64,000 nucleotides of DNA, from the NCBI RefSeq assembly GCF_003086295.3, contig NC_092054.1, forward strand, positions 58,815,546-58,879,545, written 5' to 3'. Under the pieces are notes generated by a model. The model saw nothing but the letters and a program-made list of their open reading frames with translations, was not told the origin of the DNA and did not search any database. Within the stretch, counting starts at the first letter, position 1; every line of letters starts with the position of its first letter. The translations under genes and the position numbers were made by a program. This stretch comes from Arachis hypogaea (taxonomy: Eukaryota > Streptophyta > Magnoliopsida > Fabales > Fabaceae). Shown here piece by piece: positions 1 to 64,000 of this stretch.

Positions 1-1296
1 GAGCAACTCTTCACCATTCAGGAAGCACCATGGTTTGCAGACATTGCCAATTATAAAGCTGTGAGGTTCATACCCAAGGAGTACAGTAGGGTGCAAACAA
101 AAAAACTAATTTCTGATGCAAAGTACTACTTATGGGATGAACCATATCTCTTTAAGAGATGTGAAGACGGAATGATCCGCAGATGCGTACCTAGAGAGGA
201 GGCACAGAAGATCCTATGGCATTGCCATGGATCACAGTATGGAGGACATTTTGGAGGTAAGCGAACAGCCACTAAGATCCTCCAATGTGGGTTCTACTGG
301 CCTACTCTACATAGAGATGCCCGAGAGTTTGTGCGTAACTGTGACAGTTGCCAAAAAGCTGGTAACTTACCTCATGGATATGCCATGCCTCAACAAGGGA
401 TATTAGAGATTGAGTTATTTGATGTATGGGGTATTGACTTCATGGGTCCTTTCCCACCATCATACTCAAACACTTACATTCTGGTGGTAGTAGACTACGT
501 ATCTAAATGGGTAGAAGCAATTGCCACACCCACTAATGATACTAAGACAGATCTGAAGTTTCTCTAGAAATATATCTTCAGCAGATTTGGTGTTCCCAGA
601 GTACTCATCAGTGACGGGGGCACTCATTTCTGCAATAAACAGCTTTACTCTGCTATGGTCTGATATGGAATTAGCCATAAAGTAGCAACTCCATATCATC
701 AACAGACAAATGGGCAGGCTGAAGTCTCTAATAGAGAACTAAAAAGAATCCTAGAACGGACTGTAATTGCTCGTAGAAAGAATTGGGCAAAAAGCTTGGA
801 TGATGCTATGTGGGCATACAGAACAGCATTCAAGACTCCTATAGGATCATCTCCATACCAGCTTGTGTATGGCAAGGCCTGTCATCTGCCCGTGGAACTG
901 GAACATAAGGCCTACTGGGCAACCAGATTCCTAAACCTGGATGCTAAGTTAGCTGGAGAGAAAAGATTGCTCCAACTAAATGAGCTAGAGGAATTCAGAC
1001 TCAGTGCTTTTGAAAATGCAAAAATTTATAAGGAAAAGGCCAAAAGGTGGCATGACAAGAAATTGTCATCTAGAGTCTTTGAACCAGGATAGAAGGTTCT
1101 GCTGTTTAATTCTAGGCTTAGATTATTCCCCGGGAAATTGAAATCCCGGTGGAGGGGACCATATGTGTTACCATATGGATATATTGAGCTTCAGGATATT
1201 GACTTTGACAAAAAGTTCATTGTTAATGGATAGAGAATCAAACACTACCTTGAAAGCAATTTTGAGCAAGAATGCTCAAAACTGAGACTAGAATAA
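1..1296 (+). pseudogene. Integrase (3' end of pol) of Element 1, broken by in-frame stops
   Basis: One reading frame runs from base 1 to the TAA at 1294-1296. It holds the gypsy integrase domains in order. The HHCC zinc-binding region is at about 220-360 ([13 protein letters not shown] then NCDSCQKAG). The catalytic core has WGIDFMGPF near 427-453, SDGGTHF near 610, and the glutamate in [10 protein letters not shown] near 711-740. A C-terminal domain contains RGPY near 1155. Integrase inserts the cDNA copy into the host chromosome. The frame is interrupted by TAG at 565-567, TGA at 661-663, TAG at 1090-1092 and TAG at 1231-1233, with no frameshift, so the copy is dead by point mutation. The RT part of pol lies left of the window. 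Confidence 0.88.
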
Positions 1297-2195
1297 AGCT
1301 CAGTCAAGGTCCAGCTGAAGACAATAAAGAAGCGCTTACTGGGAGGCAACCTAGCCCTTAGCAAGTTATTTGTTTTAATTAATACTTATAGAAGTTTGAT
1401 ATAAATTTTCTTCAAGATTAATCATCAAATTGTAGGAATTGATAGAGTTACAGAAGGATTCAGTGTAAAAACCAGAGAAAAGGAGCTCATTGGCAAGAAA
1501 ACGCCAGTAAGGGGTATTTTGGGCGTTAAACGCCAGAATGGGTGCCATTCTGGGCGTTTAACGCCAAAAAATATCCCATTTTGGGTGTTAAATGCCATAA
1601 TGGGTGCCATTCTGGGCGTTTAACGCCATACTTGCAGTATCCTGGGTGTTCAGAAAAACGCCCAGTGACAAAGGAGTTTCTGGCGTTTAACGCCAGCCAG
1701 GGTACTTGGCTGGGCGTTAAACGCCCACAATGGCCAATATATGGGCGTTAAACGCCAGAATAGATACCATTCTGGGCGTTTAACGCCAGAAAGGCAGGGG
1801 GAGAGGATTTTGCTTTCCACTTCAAAATTTTTTAAATTTTCATGTTTTGACTTATAATTTTCTGCATAAACATATTACAAATTTTCATCATTCACCTTCA
1901 AATTTTAAAAAATTCAACAATTTTCTAAATCCCTTTTCAAATTTCTTTCAAATCTTTTCCAAATCTTCTTCAAAAACTCAATTATCTTCTCAATTTCTTT
2001 CCAAATCTTTTCCAACTCATCATATTATCTTTTAATTCTTAGATACATCAAAAAATTTTCAGATTTAACTCTTTTATATCTTTTCCATTTAAAAATCTGA
2101 TCTTTTTCATATCATGATTCTATTTTTTTTTCTTTCACCAATCATATCTTTATATCATATCTTTTTTCAAATTTTTGAAATCCCTCCCCTCCACT
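1297..2195. repeat. Pol-to-env spacer of Element 1 with GGCGTTTAACGCC inverted repeats
   Basis: This spacer is noncoding. At 1320-1352 it carries the motif AAAGAAGCGCTT followed by GGGAGGCAACC, which recurs at the same place in three other elements here. From about 1500 to 1795 it has at least seven copies of a short inverted repeat, GGCGTT-T/A-AACGCC, in both orientations. The rest, to 2195, is T-rich and shows nothing else. Confidence 0.7.
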
Positions 2196-2203
2196 TATAA
2201 ATA
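2196..2203 (+). promoter_or_regulatory. Candidate internal TATA box before the env-like gene
   Basis: TATAAATA lies about 150 bases before the env-like ATG at 2348. It is followed by a C/T-rich stretch (2220-2275) resembling a plant 5' leader with pyrimidine patches. This could be an internal promoter for the env-like gene, but the region is AT-rich enough for chance, so the call is tentative. Confidence 0.35.
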
Positions 2204-2347
2204 CACATTCGGCCATCCCCACCTCTCCACCATTCGAATTTCTCTCTCCTCCAATCTCTCTTTTTTCCTTTCTTTTGCTTGAGGGGAAGCAAACCTCTAA
2301 GTTTGGTGTGTTTTTCCGTGATCACTGAGCTAAGACTCATTAAGATC

Positions 2348-3460
2348 ATGGCTCCTAAGGGAAAACAAACCAATTCAAGAGGCAAGAAAGAGAATACTCC
2401 AAAGAGTCTTTGGAATCAAGAGAGGTTCTTAACCAAAGAACATGCAGACCATTACCACAAAATAATGGGTCTGAGGTCAGTGATCCCGGAAGTTAAATTT
2501 GATCTGAAAGAAGACGAATATTCGAAGATCCAAGAGCAAATTCGAAACAGAGGATGGGAAATTCTAGCTAATCCTGAGACAAAGGTTAGAAGAAACATGG
2601 TTCAGGAATTCTACTCAAATTTGTGGCTGACAGATAAGCAGAGAATCACTGAAACCGCCTTTCATACCTACAGAACTCTGGTCAAAGTGAGGATTATTTA
2701 CTTCCACCTGGACAAAATAAGAGAGGTCTTCAAACTGCCTCAACTACAAGATGATCCAGAATCCTTTAATAGGAGAATGGTGAGAGTAGATAAGGGGTTA
2801 GACCAAGTTCTAGAGGACATATGCCTCTCTGGAACTAAGTGGATAACCAATTCAAAAGGTGTCCTAAACCAACTCAAGAGAGGAGATCTCAAACTAGTCG
2901 CAAGAGGCTGGTTGGACTTTATTGGGCATTCTATACTGCCCACTAGTAATCGCTCTGAGGTCACTGTCAAAAGAGCAGTGATGATTCATTGTATTATGCT
3001 GGGAAACGAAGTGGAGATTCATCATCGGATTTTTTGTGAGATTTACACAATTGCAAACAAGAACTCCACTAAAGCCAAACTGGCATACCCAAGCTTAATT
3101 TCTCTACTATGTAAAGATGCTGGGGTGAGAATGGGAGTAGATGAATTCATCCCAATCGAACACCCAATCACCAAGAAGTCAATGGGAGGACAACAAGTGC
3201 AAGATAACTCCATCAAAAGGAGGGCGCAGGAGTTCCTCCCAGAAATCCCTGAAATTGACTACTGGACCCGCCTAGAAGCATCTGTCACCAAGCTGCAAGA
3301 AGCTGTGGATCAACTTAAGGAAGAACAGCAGAATCAAAATTGCATGCTCTGCAAGCTGCTTAAGGAACAGGAGAAGCAGGAGCGTGAGCTACAGGAGCTG
3401 AAGCGCCAGAAGCTCTCCCTTGTAGGACCAAACACCCCCTGCGATTATATTTATTTTTGA
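2348..3460 (+). CDS. Env-like (putative plant transposon protein) gene of Element 1
   Basis: The open frame has 370 codons from the ATG at 2348. The frame is also open 69 bases upstream, but I chose this ATG because the protein then starts MAPKGK, and the related proteins in Elements 4 and 7 also begin with a short lysine-rich stretch. It lies between pol and the 3' LTR, where Athila-lineage elements carry their extra env-like gene. The sequence EFYSNLW at about residues 100-106 corresponds to EFYCNY in the Element 4 and 7 proteins. The C-terminal 80 residues (from about 3300) are rich in E, Q, K and L in a heptad-like pattern and probably form a coiled coil. I see no signal peptide or membrane segment, so a true envelope role is not supported. 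The biochemical function is unknown. The frame is intact, unlike the integrase. Confidence 0.75.
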   Translation: MAPKGKQTNSRGKKENTPKSLWNQERFLTKEHADHYHKIMGLRSVIPEVKFDLKEDEYSKIQEQIRNRGWEILANPETKVRRNMVQEFYSNLWLTDKQRITETAFHTYRTLVKVRIIYFHLDKIREVFKLPQLQDDPESFNRRMVRVDKGLDQVLEDICLSGTKWITNSKGVLNQLKRGDLKLVARGWLDFIGHSILPTSNRSEVTVKRAVMIHCIMLGNEVEIHHRIFCEIYTIANKNSTKAKLAYPSLISLLCKDAGVRMGVDEFIPIEHPITKKSMGGQQVQDNSIKRRAQEFLPEIPEIDYWTRLEASVTKLQEAVDQLKEEQQNQNCMLCKLLKEQEKQERELQELKRQKLSLVGPNTPCDYIYF

Positions 3461-4515
3461 GTCTTATTTTTATTCCATGATTAATAAAAGTTAAAGTTTA
3501 TGTCTTAAAGCTATGAATGTCCTATGAATCCATCAACTTTCTTAAATAAAAAGTGTTTTTAATTGCAAAAAGAAAAAGAAGTACATGAATTTTGAATTTT
3601 AAAACAGATTAATTATTTTGATGTGGTGGCAATACTTTTTGTTTTTCTGAATGAATGCTTGAACAATGCATATTTTTGAACTTGTTGTTCATGAATGTTA
3701 AAATTGTTGGCTCTTGAAAGAATGATGAAAAAGGAGAAATGTTATTGATAATCTGAAAAATCATAAAAATGATTCTTGAAGCAAGAAAAAGTAGTGAAAA
3801 GCTTACAGAAAAAAATATATGCGAAAAAAAAAGAAAAAAGAGAGATGAAAAAGAAAAAAAAAAGAGAAAGAAAAAGCAAGCAGAAAAAGCCAATAGCCCT
3901 TTAAACCAAAAGGAAAGGGTAAAATAAAAAGGATCCAAGGCTTTGAGCATCAGTGGATAGGAGGGCCCACAGGAATAAAATCCTGGCCTAAGCGGCTAAA
4001 CCAAGCTGTCCCTAACCATGTGCTTGTGGCGTAAAGGTGCCAAGTGAAAACTTGAGACTGAGCGGTTAAAGTCGTGGTCTAAAGCAAAAAGAGTGTGCTT
4101 AAGAGCTCTGGACACCTCTAGTTGGGGACTCTAGCAAAGCTGAGTCACAATCTGAAATGGTTCACCAAGTTATGTGTGTGTGGCATTTATGTATCCGGTG
4201 GTAATACTGGAAAACAAAATGCTTAGGGTCATGGCCAAGACTCCTAAAGTAACTGTGTTCAAGAATCAACATACTGAACTAGGAGAATCAATAACACTAT
4301 CTAAATTCTGAGTTCCTATAGATGCCAATCATTCTAAACTTCAAAGGATAAAGTGAGATGCCAAAACTGTTTAGAAGCAAAAAGCTAATAGCCCCGCTCA
4401 TCTAATTAAGACTGATCTTCATAGATATTTTTGGCATTCATTGTATTTTCTCTTCTTTTTATCCTATTTGATTTTCAGTTGCTTGGGGACAAGCAACAAT
4501 TTAAGTTTGGTGTTG
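3461..4515. other. 3' noncoding tail of Element 1
   Basis: This A-rich noncoding stretch runs between the env-like gene and the LTR. It ends in AAGTTTGGTGTTG directly before the LTR start at 4516. The same tail occurs in reverse in Element 5 (19213-20353), which confirms that the two belong to one family. No gene is seen. Confidence 0.7.
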
Positions 4516-5695
4516 TGATGAGCGGATAATTTATACGCTTTTTGGCATTGTTTTTAGTATGTTTTTAGTATATTTTAGTTAATTTTTATTATGTTTTTAT
4601 TAGATTTTAAATAAAAATCACATTTCTGGACTTTACTATGAGTTTGTGTGTTTTTCTGTGATTTCAGGTATTTTCTGGCTAAAATTGAGGGACCTGAGCA
4701 AAAATCTGATTCAGAGGCTGAAAAAGAACTGCAGATGTTGTTGGATTCTGACCTCCCTGCACTCGAAGTGGATTTTCTGGAGCATTAGAAGCCCAATTGG
4801 CACGCTTTTAATTGCATTGGAAAGTAGACATCCTGGGCTTTCCAGCAATATATAATAGTTCATACTTTGCCCGAGATTTGATGGCCCAAACTGGCGTTCC
4901 AAGTCAGCATAAAAATTTTGGCGTCAAAACGCCAGAATTGGCATAAAAGCTGGAGTTAAACGCCCAAACTGGCACAAAAGCTGGCATTTAACTCCAAGAA
5001 AAGTCTCTACACGTGAAAGCTTCAATGCTCAACCCAAGCACACACCAAGTGGGCCCGGAAGTAGATTCTGCATCATTTACTCAATTCTGTAAACCCTAGG
5101 CTACTAGTTTTCTATAAATAGGACCTTTTGCTATTGTATTTAGACATCTCATGACACTTCACACGTTTCATATTGTATTCTCTACGGCATGAGTCTCTAA
5201 ACTCCATGGTTAGGGGTGAGGAGCTCTGCTGTGTCTCGATGAATTAATATAATTACTACTATTTTCCATTCTATCACGCTTGTTTCTATTCTAAGATATT
5301 CACTCGCACTTCAACCTGATGAATGTGATGCTCTGTGACACTCATCATTATTCTCACCTATGAACACGTGCCTGACAACCACCTCCGTTCTATCTGTAAT
5401 AGCTTGAGTGCATATCTCTTGGGTTTCTAATCTAAGATTAGAACCTTCGTGGTATAGGCTAGAATTATTGGCGGCTATTCCTGAGATCCGAAAAGTCTAA
5501 AGCTTGTCTGTGGTATTCCGAGTAGGATTTGGGAAGGGATGACTGTGACGAGCTTCAAACTCACGAATGCTGGGCGTAGTGACAGACGCAAAAGGATCAA
5601 TGGATCCTATTCCAACATGAGTGAAAACCGACAGATGATTAGTCGTGCGGTGACATCGCATTTGGACCATTTTCACTGAGAGGAAGGATGGTAGC
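4516..5695 (+). repeat. 3' LTR of Element 1, first part
   Basis: It starts TGATGAGCGG. A TATAAATA promoter box lies at 5113-5120, as expected in an LTR that drives transcription. GGCGT inverted-repeat units occur near 4890-4995. At 5691-5695 (GTAGC) it is cut by a solo LTR and resumes at 7388. Confidence 0.85.
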
Positions 5696-7382
5696 TGGTA
5701 CGCGAAATCGTGATTACACTTTAATTATGTAAAATTCATTGCTCTTTCTTTCCCTGGAAATGGCGCCAAAAACATGATGCCAAGACCATGGTTCACAACT
5801 CCGTGTAACTAACCAGCAAGTGCACTGGGTCGTCCAAGTAATACCTTACGTGAGTAAGGGTCGAATCCCATGGAGATTGTTGGTATGAAGCAAGCTATGG
5901 TCACCTTGCAAATCTCAGTCAGGTAGATATAAATTGATAATGGTGTTTTCGAATAATAATTAATAGAATAGGGATAGAGGTACTTATGTAAATCATTGGT
6001 AGGAATTTCAGATGAGCGAATGGAGATGCTTTTCGTTCCTCTGAACCTCTGCTTTCCTGCTATCTTCATCCAATCAGTCTTACTCCTTTCCATGGCTGGC
6101 TTTATGCAAGGGCATCACCGTTGTCAGTGGCTACATCCCCTCCTCTCAGTGAAAAATATGCTCACATGCTCTGTCACAGCACGACTAATCATCTGTCGGT
6201 TCTCGATCATGCTGGAATAGGATTCACCCTCCTTTTGCGTCTGTCACTAACGCCCAGCACTCGCGAGTTTGAAGCTCGTCACAGTCATTCAATCATTGAA
6301 TCCTACTCAGAATGCCACAGACAAGGTTTAGACTTTCTGGATTCTCTTGAATGCCGCCATCATTCTAGCTTATGCCACGAAGATTCCGGTTAAGAGATCT
6401 AAGAGATATTCATTCTAGCTTATTTCATGTAGAACGGAAGTGTTTGTCAGGCACGTGTTCATAGGGGAGAATGGTGATGAGCGTCACACATAATCATCAC
6501 CTTCATCACGTTCTTGGGTGCGAATGGATATCTTAGAAGTGAAATAAGATGAATTGAATAGAAAACAGTAGTACTTTGCATTAATCTTTGAGGAACAGCA
6601 GAGCTCCACACTTTAATCTATGGAGTGTAGAAACTCTACTGTTAAAAATACATAAGTGAAAGGTCCAGGCATGGCCGAATGGCCAGCCCCTCTGATCTAA
6701 GTACTAGGCATCCAAAGATGATCAAAAGATTCAAAGATGGTTCAAAAGATGTCTAATACAATAGTGAAAGGTCCTATTTATAATAAACTAGCTACTAGGG
6801 TTTACATGAGTAAGTAATTGATACATAAATCCACTTCCGGGGCCCACTTGGTGTGTGCTTGGGCTGAGCTTAAGTGTTGCACGTGTAGAGGTCCTTCTTG
6901 GAGTTGAACGCCAGTTTTTGTGCCAGTTTGGGCGTTCAACTCTGGTTTTGGCTCCTTTTCTGGCGCTGGACGCCAGATTTGGGCAGAAAGCTGGCGTTGA
7001 ACGCCAGTTTACATCGTCTATTCTTAGCCAAAGTATAGACTATTATATATTGCTGGAAAGCCCTGGATGTCTACGTTCCAACGCAATTGGAAGCGCGCCA
7101 GTTGGAGTTCTGTAGCTCCATAAAATCCACTTTGAGTGCAGGGAGGTCAGAATCCAACAGCATCAGCAGTCCTTCTTCAACCTCTGAATCTGATTTCTGC
7201 TCAAGTCCCTCAATTTCAGCCAGAAAATACCTGAAATCATAGAAAAACACACAAACTCATAGTAAAGTCTAGAAATGTGAATTTAACATAATAACTAATG
7301 AAAACATCCCTAAAAGTAACTAGATCCTACTAAAAACATACTAAAAACCATGTCAAAAAGCGTATAAATTATCCGCTCATGA
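5696..7382 (-). mobile_element. Solo LTR of the FIDEL-like family, inserted inside Element 1's LTR
   Basis: It begins TGGTACGCG and ends CCGCTCATGA on the + strand, where CTCATCA is expected. That makes a complete family LTR of 1687 bases in reverse orientation. It is flanked by a perfect 5-base TSD, GTAGC, at 5691-5695 and 7383-7387. No internal region is present, so it is the product of LTR-LTR recombination. Together with the surrounding forward LTR it forms a long inverted repeat. Confidence 0.9.
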
Positions 7383-7387
7383 GTAGC

Positions 7388-7743
7388 CATTGACAACGGT
7401 GATCCACCAACATACAGCTTGCCATGGAAGGAGCCTTGCGTGTGTGAAGAAGAAGACAGTAGGGAAGCAGAGATTGAGAAGACAGAGCATCTCCAAAACC
7501 TCAACCTATTCTCCATTACTGCATAACAAGTATTTATTTCATGTTCTTTTACTTTTTACAATTAAAACTAAGAATCATTACTGATATCCTGACTAAGAAT
7601 TACAAGATAACCATAGCTTGCTTCAAGCCGACAATCTCCGTGGGATCGACCCTTACTCACGTAAGGTATTACTTGGACGACCTAGTGCACTTGCTGGTTA
7701 GTTGTGCGAAATTGCAAAAGTGTGATTGTAATTTCGTGCACCA
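7388..7743 (+). repeat. 3' LTR of Element 1, second part
   Basis: The interrupted forward LTR continues after the TSD (GCCATTGACAACGG) and ends in GTGCACCA at 7743. The two parts sum to about 1536 bases, somewhat shorter than the roughly 1.7 kb of the other family LTRs here. Confidence 0.82.
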
Positions 7744-9790
7744 AGTAGTTTGGACAAAATCAAGCTGAGTCAAGAAGTATATGGTTTACAAAAGAAGAAT
7801 GTCTAAAGCCAAAAACAAAGCTTACAAGACTCAAGAGTAAGATTAAATACTTTCGAATGCATTGCTCATGAAGAGTGAAAAACCTTTCAAAAACTATTTC
7901 ACATTTTCAAAGAAAAGGTGCGCAACATGCACTTTGTAAAAGAGTAACAAAGGTATAAATGTGGCATTACTTTAATATAATTTTATGTTGAAGTAGATTA
8001 TGTAGAGTTTTAAAACAAAATGAACACGGGTTTGACGAAGAGTAAAAATATTCCCTCAAATATTTCAGAAAGATAGTGAGGTGCACAACTTAACCAAAAG
8101 TAATTCATAGAACTCGGAAGAAAATCAAATGCTTGATCAAAATTTCTCAAAGTTCATATTCAAACAAGCGTGTATAAAAATTATAGCAAGGATGAAAGAG
8201 AAAGTTAAACTCTATTTAGAAAAGAAAATCTGAGGTAAAATTTGCTTATAAGTTGGTACAGGAATAAGTAGTGCGTTACAAAACGGACATGTTTCTACTA
8301 AATAAGGAAGCTTTTCAAAACTTCATTTAAAATAGTGCGTGCCAACTTTAAAACAACTTCGTCAAAATTGAAGAATGGTTTTAATTACAATCAAGAAACA
8401 GAAAAATTGGACATACAATAACCTTAAAGAGGAATCAAAACGTCTTTATAAAGTTCCAAAGCAAAACTCCGAGAGTATACTTGAAATCACCACCTCACAA
8501 GAACATTCAAGAAGATTAGGACGTACTAAAAGGGAATCAAGTCATCAATAGCAATTCTCGAGAAAGAATCTTTGACTAAGAACTCCGGCAAAACAATGAG
8601 AGGATAAACGATGCACGAAATTGAAACAAATCAAGCTGACTCATATAAGGATGAGGTTCACAAGAGAAGAGAAGCTGGGATTGATGATAGTGCTCATAAG
8701 AGGTAGAAGAATGATTAAAAACAGAATCAAGTATGACATTCATAGAGATAAAAAGCTAAAAAAAAGAACAAGTGCGTTCATAAGAAGGAAAGATATGAGT
8801 CCAACATTTTCAAAGGAACAACAATGGCATAAACAATGTAGTATACTAAACCAATCTCAAATAAAAAATAAATTAGGTGAAGTTTATCAAACAAAATCAA
8901 TTGGAATAAAAGCGAAAAGTCCTTTCTTTCCAAAATTTTGAAAAATACCCAAATACATAATTAAATAAAGATATGCATTGGAGCTATAGTAAAGTTATTA
9001 GAAAGTCAAATTGTATTTAAAATAAGTGTAGTTCCGTAAACCAGTAAAAGTACGGGCGAGGTATTAGAAATAAATAGTTGTTAAACTGTATAAGGAATTT
9101 TCAAAGTTTTATATAGATAAGTGTATATCGAATCAACAACAATTTTATAAAAATTTTAAAATTGGTTGCAATTACTGTCAAATAAAAGAAAAACTGAATC
9201 ACAATTTCTTTAAGAATGGACTCGGAATAAGGACTAAAAAGGCACATCGCATCAAGACGAGTTCAAGGTTATATCAAAGAATACATGAATCAAGAAGAAG
9301 AATTTAAACAGAGAAAGATACATACAACAAGGATTTCAAGCAAGCATATGCAATTAGGATCAAACAAGAATGCATATGAATAGAGGAATAGGGTTGAAAA
9401 ATCAAACTATCTTTCAAAAGGATTAGCAAACAATAACTTCAAGTTAGGCTATGAAAGAACAAGTCGACTCGAACAGAATTCAAGACACATAACTGAATAA
9501 CCTCGAGAAATAGTTTCTACGTTCCTAAGACCCACTAATCGCGTTACCTATTACTCGTATATCGTCTATGACAATCCATTAGTGCTCCCATATACATAAT
9601 TCACTAGTATTAAGCCAGCCAAACTTAATACCAAGAATTATGCAATGCAAGACTAACAGCGTTAATCAATAAACCATCATGTGCATAAAGCCCTACTTCT
9701 CGTCATTCGACAAGATTATTGCACGACAAACACTCAGAGCATGCAATTGAAGTATAGTCAGTCCATTCCTTAGGCTCTACAGGAAAGACT
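7744..9790 (-). other. Untranslated leader of Element 2
   Basis: The + strand is strongly A/G-rich (so T/C-rich in the element's sense), with no coding sequence I can support on either strand. It sits between the primer site and the expected gag start, so it is best read as leader. The longest open frame (8621-8941, +) has low-complexity K/R/I/S composition and is probably chance. Confidence 0.5.
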
Positions 9791-9802
9791 GCTCTGATAC
9801 CA
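9791..9802 (-). promoter_or_regulatory. Primer-binding site complementary to initiator tRNA-Met (Element 2)
   Basis: On the minus strand it reads TGGTATCAGAGC, the standard plant primer site for initiator tRNA-Met. It lies three bases from the LTR boundary at 9806, which fixes both the orientation of Element 2 and the LTR end. Confidence 0.9.
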
Positions 9803-9805
9803 TAA

Positions 9806-12800
9806 TGTAACACCCCAACTATCAAAATGTCACGCTTCCGGCTGCGCCACTCTGATAGCTCGGGTATGACGACGACTCTTATAATATTTAATACTAAAAT
9901 ACGAGCCTATTTAAAACTTAAACCGAATTCTTCAAAAACATACATTCATATTTACAATATAAGTTGCAATACTCACAGGAATACGTATATATATACATAT
10001 ACATACATATTAATTTACAAGCATCTCATATCAAAATCCTATCCCTCTTACAAAACTTGCAAAGTCAAAGGCGAGGGAAACATAAATACTAAAACAATAC
10101 AGAAATATTGTCTAACAGAAAAGAAGTAAGCTTTTCCGAACTTCGTTGTTCGTAACCTGAAAAAGAAAAGACCTATAGGAAAGTGAGAACATCATCCTCG
10201 AAAGGGTTCTCACTATAGGGTTGCAAAATTACTATAATAGGATACGCGAGATAAAATCGTTACAGTGATTAATAATCGCCTTATGCATCTTTTCAAAAGC
10301 AAAGGTTTACAATAAAGAAAATCTGAAATCTTCTCTAAAAGAGGAAACTGTTCATTTCGTAAAAATTCAAAAGCCTTTCAAAAGATTGATCTATGCTGAA
10401 CTAGATTAGTTTTTCATACTTTTCTAAACCAGAAACATCAACCAAACATGGCCTTCGGCCTACCTCATGATCAATCACGGTCCTAGGCCCAAACAGTCTA
10501 AACAATAACCAATCACCACGGTCCAACAGAATCCCAGTTGCAAACACAAGTAGGAAAGTTCAAGCACAAACAAACAATTACTTCAAGTAGAACAATTAGT
10601 AGTTAACCACAATTAATCACAAAGGAAAACCAAGTACAATATGCACACCCAAACAATGTCACATAGATGCATATGATAAATGCCTGCCCTAATGGTTGAT
10701 GAGTCTCATCTGTCAATTATAAAGCCAACCCGACAAGTCCTGGTAGCTAACCATTGAACTGTCCCTCTGTCGTGCATCCCCAACTCGAGTTATTCACAAT
10801 CATAATCATAATTCACATCTAACACCTTCACTGTGTATATTCACGGGGGCGAGCTCATCTGGAACTTTCACAGTGTTCGGCCACACTTACGACATAGGGT
10901 CAGCAGAGTATCGAGTCTCAACCTGGAGCATGTGGTGGCTAGCCACTGCTTTCACCCAGGGAAACTCGTATCTCAGATAATTGGAAGTGCAACAATCACT
11001 TTATCAATTCAATAACCATTCATATTCATACTCAGCCATCCGGCTCATAACATATTCCACAATCAGCCATAATTCATTGTCATATACAGCCATTCCGGCT
11101 TATAACATAATAACACTTCCACCATCCAACATTATCAAACTCATAAAGTCACTATTCAAGCTATAAGTCACTTTTTCCCAATTTACTTTACTTTGAAATC
11201 AAAAATCAATTCTTTTTGGCCTTGGCTTGACAATTCCCATTCCTCAAATCATTTCAGGCTCATAAGCCACTTTTACTCAAAACAGGTTCCCTTTTTAAAA
11301 CAAAGCCACCCTCGGCATTCTCTTTCCAAAACTTCCAAAAAAAAAAAACCATGGCAATTAAAGATCTCTTCTGAAATATTCAAAATCATCCATCCAAAAA
11401 CAAGATTTTGTAACAAAAGTTCCTTGGCAGAGTCTCAAGTCTTTAGGGGAGAATAACATAACTCATTTCCTCAAGTTCGCTTAAAATCTTTAAAACCTTG
11501 GCTTCCTGATTTGAGTAATAAAAATAGAATCTAAGCCAAACCAAGTCATGTAATCAATTACTCCTTTCAAAACCATTTCTTTTACTTAAACAAAATCAGC
11601 TTCAACTCCATGATTAAATCTAAAGCGTTTCAAACTGCTTAAAAATTGTTTTTGTCTTACAAAAATTCAGAATTCAAAGAGTACATAAATTTTTTTCCCA
11701 AAATATTGTAAAATGAGACTTGTCAATAGACATTCAGGTTTTTTCAAAGTCACTGAAACTCCCCCAATTGAAACCCTCAAGTCAAATTCAAAGACATAAA
11801 CCCTCTTCACATTTAAAATAGCCTTAAAACATAAGTTTCATCTAAATAACTTGCTCCCAAAAGAGATACAATACTTTTCTTAAGAAACAAGACTAAATCA
11901 TAATTTCTTTTTTAATAATTCATTTCAAAAGCATAAGTCATCCCTTTTCTTAACTATTCAAAATAAAATAGTAGAAGTCTTTAACTCATAATTTTCCAAA
12001 TAACATTTCAATAAAGTCTCGGATTCTATCAGAATTTCAGCAGCACCTCCCCTAAAACATGGACTCTGCCACCCTTTCCGAGTCCCATCCAAACTATTCC
12101 ACAACCCTCTTTAAAGGGTCCGAAACCAAATCAGCTCAAAATCCAACTGAATCCAAAGATACATTCCATTTTCATATTTCAAGAAAACCAAATCAAACTC
12201 AAGTCAATTTCCAAAGAAGTAAACTTGATTTCAAAGCTTTAAAGAAGTGACTTTAAAGAAACACTTCAAAACTGTCTGTTTCACAAAACCAAATAATAAT
12301 CAAATCAACCAAGCATTCATGTTCGTCCAAAACAACCATCACATAAGACTTATACAATCACTCAAGTATACATTTTTACCACATAATATCCGTATATAAT
12401 AATTCCAATTTGTAAAATATGTTTTTCTGAAAAGGCCTCTACCTCGATAAATTGAAACCATAACCCAAAAGCCTCTTAGAAAGCCTTTCGTCTCGACCCA
12501 AAATCAACAGCAGCTTCAAAGCAAGGCCCCACACACTTTCGCAGCAGCATAAACATCTCTAAATCACAACAAGCAACCTCATTTACTAAATCCAAAGAAC
12601 CTTAATATCGTAAAAGCTTTAATACACGTATAGAACACTAACGTGGGGATTTTCGAAACATAAATACCTACTGAAATGACAAAACGAGGCAGCTGCAAAC
12701 TCCGAGCATGAAATGCACGCATGAATACACAACCCTATGACGGACAATGCCGCAACGCCTCAGTATAAGTTTACAGAGCAACGACAAAAGGCCTTTCGAC

Positions 12801-13148
12801 TAAAAAATGCTTACCAATACAGAGGACTCGGCAGCTGTTTCCGGTGATAGAGGTGGCGGAGGCAAGGTGCGGCGACATCTAGTGGCTCTTCATCCCTCCA
12901 CGCGACCAAGGCGGCAGCTGCAGCAACATTCAGTGACTACAGTATTTCCAAAATTCAAAAAGGACCAAAGATAATAACAAAACCCTTACCGGCAGTGGTT
13001 TTTCGGCGACGCAGCAGCATTCTTCGATGGTAGATGCAGTGTAGCAGCTCAAAACGCAAGCAGCAGCAGCGGCCTGAACCCTTTTTCTAACGGCGGTTTG
13101 GCTTACCATCATCAGCAGTAGTGAGCTCAGATGGTGGTAGTGGCGAGC
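9806..13148 (-). repeat. LTR of Element 2, main part
   Basis: It starts TGTAACACCCC. It contains the moderately conserved block with GGTTCTCACTATAGGG near 10205-10220, and a region near 10680-10790 that I associate with Tekay-type LTRs. The right 300 bases become rich in GGCGGC/GCAGC. No coding sequence is supported. Confidence 0.6.
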
Positions 13149-14826
13149 TGGTGCACGAAATTGCGATCATCAACAATGGCGCCAAAGACTTGGTGCTCTC
13201 AAACGTGAATCACACTTTGTCACAACTTCTCACAACTAACCAGCAAGTGCACTGGGTCGTCCAAGTAATAAACCTTACATGAGTAAGGGTCGATCCCACG
13301 GAGATTGTCGGCTTGAAGCAAGCTATGGTCACCTTGTAAATCTCAGTCAGGCGAGTTCAGATGGTTATAGAGAATTGATAATTAAAACATAATTAAAATA
13401 TAAACTAGGATAGAGATACTTATGTAATTCATTGGTGAAAATTTCAGATAAGCGTATAGAGATGCTTTCGTTCCTCCTGAACCTCTGCTTTCCTGCTGTC
13501 TTCATCCAATCATTCATACTCCTTTCCATGGCAAGCTGTATGTCGGGCATCACCGTTGTCAATGGCTACATCCCGTCCTCTCAGTGAAAATGGTCCAATG
13601 CGCTATCACTGAATGGCTAATCATCTGTCGATTCTCGATCATATTGGAATAGGATTCAGTGATCCTTTTGCGTCTGTCACTACGCCCAGCACTCGCGAGT
13701 TTGAAGCTCGTCACAGCCACCCCTTCCCAGATCTTACTCGGAATACCACAGACAAGGTTTAGACTTTCCGGATCTCAGGAATGGCCGTTCATAGATTCTA
13801 ACTTATACCACAAAGATTCTAATATCTCGGACTCGGTCCCCTGTATTAGATACCTAAGAGATACTCATTCTATCTCATCTTCATGTAGAATGGAAGTGGT
13901 TGTCAGGCACGCGTTCATAGGTGAGAATGGTGATGAGCGTCACATAATCATCACATTCATCATGTTCTTGGGTGCGAATGAATATCTTAGAATAGGAATA
14001 AGCTTGAATTGAATAGAAAAACAATAGTACTTTGCATTAATTCATGAGGAACAGCAGAGCTCCACACCTTAATCTTTGGTGTGTAGAAACTCTACCATTG
14101 AAAATACATAAGTGATAATGGTCCAGGCATGGCCGAATGGCTAGCCCCCATAAAGGTCAAAGATAGCATAAAACTGATCAAAATATGATAGATTCTAAAT
14201 ACAATAATAAAAAGTTCTATTTATACTAAACTAGTTACTAGGGTTTACAGAAATGAGTAAATGATGCAGAAATCCACTTCCGGGGCCCACTTGGTGTGTG
14301 CTTGGGCTGAGCATTGAAGCTTTCACGTGTAGAGGTCTTCCTTGGAGTTAAACGCCAGTTTGTAACCTGTTTCTGGCGTTTAACTCTACTTTTCAACCTG
14401 TTTCTGGCGTTTAACTCCAGAATAGGGCAGAGAGCTGGCGTTGAACGCCAGTTTGCGTCACCTAAACTCAGGAAAAGTATGGACTATTATATATTGCTGG
14501 AAAGCCCTGGATGTCTACTTTCCAACGCAATTGAGAGCGAACCATTTGGATTTCTGTAGCTTCAGAAAATCCACTTTGAGTACAGGGAGGTCAGAATCCA
14601 ACAGCATCTGCAGTCCTTTGTCAACCTCTGAATCAGATTTTTGCTCAAGTCCCTCAATTTCAGCCAGAAATTACCTGAAATCACAGAAAAACACACAAAA
14701 TCATAGTAAAGTCCAGAATTGTGATTTTTAATTAAAAACTAATAAAAATATACTAAAAACTAACTAAATTATACTAAAAACTATGTAAAAACAATGCCAA
14801 AAAGCGTATAAATTATCCGCTCATCA
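13149..14826 (-). mobile_element. Solo LTR of the FIDEL-like family, inserted in Element 2's LTR
   Basis: It starts TGGTGCACGAAATTG and ends CCGCTCATCA, 1678 bases, complete in reverse orientation. The flanking 5-base TSD is CGAGC at 13144-13148 and 14827-14831. It has no internal region. Confidence 0.92.
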
Positions 14827-14831
14827 CGAGC

Positions 14832-15252
14832 CCTAGAGTCGGCGACCACCACGGTGACAGTAGCGATGGCAGCAACACTTCTTTTCTCTCTGGCTATCGT
14901 GTCCTCTCTGTGAGCTCCTCTCACACTTCGGATTCTTCTCAAGCGACGGCGGCGTCCTCCATTAATGTCGTCAAGGCACGACGGTGATGCCAGGTTGAGA
15001 CGGAACGGTGATGGCGAAGGCTCCTCCTTCCTCGCGTGTCTCCTCTCTGTTCACAAACCTCCCGTGGCAGCGACGATGAAGACCTCGACGGCGGTGATGA
15101 AGCAGGCTCCGACGGCACACGGTCTCCTTCCTCCTCCTCTCTTCAATCGCGTTGCTCCCTCTCTCCACAGTGACAACGCGTGTGGCAGTTCAATGGCAAA
15201 CCGGCAGCAAGGTGCGGCTCCAGGGGTGGCAATGCATGCGATGACGGCTTAG
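14832..15252 (-). repeat. LTR of Element 2, end part
   Basis: This GC-rich continuation of the interrupted LTR (CGACGG/GGCGGC-rich) runs up to the junction with Element 3 gag at about 15253. The 95-codon open frame on the + strand (14965-15252) is probably just a consequence of GC-rich composition. The exact LTR end is uncertain. Confidence 0.5.
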
Positions 15253-15964
15253 CCAAAAATTCCTTGCCAGATTCTCCATTCAGAAGGACAAAGCCAAACA
15301 CACCCCGAGCTTATTAGGGATCAAGCAAGGAGAGCGGGAAAGTCTTCGCAATTACATGGAAAGATTCAACAAAGCATGTCTGGACATACAAATTCTACCA
15401 ACAGAAGCAACCATCATGGGTCTCATCAATGGCCTAAGAGAAGGACCCTTTAGCCACTCCATATCAAAAAGGCATCCGACATCCCTGAACGAGGTACATG
15501 AGCGAGCAGAAAAGTACATTAACATGGAGGAAAACTCACGACTAGGAGAGACCTCCAAATCTGGATTCTCCTACCCATCCAGGGACAAGGACAAAGAGTC
15601 CAAGAAGAAATAAGATCAACCCAGTGGGAAGCCGAGAAAATACCACAACTACATCCCTCTTCGGGTGTCCCTTGTAGATGTTTACCGAGAAATATGCAAC
15701 ACTGAGAAGATCCCTCCACCTCGTCCAATCAAAAGCAAAAAAGGAGGGGGAAATCGGATAGAGTACTATGAGTACCATCGAATTTACGGACATCCCACTA
15801 ATGAATGCTTCGACCAGAAGAATATCATAGAGAAATTGGCAAGAGAAGGTCGACTAGATCGGTACTTAGCTAACAAGACGGATGAACCAAGAAAAAGAAG
15901 GAGGGATGAAGAGGTCAGACGAACTGAACGACCACCTCACACCCTGAGAGACATGTCCACATGA
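15253..15964 (+). pseudogene. Gag of Element 3, truncated and interrupted
   Basis: It enters mid-protein (FLARFSIQKDKAKHTPSLLG near 15263-15320), the typical central gag domain. It continues past an in-frame TAA at 15611-15613 to the TGA at 15962-15964. A zinc knuckle region lies near 15768-15815 (EYHRIYGHPTNEC), but the first cysteine is tyrosine (YYEYH), so one zinc ligand is lost. Gag forms the virus-like particle and binds the element RNA. The N-terminal half is missing at the junction with Element 2. Confidence 0.8.
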
Positions 15965-17345
15965 TAAATAGAGCATTCGCAGGAGGAGGAATCTCTAAAT
16001 CTTCTCGCAAAAGACACCTTAAAGAAGTATATCATGTCGGGGAAGGAGAGAGGTCAACCGACCTCCCCACAATTACCTTTACTAAAGAAGATGCAACAGG
16101 TGTCATCCCGGGACACGATGATCCCATGGTCATTACTATCATATTGGCCAACGCTAATCTTCACAGGACACTAGTAGACCAAGGAAGCTCTGCGGACATC
16201 TTGTTCAAATCCGCCTTCGACAAACTGGGCTTACAAGAAAAAGAGCTCTGAGCCTATCCGAATAGCTTATTCAGGTTGGGAGATACTCCAATCCAACCAC
16301 TTGGATATATCTCACTACATACAAACTTTGGAAAGGGAACCCGGTCAAGGACATTCAATATAGACTACATAGTAGTCGACGTGAGCTCAGCCTACAATGC
16401 CTTAATAGGTCGGACAACATTAAACCAGCTCGCAGCAGTAGTTTCAACTCCACATCTATGTATGAAGTTCCCAACTCCGGAAGGGATCGCTATGATAAAA
16501 GGAGACCAAAAAATTGTGTGACACTGTTACAATGAATGTCTGAACCTCAAAGGCAACTCTAAAGGAGAGGAAGTCAACACCATTGAACTCGGGAGAGTTT
16601 GAGCTCGCGAAGAATCCCGCCCACAACCTGAAAGTGAGACTGAAGAGGTCCAAATCGGTGATGCTCAGAATAAAATGACAAATATGGGGGGAACCTTGAA
16701 AAGAGACCTGAAGGAGTCTCTGATACAATTCCTAATAGAGAATGCCGATCTCTTTGCATGGAAGGCCGCAGACATGCCCGGCATAGATCCCAACCTAATG
16801 TGCCACAAACTGGCGGTATACCCAGGATCTCGGCCAATGCAGCAGAAGCGTAGGAAGCTCAGACCAGAAAAGTCCCAAGCTGTGGAAGAGCAGGTACAAG
16901 CCTTACTGGAGGTAGGATTCATAAGAGAAGTCAAATACCCACTATGGCTAGCCAATGTTGTCTTGGGAAAGAAGTCAAATGGGAAGTGGCGGATGTGCAC
17001 TGACTACACCGACCTCAATAAAGCTTGCCCAAAAGATCCCTACCCACTACCAAGTATAGACGCTCTAGTGGATGCATCTTTGGGATACAAGTACCTCAAC
17101 TTCATGGATGCTTATTCCGGATACAACCAAATCCCGATGTATCCACCCGACCAAGAAAAGACCTCGTTCTTAACTCCCAAAGCAAATTACTGCTACATCG
17201 TCATGCCGTTCGGACTCAAGAACGCTAGAGCTACCTACCAAAGATTAATGAATAAAGTCTTCACAGAACACATCGGGAAACTGATGGAGGTCTACGTCGA
17301 CGATATGCTGGTAAAAACAAAAAGTGAGGAATCCTTGTTGACCAA
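15961..17345 (+). pseudogene. Protease and first part of reverse transcriptase of Element 3
   Basis: The frame contains an aspartic protease-like domain with DQGSSADIL near 16168-16200. RT follows from about 16840: WRMCTDYTDLN near 16990, FMDAYSGYNQI near 17104, MPFGLKNA near 17203-17226 and the catalytic YVDD near 17293-17305. Three in-frame TGA codons occur at 16249-16251, 16519-16521 and 16600-16602. The gene stops at 17345, where Element 4 is inserted after ACCAA, and resumes at 43366 in the same protein. It lies in a different frame from gag, overlapping it by four bases. Confidence 0.88.
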
Positions 17346-17521
17346 TGATGAGAGAACTTTTGCGTGGTCTAGAAAATTGTAGATAAATCCTCGTTGCAAG
17401 TATAGTTTCTAAACCTTCAAAAGTCCTTTCATACAAATGTTTTGGGTGTCAGAGGTAACAAACCCCTTTTAAAAATTGTTAACCGAGTATTCAAACCTCG
17501 GGTCATCTTCTCAAGGAACTG
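17346..17521 (-). repeat. Left LTR of Element 4, first part
   Basis: This 176-base piece matches 41923-42044 of the right LTR from AAGTATAG onward. It is interrupted at AACTG (17517-17521) by Element 5 and resumes at 27427. Its first 52 bases have no counterpart in the right LTR, which is truncated there. Confidence 0.85.
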
Positions 17522-19212
17522 TGGTGCGCAGAAATTGTGATTACACTTTAATTATATAAAATTCATCGCTCTTTCTTTCCCTGGTAATGGCGCCAAAAAC
17601 ATGATGCCAATACCATGGTTCACAACTTCGCACAACTAACCAGCAAGTGCACTGGGTCGTCCAAGTAATACCTTACGTGAGTAAGGGTCGAATCCCACGG
17701 AGATTGTTGGTATGAAGTAAGCTATGGTCATCTTATAAATCTCAGTCAGGCGGATATAAAATAGTGATGGAGTTTTCGAAATTAAATAATAAAAGAGGGA
17801 TAGAAATACTTATGTAATTCATTGGTGAGAATTTCAGATAAGCGAATAGAGATGCTTTCTTTCCTCTGAACCTCTGCTTTCCTGCTATCTTCATCCAATC
17901 AGTCTTACTTCTTTCCATGGCTGGCTTTATGTAATGCATCACCATTGTCAATGGCTACTTTCGGTCTTCTCTCGGGAAAATGATCCAAATGCCCTGTCAC
18001 TACACGGCTAATCGTCTGGAGGCATCACCCTTGTCAATGGTTTACATCCTATCCTCTCAGTGAAAATGGTCAACGCACCCTGTCACAGCACGGCTATTCA
18101 TCTGTCGGTTCTCGATCATGCTGGAATAGGATTTACTATCCTTTTGCGTTCTGTCGCTACGCCCAGCAATCGCGAGTTTGAAGCTCGTCACAGTCATTCA
18201 ATCATTGAATCCTACCCGGAATACCACAGACAAGGTTTAGACCTTCCGAATTCTCTTGAATGCCGCCATCATTCTAGCTTACACCACGAAGATTCTGATT
18301 AAGAGATCTAAGAGATACTCATTCAGTCGAAGGTATAACGGAAGTGGTTGTCAGGCACGCGTTCATAGGGAATGATGATGATTGTCACGTTCATCACATT
18401 CAGGTTGAAGAGCGAATGAATATCTTAGAAGCGAAGTAAGATGAATTAAATAGAAAACAGTAGTACTTTGCATTAATCTTTGAGGAACAGCAGAGCTCCA
18501 CACCTTAATCTATGGAGTGTAGAAACTCTACCGTTAAAAATACATAAGTGAAAGGTCCAGGCATGGCCGAATGGCCAGCCCCTCTGATCTAACAACCAGG
18601 CGTCCAAAGATGTCTAATACAATAGTAAAAGGTCATATTTATAATAAACTAGTCACTAGGGTTTACAGAAATAAGTAATTGATGCATAAATCCACTTCCG
18701 GGGCCCACTTGGTGTGTGCTTGGGCTGAGCTTGAGTGTTGCACGTGTAGAGGTCCTTCTTGGAGTTGAACGCCAGTATTTGTGCCAGTTTGGGCGCTGGA
18801 CGCCAGAATTGGGCAGAGAGCTGGCGTTGAACGCCAGTTTGCGTCATCTATTCTTGGCCAAAGTATGGACTATTATATATTGCTGGAAAGCCCTGGATGT
18901 CTACTTTCCAACGCAATCAGAAGCGCGCCATTTTGAGTTCTGTAGCTCCAGAAAATCCACTTTGAGTGCAGGGAGGTCAGAATCCAACAGCATCAGCAGT
19001 CCTTCTTCAACCTCTGAATCTGATTTTTGCTCAAGTCCCTCAATTTCAGTCAGAAAATACCTGAAATCACAGAAAAACACACAAACTCATAGTAAAGTCC
19101 AGAAATGTGAATTTAACATAAAAACTAATGAAAACATCCCTAAAAGTAACTAGATCCTACTAAAAACATACTAAACACAATGCCAAAAAGCGTATAAATT
19201 ATCCGCTCATCA
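17522..19212 (-). repeat. Left (3') LTR of Element 5
   Basis: It has 1691 bases with TG...CA ends. By eye it differs from the right LTR at roughly two positions per hundred, plus one 31-base deletion near 18792, where GGGCG joins directly to CTGGACGCC. Confidence 0.92.
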
Positions 19213-20353
19213 CAACACCAAACTTAAATTGTTGCTTGTCCCCAAGCAACTGAAAATCAAATAGGATAAAAAGAAGAGAATATACTATAAATTCCAAACT
19301 ATCAATGAAACATAGCTCCAATCAGATGAGCAGGACTTGTAGCTTTTTGCCTCTTGAATAGTTTTGGCATCTCACTTTATCCATTGAGGTTCAGAATGAT
19401 TGGCATCTATAGGAACTCAGAGTTCGGATAGTGTTATTGATTCTCCTAGTTCAGTATGATGATTCTTGAACACAGCTATTTTATGAGTCTTGGCCGTGGC
19501 CCTAAGCACTTTGTTTTCCAGTATTACCACCGGATACATAAATGCCACAGACACATAATTGGGTGAACCTTTTCAGATTGTGACTCAGCTTTGCTAAAGT
19601 CCCCAATTAGAGGTGTCCAGGGTTCTTAAGCACACTCTTTTTTTGCTTTGGACCTTGACTTTAACCGCTCAGTCTCAAGTTTTCACTTGACACCTACACG
19701 CCACAAGCACATGGTTAGGGACAGCTTGGTTTAGCCGCTTAGGCCAGGATTTTATTCCTTTAGGCCCTCCTATCCACTGATGCTCAAAGCCTTGGAATCC
19801 TTTTTATTTGCCCTTGCCTTTTGGTTTTAAGGGTTATTGGCTTTTTGCTCTTGCCTCTTGGTTTTAAGAGCTTTGGCTTTTTCTGCTTGCTTTTTCTTTT
19901 TCTTTCTATTTTTTTTCGCCCATTTTTTTCTCTGCAAGCTTTGTTCTTTGCTGCTTTTTCTTGCTTCAAGAATCATTTTTATGATTTTTCAGATTATCAA
20001 ATAACATGTCTCCTTGTCATCATTCTTTCAAGAGCCAACATATTTAACATTCTTAAACAACAACTTCAAAAGACATATGCACTGTTCAAGCATACATTCA
20101 GAAAACAAGGAGCATTGTCACCACATCAATATAACTAAGCTAAGTTCAAGGATAAATTCAAAACTCATGTACTTCTTGTTCTTTTGAATTAAAACATTTT
20201 TCATTCAAGAGAGGTGATGAATTCATAGGACATTCATAACTTTAAGACAAAGTTACTAACTACTAATGATCATGTAATGAAGACACAAACATAGATAAGC
20301 ACATAACATAGAAAACGAAAAACAGAAGAAATAAGAACAAGAAATGAATCCAC
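19213..20353 (-). other. 3' noncoding tail of Element 5
   Basis: It starts CAACACCAAACTTAAATTG next to the LTR and matches, in reverse, the tail of Element 1 (3461-4515). No gene is seen; the weak open frames are low-complexity. Confidence 0.65.
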
Positions 20354-20733
20354 CTTAGTGATGGTGGCGTTTCCTTCTTGAGGAACCAAAGATGTCCTTG
20401 AGCTCTTCTATGTCTCTTCCTTGTCTTTGTTGCTCCTCCCTCATTGCTTTTTGATCTTCTCTTATTTCATGAAGGATGATGGAGTGCTCTTGATGTTTCA
20501 CCCTTAATTGTCCTATGTTGGAACTTAATTCTCCTAGGGAGGTATTGATTTGCTCCTAATATTTATGTGGAGGGAAGTGCATCCCCTGAGGTATCTCAGG
20601 GATCTCTTGATTTGCAGCCACATGTTCTACCACTGAGCTATAGACCCTTGAGATGAATCTTTCTATCTCCCATGACTCGGAGGTGGAAGCCTTTGTCTTC
20701 TCTTCCCCTCTTTTAGAGGTTTAGGTGCCATCA
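20354..20733 (-). pseudogene. Env-like gene remnant of Element 5
   Basis: Read on the minus strand it begins with MAPK-like codons near 20731, as the Element 1 env-like protein does. It ends with a coiled-coil-like C-terminus rich in E/Q/R (EEQQRQGRDIEELKDIF, stop at 20354-20356). Stops and frame changes interrupt it, and the central several hundred bases present in Element 1 are missing. It is a deletion derivative that kept both ends. A tRNA-like stretch lies inside it. Confidence 0.6.
20598..20647 (-). other. tRNA-Cys-like 5' half inside the env-like remnant
   Basis: The minus strand from 20647 to 20598 reads like the first 50 bases of a plant tRNA-Cys: acceptor GGGTCTA, then TAGCTCAGTGGTAGA, then an anticodon loop CTGCAAA with GCA. 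A 5-base stem (CCTGA/TCAGG) follows where the T-arm would be. The T-loop is degenerate and the 3' acceptor strand does not pair, so it is not a functional tRNA. The same bases also read as env-like protein. Confidence 0.45.
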
Positions 20734-21074
20734 ATGGTAATGGAAAAACAAAAAGCTTATGCTTTTACCATACCAAACTTAGAATGTTGCTCGCCCTCGA
20801 GCAAAAGAAGAAGGAATAGAAGAAGAAGAAGAAGATATGGAGGAGATGGAGGGATGTGTGTATGGATGTGAGTGGTGAATGGAAAACAGAAGGGATGGTC
20901 CTGAATGGAGAGAGAGAGGGTGAGGTGGGTAGGGATCCTGTGGGATTCACAGATCCTGAGATGATCCTGTGGTGTCCACAAATCTTGAGGTGATCCTGTG
21001 GTGTCCACAGATCTGGAGGTGTCAAGGATTTACATCCCTGCACTCATTAGGCATGTAAAATGCCCTTGCACACA

Positions 21075-21350
21075 ACTCTGGGCGTTCAGCGCCAGGTTGG
21101 TGCCCATTTTGGGCATTCAACGCCCATTTGTTGCCATTTCTGGCGTTGAATGCCAGAACCATGCTTGTTCTGGGCGTTTAGCGCCAGGATGCTGCCCATT
21201 TTGGGCGTTCAGCGCCAGCTCCTCTCCAGGGTGCAATTCTAGCGTTCAGCGCCCAGATGATGCCCATTTTGGGCGTTCAGCGCCCAGATACTACCCATTT
21301 TGGGCGTTCAGCACCAGAACCATGCTCTGTTCTGGCGTTGAACGCCAGGC
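21075..21350. repeat. GGGCGTTCAGCGCCAG inverted-repeat cluster of Element 5
   Basis: About ten units of GGGCGTT-C-A/GCGCC(C)AG occur, each a short inverted repeat, at 15-50 base spacing. They occupy the position corresponding to the GGCGTTTAACGCC cluster of Element 1 (1500-1795). The motif AAAGAAGCGCTT/GGAGGCAACC lies just beside them at 21489-21515 (minus sense). Confidence 0.75.
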
Positions 21351-21550
21351 AGATGCTTCCTCCAGGGTGTGATTTTTCTTCTGCTGTTTTTGATTCCGTT
21401 TTCAATTTTTATATTTATTTTGTGACTCCACATGATCATGAACCTATAAAGACATATAACCAAGAAAAATATAGTTAGATAAAAATTGGGTTGCCTCCTA
21501 ACAAGCGCTTCTTTAATGTCAATAGCTTGACAGTGGGCTCTCATGGAGCC

Positions 21551-22339
21551 TCACAGATGTGTAGAGCTTTGTTGAGACCTCCCAACACCAAACTTAGAGT
21601 TTGGATATGGGGGTTTGACACCAAACTTAGAGTTTGGTTGTGGCCTCCCAACACCAAACTTAGAGTTTGACTGTGGGGGCTTTGGTTGACTCTGCTTTGA
21701 GAGAAGCTTTTTCTGCTTCCTCTCCATGGATGCAGAGAGAGATCCTTGAGTTGTAAACACAAGGTTGTCTTTATTTAATTGAAGGATCAATTCTCCTCTG
21801 TCCACATCAATCACAGCTCTTGCTGTGGCTAGGAAAGGTCTTCCTAGGATGATGGATTCATCCTCTTCCTTCCCAGTATCTAAGACTATGAAATCAGCAG
21901 GGATGTAAAGGCCTTCAACCTTTACTAACACGTCCTCTACTTGTCCATAAGCCTGTTTTCTTGAATTGTCTGCCATCTCTAATGAGATTTTAGCAGCTTG
22001 CACCTCGTAGATTCCCAGTTTCTCTATTACAGAGAGGGGCATGAGGTTTATCCCTGAACCAAGGTCACACAGAGCCTTAAAGATCATGGTGCCTATGATA
22101 CAAGGTATTATGAACTTTCCAGGATCCTGTCTCTTCTGAGGCAATGTCAGTTGATCCAGATCACTTAGTTCATTGGTGAACAAGGGAGGTTCATATTCCC
22201 AAGTTTCAATGCCAAATAATTTGGCATTCAGCTTCATGATTGCACCAAGGAACTTGGCAGCTTGCTCTTCAGTAACATCCTCATTCTCTTCAGAAGAGGA
22301 ATACTCATCAGAGCTCATGAAGGGCATAAGGAGGTTCAA
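21551..22339 (-). CDS. Retroviral-type aspartic protease region of Element 5
   Basis: A 262-codon open frame. The protease-like domain has the active-site region CDLGSGINLMPLSV (aspartate near residue 92) and a distal IILGRPFLATARAVID motif, typical of Athila-type proteases in which DLG replaces the usual D-S/T-G. It is probably the continuation of gag in a single gag-protease frame, separated now by a frameshift near 22388. The C-terminus carries three copies of NSKFGV, encoded by CCAAACTTAGAGTTTGG repeats. No RT follows. Confidence 0.75.
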   Translation of the reverse strand: MNLLMPFMSSDEYSSSEENEDVTEEQAAKFLGAIMKLNAKLFGIETWEYEPPLFTNELSDLDQLTLPQKRQDPGKFIIPCIIGTMIFKALCDLGSGINLMPLSVIEKLGIYEVQAAKISLEMADNSRKQAYGQVEDVLVKVEGLYIPADFIVLDTGKEEDESIILGRPFLATARAVIDVDRGELILQLNKDNLVFTTQGSLSASMERKQKKLLSKQSQPKPPQSNSKFGVGRPQPNSKFGVKPPYPNSKFGVGRSQQSSTHL

Positions 22340-22385
22340 TGGAATCTCTATGGTCTCTAGATGAGCCTTAGAGTCCTTTGGTTCC

Positions 22386-23879
22386 TCAGAGGAAAGCTTC
22401 CTTATTAATCACTGAACGTCCCAGGAGGTCTTCCTCCTTGGGATTCACATCCTCTCCTTCCCTTGCAGGTTCGGCCATGGTGCTTATGTCAATGGCCTTG
22501 CACTCCCCTTTTGGGTTCTCTTCTGTATTGCTTGGGAGAGTACTAGGAGGGATTTCAGTGATCCTCTTACTCAGCTGGCCCACTTGTGCTTCCAAATTTC
22601 TAATGGAAGACCTTGTTTCATTCATGAAACTTACAGTGGCCTTGGACAGATCAGAGACTAAGTTTGCCAAATTAGAGGTATTTTGTTCAGAATTCTCTGT
22701 CTGTTGCTGAGTGGATGATGGAAAAGGCTTGCTATTGCTAAACCTGTTTCTTCCACCATTATTAAAGCCTTGTTGAGGCCTTTGATCCTTCCATGAGAGA
22801 TTTGGATGATTTCTCCATGATGGATTATAGGTGTTTCCATAAGGTTCACCCATGTAATTTACCTCTGCTATTGCAGGGTTTTCAGGATCATAAGCTTCTT
22901 CTTCAGAAGATGCCTCTTGAGTACTGTTGGATGCAGCTTGCATTCCATTCAGACTCTGAGAAATCATATTGACTTGCTGAGTCAATATTTTGTTCTGAGC
23001 CAATATGGCATTCAGAGTATCAACTTCAAGAACTCCCTTCTTCATAGGCGTCCCATTACTCACAGGATTCCTCTCAGAAGTGTACATAAACTGGTTATTG
23101 GCAACCATGTCGATGAGTTCTTGAGCTTCTGTAGGCGTTTTCTTTAGGTGAATGGATCCACCTGCAGAAGTGTCCAATGACATCTTTGATAGCTTAGATA
23201 AACCATCATAGAATATATCCAGGATGGTCCATTCTGAAAGCATGTCAGAAGGACACTTTTTGGTCAACTATTTGTATCTTTCCCAAGCTTCATAGAGGGA
23301 TTCACCATCTTTTTGTTTGAAGGTTTGAACATCCACTCTAAGCTTGCTCAGCTTTTGAGGAGGAAAGAACTTGGCTAAGAAAGCCGTGACCAGCTTATCC
23401 CAAGAGTTCAGGCTGTCTTTGGGTTGAGAGTCCAACCACACTCTAGCTCTGTCTCTTACAGCAAAAGGGAAAAGCATGAGCCTGTAGACTTCAGGATCTA
23501 CTCCATTAGTCTTAACAGTATCACATATCTGCGAGAATTCAGTTAAGAACTGAAAAGGATCTTCAGATGGAAGTCTATGAAACTTGCAGTTCTGCTGCAT
23601 CAGAGAAACTAATTGAGGTTTCAGCTCAAAGTTGTTTGCTCCAATGGCAGGAATGGAGATGCTTCTTCCATGTAAATTAGAATTTGGTGCAGTAAAGTCA
23701 CCAAGCATTCTCCTTGCATTGTTGTTGGGTTCGGCTACCATCTCCTTTACTTGTTCGAAATTTTCAATCAAGTTGTCTCTGGATTGTTGTAATTTAGCTT
23801 CTCTTAATTTCCTCTTCAGAGTCTTTTCAGGTTCTGGATCAGCTTCAACAAGAATGCCTTTTTCTCTGTCCCTGCTCAT
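22386..23879 (-). pseudogene. Gag of Element 5, one in-frame stop
   Basis: It starts MSRDREKG at 23879. The central gag domain (NNFELKPQLVSLMQQN, then FPFAVRDRARVWLDSQP) spans about residues 85-160. A single TAG at 23270-23268 interrupts the frame after WERYK, and it then continues in frame (KKCPSDMLSEW) to 22386. The second half includes a Gly/Asn/Gln-rich linker and a helical QVGQLSKRI segment. Gag forms particles; non-autonomous elements of this kind often keep it. Only one substitution separates it from an open frame. Confidence 0.82.
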
Positions 23880-25675
23880 AAGAAAGAGGAGAGAAAAAGA
23901 AAAGAAGAGGAATCCTCTATGTCACAGTAAAGAGGTTCCTTATTGTTAGTAGAAGAAAAGAAGAAGAGAAAAATCTGAACTCATAAAAAGAGAGAGAGGG
24001 TTCGGATTTTTAGTGGGTGAGGGAGAGATGTTAGTAGATGAATAAATAAATAGAATAAGATGAGAGAGGGGAAATTTCGAAAATAATTTTTGAAAAAGAG
24101 TTAGTGATTTTTGAAAATAGTTTTTGAAAAAGGTTAGTAGTTTTTTTTTTCGAAAATTCAAAATAAAAATAAAATAATTAGTTAATTAAAAAGAAATTTT
24201 TGAAAAAGGGGGAAGATATTTTCGAAAATAGAGAGAGAGTTAGTTAGGTGGTTTTGAAAAAGGTAAGAAACAAACAAAAAGTTAGTTAGTTAGTTGAAAC
24301 AAATTTTGAAAAGATAAGAAGTTAGGAAGTTAGAAAAGATATTTTGAAATCAAATTTTTGAAAAAGATAAGATAAGAAGATATTTTTGAAAAGATATTAT
24401 TGAAATTAGTTTTTGAAAAAGATTTGATTTTTAAAATCACAATTAATGACTTGATTCACAAGAAATCACAAGATATGATTCTAAAACTTAAAGTTTGAAT
24501 CTTTCTTAACAAGCAAGTAACAAACTTGAAATTTTTGAATCAAAACATTAATTGTTATTATTATTTTCGAAAATTTGATGTAAAATTAAGAAAAAGATTT
24601 TTGAAAAATATTTTTGAAATTTTCGAAAATAACTAAGAAAAATGAAAAAGATTTGATTTTTGAAAAAGATTTTGAAAAAGATAGGATTTTTAAAATGAAA
24701 ATTTGATTTGACTCATAAAAACAACTTGATTTTAAAAATTTTTGAAAAAGTCAAATCTAATTTTTGAATTTATGAGAGAGAAAAAAAAAGGGAAAGATAT
24801 TTTTTTATTTTTGAATTTTTATGATGAGAGAGAAAAACAAGAAAAATGATGCAATGCATGAAAGTTATGGATCAAAACAATGAATGCATGCAAGAATGCT
24901 ATGAATGTCAAGATGAACACCAAGAACACTATGAAGATCATGATGAACATCAAGAACACATATTTGAAAAATTTTTTATGCAAAGAAAACATGCAAGACA
25001 CCAAACTTAGAATTCTTTAATGCTTAGACACAAAGAATTCAAGAATGCATATGAAAAACAAGAAAAGACACAAAACATGCAAATGCAAAGATCAAATAAG
25101 AAGACTTACCCAAGAACAACTTGAAGATCATGAAGAACACTATGAATGCATGAGAGTTTTCGAAAAATGCAAGATGCACATGCAATTGACACCAAACTTA
25201 TAACATGACACATGACTCAAACAAGAAACACAAAAAATATTTTTGATTTTTATGATTTTCTAATTTTTTTGGATTTTTATTTTATGTTTTTCGAAAATTA
25301 TTTAGAAAAGAGAAAAATAAGGATTCAAAATTTTTAATATGAATTCCAGGAATCTTATGCTCTAAAGCTCCAATCAAAGGGTCAGGCATGGCTTAATAGC
25401 CAGCCAAGCTTTAGTATGTAACTCAGACATGACACGTCTAACATGCCCTATAGTCGTATTAGACATGGCTTTACAGCCAGCCATGCTTCATGAAACACTA
25501 GAATTCATTCTTTAAAAATTCTGAAGAAAATTACATTTTTGAAAACACATTTTTTTTTCGAAAAACAAAAGAAAAATTTTTGAAAGATTTTTGAAAAATT
25601 TTTGAAAACAAAACAAAAAGAAAGTTACCTAATCTGAGCAACAGGATGAACCGTTAGTTGTCCAAACTCAAACAA
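23880..25675 (-). other. Untranslated leader of Element 5
   Basis: An AT-rich region between primer site and gag, with many TTTTGAAAA and TTTCGAAAA repeats (24060-24800). Two copies of ACACCAAACTTA occur at 25000 and 25190, and a GGCATGGC...CAGCC block lies near 25385-25490. No gene is seen. Confidence 0.6.
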
Positions 25676-25693
25676 TCCCCGGCAACGGCGTCA
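25676..25693 (-). promoter_or_regulatory. Primer-binding site for tRNA-Asp (Element 5)
   Basis: The + strand TCCCCGGCAACGGCGTCA matches the 3' end of plant tRNA-Asp (ending CGGCGCCA) except for one base. It lies six bases from the LTR boundary at 25700, which confirms reverse orientation. Confidence 0.85.
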
Positions 25694-25699
25694 AAAACT

Positions 25700-27421
25700 T
25701 GGTGCGCAGAAATTGTGATTACACTTTAATTATGTAAAATTCATCGCTCTTTCTTTCCCTGGTAATGCCGCCAAAAACATGATGCCAATACCATGGTTCA
25801 CAACTTCTTACAACTAACCAGCAAGTGCACTGGGTCGTCCAAGTAATACCTTACGTGAGTAAGGGTCGAATCCCACAGAGATTGTTGGTATGAAGCAAGC
25901 TATGGTCACCTTGTAAATCTCAGTCAGGCGGATATAAAATAGTGATGGAGTTTTCGAAATTAAATAATAAAAGAGGGATAGAAATACTTATGTAATTCAT
26001 TGGTGAGAATTTCAGATAAGCGAATAGAGATGCTTTCGTTCCTCTGAACCTCTGCTTTCCTGCTATCTTCATCCAATCAGTCTTACTCCTTTCCATGGCT
26101 GGCTTTATGTAATGCATCACCATTGTCAATGGCTACTTTCGGTCTTCTCTCGGGAAAATGATCCAAATGCCCTGTCACGGCACGGCTAATCGTCTGGAGG
26201 CATCACCCTTGTCAATGGTTTACATCCTATCCTTTCAGTGAAAATGGTCAACGCACCCTGTCACGGCACGGCTATTCATCTGTCGGTTCTCGATCATGCT
26301 GGAATAGGATTTACTATCCTTTTGCGTTCTGTCACTACGCCCAGCAATCGCGAGTTTGAAGCTCGTCACAGTCATTCAATAATTGAATCCTACTCGGAAT
26401 ACCACAGACAAGGTTTAGACCTTCCGGATTCTCTTGAATGCCGCCATCATTCTAGCTTACACCACGAAGATTCTGATTAAGAGATCTAAGAGATACTCAT
26501 TCAGTCGAAGGTAGAACGGAAGTGGTTGTCAGGCACGCGTTCATAGGGAATGATGATGATTGTCACGTTCATCACATTCAGGTTGAAGAGCGAATGAATA
26601 TCATAGAAGCGAAATAAGATGAATTGAATAGAAAATAGTAGTACTTTGCATTAATCTTTGAGGAACAGCATAGCTCCACACCTTAATCTATGGAGTGTAG
26701 AAACTCTATCGTTAAAAATACATAAGTGAAAGGTCCAGGCATAGCCGAATGGCCAGCCCCTCTGATCTAAGAACCAGGCGTCCAAAGATGTCTAATACAA
26801 TAGTAAAAGGTCCTATTTATAATAAACTAGTCACTAGGGTTTACAGAAATAAGTAATTGATGCATAAATCCACTTCCAGGGCCCACTTGGTGTGTGCTTG
26901 GGCTGAGCTTGAGTGTTGCACGTGTAGAGGTCCTTCTTGGAGTTGAACGCCAGTATTTGTGCCAGTTTGGGCGTTCAACTCTGGTTTTGGATCCTTTTCT
27001 GGCGCTGGACGCCAGAATTGGGCAGAGAGCTGGCGTTGAACGCCAGTTGGCGTCATCTATTCTTAGCCAAAGTGTGGACTATTATATATTGATGGAAAGC
27101 CCTGGATGTCTACTTTCCAACGAAATTGGAAGCGCGCCATTTCGAGTTCTGTAGCTCTAGAAAATCCACTTTGAGTGCAGGGAGGTCAGAATCCAACAGC
27201 ATCAGCAGTCCTTCTTCAACCTCTGAATCTGATTTTTGCTCAAGTCCCTCAATTTCAGTCAGAAAATACCTGAAATCACAGAAAAACACACAAACTCATA
27301 GTAAAGTCCAGAAATGTGAATTTAACATAAAAACTAATGAAAACATCGCTAAAAGTAACTAGATCCTACTAAAAACATACTAAACACAATGCCAAAAAGC
27401 GTATAAATTATCCGCTCATCA
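25700..27421 (-). repeat. Right (5') LTR of Element 5
   Basis: It has 1722 bases and is full length relative to the left LTR (no 31-base deletion). It starts TGGTGCGCAG and ends CTCATCA. The TATA region in the element's sense lies near 26815-26825. Confidence 0.92.
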
Positions 27422-27426
27422 AACTG

Positions 27427-28746
27427 CAAGGAAGTATGTTCTTATTATTGGCTATAAAGGTTGTAATTGGGGTTTAGAAGGTGAGAAGCAAGTGATTTGA
27501 ATGACAAGTAGAGTAAATGGCAATTAAAATAAATAAATACTATAAAGCAAACTTCTAGCAAGGTAAGAGAAATTGGAAGTCCAACTTAGTTATCTCTCTC
27601 AACAATAATGAAAGTTGAATCTAAATTCCACTTAGTTAACCTTTACTAAAGTAAAGGAAAGTCAAGGGACTAATTAGTTTGACCTTCGAATCCTTTTTAT
27701 TTCCTAAGAAAAAGTTGGGGTTATTGAAGTTCAGTTCAATTAGCAAGATAACGATTATCAATTATGCTGAGTTTAATAATGTTGAGTTACTGATTTCTTA
27801 ACCAAGACCAAAAGGGAAAAAGTAAATTGTTGGAATAAAAATATCCTTAGATAGAAAGCAATGATAACACAAATTAAGGAGAAAGCAATCAATAACTAAA
27901 ATACCTCAAATAATCATTAATTCAAATCATAACATGGGAAGGATTCATAAGTCAAGTTGGCAACATTTATAGGTAAGAATAAAAGCATTGAAGTAAATAT
28001 TAAACCTGGATCGAGAGTCACTCTTACAAACTAAGAGAAGTCCTAAATCCTAATCCTAATCCTAAGAGAGAGAGAGGAGAGAACCTCTCTCAAACTAAAT
28101 CTAAATCATGGAAAGTGAAAATTGGCGAGCTCTCTCTGAATGGATGCGTTTCCCCACTTTGTAACCTCTGGTCTATGCCTTCTGCACTTGGATTTGGGCC
28201 AAAAAGGGCTTCAGAATTCGCTATGAGCGTTTTCTACAATTTCTGGTGTGTGGCCTCTGTCACGCGTCCGCGTGGGTCACGCGGTCGCGTCATTCAGAGC
28301 ATTTCTTTGCCACGGGGTCGCGTCAGTCATGCAACCGCGTCATGTGCGTTTTGCTTAAGGCGCGTGGTCGCGTCAGTCATGCGGCCGCGTCGCTGCTGAT
28401 TCGCACTTGGCACGCGATCACTTCGTCCATGCAATCGCGTGGATGCCAGTTTCTTCAGAAGCTCCGTTTTGTGCTTTCTTTCCATTTTTGTATGTTTCCT
28501 TTTCCATCCTTTAAGTCATTCTGCCTTAGAAAATCTGAAACTACTCAACACACTAATCACGGCATCGAATGGAAATAAAGGTAATTAAAATAATTAATAT
28601 TAAAGCTTAAGAAACATGTTTTTCACATACATCACATAATAAGGAAGGGAAAGTAAAACCATGCAATTAATATGAATAAGTGGGTGAAGGATTGAATAAA
28701 TCACTCAAACTAAGCACAAAATAACTCATGAAATATGGGTTTATCA
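27427..28746 (-). repeat. Left (3') LTR of Element 4, second part
   Basis: It resumes with CAAGGAAGTATGTTC directly after Element 5's TSD and ends GGTTTATCA at 28746. It is almost the same as 42051-43365; by eye the two differ at about two positions per hundred. A CGCGTCCGCGTGGGTCACGC-type palindromic cluster lies at about 28258-28445. Confidence 0.9.
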
Positions 28747-28976
28747 ACCTCCCCACACTTAAACAATAGCATGTCCTCATGCTAAATCCAAGGTAAAGAA
28801 TAAGGTAAGGTTAAAGTGGTGGAATGTTATGCAATGCAACTTATTCTAAATGCATCTACCTAATTTGATGGGCAGTAAGGCTAATTTGATGATGTTCTCG
28901 AAAGTGATAAGATCCAAACGTAAGAACTCCTGGTGGCTATGGATTTAGAGATTGCAAAAAAAAAAAAAAAAAAAAA
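28747..28976 (-). other. 3' end of Element 4 interior with polypurine tract and poly(A)
   Basis: The minus strand reads GTGTGGGGAGGT directly before the LTR (28758-28747), a good polypurine tract for plus-strand priming. The next 200 bases are noncoding and end in a run of 22 A at 28956-28977, where the pararetrovirus begins. Confidence 0.7.
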
Positions 28977-29057
28977 GAGTTAAGACCCCAGATCCAAAAA
29001 TTTGAGTGATAGTTTAGTGATAATGTTTATGTTCTTTCTGAACCAAAGGAGGGCAAT

Positions 29058-29071
29058 GATATCAGATTTTA
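29058..29071 (+). promoter_or_regulatory. Possible degenerate tRNA-Met primer site of the pararetrovirus
   Basis: TGATATCAGATTTT matches the consensus TGGTATCAGAGC at nine of its first ten bases and then diverges. It lies eight bases before the movement protein ATG. Caulimovirids prime minus-strand synthesis from initiator tRNA-Met, so the position is plausible, but the mismatched tail leaves doubt. Confidence 0.35.
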
Positions 29072-29078
29072 TGAAAAT

Positions 29079-30272
29079 ATGTCTAAACTCTTCCGTTCTC
29101 TTTCTAGACGACTTTCTTTTTCTTCTCCGTCTTCCTCCTCCACCTCTCCAATCCATTCTTCCTCCAATCCCCTTACTGAGAAAGTGGCTAGGCCTGATGA
29201 ACTTTCTCCCAAACACAATATCTTTGAAGAAGAAGTTTGCTTCGAAGATATCAATCAAGCCATTGATAACTGGGAGATACCCAAAATCCCCCAAGATGAG
29301 CTTTATGTCCCTGACGACAACAAAAGAAAATCAGACTATATCATCAAGACCGCTGAGAATAATATTCCTCTGGGACCAGATTCTGGTGAGGAATTCCATC
29401 TCTTAACCAAAGCATCTGTCAGAGAACATGCCCGTCACTACAGATATCTTCACATAGGATGTGTCCAGGTTGCAGTCAAACCTCTCATCAGAGAAGGCTT
29501 GAATGCTTCCATCCTTATGTGTCTTAGAGATATTAGACACAATGATTTCCAAGACTCCCTTATCGGAACAGTTGAAACAAGTCTCGGACATGGTCCAGTT
29601 TATTTCAACTGTTTTCCAAACAAAACAGTCAGCCTGTTAGATACCAACATCCTTGATTCTCTCTTCCTAAACATCCGAATTCATGGTCTTAACATGAAGG
29701 AAGGATCCATTCCAGCCGCTTTAATCTATAGGATTCAATACAAGGTCATGAACACCTGTAATTCTAGGGTCCTTCTTAAATCCCAAGATCGTGAAACTAC
29801 TTTGTTTGTCACCGATATGACAAAGGCCAACGTCATGATTCCGAGGCTCATAAGGTGGGATGAAATTGATCTCCCCCAGTCATGGTCTATTGATAGAGCT
29901 ATCCCTACACAACCTAGACAAGCACCTCTCCTAAGAGAAATAAAACAGGATGAATCCGGGAAAGTAGAAATTTTCTTCGATAGAAGAAACTCTTTTTCCT
30001 CCAGATCAGAAGCAGGGACATCTAATGATTTTGCTTCAGCAAGAAGGTCTTTTTCTGTAACTTCTCAATCTCAGTTTTCAAAATTTTCAAAACCCGTACA
30101 TTCTGAAATCAATATTTCGGGATTACAAAATAATTCAAATATTTCCCAACCAGTTTATCAAACCGATGATAAGCATTCAGATGATGATATTGAGATAGAA
30201 TCTTCCATTCAATCTCCAACATACTCATCTATGCATGGTGCTCAATATTCTTCTGTGAATAATGCCCAATGA
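29079..30272 (+). CDS. Pararetrovirus movement protein (30K superfamily)
   Basis: An intact 397-codon frame. The N-terminus is serine-rich and basic (about residues 1-35). The core (about 100-270) shows the 30K-type fold signature of caulimovirid movement proteins. YLHIGCVQVAVKPL is followed by CLRDIRHNDFQDSLIG with the conserved aspartate at residue 151, then GPVYFNCFPNKTVSL. The protein family enlarges plasmodesmata for cell-to-cell spread. The C-terminal 100 residues are serine-rich and poorly conserved. Its stop overlaps the next start as ATGA (30269-30272), suggesting termination-reinitiation. A separate movement protein gene differs from badnavirus-type genomes, where it is fused to the capsid polyprotein. 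Confidence 0.88.
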   Translation: MSKLFRSLSRRLSFSSPSSSSTSPIHSSSNPLTEKVARPDELSPKHNIFEEEVCFEDINQAIDNWEIPKIPQDELYVPDDNKRKSDYIIKTAENNIPLGPDSGEEFHLLTKASVREHARHYRYLHIGCVQVAVKPLIREGLNASILMCLRDIRHNDFQDSLIGTVETSLGHGPVYFNCFPNKTVSLLDTNILDSLFLNIRIHGLNMKEGSIPAALIYRIQYKVMNTCNSRVLLKSQDRETTLFVTDMTKANVMIPRLIRWDEIDLPQSWSIDRAIPTQPRQAPLLREIKQDESGKVEIFFDRRNSFSSRSEAGTSNDFASARRSFSVTSQSQFSKFSKPVHSEINISGLQNNSNISQPVYQTDDKHSDDDIEIESSIQSPTYSSMHGAQYSSVNNAQ

Positions 30273-33200
30273 GTAGCACAGAATTTATTATAGATAGGGA
30301 AGCATTACGTAAAAACCTTGAATCTGAGGAATATGACCTCCATAGAGAATGGTATTTACGTACGCACACAGCTACTCAAATTGCATCATTCAAAGAAAAA
30401 TATTACAGTTTTCTAAAAGAGGTTGAGATGCATATTCCTTTCTTTGAATGGTTTCATGCTTATTCCATCAAAAACAATCTGGTTTATCCTTTCAAAAACA
30501 AAGAAAACTTGCTTTCAGCAAATGTTATTTCAACTTGGAAAGTTAAAGATGGGAATTTAGTTAGATCTGAGTTTCCTCCAAAAGGACCTTTTGTTATTTC
30601 AAGCACAGAAGGACATAACCCTGTTATGGCTTCTCCTTTTAAAACAAAAAATATTGATGAAGCTGTCGCCCCAAAAGATATTAAAAACCTTATTGAACAA
30701 TCTAATTACACCAATAGGTTTTTACAATGTCTGGGTGACAACCTTTCATCTTTGGGATCTACTTTTTCTTTCAAAAATGCTTCTAACGCCACTACTTCTA
30801 AAAGTATTGAAAAACCCCTTTTTAAACCTTTTAAAATGAGTAGTAAAGCGAAGCAAAATCTTAAAACTTCCATTTTAAAACAACAATCCGGTGATTCAGA
30901 AGTTATTCAAAAAATTGACCAACTTTTAAACCGTTTCTCTACCGCCCCTGAAACTCCAAACTCTGGTGAGTCTACTTCTCGTATTCAAACACGCTCATCC
31001 AAAGCCGTTAATGCCCTTTGTCATGAGTCTAACGACTCCTCCTCCGAAGAAAGTGATGGTTCCTACAAATCATCCCTCAAAATCAGCCCTATTTTGACAA
31101 ACTCCCTAACCAAGTGGAAAGGTTTAACCAAATCCTCTACGTACGGTTACAATCGTGTTTCCGCTCCCGACCTAGCCCTCGAAGAAAGAGAACTAGGTTT
31201 TGTCAGCTTCAATGCCAATAATATCTATGAATGGAACATAGATGGTAAAACTGAATATAACATCATGAGTATGCTTCAGCATATGACTATGGTAGGCACA
31301 GCCTATCAAGCTGCCCATGAAACTTCTGAAGAAGCAATAGCCAATGTTATTGTTTCTGGTTTCAGTGGCCAACTCAAAGGATGGTGGGATAACTACCTTT
31401 CGGATAACCAAAAACACTCAATCTTCTCTGCCATAAAAGTCAATGATCAGAACGAACCGATCATTGGTGATGATGGGGAACCCATCCCCGATGCTGTTAA
31501 TACCCTAATATTTACCATAGCAAGCCATTTCATTGGTGATCCATCTCTCTGGAAAGATCGTTCGGCTGAACTACTTTCCAATCTCAGATGCAAAACTTTG
31601 TCTGATTTCCGGTGGTATAAAGACACCTTTCTTACCAGGGTTTACACCAGAGAAGATAGTCAACAACCTTTTTGGAAAGAAAAGTTCCTTGCTGGACTCC
31701 CAAAATCTCTTGGAGATAAAGTAAGGGACAAAATACGTAGCTTAACCCCGGATGGGATAATACCCTATGACGAGTTAAGTTATGGTCAGCTAGTTTCTTT
31801 TATCCAGAAGGTTGCTCTAAAGATTTGTCAAGATGACAAAATCCAAAGACAACTTGCTCGAGAAAAAACCCAAAATCGTATTGATCTGGGAACTTTCTGT
31901 GAACAATTCGGTCTTCCTGCTTGTCATCCAAAAAAATCCAAAAGACCATCCAATCGAAAAGTTTTTATTAAACCTAATCCTGAAAAGAATTTCAGAAGGT
32001 CTAGAAGAGGTTTTCAAAACCCTAAAAATGAAAAGAATTTCCAAAAAAATTTTCAAAATAACCCACAAAAGAACCCCATTATTTGCTATACATGTAAGAA
32101 ACCTGGACATATTAGCAAATACTGCCGGTTAAAAAGAAAGATTAATAATCTAAACCTTGATCCTCTGATTGAGGAACAGATTAATAATCTGATGTTAGAA
32201 AGTTCAGAAAATGATTCTGACCAAGAATCTTCGGATGATATCAATAACATCGAATTAGATGACATTGAATCATCCTCAGATTCAGATGTCAAGCAAATTG
32301 GTGTTTTATCCAAAGATCAAGATCTCCTATTTGATGCTATTGAGGCTATTGACAATCCTGAACAAAAGAAAGACTTTCTTTTGAAACTAAAAAAATCTCT
32401 ACAAAAGGAGAAAAAACCCAAAAATCTGGTCCTTAGCAATAAATATGATGTTAAACCTATTTTCAAAAAATTAGAAAAACAAGTTATTCGTCCCATAACT
32501 ATTCAGGACCTCCAATCTGAGGTCAACAATCTCAAAAGAGAAATCCAGGAAATTAGGAGACATCAAGACAATCATCAACTTATTCTCTCCCAATTAATGC
32601 AAGTGGGAGAATCTGGTGATGAACTTGATCAAACAGAGTGTTCTAAGGAACAAGAAAATAAAATCTCTGACGACAACGAGGGAAAAAAAATTCTGAGAAT
32701 AATCAATGTATTCTCTTTTATGAAGCATCGTGTTCATATCCGAATTGTCGTTAAAGATTTTGTTTTTGACACCATTGCACTCTTTGACTCAGGTGCAGAT
32801 TCAAACTGTATTAAGGAAGGTTTGGTCCCCACAAAATATTTCGAAAAAACTACTGAACGCCTTAGCTCAATAACAGGAGAAAGGCTAAGTGTCAATTTCA
32901 AACTAACAGATGTTTTTATTGAAAAGGGTAATATCAGGATTCCCACTGAATTTATTATTGCAAAAGATATCAAAAATGATGTGGTCTTGGGGACACCTTT
33001 CATAATCCTTTTGTTTCCTTATCTGGCAGACTTTCCAGGGCATACCTCTTTTGTTCAGGGACAAGTAACCTTCTTTGAGTTCCTGGATTCACCAAAACAA
33101 AAATCTTTAAATCTAATTGAATCCAAGACTAGACAGATTTGTTTCTTAAAAGAAGAAATCTCTTTTAAAACCCTTGAATCTCAACTCTCCCAACCAAAGA

Positions 33201-34639
33201 TTCAGAACAAAATTAAAAATCTTTTGAACCAAATTGAGAAGTCTATTTGTTCAGATTTGCCTCATGCTTTCTGGAATAGGAAAGAACACGTCGTTGATCT
33301 TCCTTATGAAAAGAATTTCAAAGAATCAAAAATCCCTACAAAAGCCCGCCCAATTCAAATGAATGAGCAGCTTTTGCAGCATTGTCAAAAGGAAATAAAA
33401 GATCTTTTGGATAAAGGATTAATTCGTCCTAGCAAAAGTCCTTGGTCTTGCTCTGCTTTTTATGTTAATAAGCAAGCTGAAATAGAACGAGGAACCCCTA
33501 GGCTTGTCATCAATTACAAACCTCTGAATGAAGCCTTGCAATGGATTCGTTATCCTATCCCAAACAAAAAAGATTTGCTTAGTAGGTTAAATTCTGCAAA
33601 CATTTTCTCAAAATTTGATATGAAATCCGGTTTTTGGCAGATTCAAATCACCGAATCAGACCGATACAAAACAGCATTTACAGTTCCATTTGGACAGTAT
33701 GAATGGAATGTAATGCCTTTTGGTCTGAAAAATGCCCCATCTGAATTTCAAAAAATTATGAATGATATTTTCAATCCATATTCAGATTTTGCAATCGTTT
33801 ACATTGATGATGTTCTAATTTTTTCCCAAACTTTACATGAACATTTCAAGCATGTTAAAACTTTCATGTACATCATCCAAAAAAACGGTCTTGCTGTCTC
33901 CAAGTCAAAAATTGTTCTCTTTCAAACAAAAATCCGTTTTCTTGGTCATATAATCTTCCAAGGCACTATAACTCCAATTGAAAGATCAATTTTGTTTGCA
34001 GTAAAGTTTCCAGATTATATCCTTGATAAACCTCAGCTCCAGAGGTTCCTAGGTTGTCTCAATTATGTTTCGGATTTCATCCCAAATCTTAACAACCTCA
34101 TTAAACATCTCCATGATAGGCTTAAGAAAAATCCTCCACCTTGGACAGAAAAACATTCTGATATTATCAGGTTCCTTAAAACCAAAGTCCGCAATCTTCC
34201 TTGTCTTTACTTACCGGTTCCTCATGCATTCAAAATAGTGGAAACAGATGCATCAGATTTAGGATATGGCGGTATCCTAAAACAAAAACTGCATGATAAA
34301 GATTGTATCATTGCATTTACATCCAAACATTGGAATAGTACTCAACAAAAATATTCCACTATCAAAAAAGAAATTTTAGCTATTGTTTTATGCATCACAA
34401 AATTTCAATCTGACTTACTCAACCAAAAATTTTTAGTCCGAGTTGATTGTAAATCAGCTAAAGATGTTTTACAAAATGATGTTAAAAATCTTGCATCAAA
34501 ACAAGTTTTTGCCAGATGGCAAGCTATTTTAAGCGTCTTTGATTTTGATATTGAGCATATCAAGGGCAACTCAAACTCTCTCCCTGACTTTCTCACACGT
34601 GAATATTTGCAGGGAGATAAACAGAAAGAAGATGCCTAA
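30269..34639 (+). CDS. Pararetrovirus polyprotein: capsid, protease, reverse transcriptase, RNase H
   Basis: An intact frame of 1456 codons. The capsid region lies at about residues 290-600. It is followed by a CCHC zinc knuckle starting at C606 (CYTCKKPGHISKYC) inside a basic stretch, then an acidic/coiled segment (about 640-800). The aspartic protease active site is DSGAD at D840. RT includes MPFGLKNAPSEFQ and the catalytic YIDD at 1178-1181. RNase H starts near ETDASDLGYGG (D1327) and ends near 1440. This enzyme set copies pregenomic RNA into DNA; no integrase is present, as expected for the family. All catalytic residues I can identify are retained. An uninterrupted frame of this length suggests a recent insertion. 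Confidence 0.93.
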   Translation: MSSTEFIIDREALRKNLESEEYDLHREWYLRTHTATQIASFKEKYYSFLKEVEMHIPFFEWFHAYSIKNNLVYPFKNKENLLSANVISTWKVKDGNLVRSEFPPKGPFVISSTEGHNPVMASPFKTKNIDEAVAPKDIKNLIEQSNYTNRFLQCLGDNLSSLGSTFSFKNASNATTSKSIEKPLFKPFKMSSKAKQNLKTSILKQQSGDSEVIQKIDQLLNRFSTAPETPNSGESTSRIQTRSSKAVNALCHESNDSSSEESDGSYKSSLKISPILTNSLTKWKGLTKSSTYGYNRVSAPDLALEERELGFVSFNANNIYEWNIDGKTEYNIMSMLQHMTMVGTAYQAAHETSEEAIANVIVSGFSGQLKGWWDNYLSDNQKHSIFSAIKVNDQNEPIIGDDGEPIPDAVNTLIFTIASHFIGDPSLWKDRSAELLSNLRCKTLSDFRWYKDTFLTRVYTREDSQQPFWKEKFLAGLPKSLGDKVRDKIRSLTPDGIIPYDELSYGQLVSFIQKVALKICQDDKIQRQLAREKTQNRIDLGTFCEQFGLPACHPKKSKRPSNRKVFIKPNPEKNFRRSRRGFQNPKNEKNFQKNFQNNPQKNPIICYTCKKPGHISKYCRLKRKINNLNLDPLIEEQINNLMLESSENDSDQESSDDINNIELDDIESSSDSDVKQIGVLSKDQDLLFDAIEAIDNPEQKKDFLLKLKKSLQKEKKPKNLVLSNKYDVKPIFKKLEKQVIRPITIQDLQSEVNNLKREIQEIRRHQDNHQLILSQLMQVGESGDELDQTECSKEQENKISDDNEGKKILRIINVFSFMKHRVHIRIVVKDFVFDTIALFDSGADSNCIKEGLVPTKYFEKTTERLSSITGERLSVNFKLTDVFIEKGNIRIPTEFIIAKDIKNDVVLGTPFIILLFPYLADFPGHTSFVQGQVTFFEFLDSPKQKSLNLIESKTRQICFLKEEISFKTLESQLSQPKIQNKIKNLLNQIEKSICSDLPHAFWNRKEHVVDLPYEKNFKESKIPTKARPIQMNEQLLQHCQKEIKDLLDKGLIRPSKSPWSCSAFYVNKQAEIERGTPRLVINYKPLNEALQWIRYPIPNKKDLLSRLNSANIFSKFDMKSGFWQIQITESDRYKTAFTVPFGQYEWNVMPFGLKNAPSEFQKIMNDIFNPYSDFAIVYIDDVLIFSQTLHEHFKHVKTFMYIIQKNGLAVSKSKIVLFQTKIRFLGHIIFQGTITPIERSILFAVKFPDYILDKPQLQRFLGCLNYVSDFIPNLNNLIKHLHDRLKKNPPPWTEKHSDIIRFLKTKVRNLPCLYLPVPHAFKIVETDASDLGYGGILKQKLHDKDCIIAFTSKHWNSTQQKYSTIKKEILAIVLCITKFQSDLLNQKFLVRVDCKSAKDVLQNDVKNLASKQVFARWQAILSVFDFDIEHIKGNSNSLPDFLTREYLQGDKQKEDA

Positions 34640-34664
34640 AAAGGCAACCTTAGCCTCAGCATGA

Positions 34665-36089
34665 GGCAGAGGCATTCGCCTAGCCCTACCAGGGCCAATC
34701 AGAAGATCTGGGTCTAGTACCCCAACAGAGTCATCTACCCAACAACCTACTCAACAATCTGGGTCATTTACCCAACATCTCACCCAAACCCAACAAGCTG
34801 GGCCATCTACACAACAAACCACCCAAAAATCTTTTGAACCACAAAACAACCAAGCCAAACAATCCAAAGCAGACTATGCCATCCCAATCGAAACCCTCCT
34901 AGCCTTACAGGACCAGGGTCTCACTAAACTCAACAAAAAATCTTGGGCCGACCTTTGCAGTGAATCCGATGAAGAAATTGACCTATCACAATTAATATCT
35001 CAGGTAGCCAATCGAAGAACAGTCATCCAAATAGGAAAACAAAAGTCTGTCGTCTCGACACCCCAAACATCCTCAACCACTACCAAAACTCAAAAAACCC
35101 AAACCAATTACATATCTACAAACAAAACCGCAAATATTATCCACATAGAGCCTGAATTCTGGGATAATTCTCCAAACAAAGTCATCCCAAAGATTTTCCC
35201 TACTGGATTCCACTTCAGACCCTTAGCACCTAATAAAACTCGCCATTTCTACGAATTCATCTTAATAGATACTGACTCAGTATCTATTAAACATTACAAG
35301 GATAAAACCAATCCCGAATTTATAACCCATTCAACCATTCAAATTCTCAAAATTTTATCCCCAAAGCAATTTGGGAATAACCTAAACAAAATTCAAAAAT
35401 TTTCTCAAAATTATGACCCAATAGGTTTTAATTATTGGGATTACATGGAAGCCTGGACTAAAGTATTTTGGTTTCAAAATACTCAGTTCAGACATTCATG
35501 GTTAATTTATTTTAAAAGAAAAATCAATTATGTTTTTCCAAATTGGTTCTATCAATGGTGGGACTTCTTTGGACCAATCCAAGAAATTTTACCCTCACCA
35601 ACAGATGAAGGGTATAAACTTTTTCAATCAAACTTTAACAATCAGGAAACATGTGTTCCTGTAATGTAAAAATTTTTCTCAACATTTTCATTGGCATGGG
35701 TATTCTCATGGCAATACAAGTATGCAAAACCAAACCACCCCAAATCATTTCCAATCCTTCAAAGGCATGGTTATGTCAAATGGTGGTCTCAATTTGATGC
35801 TTCAATGGCCTACCCAGAGAAGGTCAGAGAATGGTTCAAATCCAATCCTGAAAGTCAAAAGATTTCAGATCCAGAAACTGCCCTGTTCCTCAATTAAAAA
35901 GCCCAAATTGCTGCAGCCCTTGCAGGAGCTCAATCGAAAGAAACTCTAGCAAAACATCTCCAGCAAATCATGCAGATGATTGAAGAAGACAAAAATCACA
36001 AGGATGATCCCACTTCCTCAGCAGAATCCTCAAGCAGTTATAATCAGAATGAAGATGACTGCTTTGGAATCGATCTAGGAGAGGATTAG
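34665..36089 (+). pseudogene. Third gene of the pararetrovirus, function unknown, two in-frame stops
   Basis: One frame of 475 codons begins after a TGA at 34662-34664 and ends at the TAG at 36087-36089. It is interrupted by TAA at 35667-35669 and 35895-35897, with no frameshift between. No in-frame ATG lies near its start; an ATG at 34661 is one base out of frame, so a start may have been lost by an indel. The N-terminus (to about residue 75) is Q/T/S/P-rich. The middle has a tryptophan-rich block, with FHFRPLAP near 35213, DYMEAW near 35441-35457 and NWFYQWWDFFG near 35539-35572. The C-terminus is acidic with a helical segment. I do not recognise the family. Position after RNase H matches where some caulimovirids keep a transactivator/inclusion-body gene, but I see no motif of that protein. 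Confidence 0.75.
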
Positions 36090-36133
36090 TCTTTAATCTT
36101 CAAAATCCATGTAATCAAAAAATCCATTGTTAA

Positions 36134-36206
36134 CCTGTATTGTAGAAATAGTACCGGTAATATGCACCTGTACTGTAGAAACAGTAGAATATCCAATTAT
36201 AAAAGG
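36134..36206 (+). promoter_or_regulatory. Pregenomic-RNA promoter of the pararetrovirus
   Basis: A TATA box TATAAAAGG lies at 36198-36206, about 110 bases after the last gene, as in the 35S-type promoters of caulimovirids. Upstream are two 20-base near repeats starting CCTGTA at 36134 and 36167 (two mismatches), the second containing the inverted repeat TACTGT-AGAA-ACAGTA. Transcription would start near 36230. Confidence 0.8.
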
Positions 36207-36336
36207 AAGCCTTGCATTCATTGAGAGGCACCCTTCAGTTTAGATATCATAGAGAGAAGTTAGAGAGAGAGACTCTGAGAGTTCCCTTGTAAGCTCTCCA
36301 GCTCTTCTTCTTCCCTCTCCTTTATTTCAATCATTC

Positions 36337-36342
36337 AATAAA
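36337..36342 (+). terminator. Poly(A) signal of the pararetrovirus
   Basis: AATAAA lies about 110 bases after the expected RNA start, preceded by C/T-rich sequence and followed by a T-rich region. This close spacing of TATA box and AATAAA is the arrangement that gives caulimovirid pregenomic RNA its short terminal redundancy. Confidence 0.75.
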
Positions 36343-36396
36343 ACTTTCAATCAGTTCTTTATTTTCGAGTCTTCATATTTTTACATTTCTACAGCT

Positions 36397-36531
36397 GCAT
36401 ATGTGTGCGGACTACCGCCACATCTAACTTCATATTTATTTTCCTGCTCTTGCATCTATCATAAGCATATGCGTGCGGACTACCGCCGCATCTAACTTCA
36501 TATTTACTTTCCTGTTCTTGCATCTATCATA
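36397..36531 (+). repeat. 68-base tandem duplication in the pararetrovirus leader
   Basis: Two adjacent copies start GCATATG at 36397 and 36465 with a handful of differences (for example CGCCACATC against CGCCGCATC). They lie in what would be the pregenomic-RNA leader. Confidence 0.85.
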
Positions 36532-36610
36532 CTGCAACCTCTTTAACCTTGTCTACTCCCTCTTCCCCTTTCCCTCCTTGATCCACTTCGGGACATCTAT
36601 ATATATATAG

Positions 36611-38249
36611 CCAACCCTTAAATAATAAAGCATTTTAGCAAATGAGATGGGAAATAAAAATATTGTACAAACTTGCAAAACAATTAGTAAATTAAGCACA
36701 GATATATGTTGATGAGTTATTGAACCCTCACTGGATTTTGTGTTTACCCTCTAGTCACTCAGTGTTTATTGGGTTTATTCACTCTATTTTTCTTTTTATT
36801 CTTACTTTCTATAACTTTGTTCTTCATCTAACCAATCAACAATTATAGAGTACAGTCATACCAAAAGTCATGAGGTCTTTAATTAAGGTTGTAATGGGGC
36901 CAAGGTAAAGGTAAGGATATATGTATAAGGCTAAGTGAGCTAATAAGTGAATCCTCAATTAGACTAAGATCTCACCTAACATACATATTTAGTAGAATAA
37001 GCTTCTTTACCAATTTTTCCATATTATCCCACTTGTTGTCACATGCTCATGTTTCAATTTTTGTTTTTATCCCATGTGCATTGCTTTTATTTTGCATTGG
37101 GGAATTCTTTTGTATTCCCTTTTATTAAATGCTGAAAAATAACTTCTTTTTTTTTTAATGCACATGGTAATTGATCACTTTGATTTCTCATGAGCATGCT
37201 TCCCAAATTTTCTGAATTATTTTATTTCTTTCAACTTTTCTACCTTTTGTTTCTATCATCCATGTTCCCAATAGGTTTCCCACATTTTAATCTATTCATA
37301 ATTTTCTATCTTAAGCTAACCAAGGATTCAACTTGGAAATTTATTTTGTTTTTCTGCTTAAGGCTAGTAGTGTGGCTAAATAGAATAAAAGGGATTTTTA
37401 AAGGCTCAAGGGGGCTAACAAGGGTAATGTGAAAGGTAGGTTATTTTGGGGTAAGTGAGCTAAAATCAAATGATGGCCTTAATCATTCTTTTGGCATGTA
37501 TCTATATTCTATAATTGGACATATAGATTAAAGCAAAGTAAAGAACATCAGAATAAAAAGAAGCGAAACACACAGGAATGAAATTATGGTTTGAATGCAA
37601 CCATACAATTAAGCTCAATACTCACAGGCTGTGTATTCTCTAACTCAAGCATCATATATCATTCATATATGTTATGCAGGTTTAGTTAAAAATTCCCATT
37701 ATTCTCATAAAAAATTATTTAGGGTAGCCTTTAAAGTTTTAATGTTTCTCCTTGATGAAATGTTGTCAACTTAACTATATGATGTAATGCTATATATACA
37801 AGGTTTATGGATTTAAATCTGTTATGTTCAATTTCTTAGCTTACTTCCTTTTTATATTTTTCAATTTAACTATGCTATCTTATGATAAAAAGGGTAAACT
37901 ATACTAATTAATCCACTAATAAGTCAGAATTGCAAACTAAACTAAATAACTAAAAATGAAAAAATGCAAAAATAGAGTAAAAATACATAAAAGCAGCAAT
38001 GTATAAGTACTCAGAAAAAAAAGAAAGAAAAATATAGAAAAATATCCAAAATAAAAGAAAAAAAGAGATGTAGTGGTTCACCAAAATAAAACGCCAGAGA
38101 TGGCGACCTCCCCACACTTAAAATGAAGCATCGTCCCTGATGCTCAGTCAGGCCGGGTGTGAAGGGGTGTCATCACTGGTAGGGATGGTAGCTGGAGGCT
38201 CTGTGGTGGTGGTGGGCTGAAGGTTTGGCTACTGTAGAGGCGGTGCTGA
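36611..38249 (-). other. Noncoding interior of Element 4, 3' of the env-like gene
   Basis: AT-rich and noncoding. It matches 59693-61260 of Element 7 almost throughout (for example GAACCCTCACTGGATTTTGTG at 36723 and 59814), so it belongs to the element and not to the virus. The match ends at the TA repeat, marking the virus boundary. No gene is seen. Confidence 0.7.
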
Positions 38250-39611
38250 CTAGATCGGGATCTCCGGATCTGCAGCCTCTATCTGATGCGTAACCTCCTG
38301 ATGCGGGGCAGCCTGCTCTCTGGCTGCACGCTGATGGGTCTCCTCCTGGAAATGAGTCTCCTCCTCGTGCTCATCCTCCTCCGCCTCTGATGGCTCAGAT
38401 GGTGTGTCGGGCTCAGAGGGGATGTCACCACCCTGTCGGATCATCAGCTTCAGATGCGAATAGTGTCGCTGGCTGCAACGCTCCAATCTCTCATATCGGC
38501 GCCGGTTACAGTGCTCCATCTGATCAAGCTGTTGGAATAGGCGGTGCACGAGGCGGTATACGGGCTCAGAGGCAGGTGGAGGTACAGTGGTAGCAGCAGG
38601 GGCAGGAGTGGCAGCTGTGGATGAAGAGGGTCCAGTAGACGGTGGGGCTGTCTCATCAGTAGCAGTGAAGGGTGGTGGTCTGTAGCCCAAGGCTAGGAAG
38701 TTTCTGCTGTGAGGAATGATCTTCCTGCAGTCCACCGCTGGTGGTCTCTCATCGGCATCCTCCCATGGCACGTCAGCTCGACGGCCTAGCTGTGTAACCA
38801 AATACGGGAAAGGGAGGGTGCCTCGGACGTTGACCCTGGCCATATAATGCCGGATAAAGCGTGGTAGATAAAGGTCCTTACCCTCCAGCACACACCATAG
38901 GAGAGTGATCATAGCAGCTGGGATCTCCGTCTCATGAGTACTCGGCATGACATAATTGCTCAAGATTTGGTGCCATAACCGAGCCTCATCATTTAAGTAC
39001 GCCCTCTTGATCCCTCTAGGCATGGTGGTGTCCTGACCCATCTCCCAAGGAACAGTCGGGTCGAGAGCTATCCTTGCCTTTACAGCATCCCAATCAAACT
39101 GCATCAGGCGCATGTCCTCCTCAACCTTTGAATAACCATCAGGCTGATCGGACTTGGCTGGGAGCTGGAGAATGTCCTCGATGGCCTCCTCAGTGACCAG
39201 AATTTATTTTCCTCTCAGGTGTACGACATCTAGGGTGGTGAGGTAGTAGTTGCAGTAGAATTCCCGGACCCAAGATGCGTTGACCTCTGTCAGTATTCTC
39301 TCCAGAAAGAACCAACCCCTTTGCTTGATTTGCTCAGTGGTGTACTGCTGGAGTGCTTCTGGAATCTTCAGAGTTCTCTCCAAGTATAGATTCCTGGAGT
39401 TTGCGAAATCCGGGTACTTCAGCTCACAGTACCGGTTTGCAAATTTTATTGGATCAGTTGCAGGGAGCAGCTGGTCAGCTTTTTCCTGCTGTGTAAAGTT
39501 CTTCTCCCGCCATGAGAAATCATGCATGAGGGCAATGATGGATTGGGAGGAATCTCCTCTCTTGCGCTTGCCAGTAGCCTTGCCTTTTCCTTTCCTCTGT
39601 GAGGCAGACAT
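38250..39611 (-). pseudogene. Env-like (putative plant transposon protein) gene of Element 4
   Basis: Read from an ATG at 39611 (MSASQRKGKGKATGKRKRG, lysine-rich start) to the stop at 38250. The frame is open further upstream, but the Element 7 copy begins at the same MSASQ. One TAA at 39206-39204 breaks it where Element 7 has glutamine. Conserved blocks include ELKYPDFANSRNLYLERTL, WVREFYCNY and RFIRHYMARVNVRG. The tail is proline/alanine/threonine-rich then acidic. The family sits between pol and the 3' LTR of Athila-type elements; function unknown. Confidence 0.75.
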
Positions 39612-40624
39612 CCTGAAAAATAGAAAACCAGGATATGGATAAAAATAGGGAAGCAAATAGGCAATTTAAACAAAGAAAAATCAAAGCGGCAAAGGAGAAT
39701 TAGAATCAAGTAAATGAGTCAAGTAAATGTGCATTAAGGATTCTTTAGTAGTTTAAAATTTGGAAAGGAAGAATTGACAATCCAGAATGTATCAGAATTT
39801 CAAGTTAAATAGAAAAAAAATCATTAAGGGGGTCGGTGGCGGCGGCAATGGTGGCTAGGTGGTGGTTGAGAGAAGAGGAGGAAGAGAGGGAGAAGAGGGC
39901 TGGGGGGCTGCACGACTGATAGGGTTCGCGTGGCTGGGGAGGGTTATATTTTCAAATCCACGCGGTCGCGTGGGGGATGCGGTCGCGTGGTGGGGGTGAA
40001 AATGGGGGTAACGCGATCGGGTAAGTCGCGCGATCGCGTGAGAGGGGTAGGAGAGGGGGTGACGCGATCGCGTGGGTCGCGCGATCGCGTCGCTGGACAT
40101 TGTGCTAAACTCACGACTCCAGCACTGTTTTAGCACAACTCTCTGTCTCCTTCTAGGGTGATGTGCAATCCATGCGACGCGATCGCGTCGCTCACGCGGT
40201 CGCGTGGGATTGGTACTGTGCAAGTGACGCAATCGCATGGGGCATGCGATCGCGTGGGCCAAATTGTGCAAAACGCACAAGGGCCGCACGATTCCATCCT
40301 AACTCTCTGGACGTTGGATTTTTGACGCCGATCTCTACGGCACGCGGCCGCGTGGATGACGCGGTCGCGTAGATAGTATATTCGCAATATGACGCGATCG
40401 CATGGGGCATGCGGTCGCGTCGTGCATCTTTTTTTTTTTTTTTTTTTGAATTCAGGATGCAATGCTTAATGTGAATGCTATGCATGATTCCAGGTTTAAT
40501 AAAAATAAAATTCAAAACTAAATAAAATTAAAATTGCAAAAGGAACGATCATACCATGGTGGGTTGTCTCCCACCTAGCACTTTTAGTTAAAGTCCTTAA
40601 GTTGGACATCGGAGGAGCCTCTTG
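39612..40624 (-). repeat. Upstream region of the Element 4 env-like gene, with CGCGATCGCG palindromes
   Basis: From about 39955 to 40430 there are more than fifteen units of GCGATCGCGT/GCGGTCGCGT type, each a short palindrome, alternating with 15-30 base spacers. A run of T lies at about 40429-40447. The motif GGTGGGAGACAACCCACC at 40555-40575 (minus sense) corresponds to the GGGAGGCAACC motif of the other elements. No gene is supported; open frames here follow from the repeats. Confidence 0.7.
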
Positions 40625-41641
40625 CTATGGCAGCTTATGTTTAAATTCGTCCAAAAATCTCCACCTGTGCTTGGAATGCCAAGAGCCTCCGGGGTCCCAT
40701 ACTAGGCATGTAAAACTTCTGAGCAGCTTCAGACAAATTTTCAGACTCCCGGGGTGACGAATGTTAGAATAGATTCCAGGATCCCAAGCTTTGCTATTAA
40801 ATCCGCCTCCGTCTCGATCTATATGCTTCCATCCGGGCGGTTTAAAAAGTAGAATCTCACCATGGTGACCAAACATTCTCCGTGATCCATGCAATGGAGC
40901 ATGATACCAATCCGTGTACTTCGAGGTGAAGCGTGGAACCTTATTGAACCTTGTGCACCAACTCTGAGTACGAGCCATTTCCCTCTTACTCTTAAAGCCG
41001 CAAAGAGCTCTAAGCTGGCCATCTGTTTCAAGCAAACCATATTCAAGTGAATAAGTAAAGTTAAAGGTTAAGGATTGTACCCACTTGAAGCTTGTATTAG
41101 GTGGCAATGGCCTTGGGGTAGGTGTTTCTGGTGGTTCTGTAAGTTCTTCTCCCTTGGGTTCTTCTGTGAATTTCTCCACTTCCTTGCAAGAGTCTTCCGA
41201 TATAGTATCACCCTGGTCAAAGTCTTCTATGTCTTCCTCATCACTCGAGTCATAGATTGGAGGTTGAGAGAAATCTACCTCTGCATCATCTTCGTATTCA
41301 TCTGCGGAAGATTCTTCAATCTCAGAGAATTCACTTGCGGATGCAAGTTCATTACTAAGAGAATTTGACTTGTGACTATCATCATCAAGGGAATTTGTGT
41401 CCTGGGTTATTCCGTCTGATTCTTCATAAACAACTTGCCTTGGAGATTGTACAATATCCTCCTTAACATCAACTGTAGCGTCCTTGACGGAGTTCTCCTC
41501 AGTTCTGGATTCCCATGGAGATTCAGCATCTCCTAGATCTTCAACCAACTCTTCTTCTTGAACAATGACAGCTTCTTCTACTTGTTCTAGTACGAATTCG
41601 TTCTCTGTCTTATCCACTGGAGTTTCTGGTATTTCCTTCAT
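40625..41641 (-). CDS. Element 4-specific protein of unknown function
   Basis: A 338-codon open frame. Residues 1-180 are very acidic (runs of E and D, SSADEYEDDAEVDFS). Residues 190-338 are compact and rich in W, R, G and H (FKWVQSLTFNFTYSLEYGLLE, then GEILLFKPPGWKH and LVWDPGGSWHSKHRWRF). The frame continues upstream past a TAG at 41662-41660 into a gag C-terminal-like tail (PPYDPSLPQYQSNHSQSPP, then EAEVRLKETINKF) that reaches the truncated LTR at about 41922. It may therefore be the downstream part of a degraded gag-containing frame or a separate accessory gene. I recognise no enzyme motif. Confidence 0.6.
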   Translation of the reverse strand: MKEIPETPVDKTENEFVLEQVEEAVIVQEEELVEDLGDAESPWESRTEENSVKDATVDVKEDIVQSPRQVVYEESDGITQDTNSLDDDSHKSNSLSNELASASEFSEIEESSADEYEDDAEVDFSQPPIYDSSDEEDIEDFDQGDTISEDSCKEVEKFTEEPKGEELTEPPETPTPRPLPPNTSFKWVQSLTFNFTYSLEYGLLETDGQLRALCGFKSKREMARTQSWCTRFNKVPRFTSKYTDWYHAPLHGSRRMFGHHGEILLFKPPGWKHIDRDGGGFNSKAWDPGIYSNIRHPGSLKICLKLLRSFTCLVWDPGGSWHSKHRWRFLDEFKHKLP

Positions 41642-41922
41642 GCTATGCTCTTCGTTAGACTATTCACATGGGGCTGTGGCTGATCCTTGTGTATTTGAGC
41701 GTCTAGAAACCCATTGAATTACTACTTGCTCCAGTTGTCGAATGGTTGTTTGAAATTTATTTATTGTTTCCTTTAGGCGAACCTCTGCTTCTCGGGTTGT
41801 CGGACTTGGGCATGATACATAGGAAAGTGGTGGTGATTGGGAGTGATTGGATTGGTACTGGGGTAAGGAAGGATCATATGGTGGCGAATGGTGAAGAGAA
41901 GCTCGTGAGTGTGATGGTTCGA
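41642..41922 (-). pseudogene. Gag-like remnant at the 5' end of Element 4
   Basis: On the minus strand it reads as a P/S/Y/H-rich tail followed by a helical KETINKFQTTIRQLEQVV segment, typical of the end of Athila-type gag. It is in frame with the acidic gene downstream apart from one TAG. The primer site, leader and most of gag are gone, because it directly abuts the truncated LTR. Confidence 0.5.
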
Positions 41923-43365
41923 AAGTATAGTTTCTAAACCTTCAAAAGTCCTTTCATACAAAGGTTTTGGGTGTCAGAAGTAACAAACCCCTTTTAAAAA
42001 TTGTTAACCGAGTATTCAAACCTCGGGTCATCTTCTCAAGGAACTGCAAGGAAGTATGTTCTTATTATTGGCTATAAAGGTTGTAATAGGGGTTTAGAAG
42101 GTGAGAAGCAAGTGATTTGAATGACAAGTAGAGTAAATGGCAATTAAAATAAATAAATACTGTAAAGCAAACTTCTGGCAAGGTAAAAGAAATTGGAAGT
42201 CCAACTTAGTTATCTCTCTCAACAATAATGAAAGTTGAATCTAAATTCCACTTAGTTAACCTTTACTAAAGTAAAGGAAAGTCAAGGGACTAATTAGTTT
42301 GACCTTCGAATCCTTTTTATTTCCTAAGAAAAAGTTGGGGTTATTGAAGTTCAGTTCAATTAGCAAGATAATGATTATCAATTATGCTGAGTTTAATAAT
42401 GTTAAGTTACTGATTTCTTAACCAAGACCAAAAGGGAAAAAGTAAAATTGTTGGAATAAAAATATCCTTAGATAGAAAGCAATGATAACACAAATTAAGG
42501 AGAAAGCAATCAATAACTGAAATACCTCAAATAATCATTAATTCAAATCATAACATGGGAAGGATTCATAAGTCAAGTTGGCAACATTTATAGGTACGAA
42601 TAAAAGCATTGAAGTAAATATTAAACCTGGATCGAGAGTCACTCTTACAAACTAAGAGAAGTCCTAAATCCTAATCCTAATCCTAAGAGAGAGAGGAGAG
42701 AACCTCTCTCAAACTAAATCTAAATCATGGAAAGTGAAAATTGGCGAGCTCTCTCTGAATGGATGCGTTCCCCCACTTTGTAACCTCTGGTCTATGCCTT
42801 CTGGACTTGGATTTGGGCCAAAAAGGGCTTCAGAATTCGCTATGAGCGTTTTCTACAATTTCTGGTACGTGGCCTCTGTCACGCGTCCGCGTGGGTCACG
42901 CAGTCGCATCATTCGGAGCATTTCTTTGCCACGGGGTCGCGTCAGTCATGCGACCGCGTCATGTGCGTTCTGCTTAAGGCGCACGGTCGCGTCAGTCATG
43001 CGGCCGCGTCGCTGCTGATTCGCGCTTGGCACGCGATCGCTTCGTCCATGCGATCGCGTGGATGCCAGTTTCTTCAGAAGCTCCGTTTTGTGCTTTCCTT
43101 CCATTTTTGTATGTTTCCTTTTCCATCCTTTAAGTCATTCTGCCTTAGAAAATCTGAAACTACTCAACACACTAATCACGGCATCAAATGGAAATAAATG
43201 TAATTAAAATAATTAATATTAAAGCTTAGGAAACATGTTTTTCACATACATCACATAATAAGGAAGGGAAAGTAAAACCATGCAATTAATATGAATAAGT
43301 GGGTGAAGGATTGAATAAATCACTCAAACTAAGCACAAAATAACTCATGAAATATGGGTTTATCA
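41923..43365 (-). repeat. Right (5') LTR of Element 4
   Basis: It matches 17398-17521 plus 27427-28746. It ends GGTTTATCA at 43365, next to TSD ACCAA. The first 52 bases of the LTR are missing, together with the adjacent primer site, which a single internal deletion would explain. The CGCG-type palindromic cluster lies at about 42880-43065. Confidence 0.9.
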
Positions 43366-45821
43366 ACCAACCTCACAAAAGTGTTCGACACCATCAGAAA
43401 GCATGGTATGTGGCTTAACCCAGCAAAATGTACCTTCACAGTAGAAGCCGGCAAATTCCTGGGCTTCATGCTCACACAGAGAGGAATTGAGGCAAACCCA
43501 GATAAATGCCAGGCTATACTCAGCTTGAAAAGTCCGACCTGTGTTAAAGAAGTACAACAGCTCAACGGAAGACTGGCAGCTCTGTCCAGGTTCTTAGCCG
43601 GTTCGGCCATAAGATCGCTCCCCTTTTACGCGACATTAAGAAAGGAAAAAAGGTTTGAGTGGACCAAAGAGCGCGAAAAAGCCTTTCAAGATTTCAAAAG
43701 TTTCTTGGGACAACCACCCATTCTTACCCGACCACGGGAAGGAGAAGCACTCATACTATACCTGACAGTAGGAAATCGGGCAATAGCTTCAGCACTAGTT
43801 AGAAAAGATGAAAGCAGGCAACAACCCATCTACTTCATCAGCAAAGCCCTACAAGGGGCCAAGCTAAACTATGAAAAAATAGAAAAGTTTGCCTACGCTC
43901 TCATAATCACTTCCTGACGACTTTGCCCATACTTTCAAGCACACACTATTAAGGTTCAGACCAGCCAGCCCATAAAAAGTATTGTACAGAAGACAGACTT
44001 AGCTGGAAGAATACTACAGTAGGCAGTCGAGTTGTCCAAAGTCGATTTGCAATCTGAAGCTCGAACCGCCATCAAATCACAGTATCTGGCTGACTTCATC
44101 GCCAAGTACACAGATACCTCGAGAACTCCCATAAAGTGGAATCTCTACGTGGACGGATCGTCAAACAAAGCCGGGAGTGGGGCAGGTGTGATAACAGAAA
44201 GTGATCAGGAAACCCAAATTGAGCTATCACTAAGTTTGAATTCCCTGCTTCAAATAATCAAGCCGAGTACGAAGCATTACTGGTTGGTTTGAGGCTGGCT
44301 AAGGAGGTAGGAGTTCAAAAGCTCACCATCTTCAGTGATTCTCAAATAGTTACCTCACAAATAGAAGGGAAGTACCAAGCTAAAGACCCCACCATGAAGA
44401 AATATCTGGACAAGACTAGAGAACAGCTCAGATAACTCGGGGAATATGAAATCCAACACATACCTCGGGAACAGAACGCTCGAGCTGATGCACTCTCAAA
44501 ACTAGCCAGCACCAAACCAGGGGGCAATAATAGAAGCCTCATCCAGGAAACACTGCAAAGCCCATCAATTTTAGAGGAAGAAAAGGTCTTAGCCATATCA
44601 GGTCAGGATCAGGCGTGGATGACCCCCACAATCAAATACCTCAAAACAGAAACACTCCCCGCAGACAAGAAAGAGGCAAAGCATCTAATACGAGAAGCAC
44701 AGTACTACACCATGGTGGGCGACATCTTATACAGGAGAGGGTTCTCAACACCCCTCCTAAAATGTGTACCGACCTCCAATACAAAAGAGGTCCTGGAAGA
44801 AGTACACAGTGTTATGTGTGGTAACCACTTGGTGGCACGAGCTCTTTCCAAAAAGGTACTCCGAGCTAGATTCTTTTGGCCGACCTTGTAAAAAGAAGCA
44901 ATAGAGTTCGTCAAGACATGTTCACCATGTCAAAAGAATGTTAACTTCCACATCACCCCACCAGAAGAGCTCATCAGTGTAACGTCACCCTGGCCGTTCG
45001 CAAAATGGGGACTAGACCTCCTCGGACCCTTTCCCCAAGGATCGGGACAAGTCAAATTCCTCATTGTAGGGGTGGACTATTTTACAAAATGGATTAAGGC
45101 AGAACCCCTAGCCAATGCCACTGCTCAACAAAGTCGTAAATTTCTATATAGGAATATTATTACAAGGTTTGGAGTCCCTTACTCCATCACCACAGACAAT
45201 GGCACTCAATTTACTGATACATGTTTCAGAAACTTGGTGACCGACTTAAAAATAAAGTACCAATTCACATCCGTAGAACACCCACAAGCTAATTGACAAG
45301 CAGAAGCTGCCAACAAAGTCATACTAGCAGGGTTGAAGCGAAGACTACAAAGTGCAAAGGAAGCTTGGGCCGAAGAGCTCCCACAAGTCCTATGGGCATA
45401 TCGAACAACTCCACACTCCACCACAGGAGAATCACCTTTCTGACTTGCTTACAAAATGGAGGCAATAATCCCAGTAGAGATAGAGGAAGGATCCCCCAGA
45501 ATAATCCTCTACAATGAAAATACCAATTCCCAAACTCAGAGGGAAGAGCTCGACCTACTTCCAGAAGTCCGAGAAAGAGCTCGGATTAAAGAGGAAGCGC
45601 TAAAGCATCGAATGGCCTCAAGGTATAATCAGAGAGTAGTCCAGCGAAGCTTCGCCAACAATGATCTCATCTTAATCTGAAATGACATCGAAGCAGGTCG
45701 ATCAGGAGAAGGAAAGCTAGTAGCTAACTGGAAAGGACCTTACTACAAAGTGTCCGACATGGAAGGGCGAGAGCTACCAAGGTTATTGCATGCATGTAAC
45801 CTGAGAAGGTACTATAGTTAG
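43366..45821 (+). pseudogene. Rest of pol of Element 3: RT end, two RNase H domains, integrase
   Basis: It continues the RT frame directly from 17345 (LTKVFDTIRKHGMWLNPAKC). RNase H follows at about 43700-43915. After a linker there is a second RNase H (WNLYVDGSSNKAGSGAGVI near 44140-44195, DSQIVTSQI near 44337), a duplication characteristic of Tat elements. Integrase spans about 44620-45821 with a zinc-binding region (EVHSVMCGNHL, then CSPCQKN), the core motifs GLDLLGPF, TTDNGTQF and QAEAANK, and a C-terminal WKGPYYKV. In-frame stops are at 43915-43917, 44889-44891, 45294-45296, 45441-45443 and 45678-45680, with a further stop near 44433 and a frame change near 44240. It is not functional. 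Confidence 0.88.
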
Positions 45822-46181
45822 AAAGTGATAAAAATCTTAGGTCTAGGTGCACTCTTTTTCCTGGAAAGGTTTTTTAATGAGGCGCCAAGCCAAGATCTAC
45901 AAAATTGCCCGATTGAGAAGAGTAAGCACTTATATGTATATACTCTCGTCTATTTTATATTTTCTACCTGAACAAAGCTTTTCAGATTCCATAAAAAGGT
46001 TATCTACTAAGACGTATTAATCTGAGTGCAAGAATTCACCATCCGAATACGATAAGATCAGCAAGATGAAAACCAAATTCATCGCCCGATCACGACAAAG
46101 TTGGCAAGATGAGAACCAAACTCATCGCCCGATTACAAGGAAATTGGCAAGGTGAAAGAAAAAAAACAGACTAATGCAGGA
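45822..46181 (+). other. Post-integrase spacer of Element 3
   Basis: Noncoding. From about 46063 to 46150 two adjacent copies of a 43-base unit occur (AAGATGARAACCAAAYTCATCGCCCGAT...), the first of the tandem structures in this element's 3' region. Confidence 0.55.
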
Positions 46182-46760
46182 AGTTATAAAAAGCAATCCA
46201 TAAAAAGTGGCCTGACGTGGTCTTACTAAAAATTGATTACTAAAAATAATTTAAGAAGTACCGACACAGAAGTCGGACAAGGCAATCAACAAAAGTTATA
46301 AAAAGCAATCCATAAAAATTGGCCTAACGAGGTCTTACTAAAAATGGATTACTAAAAATAACTTAAGAAGGACCGACAAAAGAGAAGTCGGACCAAGCCA
46401 ACCAACGCAGAAAGTTATAAAAAGTAATCCATAAAAAGTGGCCTGACGAGGTCTTACTAAAAATGGATTACTAAAAATAACTTAAGAGGATTCGACAAGA
46501 AGAAGTTGGACCCAACCCATCAACACAAAAAGTTATAAAAATTAATCCATAGAAAGAGGCTTGGCGAGGTCCGAGCAAAAATGGATTACTAAAAATAACT
46601 TGAGAATTCAACAAGAAGAAGTCGAACCAAACCCATCAGCGCAAAAAGTTATAAAAAGTAAATCCATAGAAAGAGGCCTGGCAAGGTCTGAGTAAAAATG
46701 GATTACTGAAAATAACTCAAAAGAGTTCAACAAGAGAAGCCGACCAAAGAAAATGGTATC
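46182..46760 (+). repeat. Tandem array of five ~115-base units in Element 3
   Basis: Units begin AGTTATAAAAA at 46182, 46294, 46413, 46531 and 46647 (periods 112, 119, 118 and 116). Each contains AATCCATA(A/G)AAAG, a GGCC/GGCTTGRCG block, GATTACTRAAAATAA and a GTCGGAC-like end. They lie between integrase and the 3' LTR, a region known to be hypervariable and satellite-forming in Tat elements. Confidence 0.88.
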
Positions 46761-47221
46761 TCAAACCAAGAAAGTCGACCATCCAAAGCATGTGCTAAAA
46801 GAAACGCATCCCTGTCCAAAAAGCCATAACGAAACAACAAGTCTATCGAAATTGTTCAAAGACTAACTAAAAGGGTTCTTTCAAAACACTAAAAAGTTGT
46901 TGAGCAAGTTAGTCCCAAGGGTCATCTCGCCCAACTAGAGGACAGATAAAAGATCTAATCAAAAAGAGGTCGGACAAGCAGAGTACCAACACTCTATAAA
47001 GATCTACAAAAGTTACAAAGTTTGCAAAAGAAATAATCAGCAATCACTAAAAGACTCAGAAGGCAACATGAAAGAGAGCTTCAAGAGTTCAAAAGCATTT
47101 TTTTATCTATTAGGTTGCATAGAAGCAACTAACAGTCAAAGGAACCAAGTTATAATTAAAGAATACAAAAACTAGAGTTCAAAAGCCCACAAGTCGGGCT
47201 GTGGAGATAAAAACACATAAA
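46761..47221. other. Spacer between the tandem array and the antisense gene of Element 3
   Basis: A/G-rich noncoding sequence; I see no gene or further repeat. Confidence 0.5.
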
Positions 47222-49171
47222 TCATAAGGGGTGCAAGCTTTCCCCAGTAGCAGCATCAGTGGCAGAAGAAGGAGGAATGATATTCACAGGGACGGCGTCC
47301 ACGGTCCCATCATCACGGTTAAAAATTTCACAATCCGGATCAGGCTGGCAAGGGTCGATCTCAGCAGAAGGATTTGAAGAAGCCGTGGCAGCAGAAGCTT
47401 TGGCTGACGGGACAGGAAGAGGCTCGTCATCTTCATCATCTGGAACAGGCACTATCTTGCCCTCCTCTAGTATGTTGTCCAGACTAAAGAGAATCAGGTC
47501 GAGTTCAAGAGCAAGAATTCGGACCTGTGCCTTTAAATTTTCATACGCACCTATCACGTTATCTACCAGATGGCTCTGAAGATCGGCGTAATCCACAAGA
47601 GCATTTTCAAGCCTCCTCCTCAGCTCCAACACCTCGGCATAAGTGCGGGTGTAACTCTCCTTATACTTTTTTGCCATCTACTCTGCCAAATTTGTAGCTG
47701 CCTCAGCCCTGATGGCCTTCGACTTCTCCTTCTCCAAATCCAACTCCAGCTTAATAACCCTGGCATCAAGCTCATCCTTCAGACTTTTGATCCTATCAAA
47801 TTCTGACTTTGCGTCCTCCAAAAACTCCTTAGTTGCATGAACTAGGAAACCCTAGATAGTTCGAGACAAAGCTGCACCCATATGGGCCATCCGAATGCTA
47901 CCACTAGTAATAAAATTCAAATAACGAAGAATGGACACATCGTCCATAGGAAGTCAACCAAAGTGGGCAATCTGATTATCAACAAACCCCACCGCAACAA
48001 AATCTGGGGCATCCAAGTCAAAAGGCTCAACAGTTTTTTGTTTTTTAGGAGGAGGGCCAGCAGTAGGAGAAGAGGCAGCGCCAGTAGATGGTCGAGCTGG
48101 GTCAGAAGGAATAATTCGGACCTGAGGGGTTGGAATAACCTTCCTCGGTCCAGAAGCACTTGATACCGGTTTCTTTGGAGGAACCTGAGAAGACTCACCC
48201 TCTGCAGTCTTGGCCGAGATGTTGGAGGCAGCTGTCACTTTCTTAGCCCGACGATAGGCCTTCATGGAATCTACAGACTTCACCATCTTTTAAATAGGAA
48301 AACAAATTTATAATTAAGAAGGGGATAGATTGGCAAATAAACAAACAAACAGAGAAAAGCCACAAATCAAGTCGACAACTACTCAATTCAGTCTGAAGAA
48401 GAGAAGGGTCTCCTAAAAACTTCTTTGTGTCAAGATGGGAAGGCTCTCCACAAATTTCCTCCAACACATTCACAAAGGCCTGCTCGACCTCATCAAGACT
48501 CTCCCAGGAATACCTTGCTACTATTACATTCTTCTGCCAGCACAAAGGGAAATTAGGCTCATCATTTTCATCCAAAAAGAAGGGCCGAGCTCCCTCAATA
48601 GCTCAGACCTTGAAATGATAGTTTTTAAAGTCCCTAAAGGACTCGTCATACATAGAGAAAACTTTTTTCCTTGAGCGGATCGGAAAGAAACCCAGGAAGC
48701 TTTCTTCTTAATGGCCCCAGGCTTCGTCAACATAAAAAGATAAAGAAAAAGAGTTTGGGTAGGTCAGATATCCAGTTCCTAACACAACAACTGAAAGATT
48801 TTTATAAAACCCCAAGAGTTCGGGTGGAGTTGAGAAGGAGCCACATTACAAGACCACAACAACTCGGTCTCAAAAGGGGTAAAAGGAATGATAATATTCA
48901 ACTGACTAAAGAAATAGTCATAAGCATAGAAGAAGGGATGTTCTCCCTGAACCAAAGAGGGAAAACTAACTCTCTCCTCAGGATCGGGCGACACTAGCTC
49001 ATAATTCTTCTCTTGATCCTTATCACTACAAATCCTATGGTGCCTCCTAAGTCGCACACAATACTCATAATCAGCAACTGTGACACACATCAACACAACA
49101 GAGTCCAGCCAGTCAGACATGCCTTCCGAGATCTTGGTAGACATTTCAACAACGTTCTTGCGAAGAGACAT
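47222..49171 (-). pseudogene. Antisense gene of Element 3 (Tat-lineage aORF, putative gypsy-type transposon protein)
   Basis: Minus-strand coding blocks, in order, are 49171-48779, 48733-48524, 48575-48243, 48286-47954 and 47677-47222. Recognisable pieces are YEYCVRLRRHHRI, then SWVSFRSAQGKKFSL and RYSWESLDEVEQAFV, then the P/S/A-rich TPQVRIIPSD region, and finally a helical LELRRRLENALVDYADLQSH segment. This matches the antisense protein that Tat/Retand elements carry between integrase and the 3' LTR. Frame changes near 48730 and between blocks are partly decay and may include introns (an AAAG/ATGGTGAAG acceptor-like junction near 48286). Function is unknown. Confidence 0.72.
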
Positions 49172-50142
49172 GGGTCAACTATTCCTACAGAAAGAAAAAA
49201 GAAAAATGGGGTTACTACCAAACATCCCGGACAGATAAGGAAACAACTTGGATGATAATATATGATCACCAAGAATCAGAAACAGCAGTAAAAGGGAAAC
49301 CCTAGGATTCACACTAGAGTCCAGGGGCACCCTTTGGAGGCAATAACAAGACAAGAACCAGGAAAAAGGAAATCGACAACCTACCCCCTAAACATCTCGC
49401 AAACAAGAATCGACACTCCACGAAGAAAAAATCATCATCACCAGCAAAAAGCATCAAAAGTCACAACTTTCCCTACTGATAGTTCATCAATCAAAAGGTT
49501 GTTAAGCTAAAAACAAAAGCCAAGACAACGATACAAGAACAGCAACGAAAACCCTAAACAAGAAGGCGCACATTCTTCGCAAAAAAAGCGAGCAACAAAG
49601 ACATAATCTTTTCATAGAAGAATCAAAGTTTTTCAAAAAGCAAAAGCAAGATACAAAGTCAAAACCTTACATCAAAAGCATGCATAGTTGTCGAAAACGA
49701 AAAGAGATGGAGAAAGAAAATACCACACCTGAGGAAAAAGAAGAAAGCAACAACCGTTTCAAAGATGGTCGAGAAGATCAGGAAGAGACGACGATAGGCG
49801 CACGCCAAATAAACTTCTTCGAAAAGAGATGTGAAAACAGAAGGGTGCAAAAGGAGTGAAACGTCGTGAGCAAGAGAAGAGCGAAAAGAAAGGAGAAGAA
49901 AAACTGAAAAAGGGCTTAAAAATTTCAAAATGAAATGAAAAGAGGGAAATGGCAAAAGGAGTTAATGAGCATTTAAATCCTCGCACGTTTCCAAGAAAAG
50001 TGCAACGCGCGCTACAAAGAAAACGCTTCGCATTCAAAAGAAGCCCAGCAGGAGTTGTATAAAAAGCAAAATGCTCGAGCTCGAGTTCTCCCAAAGAGTC
50101 GAAATCTGAAGACACGACCCTGAAAAAGTAAAAGATCGAGCT
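49172..50142. other. Region between the antisense gene start and the polypurine tract of Element 3
   Basis: This would include the promoter and 5' leader of the antisense gene. A-rich on the + strand. I see no further gene; open frames at 49659-50145 on the minus strand are C/F/S-rich and probably chance. Confidence 0.5.
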
Positions 50143-50155
50143 CAAGCAGGGGCAC
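50143..50155 (+). promoter_or_regulatory. Polypurine tract of Element 3
   Basis: CAAGCAGGGGCAC directly precedes the LTR start TGTTCATACC at 50156, the usual place for plus-strand priming. Confidence 0.7.
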
Positions 50156-50659
50156 TGTTCATACCCTGGGTCGAGCTATCCGACCTAGGGAGATTGAAGA
50201 CAAAGTAACCGACTTCTTCAGGTCAGGACCCCCGACCTCTTCTCTAAAAGAGTTCGGCCAAATCAACATGAGGTTCCCGAACAGGCCCAAAAGAAGGGAC
50301 ACAGCCCAATCTAAAGGCAGTTAAAGCCTAGAAAGATAAGGGCGGTTCCCCAGAAGATAAAGATGACCTCACTTAAAGATAAAAGATAAGATAACTAACT
50401 TATCTTATCTAGAAAGGTCACTCCGCACTACTATAAATACACTGGAGCACCCAGGTATAACTCATACTCTGATTCTACTAAAAAACCTGCTTAAAGCCCA
50501 TGCTAACATAAGCATCGGAGTCTCTTGCAGATACCACCCCCCTCCGATGATCAAGGATCAGTAGCACCATCAAGTCCAACAAGTTGGACATGTCAGCTCC
50601 GGCCACCACCGCAGATCTCGTTCGAGATCGACCTACAGTTTCAGGTAACCCTCGGAACA
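50156..50659 (+). repeat. 3' LTR of Element 3
   Basis: A 504-base LTR starting TGTTCATACC and ending CTCGGAACA. It has a TATA box TATAAATA at 50432-50439. Before it lies a perfect 10-base inverted repeat (AGATAAGATA at 50384-50393, TATCTTATCT at 50401-50410). It is followed immediately by Element 6 LTR sequence, which fits insertion into that LTR; the left TSD is outside the window. Confidence 0.8.
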
Positions 50660-51225
50660 GTTAGTGTGAGTAACTTCATATGTAATTTCCTGACTCGAAG
50701 ATGTTAGTGACACCAACGTGGTCACTAACGTCCCAAAATCCCTTGAATCCACGTTACTCCTGGCGTTAGTGGCACTAACGTGGCCACTAACGCCACACCT
50801 TTCCTAAGCCCACGTTAATGGTGGCGTTAGTGGCACTAATATGGCCACTAATGCTACTCAATCTTCACCATCACTGGCGTTAATGGCATTAACGCCACCA
50901 CTAACGCCACAAGCTGCCTCATTCCATGTTAGTTGCACTAACTTGGCCACTAACGTGGCTCTTCTCCTGCTTCTTCTTGCCTGAAATTAACCAAACAATT
51001 TGCATCAAAGCCTTGCTCTAATCACAAGATAATGCCTCATTTATTGCATCCATTAATCCTTGCATTATTCTCATGAAAATGTTTAGAATTCACAATGTTT
51101 GATTGAATCAAGACATGAATGCATAACTCATCCAAATACTTGCTTATTGCCTAAGAAAATGCATGAAACTATCCTAAAACATACTCAAAATGGCTTGCAA
51201 AACTAGCCAAGATACCCTGGCATCA
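50660..51225 (-). repeat. Left (3') LTR of Element 6, partial
   Basis: It matches 57152-57220 plus 58713-59219 of the right LTR, ending GGCATCA. It contains a cluster of GTTAGTGGCACTAACGTGGCCACTAACG palindromic units at about 50705-50960. It starts at the Element 3 junction. Confidence 0.85.
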
Positions 51226-53215
51226 CAACACCAAACTTAAATCTTACTTGTTCCCAAGCAAGTGATAGAACATAAGCAAATGAATGAAAATACAGAGAGA
51301 TATGAGTCCTTATTAAGAGAATTATAACCCTAGTTCATAGAGTTTCATGCATGACAACTTAGGTTCATATCTTTGCTGGTTTCTAGGCTATAATATGCTC
51401 TTAAATACTCACTCTATTGCCTTCTATGAGATTCTTATTCTTGATCCTTAACTTAGCTTTGTTTTTGTTTTCTTTATCTTTTTAGAAGCTTATTACTTTA
51501 TTTAGCTAAGTGCTCTGTGTTAAGGTAACTCTATATGATAAGCTTTCAGCCAACACTCCCGAACCAGTTGGTTCAAGGTGCTAGGTGTTGAAACACTCCT
51601 GAGAACTTACTTACTCAAGCCTCTCCTCAACACATACACACCACAGGCACATGGCTTGTTATTCATTCCCTGAGACGTTGGTGCCCATCACCTCTTTGGG
51701 TTACAAAATATTTTGTGACAAGGTTGCTCTTGATAGTGGACTTTCAGTTGATAATCCTGGGTTAGTTAACCCAAGTTATCAAGTGATGAAGCACTCCTCA
51801 GAACCTAATCATCCAAGCATATCCTTGCACAAAGACACCACAGACATATATCTCAGGATTCAAACTATTGGTGCCTAGCTTTATTGCTTGCTCTTTTCTC
51901 TCTTTTGCATTTTCTTTTTCTTTCCAGGATATTTTTATTCATCTAAGTCTCATAGAGTGCATATTAAGCGCATATTTCAAGAGATATTCTAACTTTCAAC
52001 CTTATTGATGAACCAACTTAGTTAGCAAATACCACCACAAACACTAGGACTTAATTCTACAAACTTTGGACTTCACTCGTCTTTTTCACAATATTTTCTT
52101 ACATTTTCTTTTATTGAAGCTCAAGGACACGACATACAGTAAGATATGATGCAGTGGCCTAAACTTTTTAAAGCTAGCAAGCCAAAATACATAAGAGAAA
52201 CTAAATGATGCAACTGACTTAAAGACTGAAGGGACATTGATCAACAACAGTACAAGTGCACTTTCAATTGACAACTTTAATCAAGAAACAATACAACTTC
52301 TTGGTGCCCTCTTGTTTCCTCTTTGTCGTCACCACCTTTAGCTCTTGTATCCTTCTTTTCCTCCTTAAATGATGATGCATATTCCTTCCAAAAAGCTTGA
52401 CTGTTCTTCCTACAAAGGTATTGAAAGTTGCTTGCTTCCCAAGCACTTCAGTGGTTAGCATTCATGTATGTTTGTAAGCTTTTGAACTTACCTTGGTGTG
52501 TGAACACCAAACTTAGTTCATTACCTACTTCTTGATACAATGAGTTACATGCAATGTGCCACCATATGCTTTTTATCTTTTTGAGAAAACAACTTAAGAG
52601 AATTTCACAAATTAAATGGCTTCTGTGATTGTTTAGGATTAGTGATTTCTCATGTTAATTGAAGGATTGTAGTGTGTTCATGTGAAATTCATGGTGGAAT
52701 ACCAAACTTAATATCATACATTCATCTTTGAATTATTAACTCATGGAACAATCTCCTTTTGGCATCACAACACCAAACTTAATTCCTTGCAATGCACAGA
52801 AGGTTAACTTGACCTTTTATTAGACAAAGAAAAGAATCATAAAGAAGGTTTATCTCTGGTTGGGTTGCCTCTCAATAAACGCTTCTTTAACGTCACTAGC
52901 TTGACGGTTGTTATCTTGTTAGGGAGGATGATAATCATAATATATCAGATCCTCCCCTCTCAAAGTGAATTTGTCTCCACTTCCTTCCTTGCAGATCTCT
53001 ACATGCTCCAATGAGAGGACTTTGTTGATTGTGTACACTGAGGTAATTGATATGGTGTCACAGGAAAATGAGGTGGTATTAGTGGTTGGTGGATCGATAT
53101 CACTCTGTCCCCTGGAGAGAAGCCCTCTGTAGGGATTTTCTTATTTTTCCACCCTCTTGGCACCTTCTTTTCAAACCCCTTCTCTCCTTCAAGTGGTGAT
53201 TCAGTGATTTTTGTG
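51226..53215 (-). other. 3' noncoding region of Element 6
   Basis: AT-rich, noncoding, with ACACCAAACTTA-type motifs at about 51229, 52505, 52688 and 52771. The AAAGAAGCG/GAGGCAACCCA motif lies at about 52860-52895 in minus sense. No env-like gene is seen. Confidence 0.6.
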
Positions 53216-55755
53216 TCAGGAGGGTCCTCGCTGATAATTCCTTTTGAATCTTGTGGTTCTAGCTCCTCCCTGGATCTTTTGGATTGTTGTACCACTTGTA
53301 TTTCTTATTTTTCCACCAAAGATGCCTTCAGAGGCTGCTTGTGGTTCATTGCTTGCTTCCTCCAAATTTGCTTCCTTATGGTCATCCTCCAAGCCTCTAT
53401 TTTCTTGTTCTGAATCATGTGATGGTTTGAAGACGTGAAAGGTCAGTTGTCCGTCATGTATTCTCAACATCTATGAGTGCTTTGGCTGTAGCTTAGAATG
53501 GTCTTCCCAGAATGATTGGATGAAAATAACTTTCTTCCATCTCAAGAATAACAAAGTCTATAGGGAGGAAGTACCTCCCTACCTTCACCAGCACATTTTC
53601 TACCACTCTTAGTACTTGTTTCTGGGTTTTGTCAGCCAATTAAAGGATTATGTTTGTGGATTTCAACTCATTGATTTACAGCTTCCTCATGAGAGATAAG
53701 GGCATTAAGTTTATACTCGCTCCAAGATCACAAAACCCTCTGTCAATAATTGTATCCCCTATAGCACAAGGGACATGAAAACTCCCTGGGTCCTTCTTCT
53801 TTATAGGTAAATCCTTCTGGATAAGGGTACTACACTCTTTTGTCATCACTACTGTCTGTCCACCCTTCAAGGGGTTATTCTTGGTTAGCAACTCTATCAT
53901 GAATTTGATATACGAAGGCATTTATTGGAGGGCTTCAATGAAGGGAATGTTGACATGGAGAGATTTAAATGTGTCTAGAAATCTAGAATACTTTTTCTCC
54001 TTGTAGCCACCCTTGAGTCTTTGAGGAAATGGTGCTTTTGGCACATAAGGTTTCAAGACTTCCTTCTCCATTGGATCCTCCTTCTGTGCAAGGTTATTCC
54101 CTTGTTTTGGCTCTTCTAAATTCTGCCTTGGGGGCCTTTGGTTGTGCTCTGTTGGCTTGATAGCTTCTTCCTCCAAGATCTCTTCACTCCTTAGAGTGAT
54201 TGCATTACATTCCCCCCATCTCACATTCTTTGTTTCTCGTCTTGAATTCTTCTCAGTGTCACTTGGGAAGCTGTCTGTTGGTTTAGAAATTTGCTGAGAA
54301 AGATATCCTACTTGGGATTCAAGCTTCTTGATAATAGCTCCCTAGTTTTGCATATTGGATCTTACTTCCTCCTTGAATGCCTTGTTGTCCTTAGACTCCT
54401 TACAAAGTTCTTCAAGCAAAGCTTCAATCCGGGAGATTCTATCCTCAAATGATAATTGATGGTAGGTTGGAAAATGGAGGTTGAGGATGGCTATTTTGTG
54501 CTTGATATGGAGGCTGGAAGGAAGTGGTATGTGGGGCTTGATATGGTCTTTGGTTGGGGTGTTGGTAAGTAGAATTATTGTAATGGTTGGATTTTTTAGG
54601 CCTCTGGTCTTGGGTTTGGCTTTGTTGGCTTTCCCACACAAAGTTTGAGTGGTTCTTCTAACCAGGATTGTAAGTTTTGGAGTGTGGATCATAGGGTTGT
54701 CTTGATGAGTTTTCAACATAATTGGCTTGTTCCCAATCACATCCTTCCTCTGTGTTCACCCCCTCTTGAGCTGATGGTTGAGTATTGACTACTGGAACCT
54801 GATTTATCTCCATCTGTTTGGTGAGATCTTCCAATTACTTAGTAATCAACTTGTTCTGAGCTAGCAATGCATCCATATGACTCAGCTCCATCACTCTTCT
54901 TTTAGTGCTCCGGTCTAAGGCATAGAAGTACTCATTATTAGCCACTATTTCAATGATATCTATGGCCTCTTCTATGGTCTTTTTGGTATTGAGAGAGCCT
55001 CCTGAAGAATGGTCCAGGGCCTTCTTTGCTTCTTTAGAAAGACCTTCATAGAAAATGTGCAGCTGCACCCATTAGTTGAACATATCAGGGGGACATCTTC
55101 TTGTTAGCTCCTTATATCTTTCCCAGGCTTCTTATAAGGTTTCTCCATCTAGCTGTCTGAAGATTTGCACCTCCGTTCTCAACTTGATTATCCTTTGCGG
55201 AGGGTAAAACTTTGTTAGAAACTTGTTGACAACATCCTCCCAGGTGGTAAGACTCTCCTTAGGAAAGGATTCAAGCTACTTAGATGCTTTGTCTCTAAGA
55301 GAAAAAGGGAACAAGAGCAGTCTATAGGTGTCAGGATGAACACCATTGGCTTTCACAGTGTCACAGATTCTCAGGAATGTAGTTTGATGTTGGTTGGGAT
55401 CTTCTTGGGCACTTCCTCCAAATGAACAATTGTTTTGAACCAGGGTGATGAGCTGAGGTTTTAGCTCAAAGTTATTGGCATGAATGGTTGGTTTTAGAAT
55501 GCTACTTCCACAATTTCCTGGGTTTGGGTTGATGAAAGAGCCTAAAACTCTTCTCTCCTGCCCAACATGATTACTAGCACCCTCTCCAACATGTTTGTGT
55601 ACTTCTTCCTCCATGGTAACGTCTAGATCTTCTTCCACCTCTTCCTCACCAGCTATTCCTTTACCTCTTGCTTCCCTCCTTACTCTAAGGAAGGTCCTCT
55701 CAGGTTCAGTATCAAAAGAGGTTGAAGCTCTTCTTCTTCTACTTGTCATACACAC
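53216..55755 (-). pseudogene. Gag and protease of Element 6, several stops
   Basis: It starts MCMTSRRRRAST at 55755. Gag blocks: NNFELKPQLITLVQNN (about 55490-55440), LLLFPFSLRDKASK (stop near 55276), then FYEGLSKEAKKALDHSSGG (55060-55000), a Q/P/Y-rich linker (54640-54450) and a helical RISRIEALLEELCKE segment. The protease-like domain near 53760-53690 has GFCDLGASINLMPLSL. Stops (for example near 53921, 54835 and 55276) and at least one frame change near 54445 break the gene. Element 5's gag-protease is the closest relative in this window. Confidence 0.75.
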
Positions 55756-55999
55756 AGCAAAACAAGCAAAATAAAATAAGTGGAGGAATCACTATTGTTA
55801 AGAATTGTGGTTAGAGTGATTGGTACAATTTGTCAAACAGTTAGTGGATTAAAGTGCAAGTATGTAAACAAACAATGAAAAGTAATTAAAATTGTTGAAA
55901 ATGTAAGTAAACCAACTGAAATGAAACTAAACAACAAAAGAAAAGAAAGACGTTCAATCTAGTTATCCTCTGATTTAATCATTGTCAATGCAAAATCAA
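55756..55999 (-). other. Short leader of Element 6
   Basis: Noncoding A-rich stretch between primer site and gag start; much shorter than the leader of Element 5 (about 240 against 1800 bases). Confidence 0.55.
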
Positions 56000-56017
56000 T
56001 CCCCGGCAACAGCGCCA
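56000..56017 (-). promoter_or_regulatory. Primer-binding site for tRNA-Asp (Element 6)
   Basis: The + strand TCCCCGGCAACAGCGCCA matches the 3' end of plant tRNA-Asp with one mismatch. It lies six bases from the LTR boundary at 56024. Confidence 0.85.
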
Positions 56018-56023
56018 TAAACT

Positions 56024-57220
56024 TGATACGGAAAATTTATATCTCAACAAATTTCCTTCGGCAAGTATATCGAATTTGTCGTCAAGTAAAAACTCACAGT
56101 AGAGTGAGGTCGAATTCCATAGGGATTGATTGGTTGAGAAACTTTAATCAGAGGAATGGTCTAGTTGAACTAAATATAATTTAATTGAGATTTTCAGAAA
56201 TTTAAATGGCGGGAAACATAAATAGCAAGAAATGTAAATGACGGAAAGGTAAATAGCTGAATGTAAATTGCAGAAAGTAAATTATAGAAAGTAAATTACA
56301 GGAAATTAGATGAGAATGGGGGTGATGAACATTAAAGTAAATAGAATATAGAGAATGGGAAAATAAGAATAGGGAAGCTCATTGGGTTCAGGAGATGTTG
56401 CATTCTCCGGATCAAGTTCATTCTTATCTCTTCCTTAATCCATGCAACTTATTGATCTCTTGGAAATCTTAGGTGATTGAATCCCAATTCCTTGGCAATT
56501 CAATCTCTCTAAACTTGAACAATTGCCCAATTCTTTGATCTAATTGCTCATGGGAAGAGATGAAGTATGATCACTGATTATACCTCATGTTTTTCTATAT
56601 CAAAGAATCGGGAGGATTATATGTCACTATATCTGTCCAACCCCCAATCTAGTCCAACATGAAAAAGCGTTTCTAGCATGATTTCCTCATTCCTCTTCCA
56701 AGGTTCCGAGGAAATCCAAGTATGAACAATTTCTCTTTTGAGAAAACTGCTCAATTGGATGAAGATCGAAAGCTTTCAAGCAAATCAAAGGGAATGAATA
56801 GAAGAAGAATAATAAGAACTATGATTGATCCATTGAATTACAACACAGCTCCCTCCCCCAATGAAGTGGAGTTTAGTTGATCATGGCTCTAGGAAATGAA
56901 ATTGAAAATGTAAAGTGCATCTTGAAACAAAAAACTAATTTCAGAGAAGAGTAATTTAGTGTTTACAATCCTGGATTCCCTCCAGGTTCCAATCTCCCCT
57001 TTCTAGTTCAAAAACTACTGCTATATATACCACTTCTCTGATCCTTAGTTGAGTCTTCAAGTCTCTGGATGTGGGCCCTTGGCCTTAGTTGAAGCAGTTA
57101 ACAAACTCATTGGGCTTTGCTCAGCAGTCACGTTAGTCACGTTAGTCACGTTAGTTAGGCCGTTAGTGTGAGTAACGTCATGTGTAATTTCCTGGCTCGA
57201 AGACGTTAGTGATACCAACG
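56024..57220 (-). repeat. Right (5') LTR of Element 6, first part
   Basis: It starts TGATACGGAAAATTTATATC. It is cut by a solo LTR at CAACG (57216-57220) and resumes at 58713, giving about 1704 bases in total. Three tandem CACGTTAGT units lie at 57130-57155. Confidence 0.85.
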
Positions 57221-58707
57221 TGATAAACCCCATTATTAGGGTTTATCTTGTGCTTAATTTAGGGGGATTTTACCAACTTTTCTCACATTTATTCAATGAA
57301 ATGGCATGGTTTCATGATTTTCTCCTAAATTGTGCTTAAGAGTGAAAACATACTTTTTAGGCCTTTAATTTGCTAATTTTAATTCACCTTTCATTCCACT
57401 AGATGCCTTGATGTGTTTGTTAGTAAATTCAGGTTGAAAAGGCTAGGAATGGATCAAAGGAGTGAAGATAAAAGCATGCAAAATGGAGAATTCATGGAAA
57501 AACAAGGATTTGGAGTGCATACATCGACGCGCACGCGTGACAGACGCGTACGCGTGGATATGAAGTCGCATGGCGACGCGTACGCGTGACATGACGCGTA
57601 CGCGTGGGAAGTAAAATGCCAAGCGACGCATACGCGTGACCCATGCGTATGCATCGGAGCCCGCACGTGACCTCATTAAAGTGAAAACGCTGGGGGCGAT
57701 TTCTAAGCTTCCTAGGCCCAAATCCAACTGATTCCAGAGACTATTTCATGCAGAATTGAAGATGGGTCAAGGGGGAGCAATTAGGAGAGTTTTCATCATG
57801 CTTTAGTTAGTTTCTAGAGATAGAAACTCTCTCTTCTCTCTAGAATTAGGTTAGATGTAAATTTAGATTTCTTTAGATCTAGGTTTAATTCATGCTTTGA
57901 TTCACTTTTCCTTTACAATTTCTTATTCCTTTACCTTTGCTTCTCTAGTTTAGTATTTTACTTTTTGTATTTGTTTACCTTATTGTTGATGCACTCTTGT
58001 TTCTTTTATTTTCCTTTTAATGCAAATTATGTTTTATGTTCCTTTGTTGTTAATTTCCTTACAATTGGTAATTGTAGATTTACATTTCTTGCAATTTTAT
58101 CTTACTTTCCTTTTATACCTTCCAGGTGTTTGATAAAATGCTTGGAAGGATGTTAGAGTAGATTTTTCTATTCTTAGCTTGGGCTGGTAATTTAGGTGAA
58201 CTTGAGTTTCTAATGTCCAAGTAATTGATGATTGGTGTCCATTGACTCTAGCTTCAACTAAGTCCACTAGTGAGGTTGCTAGGACTTGTGGATTAGGATT
58301 GATGTAGCTCATTTGACTTTCCTTTACTTGTTAGAGGATAACTTAATGGGATTGATCCTAGCAATTATCATGTTGTCGTTAGTGACAAGAAAAAAGATCC
58401 TTAACCATCAACCCTTGCCAAGACCTTTTTACGTTTGAGTTCCCATTTAATTTCTTGTCATTATTGTTTCCTGTTCCTTATTTCAAAACCCCAAAAATAT
58501 ACAATCCATAACTAATAGCAAGAACACTTCCCTGCAATTCCTTGAGAGACGACCCGAGGTTTAAATAGTTTGGTTATTTTCCTTGGGGTTTGTACTTGTG
58601 ACAACCATATTAAATTTTGATTGAGGATTGTTTGTTGGTTTAGAACTATACTTGCAACGAAATTTCATTGAGAAATTCTATACCGACAAAACTTTTTCTT
58701 CTCATCA
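57221..58707 (+). mobile_element. Solo LTR related to Element 4's LTR, inserted in Element 6's LTR
   Basis: It starts TGATAAACCCC and ends CTTCTCATCA, 1487 bases, with the 5-base TSD CAACG at 57216-57220 and 58708-58712. Its end (TTTAGAACTATACTTGCAACGA) matches the reverse complement of 17395-17415 in Element 4. Like that LTR it carries a cluster of CG-rich palindromes, here ACGCGTACGCGTG (about 57524-57660). Confidence 0.92.
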
Positions 58708-58712
58708 CAACG

Positions 58713-59219
58713 TGGTAACTAACGTCCCAAAACCCCTTGAATCCACGTTACTCCTGGCGTTAGTGGCACTAACGAGGGCACTAACGCTACACCTTTCCTA
58801 AGCCCACATTAATGGTGGCATTAGTGGCACTAACGTAGCCACTAACGCCACTCAATCTTCACCATCGCTGGCGTAAGTGGCATTAATGCCACCACTAACC
58901 CCACAAGCTGCCTCATTCCACGTTAGTGGCACTAACTTGGCCACTGAGGTGGCTCTTCTCCTGCTTCTTCTTACCTGAAATAAACCAAATAATTTGCATC
59001 AAAGCCTTGCTCTAATCACAAGATAATGCCTCATTCATTGCATCCATTAATCCTTGCATTATTCTCATGAAAATGTTTAGAATTCACAATGTTTGAATGA
59101 ATCAAGACATGAATGCATAACTCATCCAAATACTTGCTTTTTGCCTAAGAAAATGCATGAAACTATCCTAAAACATACTCAAAATGGCTTGTGAAACTAG
59201 CCAAGATGCCCTAGCATCA
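58713..59219 (-). repeat. Right (5') LTR of Element 6, second part
   Basis: It continues after the solo LTR with TGGTAACTAACG, carries the GTTAGTGGCACTAAC cluster (58735-58950) and ends CTAGCATCA at 59219. Confidence 0.85.
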
Positions 59220-59244
59220 CTAGGCTTGATTTTAGAATTGTATA

Positions 59245-60085
59245 GAGAGTATGTATGTGTTAAGTGAGAACTCAGGTTAGTCAAAGATTCAAATGATAGT
59301 TCACTTGGCCATTCATATATCCTCGCCCTTACCTTAGCCCCATTACAACCTTGAAAAGCCCTCATGATATTTATATTTGTACACTAAATATTTGTTGATT
59401 GGTTATATGAAGAACAAAGTTTTGGACTGCATGACAAGAGGAGATTTGAGTGGATTAACACTAAACACTTGAGCGATTAGAGTGCATATACACATCTGGT
59501 GAGGGTTCAATTGCTCAATTCCATATATCCATCTTTGATCATTGCTTATCTTGCAAGTTGTGAACTCTTTTGAATAACTCAATTCAATTGTGAATGTGCT
59601 TTGATATGATTGATTTAGCCCTTGATTGTGCATATATGATTTCTCGGAAATTTGACACACTTTGACCACATATATATATATATATATATATAAAATATAG
59701 CCAAACCTTAGATAATGATAAAGCACTTTTACAGTTGAGATGGGAGAGAAAAACATTTTATAAACTTGCAAGACAATTAATAATTCAAGCAGAGATATAT
59801 GTTAATGAGCTATTGAACCCTCACTGGATTTTGTGTTTACTCTCTAGTCACTCAGTGTTTATTGGATTAATCACTCTATTCTTCTTTTTATCCTTCCTTT
59901 CTATAACTTTGTTCTTCATCTAACCAATCAACAATTATAGAATATAGGCATACAAAAGTCATGAGGTCTTTAATTAAGGTTGTAATGGGGCAAAGGTAAA
60001 GGTAAAGGTATATGTATAAGGCTAAGTGAGCTAATTAAGTGAATCCTTGATTAGTCTAAGGTCTCACCTAACATACATACTTTGT
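59245..60085. repeat. Large imperfect inverted repeat centred on (TA)n
   Basis: The left arm (about 59245-59669), reverse-complemented, matches the right arm (about 59693-60085) in order. Examples are GAACCCTCAC near 59505 and 59814, TTTGTTCTTCATMTAACCAATCAACAA near 59390-59415 and 59908-59935, and TCATGAGG...AAGGTTGTAATGGGG near 59340-59370 and 59960-59990. The centre is an AT microsatellite at 59669-59692. As single-stranded RNA or DNA it could fold into a long hairpin. Confidence 0.8.
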
Positions 60086-61256
60086 AAAGCAAAACTTCTT
60101 TACCTATTTTCCCACTTTTTCCCACTTTTGATGTTACATGCTCATACTTTAACTTTTGTCCCATGTGCATTTATTTTGCATTTGGGAAATTCTTTTGTAT
60201 CCCCTTTATTCAAATACTGAAAAATAACATTTTTTTTATTGCACATGGTAATTCAATTATTTGATTTTACATGAGCATGCTTCCCAAAATTTTTATTTGA
60301 ATAATTTTATTCTTTTCAACTTTTCTACCTTTTGTTTTTATCATCCATGTTCCCAATAGGTTTCCCACACTTAAACAATTATACACTTTCTATCTTAAGC
60401 TAACCAAGGATTCAACTTGGGATTTTTATTTCGTTTTTCTGCTTAAGGCTAGTAATGTGGCTTATAGAATAAGAGGGGATTTAAAGGCTCAAGGGGGTTA
60501 ACAAGGGTGATGTAAAAGGTAGGCTAATTTGGGATAAGTGAGCTAAAATCAAACAATGGCCTCAATCACTCTCTTGGTATGTATTTCTATTCTATAATCA
60601 GACATATAGATTTAAACAAAGTAAAGAACACCAGAATAAATAAGAAGGGCGGAACACACAGGAATTAAATTTATGGTTTGAATGTAACCATACAATTAAG
60701 CTCAAAACTCACAGGCTGTGTATTCTCTAGCTCAAAAATCATTTATCAATTATGTATGTCATGCAAGTAAAATTAAAAGTTCCCATTATTCTCAATGTAA
60801 AACTTAAGGTGGCTTTAAAGTTCTAGTGTTTCTCCTTGATGAAATGTTGTTAACTAACTAACATGTAATGCTATATACACAAGGTGTGTGGATTGTTTCT
60901 ATTATGTTCAAGTTCCTAGTTTACTTCCTTTTTATATTTTCAATATAAACTAAGCTATCTTATGCTAAAAAGGGTAAATTATACTAATTAATCCACAATT
61001 TCTATAACTAATAAGTTAGAATTGCAACTAAACTAAATGGCTAAAATATGAACTAAAGTGCGAAATGCAGAAAATAGAGTATAAATACATGAAAATAGCA
61101 ATGTATAAGTATTGGGAAAATAAAAATAAAAATAAAGAGAAAAATACAGAAAAATAGCAAAATAAAATGAAAGAGTCTGTAGTGGTTCACCAAAAGAATA
61201 CGCCAGAGATGGCGACCTCCCCACACTTAAAATGAAGCATTGTCCCTGATGCTCAC
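60086..61256 (-). other. Noncoding interior of Element 7, 3' of the env-like gene
   Basis: AT-rich, matches 37000-38249 of Element 4 closely. No gene is seen. Confidence 0.65.
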
Positions 61257-62655
61257 TCAAGCAGGGTGTGAAGGGGTGTCATCACTGGAAGGGTGGGTAG
61301 CTGGAGTCTCTGTGGTGGTGGTCTGAGGATCTGCCTGCTGCAGAGGAGGTGCTGACTGGATAGGGATCTCAGGGTCTACAGCCTGAATCTGAGGCAAAGT
61401 CTCCTGATGTGATGCGGCCTGCTCTGTGCCTGCCTGCACAGCCTCGCTCTGTGGATGGGTCTCTGCCTCGTGATGGTGTGTCAAGCTCTGAGGGAATGTC
61501 GCCACCAGATCGGATCATCAGCTTCAGGTGCTCATAGCGTCGCTTGTTGCGACGCTCCATCTGGTCGAGCCGCCGAAACAGGTGGTTCACTATGTGATAA
61601 ACTGGCTCTGAGGCAAGTGGAGGTGCAGTGGTGGTAGCAGGGGTGGCTGGGGTAGCTGTAGAGGAAGAGGGACCGGCAGATGGTGTGGCTGTCTCAGCAG
61701 TAGCAGTGAGGAATGGAGGTCTGTAGCCCAAAGCCAGAAAGTTCCTGTTGTGAGGGATAATCTTCTTGCATTCTGCAGCAGGTGGCTTCTCATCAGCATC
61801 CTTCCAAGGCATGTCAGCTCGACGGCCTACCTGTGTAATCAGATAAGGAAAGGGTAGAATGCCTCGGACATAGACCCTGGCCATATAGTACCGGATAAAG
61901 CGTGGCAGGTACAGGTCCTTACCCTCCATCACACACCATAGGAGGGTGATCATAGCGGCAGGGATCTCTATCTCATGGGTACTCGGCATGACAAAATTGC
62001 TCAGGATCTGGTGCCAAAGCTGAGCCTCATCATTTAAGTAAATCCGCTTGATTCCCTTAGGCATGGTGGTGTTCTGACCCATGATCCATGGAACGGTCGG
62101 GTCAAGTGCTATCCTGGCCTTGACTGTATCCCAGTCAAATCTCATGAAGCGCATGTCCTCCTCAGCCTTTTGATAACCATCCAGCTGATCGGTTTTAGGC
62201 AGAAGCTTCAGAGCATCCTCTATGGCCTCTTCAGTGACCAGAATCTGGTTCCCTCTTAGGTTCACTGCATCTAGGGAAGTCTTGAAGTAATTGCAGTAAA
62301 ATTCTCTTACCCAAGATGCATTGACCTCAGTCAGGTTTCTTTCCAGGAAGAACCAGCCTCTTTGTTTGATTTGATCAGAGGTGTATTGCTGGAGTTCTTC
62401 TGGGATTTTCAAAGTCCTCTCCAGGTACAGGTTCCTGGAGGTTGCAAACACCGGATACTTCAGCTCACAATATCGGTTTACAAACTTTACTGGATCAGTA
62501 GCAGGGAGTAGCTGGTCGGCCTTCTCCTGCAGGGTAAAGTTTTTCTCCCGCCAGGAGTCATCATGCATGATATCCAGGATGGACATGGAAGATTCTCCTC
62601 TTTTACGTTTGCCAGTAGTTGCCTTTGCTTTTTCTTTTTTTTGGCTGGCAGACAT
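61257..62655 (-). pseudogene. Env-like (putative plant transposon protein) gene of Element 7, frameshifted near its end
   Basis: The frame is open from MSASQKKEKAKATTGKRKRG at 62655 through 428 codons. It changes frame near 61480-61505: the tail ending DPEIPI, which is in frame in Element 4, is here in another frame that runs to 61257. Otherwise it parallels the Element 4 protein block by block (EFYCNY, RFIRYYMARVYVRG, then the S/T/A/P-rich linker and the helical RRLDQMERRNKRRYE segment). Here the glutamine that is a stop in Element 4 is intact. Confidence 0.75.
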
Positions 62656-64000
62656 CCTGAAAATAGAAAACTAGGATATAATAAAAACAGGAAAATAAAT
62701 AGGCAAATAAGCAAAAGAAACACAAAGTTGCAAAGGAGGAATAGAATTAGGAAAATAAGTTAAGTAAATTTGCATTAAGGATTGTATAAGATTTAGAATA
62801 CTGAGACGAAAAATGGCACAACCCAAAATGTAATTGAATTCATGTTAATTAAAAAAAATTATCATCAAGCCTAGGTTAGAAGGTTAAAAGAATGTGAAAA
62901 AACAGAAGAGATGTTTGGAAAGGTTAGGTTGGTTAGAATTGAAAAAGAGTTTAGGAAGTTAAAATAGTGAGGTAGTAAAAAGTGGTGTAAAGTAAGTGGC
63001 ATAATGATAATATTCCAAGTAACAGGCATTCACAAATAGAAGCTATAGGTAACTCATATCCAAACAAGGAAATTAAGTTGATGATGATTCAGATAGATAT
63101 AGAAATAGCAAAAATTGGAATCTAAACATCAAAAATGCAGATTAAGAACTAGGAAATCAAAAAGGATAAGAAAGCTTGCCCTGGTATTCATGAATTGGTT
63201 TGGTAAAAGCAGAGTGAAGCAGAATTTAAAAGTGCTAAAACCAAAACATGAATGAAAGCATAACAGTTTTACAGAAAATTGGACAGCATTCCGGCTAAAA
63301 TTGGATTGTCCCGGAAAATAAACAGCAGTCATAAGATTTCATATGAGTTAAAAATATAGCTGCAGTTACATATAAGGAATATGAACATGGAAAAGCAGTG
63401 TAAAGAGCAGCATGAAACAAGAAATTACAGCATATGAACAATACTAACAGTAACAGCAGAATTGCGAAAAGTAGAAAACAAGAAACACGAACAGCGTAAT
63501 TAATCAGGCCTAAATCCACTAACCACATCCTAGGCTACCTAACAACCTAAAATCCACTACAACATGCATCTCTAAATAGCCTAATGATAAACAAAATCAG
63601 AAAAATATGGAGTTAACTACGAATGATAGAAGGGTGGCGTTAAGCAGAACCTGGTAAGTGCAGGAAAGAAAAGTGGAATAGAGAGGTGGCTGGGGGATGG
63701 TGGTGGCGGCGTCTGGCGCGGCGGTTGGCGGTGGCGCGGCGGCGGCGGGTACTGTTCGGAGGCAGGGGCTTCGGGAAGGGTAATGGGGGTAGGGGGAAAG
63801 AGAAGGAAGGGAAGGGGGCGTGGGTGGCGGATGGGGGCGCGGTGGTGACGGCGGCGCGGTGGGGTGGTGATCGCAGAGGGGGGCAGTGGCGGTGGAGGGG
63901 GAGGAAGAAGGAAGAAGAAGAAAGAAGGGGAAGGAGGAAGGGAGGTGGCGTGGCGGCGGGGTCTAGGTGGTCGGCGGGATGGCAGCGGTTGGTGATGGTG
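62656..64000 (-). other. Region upstream of the Element 7 env-like gene
   Basis: To about 63640 it is AT-rich and noncoding. The last 350 bases are strongly G-rich on the + strand (GGTGGCGGCG, GGAGGAAGAAGGAAG) and resemble 39830-39910 in Element 4. No gene is supported. Confidence 0.5.

What the first reader, a model, noticed from the sequence alone, without database searches (positions are those of the whole stretch)
28977..36610. Nearly unit-length pararetrovirus with a three-gene layout and an intact 1456-codon polyprotein gene
It has a separate movement protein gene, a single capsid-protease-RT-RNase H gene, and a third gene after RNase H. Badnavirus-type genomes fuse the movement protein into the polyprotein, and caulimovirus/soymovirus-type genomes separate capsid from RT, so this arrangement points to a less well described lineage. 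Both main genes are uninterrupted, which is unusual for an endogenous copy. The lineage assignment is inference; the gene order is read directly.
Basis: partly seen in the sequence, partly recalled or inferred. Interest (0 to 1): 0.9.

Follow-up and report, generated by a model that had tools for sequence, protein, structure and literature searches.

The report
Broken florendovirus copy in peanut chromosome
This is a broken copy of a plant DNA virus sitting in a chromosome of what is very likely peanut; its three-gene layout, already published for a soybean relative, likely makes it a member of the known florendoviruses, and its join points suggest how such viral DNA may get trapped at TA repeats.

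Summary
The gene order is real: movement protein 29079-30272 (397 codons, open), capsid-protease-RT-RNase H 30269-34639 (1456 codons, open), third gene 34632-36089, broken by three in-frame stops. Viral DNA spans about 28865-36597 and lacks the tRNA primer site plus leader start (about 200 nt) that sister copies have. The lineage claim fails: Geering et al. 2014 (PMC4241990) describe this layout for Glycine max virus, a florendovirus with ORF1 divided after the MP. No named florendovirus sequence was reachable, so the genus rests on layout, third gene, RT host spread and the TA-repeat site, not on a tree. Open main genes are usual here: no stop in ORF1 of 14 of 15 other near-full copies, nor in the RT-RNase H piece of 22 of 29. 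Sixteen empty copies of the host repeat show a (TA)n array where the element sits. Ten genome places join the viral right end at the primer site to (TA)n; 13 of 40 left junctions read break within about 13 nt of the same site, six of them against other viral sequence. Likely mechanism: reverse-transcribed DNA opened at the primer site and captured at a break. New member of a known kind.

The parts
28865..36597 (+). integrated florendovirus-like copy (whole element)
   Evidence: Left limit from identity with sister copies L059, L064, L065; right limit from empty-site copies and viral right ends
28300..28863 (+). host repeat, 5' flank
   Evidence: Homology to the 18 other repeat loci fetched (17 sites) stops at 28863
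28865..29078 (+). truncated leader; the primer binding site and leader start (195-213 nt) are missing
   Evidence: Compared with L059, L064 and L065, where TGGTATCAGAGCC lies upstream
29079..30272 (+). ORF1, movement protein, 397 aa; PF01107 at 29376-29765
30269..30272 (+). ATGA stop/start overlap of ORF1 and ORF2
   Evidence: 16 of 16 copies covering it
30269..34639 (+). ORF2, capsid-protease-RT-RNase H, 1456 aa
30299..30487 (+). DUF7588
   Evidence: E 1.9e-16
31208..31861 (+). DUF7746 and caulimovirus coat protein conserved domain
   Evidence: E 2e-32 and 5.6e-11
32081..32125 (+). CCHC zinc knuckle
   Evidence: E 5.9e-4, just below Pfam's cut-off
32729..32974 (+). aspartic protease (RVP)
   Evidence: E 2.9e-6
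33488..33955 (+). reverse transcriptase (RVT_1)
   Evidence: E 2.7e-35
34142..34537 (+). RNase H
   Evidence: E 4.1e-25 and 2.1e-22
34632..36089 (+). third gene, 485 codons plus stop, broken by three in-frame stops; its ATG lies 8 bases before the end of ORF2
   Evidence: 116 relatives of its long piece 34665-35666; no Pfam match
36198..36342 (+). TATAAA at 36198 and AATAAA at 36337: predicted promoter and poly(A) signal of the pregenomic RNA
   Evidence: function inferred from position only
36397..36531 (+). 68-bp leader duplication, two copies
   Evidence: both copies also in L059, L063 and L064
36595..37500 (+). host repeat, 3' flank, beginning in its (TA)n array

Best explanation
The stretch 28865-36597 is a 7.7-kb integrated, broken copy of a plant pararetrovirus, most likely a florendovirus of the Glycine max virus type, that was probably captured as ready-made viral DNA at a break in a (TA)n repeat. 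Shown: gene order, the conserved ATGA overlap, three stops in the third gene, absence of the primer site from this copy, empty host sites with (TA)n, and right ends of sister copies joined to (TA)n at the primer site. Inferred: as a virus it would have been transcribed from the promoter near 36198 round the circle, ORF2 would have been translated by termination-reinitiation at ATGA, its polyprotein cut by its own protease, and the DNA made by tRNA-Met-primed reverse transcription. Also inferred: the integrating molecule was open at the minus-strand discontinuity, and the plus-strand end, running a few bases into the primer site (TGGTAT), paired with TA repeats during end joining, with about 78 bp of host DNA lost at this site.
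For: Domains. Published identical layout for Glycine max virus, an extra ORF of 45-58 kDa without known domains, genomes of 7.2-8.5 kbp and a (TA)n association for florendoviruses (PMC4241990). Eight stand-alone MP frames of 371-405 aa in ena, jgi and lgn entries at 47-72% identity. Third-gene relatives: of the named ones all but two are legumes, intact length 485 aa in Arachis. RT: best named hits per genus 65-74% identical (Dionaea, Trifolium, Manihot, Acer, Vitis, Prunus, Cucumis, Cajanus), a host spread like that of the large florendovirus clusters. Sixteen empty sites with (TA)n. Right ends: of 22 places with the viral right end, 12 run on through the primer site and 7 of the other 10 pass within 0-6 nt into (TA)n; one search adds three places, ten in all. 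Left ends: 13 of 40 read break within about 13 nt of the primer site, 27 continue into viral right-end sequence.
Against: No tree with named florendovirus RTs: no reference sequence was reachable; among the 50 viral models listed none exceeded 39% identity, and the best named one had 38%. Petuviruses were not excluded by direct comparison; one petuvirus cluster also spans nine orders. The left end of this very copy lies 195-213 nt past the primer site, not at it. The exact pattern for a left end at +1 joined to (TA)n has no match. Six of the 13 broken left ends abut other viral sequence, so they may be rearrangements after or during integration rather than virus-host joins. Three of ten right ends that do not run on exactly are not joined to (TA)n. 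Not every relative has a separate MP: P0078 (42%), Lotus P0092 (47%) and Amborella P0100 (41%) run on into capsid sequence, and many NCBI gene models of Arachis and Glycine join MP with DUF7588 or DUF7746, which I take for spliced models without having checked. Transcription, translation and reverse transcription were not tested.
Confidence: 0.82

Rival explanations
1. It belongs to Petuvirus or a petuvirus-like lineage that has split its polyprotein and gained a third gene independently.
For: Petuvirus clusters are listed with Arachis; Aristotelia chilensis virus 1, filed as a petuvirus, has an ATGA overlap between its two main genes; a citrus petuvirus-like element superficially resembles florendoviruses in layout.
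Against: ICTV gives petuviruses one ORF; in Aristotelia chilensis virus 1 the first gene is 820 aa and its third ORF is on the other strand, unlike here; the exact layout is published for a legume florendovirus.
Confidence: 0.12
2. A new genus-level lineage restricted to legumes, neither florendovirus nor petuvirus.
For: Named relatives of the third gene outside legumes are only two, both weak; no listed viral RT model is above 39% identity.
Against: The RT piece is 65-69% identical to proteins of six non-legume genera (Dionaea, Manihot, Acer, Vitis, Prunus, Cucumis), above the 55-62% RT thresholds used for genus-level groups; the piece here also includes RNase H, so the comparison is approximate.
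Confidence: 0.05
3. The copy spread with the host repeat it lies in, rather than by viral DNA being captured here.
For: It lies inside a high-copy repeat (4383 and 4366 first-look candidates).
Against: The 18 other repeat loci fetched (17 sites) lack the element, and the sister viral right ends read have other flanks.
Confidence: 0.02

Closest known systems
Glycine max virus (florendovirus, Geering et al. 2014, PMC4241990)
   Same: Three ORFs from division of ORF1 after the MP domain, same domain order, extra 3' ORF without known domains, legume host; (TA)n association is reported for florendovirus loci of Glycine max
   Different: Host genus; Glycine entries are 38-73% identical in MP and 40-63% in the third gene (local alignments); the named reference sequence itself was not compared
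Lotus japonicus A virus and typical florendoviruses
   Same: Domain order, position and size of the extra ORF, genome size
   Different: MP fused to the polyprotein in one ORF
Petunia vein clearing virus (Petuvirus)
   Same: MP, CP, AP, RT and RH1 precursors
   Different: One ORF only, no extra ORF
Aristotelia chilensis virus 1 (filed as Petuvirus, PMC4411674, part 1 of 5 read)
   Same: ATGA overlap between two main genes
   Different: First gene 820 aa, third ORF antisense

Membership tests
Florendovirus (proposed genus) | RT-RNase H1 inside the florendovirus clade | tested here: inconclusive
   No named reference reachable; best named hits per genus 65-74% identical across several angiosperm families fit; no tree built
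Florendovirus (proposed genus) | Order MP, CP with zinc finger, AP, RT, RH1 | tested here: met
   the zinc knuckle is just under Pfam's cut-off
Florendovirus (proposed genus) | Extra 3' ORF of 45-58 kDa without known domains | tested here: met
   485 codons, no Pfam match to its pieces; intact 485-aa relative in Arachis; broken in this copy; homology to a named florendovirus ORF2 not tested
Florendovirus (proposed genus) | Genome 7.2-8.5 kbp | tested here: met
   7.73-kb copy; six of 11 same-strand array spacings are 7.70-8.28 kb
Florendovirus (proposed genus) | tRNA-Met consensus at genome start | tested here: met
   Missing from this copy; found in 4 of 7 sister intergenic regions fetched, L059, L063, L064, L065 (L060 and L061 were placed wrongly and matched no probe), and with the leader start at 57 places
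Florendovirus, Glycine max virus type | ORF1 divided after the MP domain, conserved between copies | tested here: met
   ATGA overlap in 16 of 16 copies covering it, of 20 fetched
Petuvirus | One ORF | tested here: not met
   Separate MP gene and third gene; criterion
Badnavirus | MP within the large polyprotein ORF, small ORFs before it | tested here: not met
   MP is a gene of its own at the 5' end; the criterion is recalled
Caulimovirus / Soymovirus | Capsid and RT in separate ORFs | tested here: not met
   Coat domain and RT in one ORF; the criterion is recalled

The most novel reading that the evidence does not exclude
Florendovirus integration is not random illegitimate recombination: the donor is a unit-length linear reverse-transcription product with both ends at the tRNA primer site, and its plus-strand tail TGGTAT is annealed to (TA)n microsatellites, giving an integrase-free but nearly site-defined capture into the chromosome.
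Probability: 0.38. Interest if true: 0.6.

Novelty: new member of a known kind. Interest (0 to 1): 0.36.

Why it matters
It shows that the separate-MP florendovirus layout reported from soybean also exists, with a conserved ATGA overlap, in what is very likely peanut. The numerous, little-diverged copies and the empty sites also give base-level junctions that make the integration mechanism of pararetroviruses testable: a defined viral end at the primer site and a defined target, TA microsatellites. Both halves were known in outline (junctions at viral discontinuities, PMC526188; TA repeats, PMC4241990); the base-level joining of the two was not seen in the passages read.

Tried and rejected
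A decayed primer site at 29058 (TGATATCAGATT) was considered first and rejected: sister copies carry the true site upstream of the part kept here. The MP model was too poor to use (mean pLDDT 30.8). Viral contigs gave no relatives. No Rfam family in 28000-37500. The third-gene profile has no significant solved-structure match (best E 0.23). The sigma-70 promoter scan is not meant for plants and was ignored. Dating: 24 private differences in 5420 sites would give at most about 0.34-0.55 My with substitution rates that I recall (1.3e-8 and 8.12e-9), and the bracketing 1.33-kb repeat pair 0.77-1.23 My; because those repeats show no clear target duplication, the second figure is weak. Subgenome names for contigs C1-C10 and C11-C20 are recalled: the 40 best RT matches, of 662 candidates, all lie on C11-C20, but other members lie on C1-C9 too, so the family is not confined to one subgenome. 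A strict left/right asymmetry of the TA joins was considered after and dropped: L104 and L108 are left joins to TA-rich DNA at or 9 nt before the primer site.

Full report
What is there. The window lies at G000:C19:58815546-58879545 of a 2.557-Gb genome; proteins up to 100% identical (over 81%) to the movement protein come from Arachis hypogaea, so the host is very likely cultivated peanut. Two open reading frames, 29079-30272 (397 aa) and 30269-34639 (1456 aa), overlap by ATGA. Pfam finds the viral movement protein in the first, and DUF7588, DUF7746, the caulimovirus coat domain, a CCHC knuckle (just under cut-off), an aspartic protease, RT and RNase H in the second. A third frame, ATG 34632 to stop 36089, has three in-frame stops and no Pfam domain in its pieces.

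Is the layout the virus's own? Yes in this family. Of 20 ORF1 regions fetched from other copies, 16 cover the ORF1/ORF2 junction and all 16 keep ATGA. In 15 near-full ORF1 copies, 14 have no stop, and one further copy has a frame-changing gap, so 13 have neither (one short match and four regions without a match left out). The RT-RNase H piece has no stop in 23 of 30 loci, the window's own included, so in 22 of 29 others; three of 30 have frame-changing gaps. The third gene (piece 34614-36059) has no stop in 13 of 21 other near-full copies, two of which 21 have a frame-changing gap, and the window's three stops are in none of them. Eight ena, jgi and lgn entries show an MP frame of 371-405 aa standing alone at 47-72% identity; whether contig ends cut some was not checked, and two more distant ones (P0101, P0109, 38-40%) also stand alone. 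P0078 (42%), Lotus P0092 (47%) and Amborella P0100 (41%) run on into capsid sequence. Many NCBI gene models of Arachis and Glycine join MP with DUF7588 or DUF7746; I take these for spliced models, unchecked.

What is it? Geering et al. 2014 (PMC4241990; section 6 and passages) describe florendoviruses of 7.2-8.5 kbp with MP-CP-AP-RT-RH1 in ORF1 and an extra ORF of 45-58 kDa without known homologues, and state that Glycine max virus has three ORFs because ORF1 is divided after the MP, conserved between its sequence clusters. The present element fits each of these points. Its RT-RNase H piece has best named hits per genus of 65-74% identity over 73-100% of its length: Dionaea, Trifolium, Manihot, Acer, Vitis, Prunus, Cucumis, Cajanus (120 of 1639 hits listed; other Cucumis and Mucuna entries are lower, 54-66%). 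Genus-level RT groups have been cut at 55% (PMC5766536, parts 1-3 of 5 read), 60% (PMC9794742, section 8) and 62% (PMC13308828, part of Results and passages). Such a host spread fits the big florendovirus clusters best, although one petuvirus cluster spans nine orders. Of the 50 viral models listed (307 with E up to 0.001) none exceeds 39% identity; Petunia vein clearing virus is not named among them and several rows are unnamed. No named florendovirus or petuvirus RT could be fetched, so the genus is inferred. De Tomas and Vicient list a florendovirus cluster spanning Arachis and Lotus, and ten identical florendovirus RTs in A. hypogaea (PMC9794742).

The third gene. A search with its long piece gave 116 proteins. 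Of those with an organism name all are legumes (Arachis, Sesbania, Cajanus, Glycine, Stylosanthes, Mucuna, Lotus, Flemingia) except weak ones from Cucumis melo and Gossypium raimondii; many entries are unnamed. Intact relatives have 485 aa (Arachis) and 514 aa (Glycine). A profile finds no solved structure. Its function is unknown; a virion-associated or translation role would be a guess.

The insertion. Homology to other copies of the host repeat stops at 28863 and resumes at 36595. Of 18 other repeat loci fetched (17 sites), all lack the element; 16 were printed between these points (one duplicate site and one fragmentary match left out), and each has about 70-80 bp of host sequence followed by a (TA)n tract of varying length. 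The window copy has lost about 78 bp of host sequence and sits in the array. Compared with sister copies, its left end lies 195-213 nt past the start of the primer site TGGTATCAGAGCC, and its right end lies just before that site. So the copy has neither the primer site nor the start of the leader.

Junctions elsewhere. The viral right-end sequence occurs at 22 places. By comparing lists, 12 run on through the primer site. The other ten were read: seven, the window included, pass within 0-6 nt of the primer-site start into (TA)n; one has a changed primer site and runs on; one passes into other sequence at once; one leaves after 11 of the 12 motif bases. A direct pattern for the join finds seven places against none for the reversed control, three of them new, so ten in all. 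Primer site plus leader start occurs at 57 places; 17 follow an exact viral right end (lists, checked). Of the remaining 40, all read, 27 follow a diverged viral right end and 13 break within about 13 nt of the primer site (one reads 21 by the lenient walk). Six of the 13 abut other viral sequence, forward or inverted, and seven abut sequence without a match to the element, four of these with a TA tract within 50 nt. Only copies that keep the right end or the primer site could be seen, so truncations elsewhere, such as this copy's own left end, are not counted. The pattern (TA)n directly before +1 has no match.

Mechanism. Preferred junctions at the intergenic region and at discontinuities were reported for rice (PMC526188, passages) and TA repeats, empty sites and small losses for florendoviruses. 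The junctions here put the two together at base level. Reverse transcription starts at the primer site, so a linear or open-circular product has its discontinuity there; the plus strand running a few bases into the primer site would end in TGGTAT, whose TAT can pair with TA repeats. Capture during repair of a TA-repeat break is the inferred mechanism. Of the 40 best RT matches, 28 lie in 10 multi-copy sites, and L059 and L065 show head-to-tail joins through an intact primer site, as described for other endogenous caulimovirids (PMC10377300, passages).

Literature limits. Searches for Arachis with Caulimoviridae or pararetrovirus, florendovirus with Glycine max, dinucleotide repeats and discontinuity/microhomology listed no paper that, by title, abstract start or the passages I opened, describes this peanut element or the primer-site/TA join; most listed papers were not opened, and the library lacks most subscription journals.

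Noticed in passing
G000 C19:39.86-39.90 Mb, C19:142.50-142.52 Mb, C15:133.64-133.66 Mb: Copies 98-99% identical to the window in RT have only about 93% identity around the ORF1/ORF2 junction, which suggests recombination between two viral variants.
   Followed up: partly
27422-28749 and 42042-43368: A 1.33-kb direct repeat pair, 97.8% identical, LTR-like, brackets the element; no clear target duplication.
   Followed up: partly
36595-39828 and 59682-62869: The host repeat that carries the element has an 80% identical second copy in the window.
   Followed up: no
34632-36089: All three stops of this copy fall in the third gene and none in the 1853 codons of the other two; chance or relaxed constraint, unexplained.
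   Followed up: no
36397-36531: A 68-bp duplication in the leader is shared by sister copies L059, L063 and L064, so it probably predates this insertion.
   Followed up: partly
28956-28976: Run of 21 A in the leader, of different length in sister copies.
   Followed up: no
P0132: A protein filed under a Nitrosopumilaceae archaeon assembly is 68% identical to this plant virus RT, probably plant DNA in a metagenome bin.
   Followed up: no
L095-L133: Among these 39 left-junction pieces GGGCCATC before the primer site predominates on C1-C9, while GGGACATC and GGGCCATC both occur on C12-C20; exact GGGACATC joins had been set aside beforehand, so this is only a hint at two virus populations.
   Followed up: no
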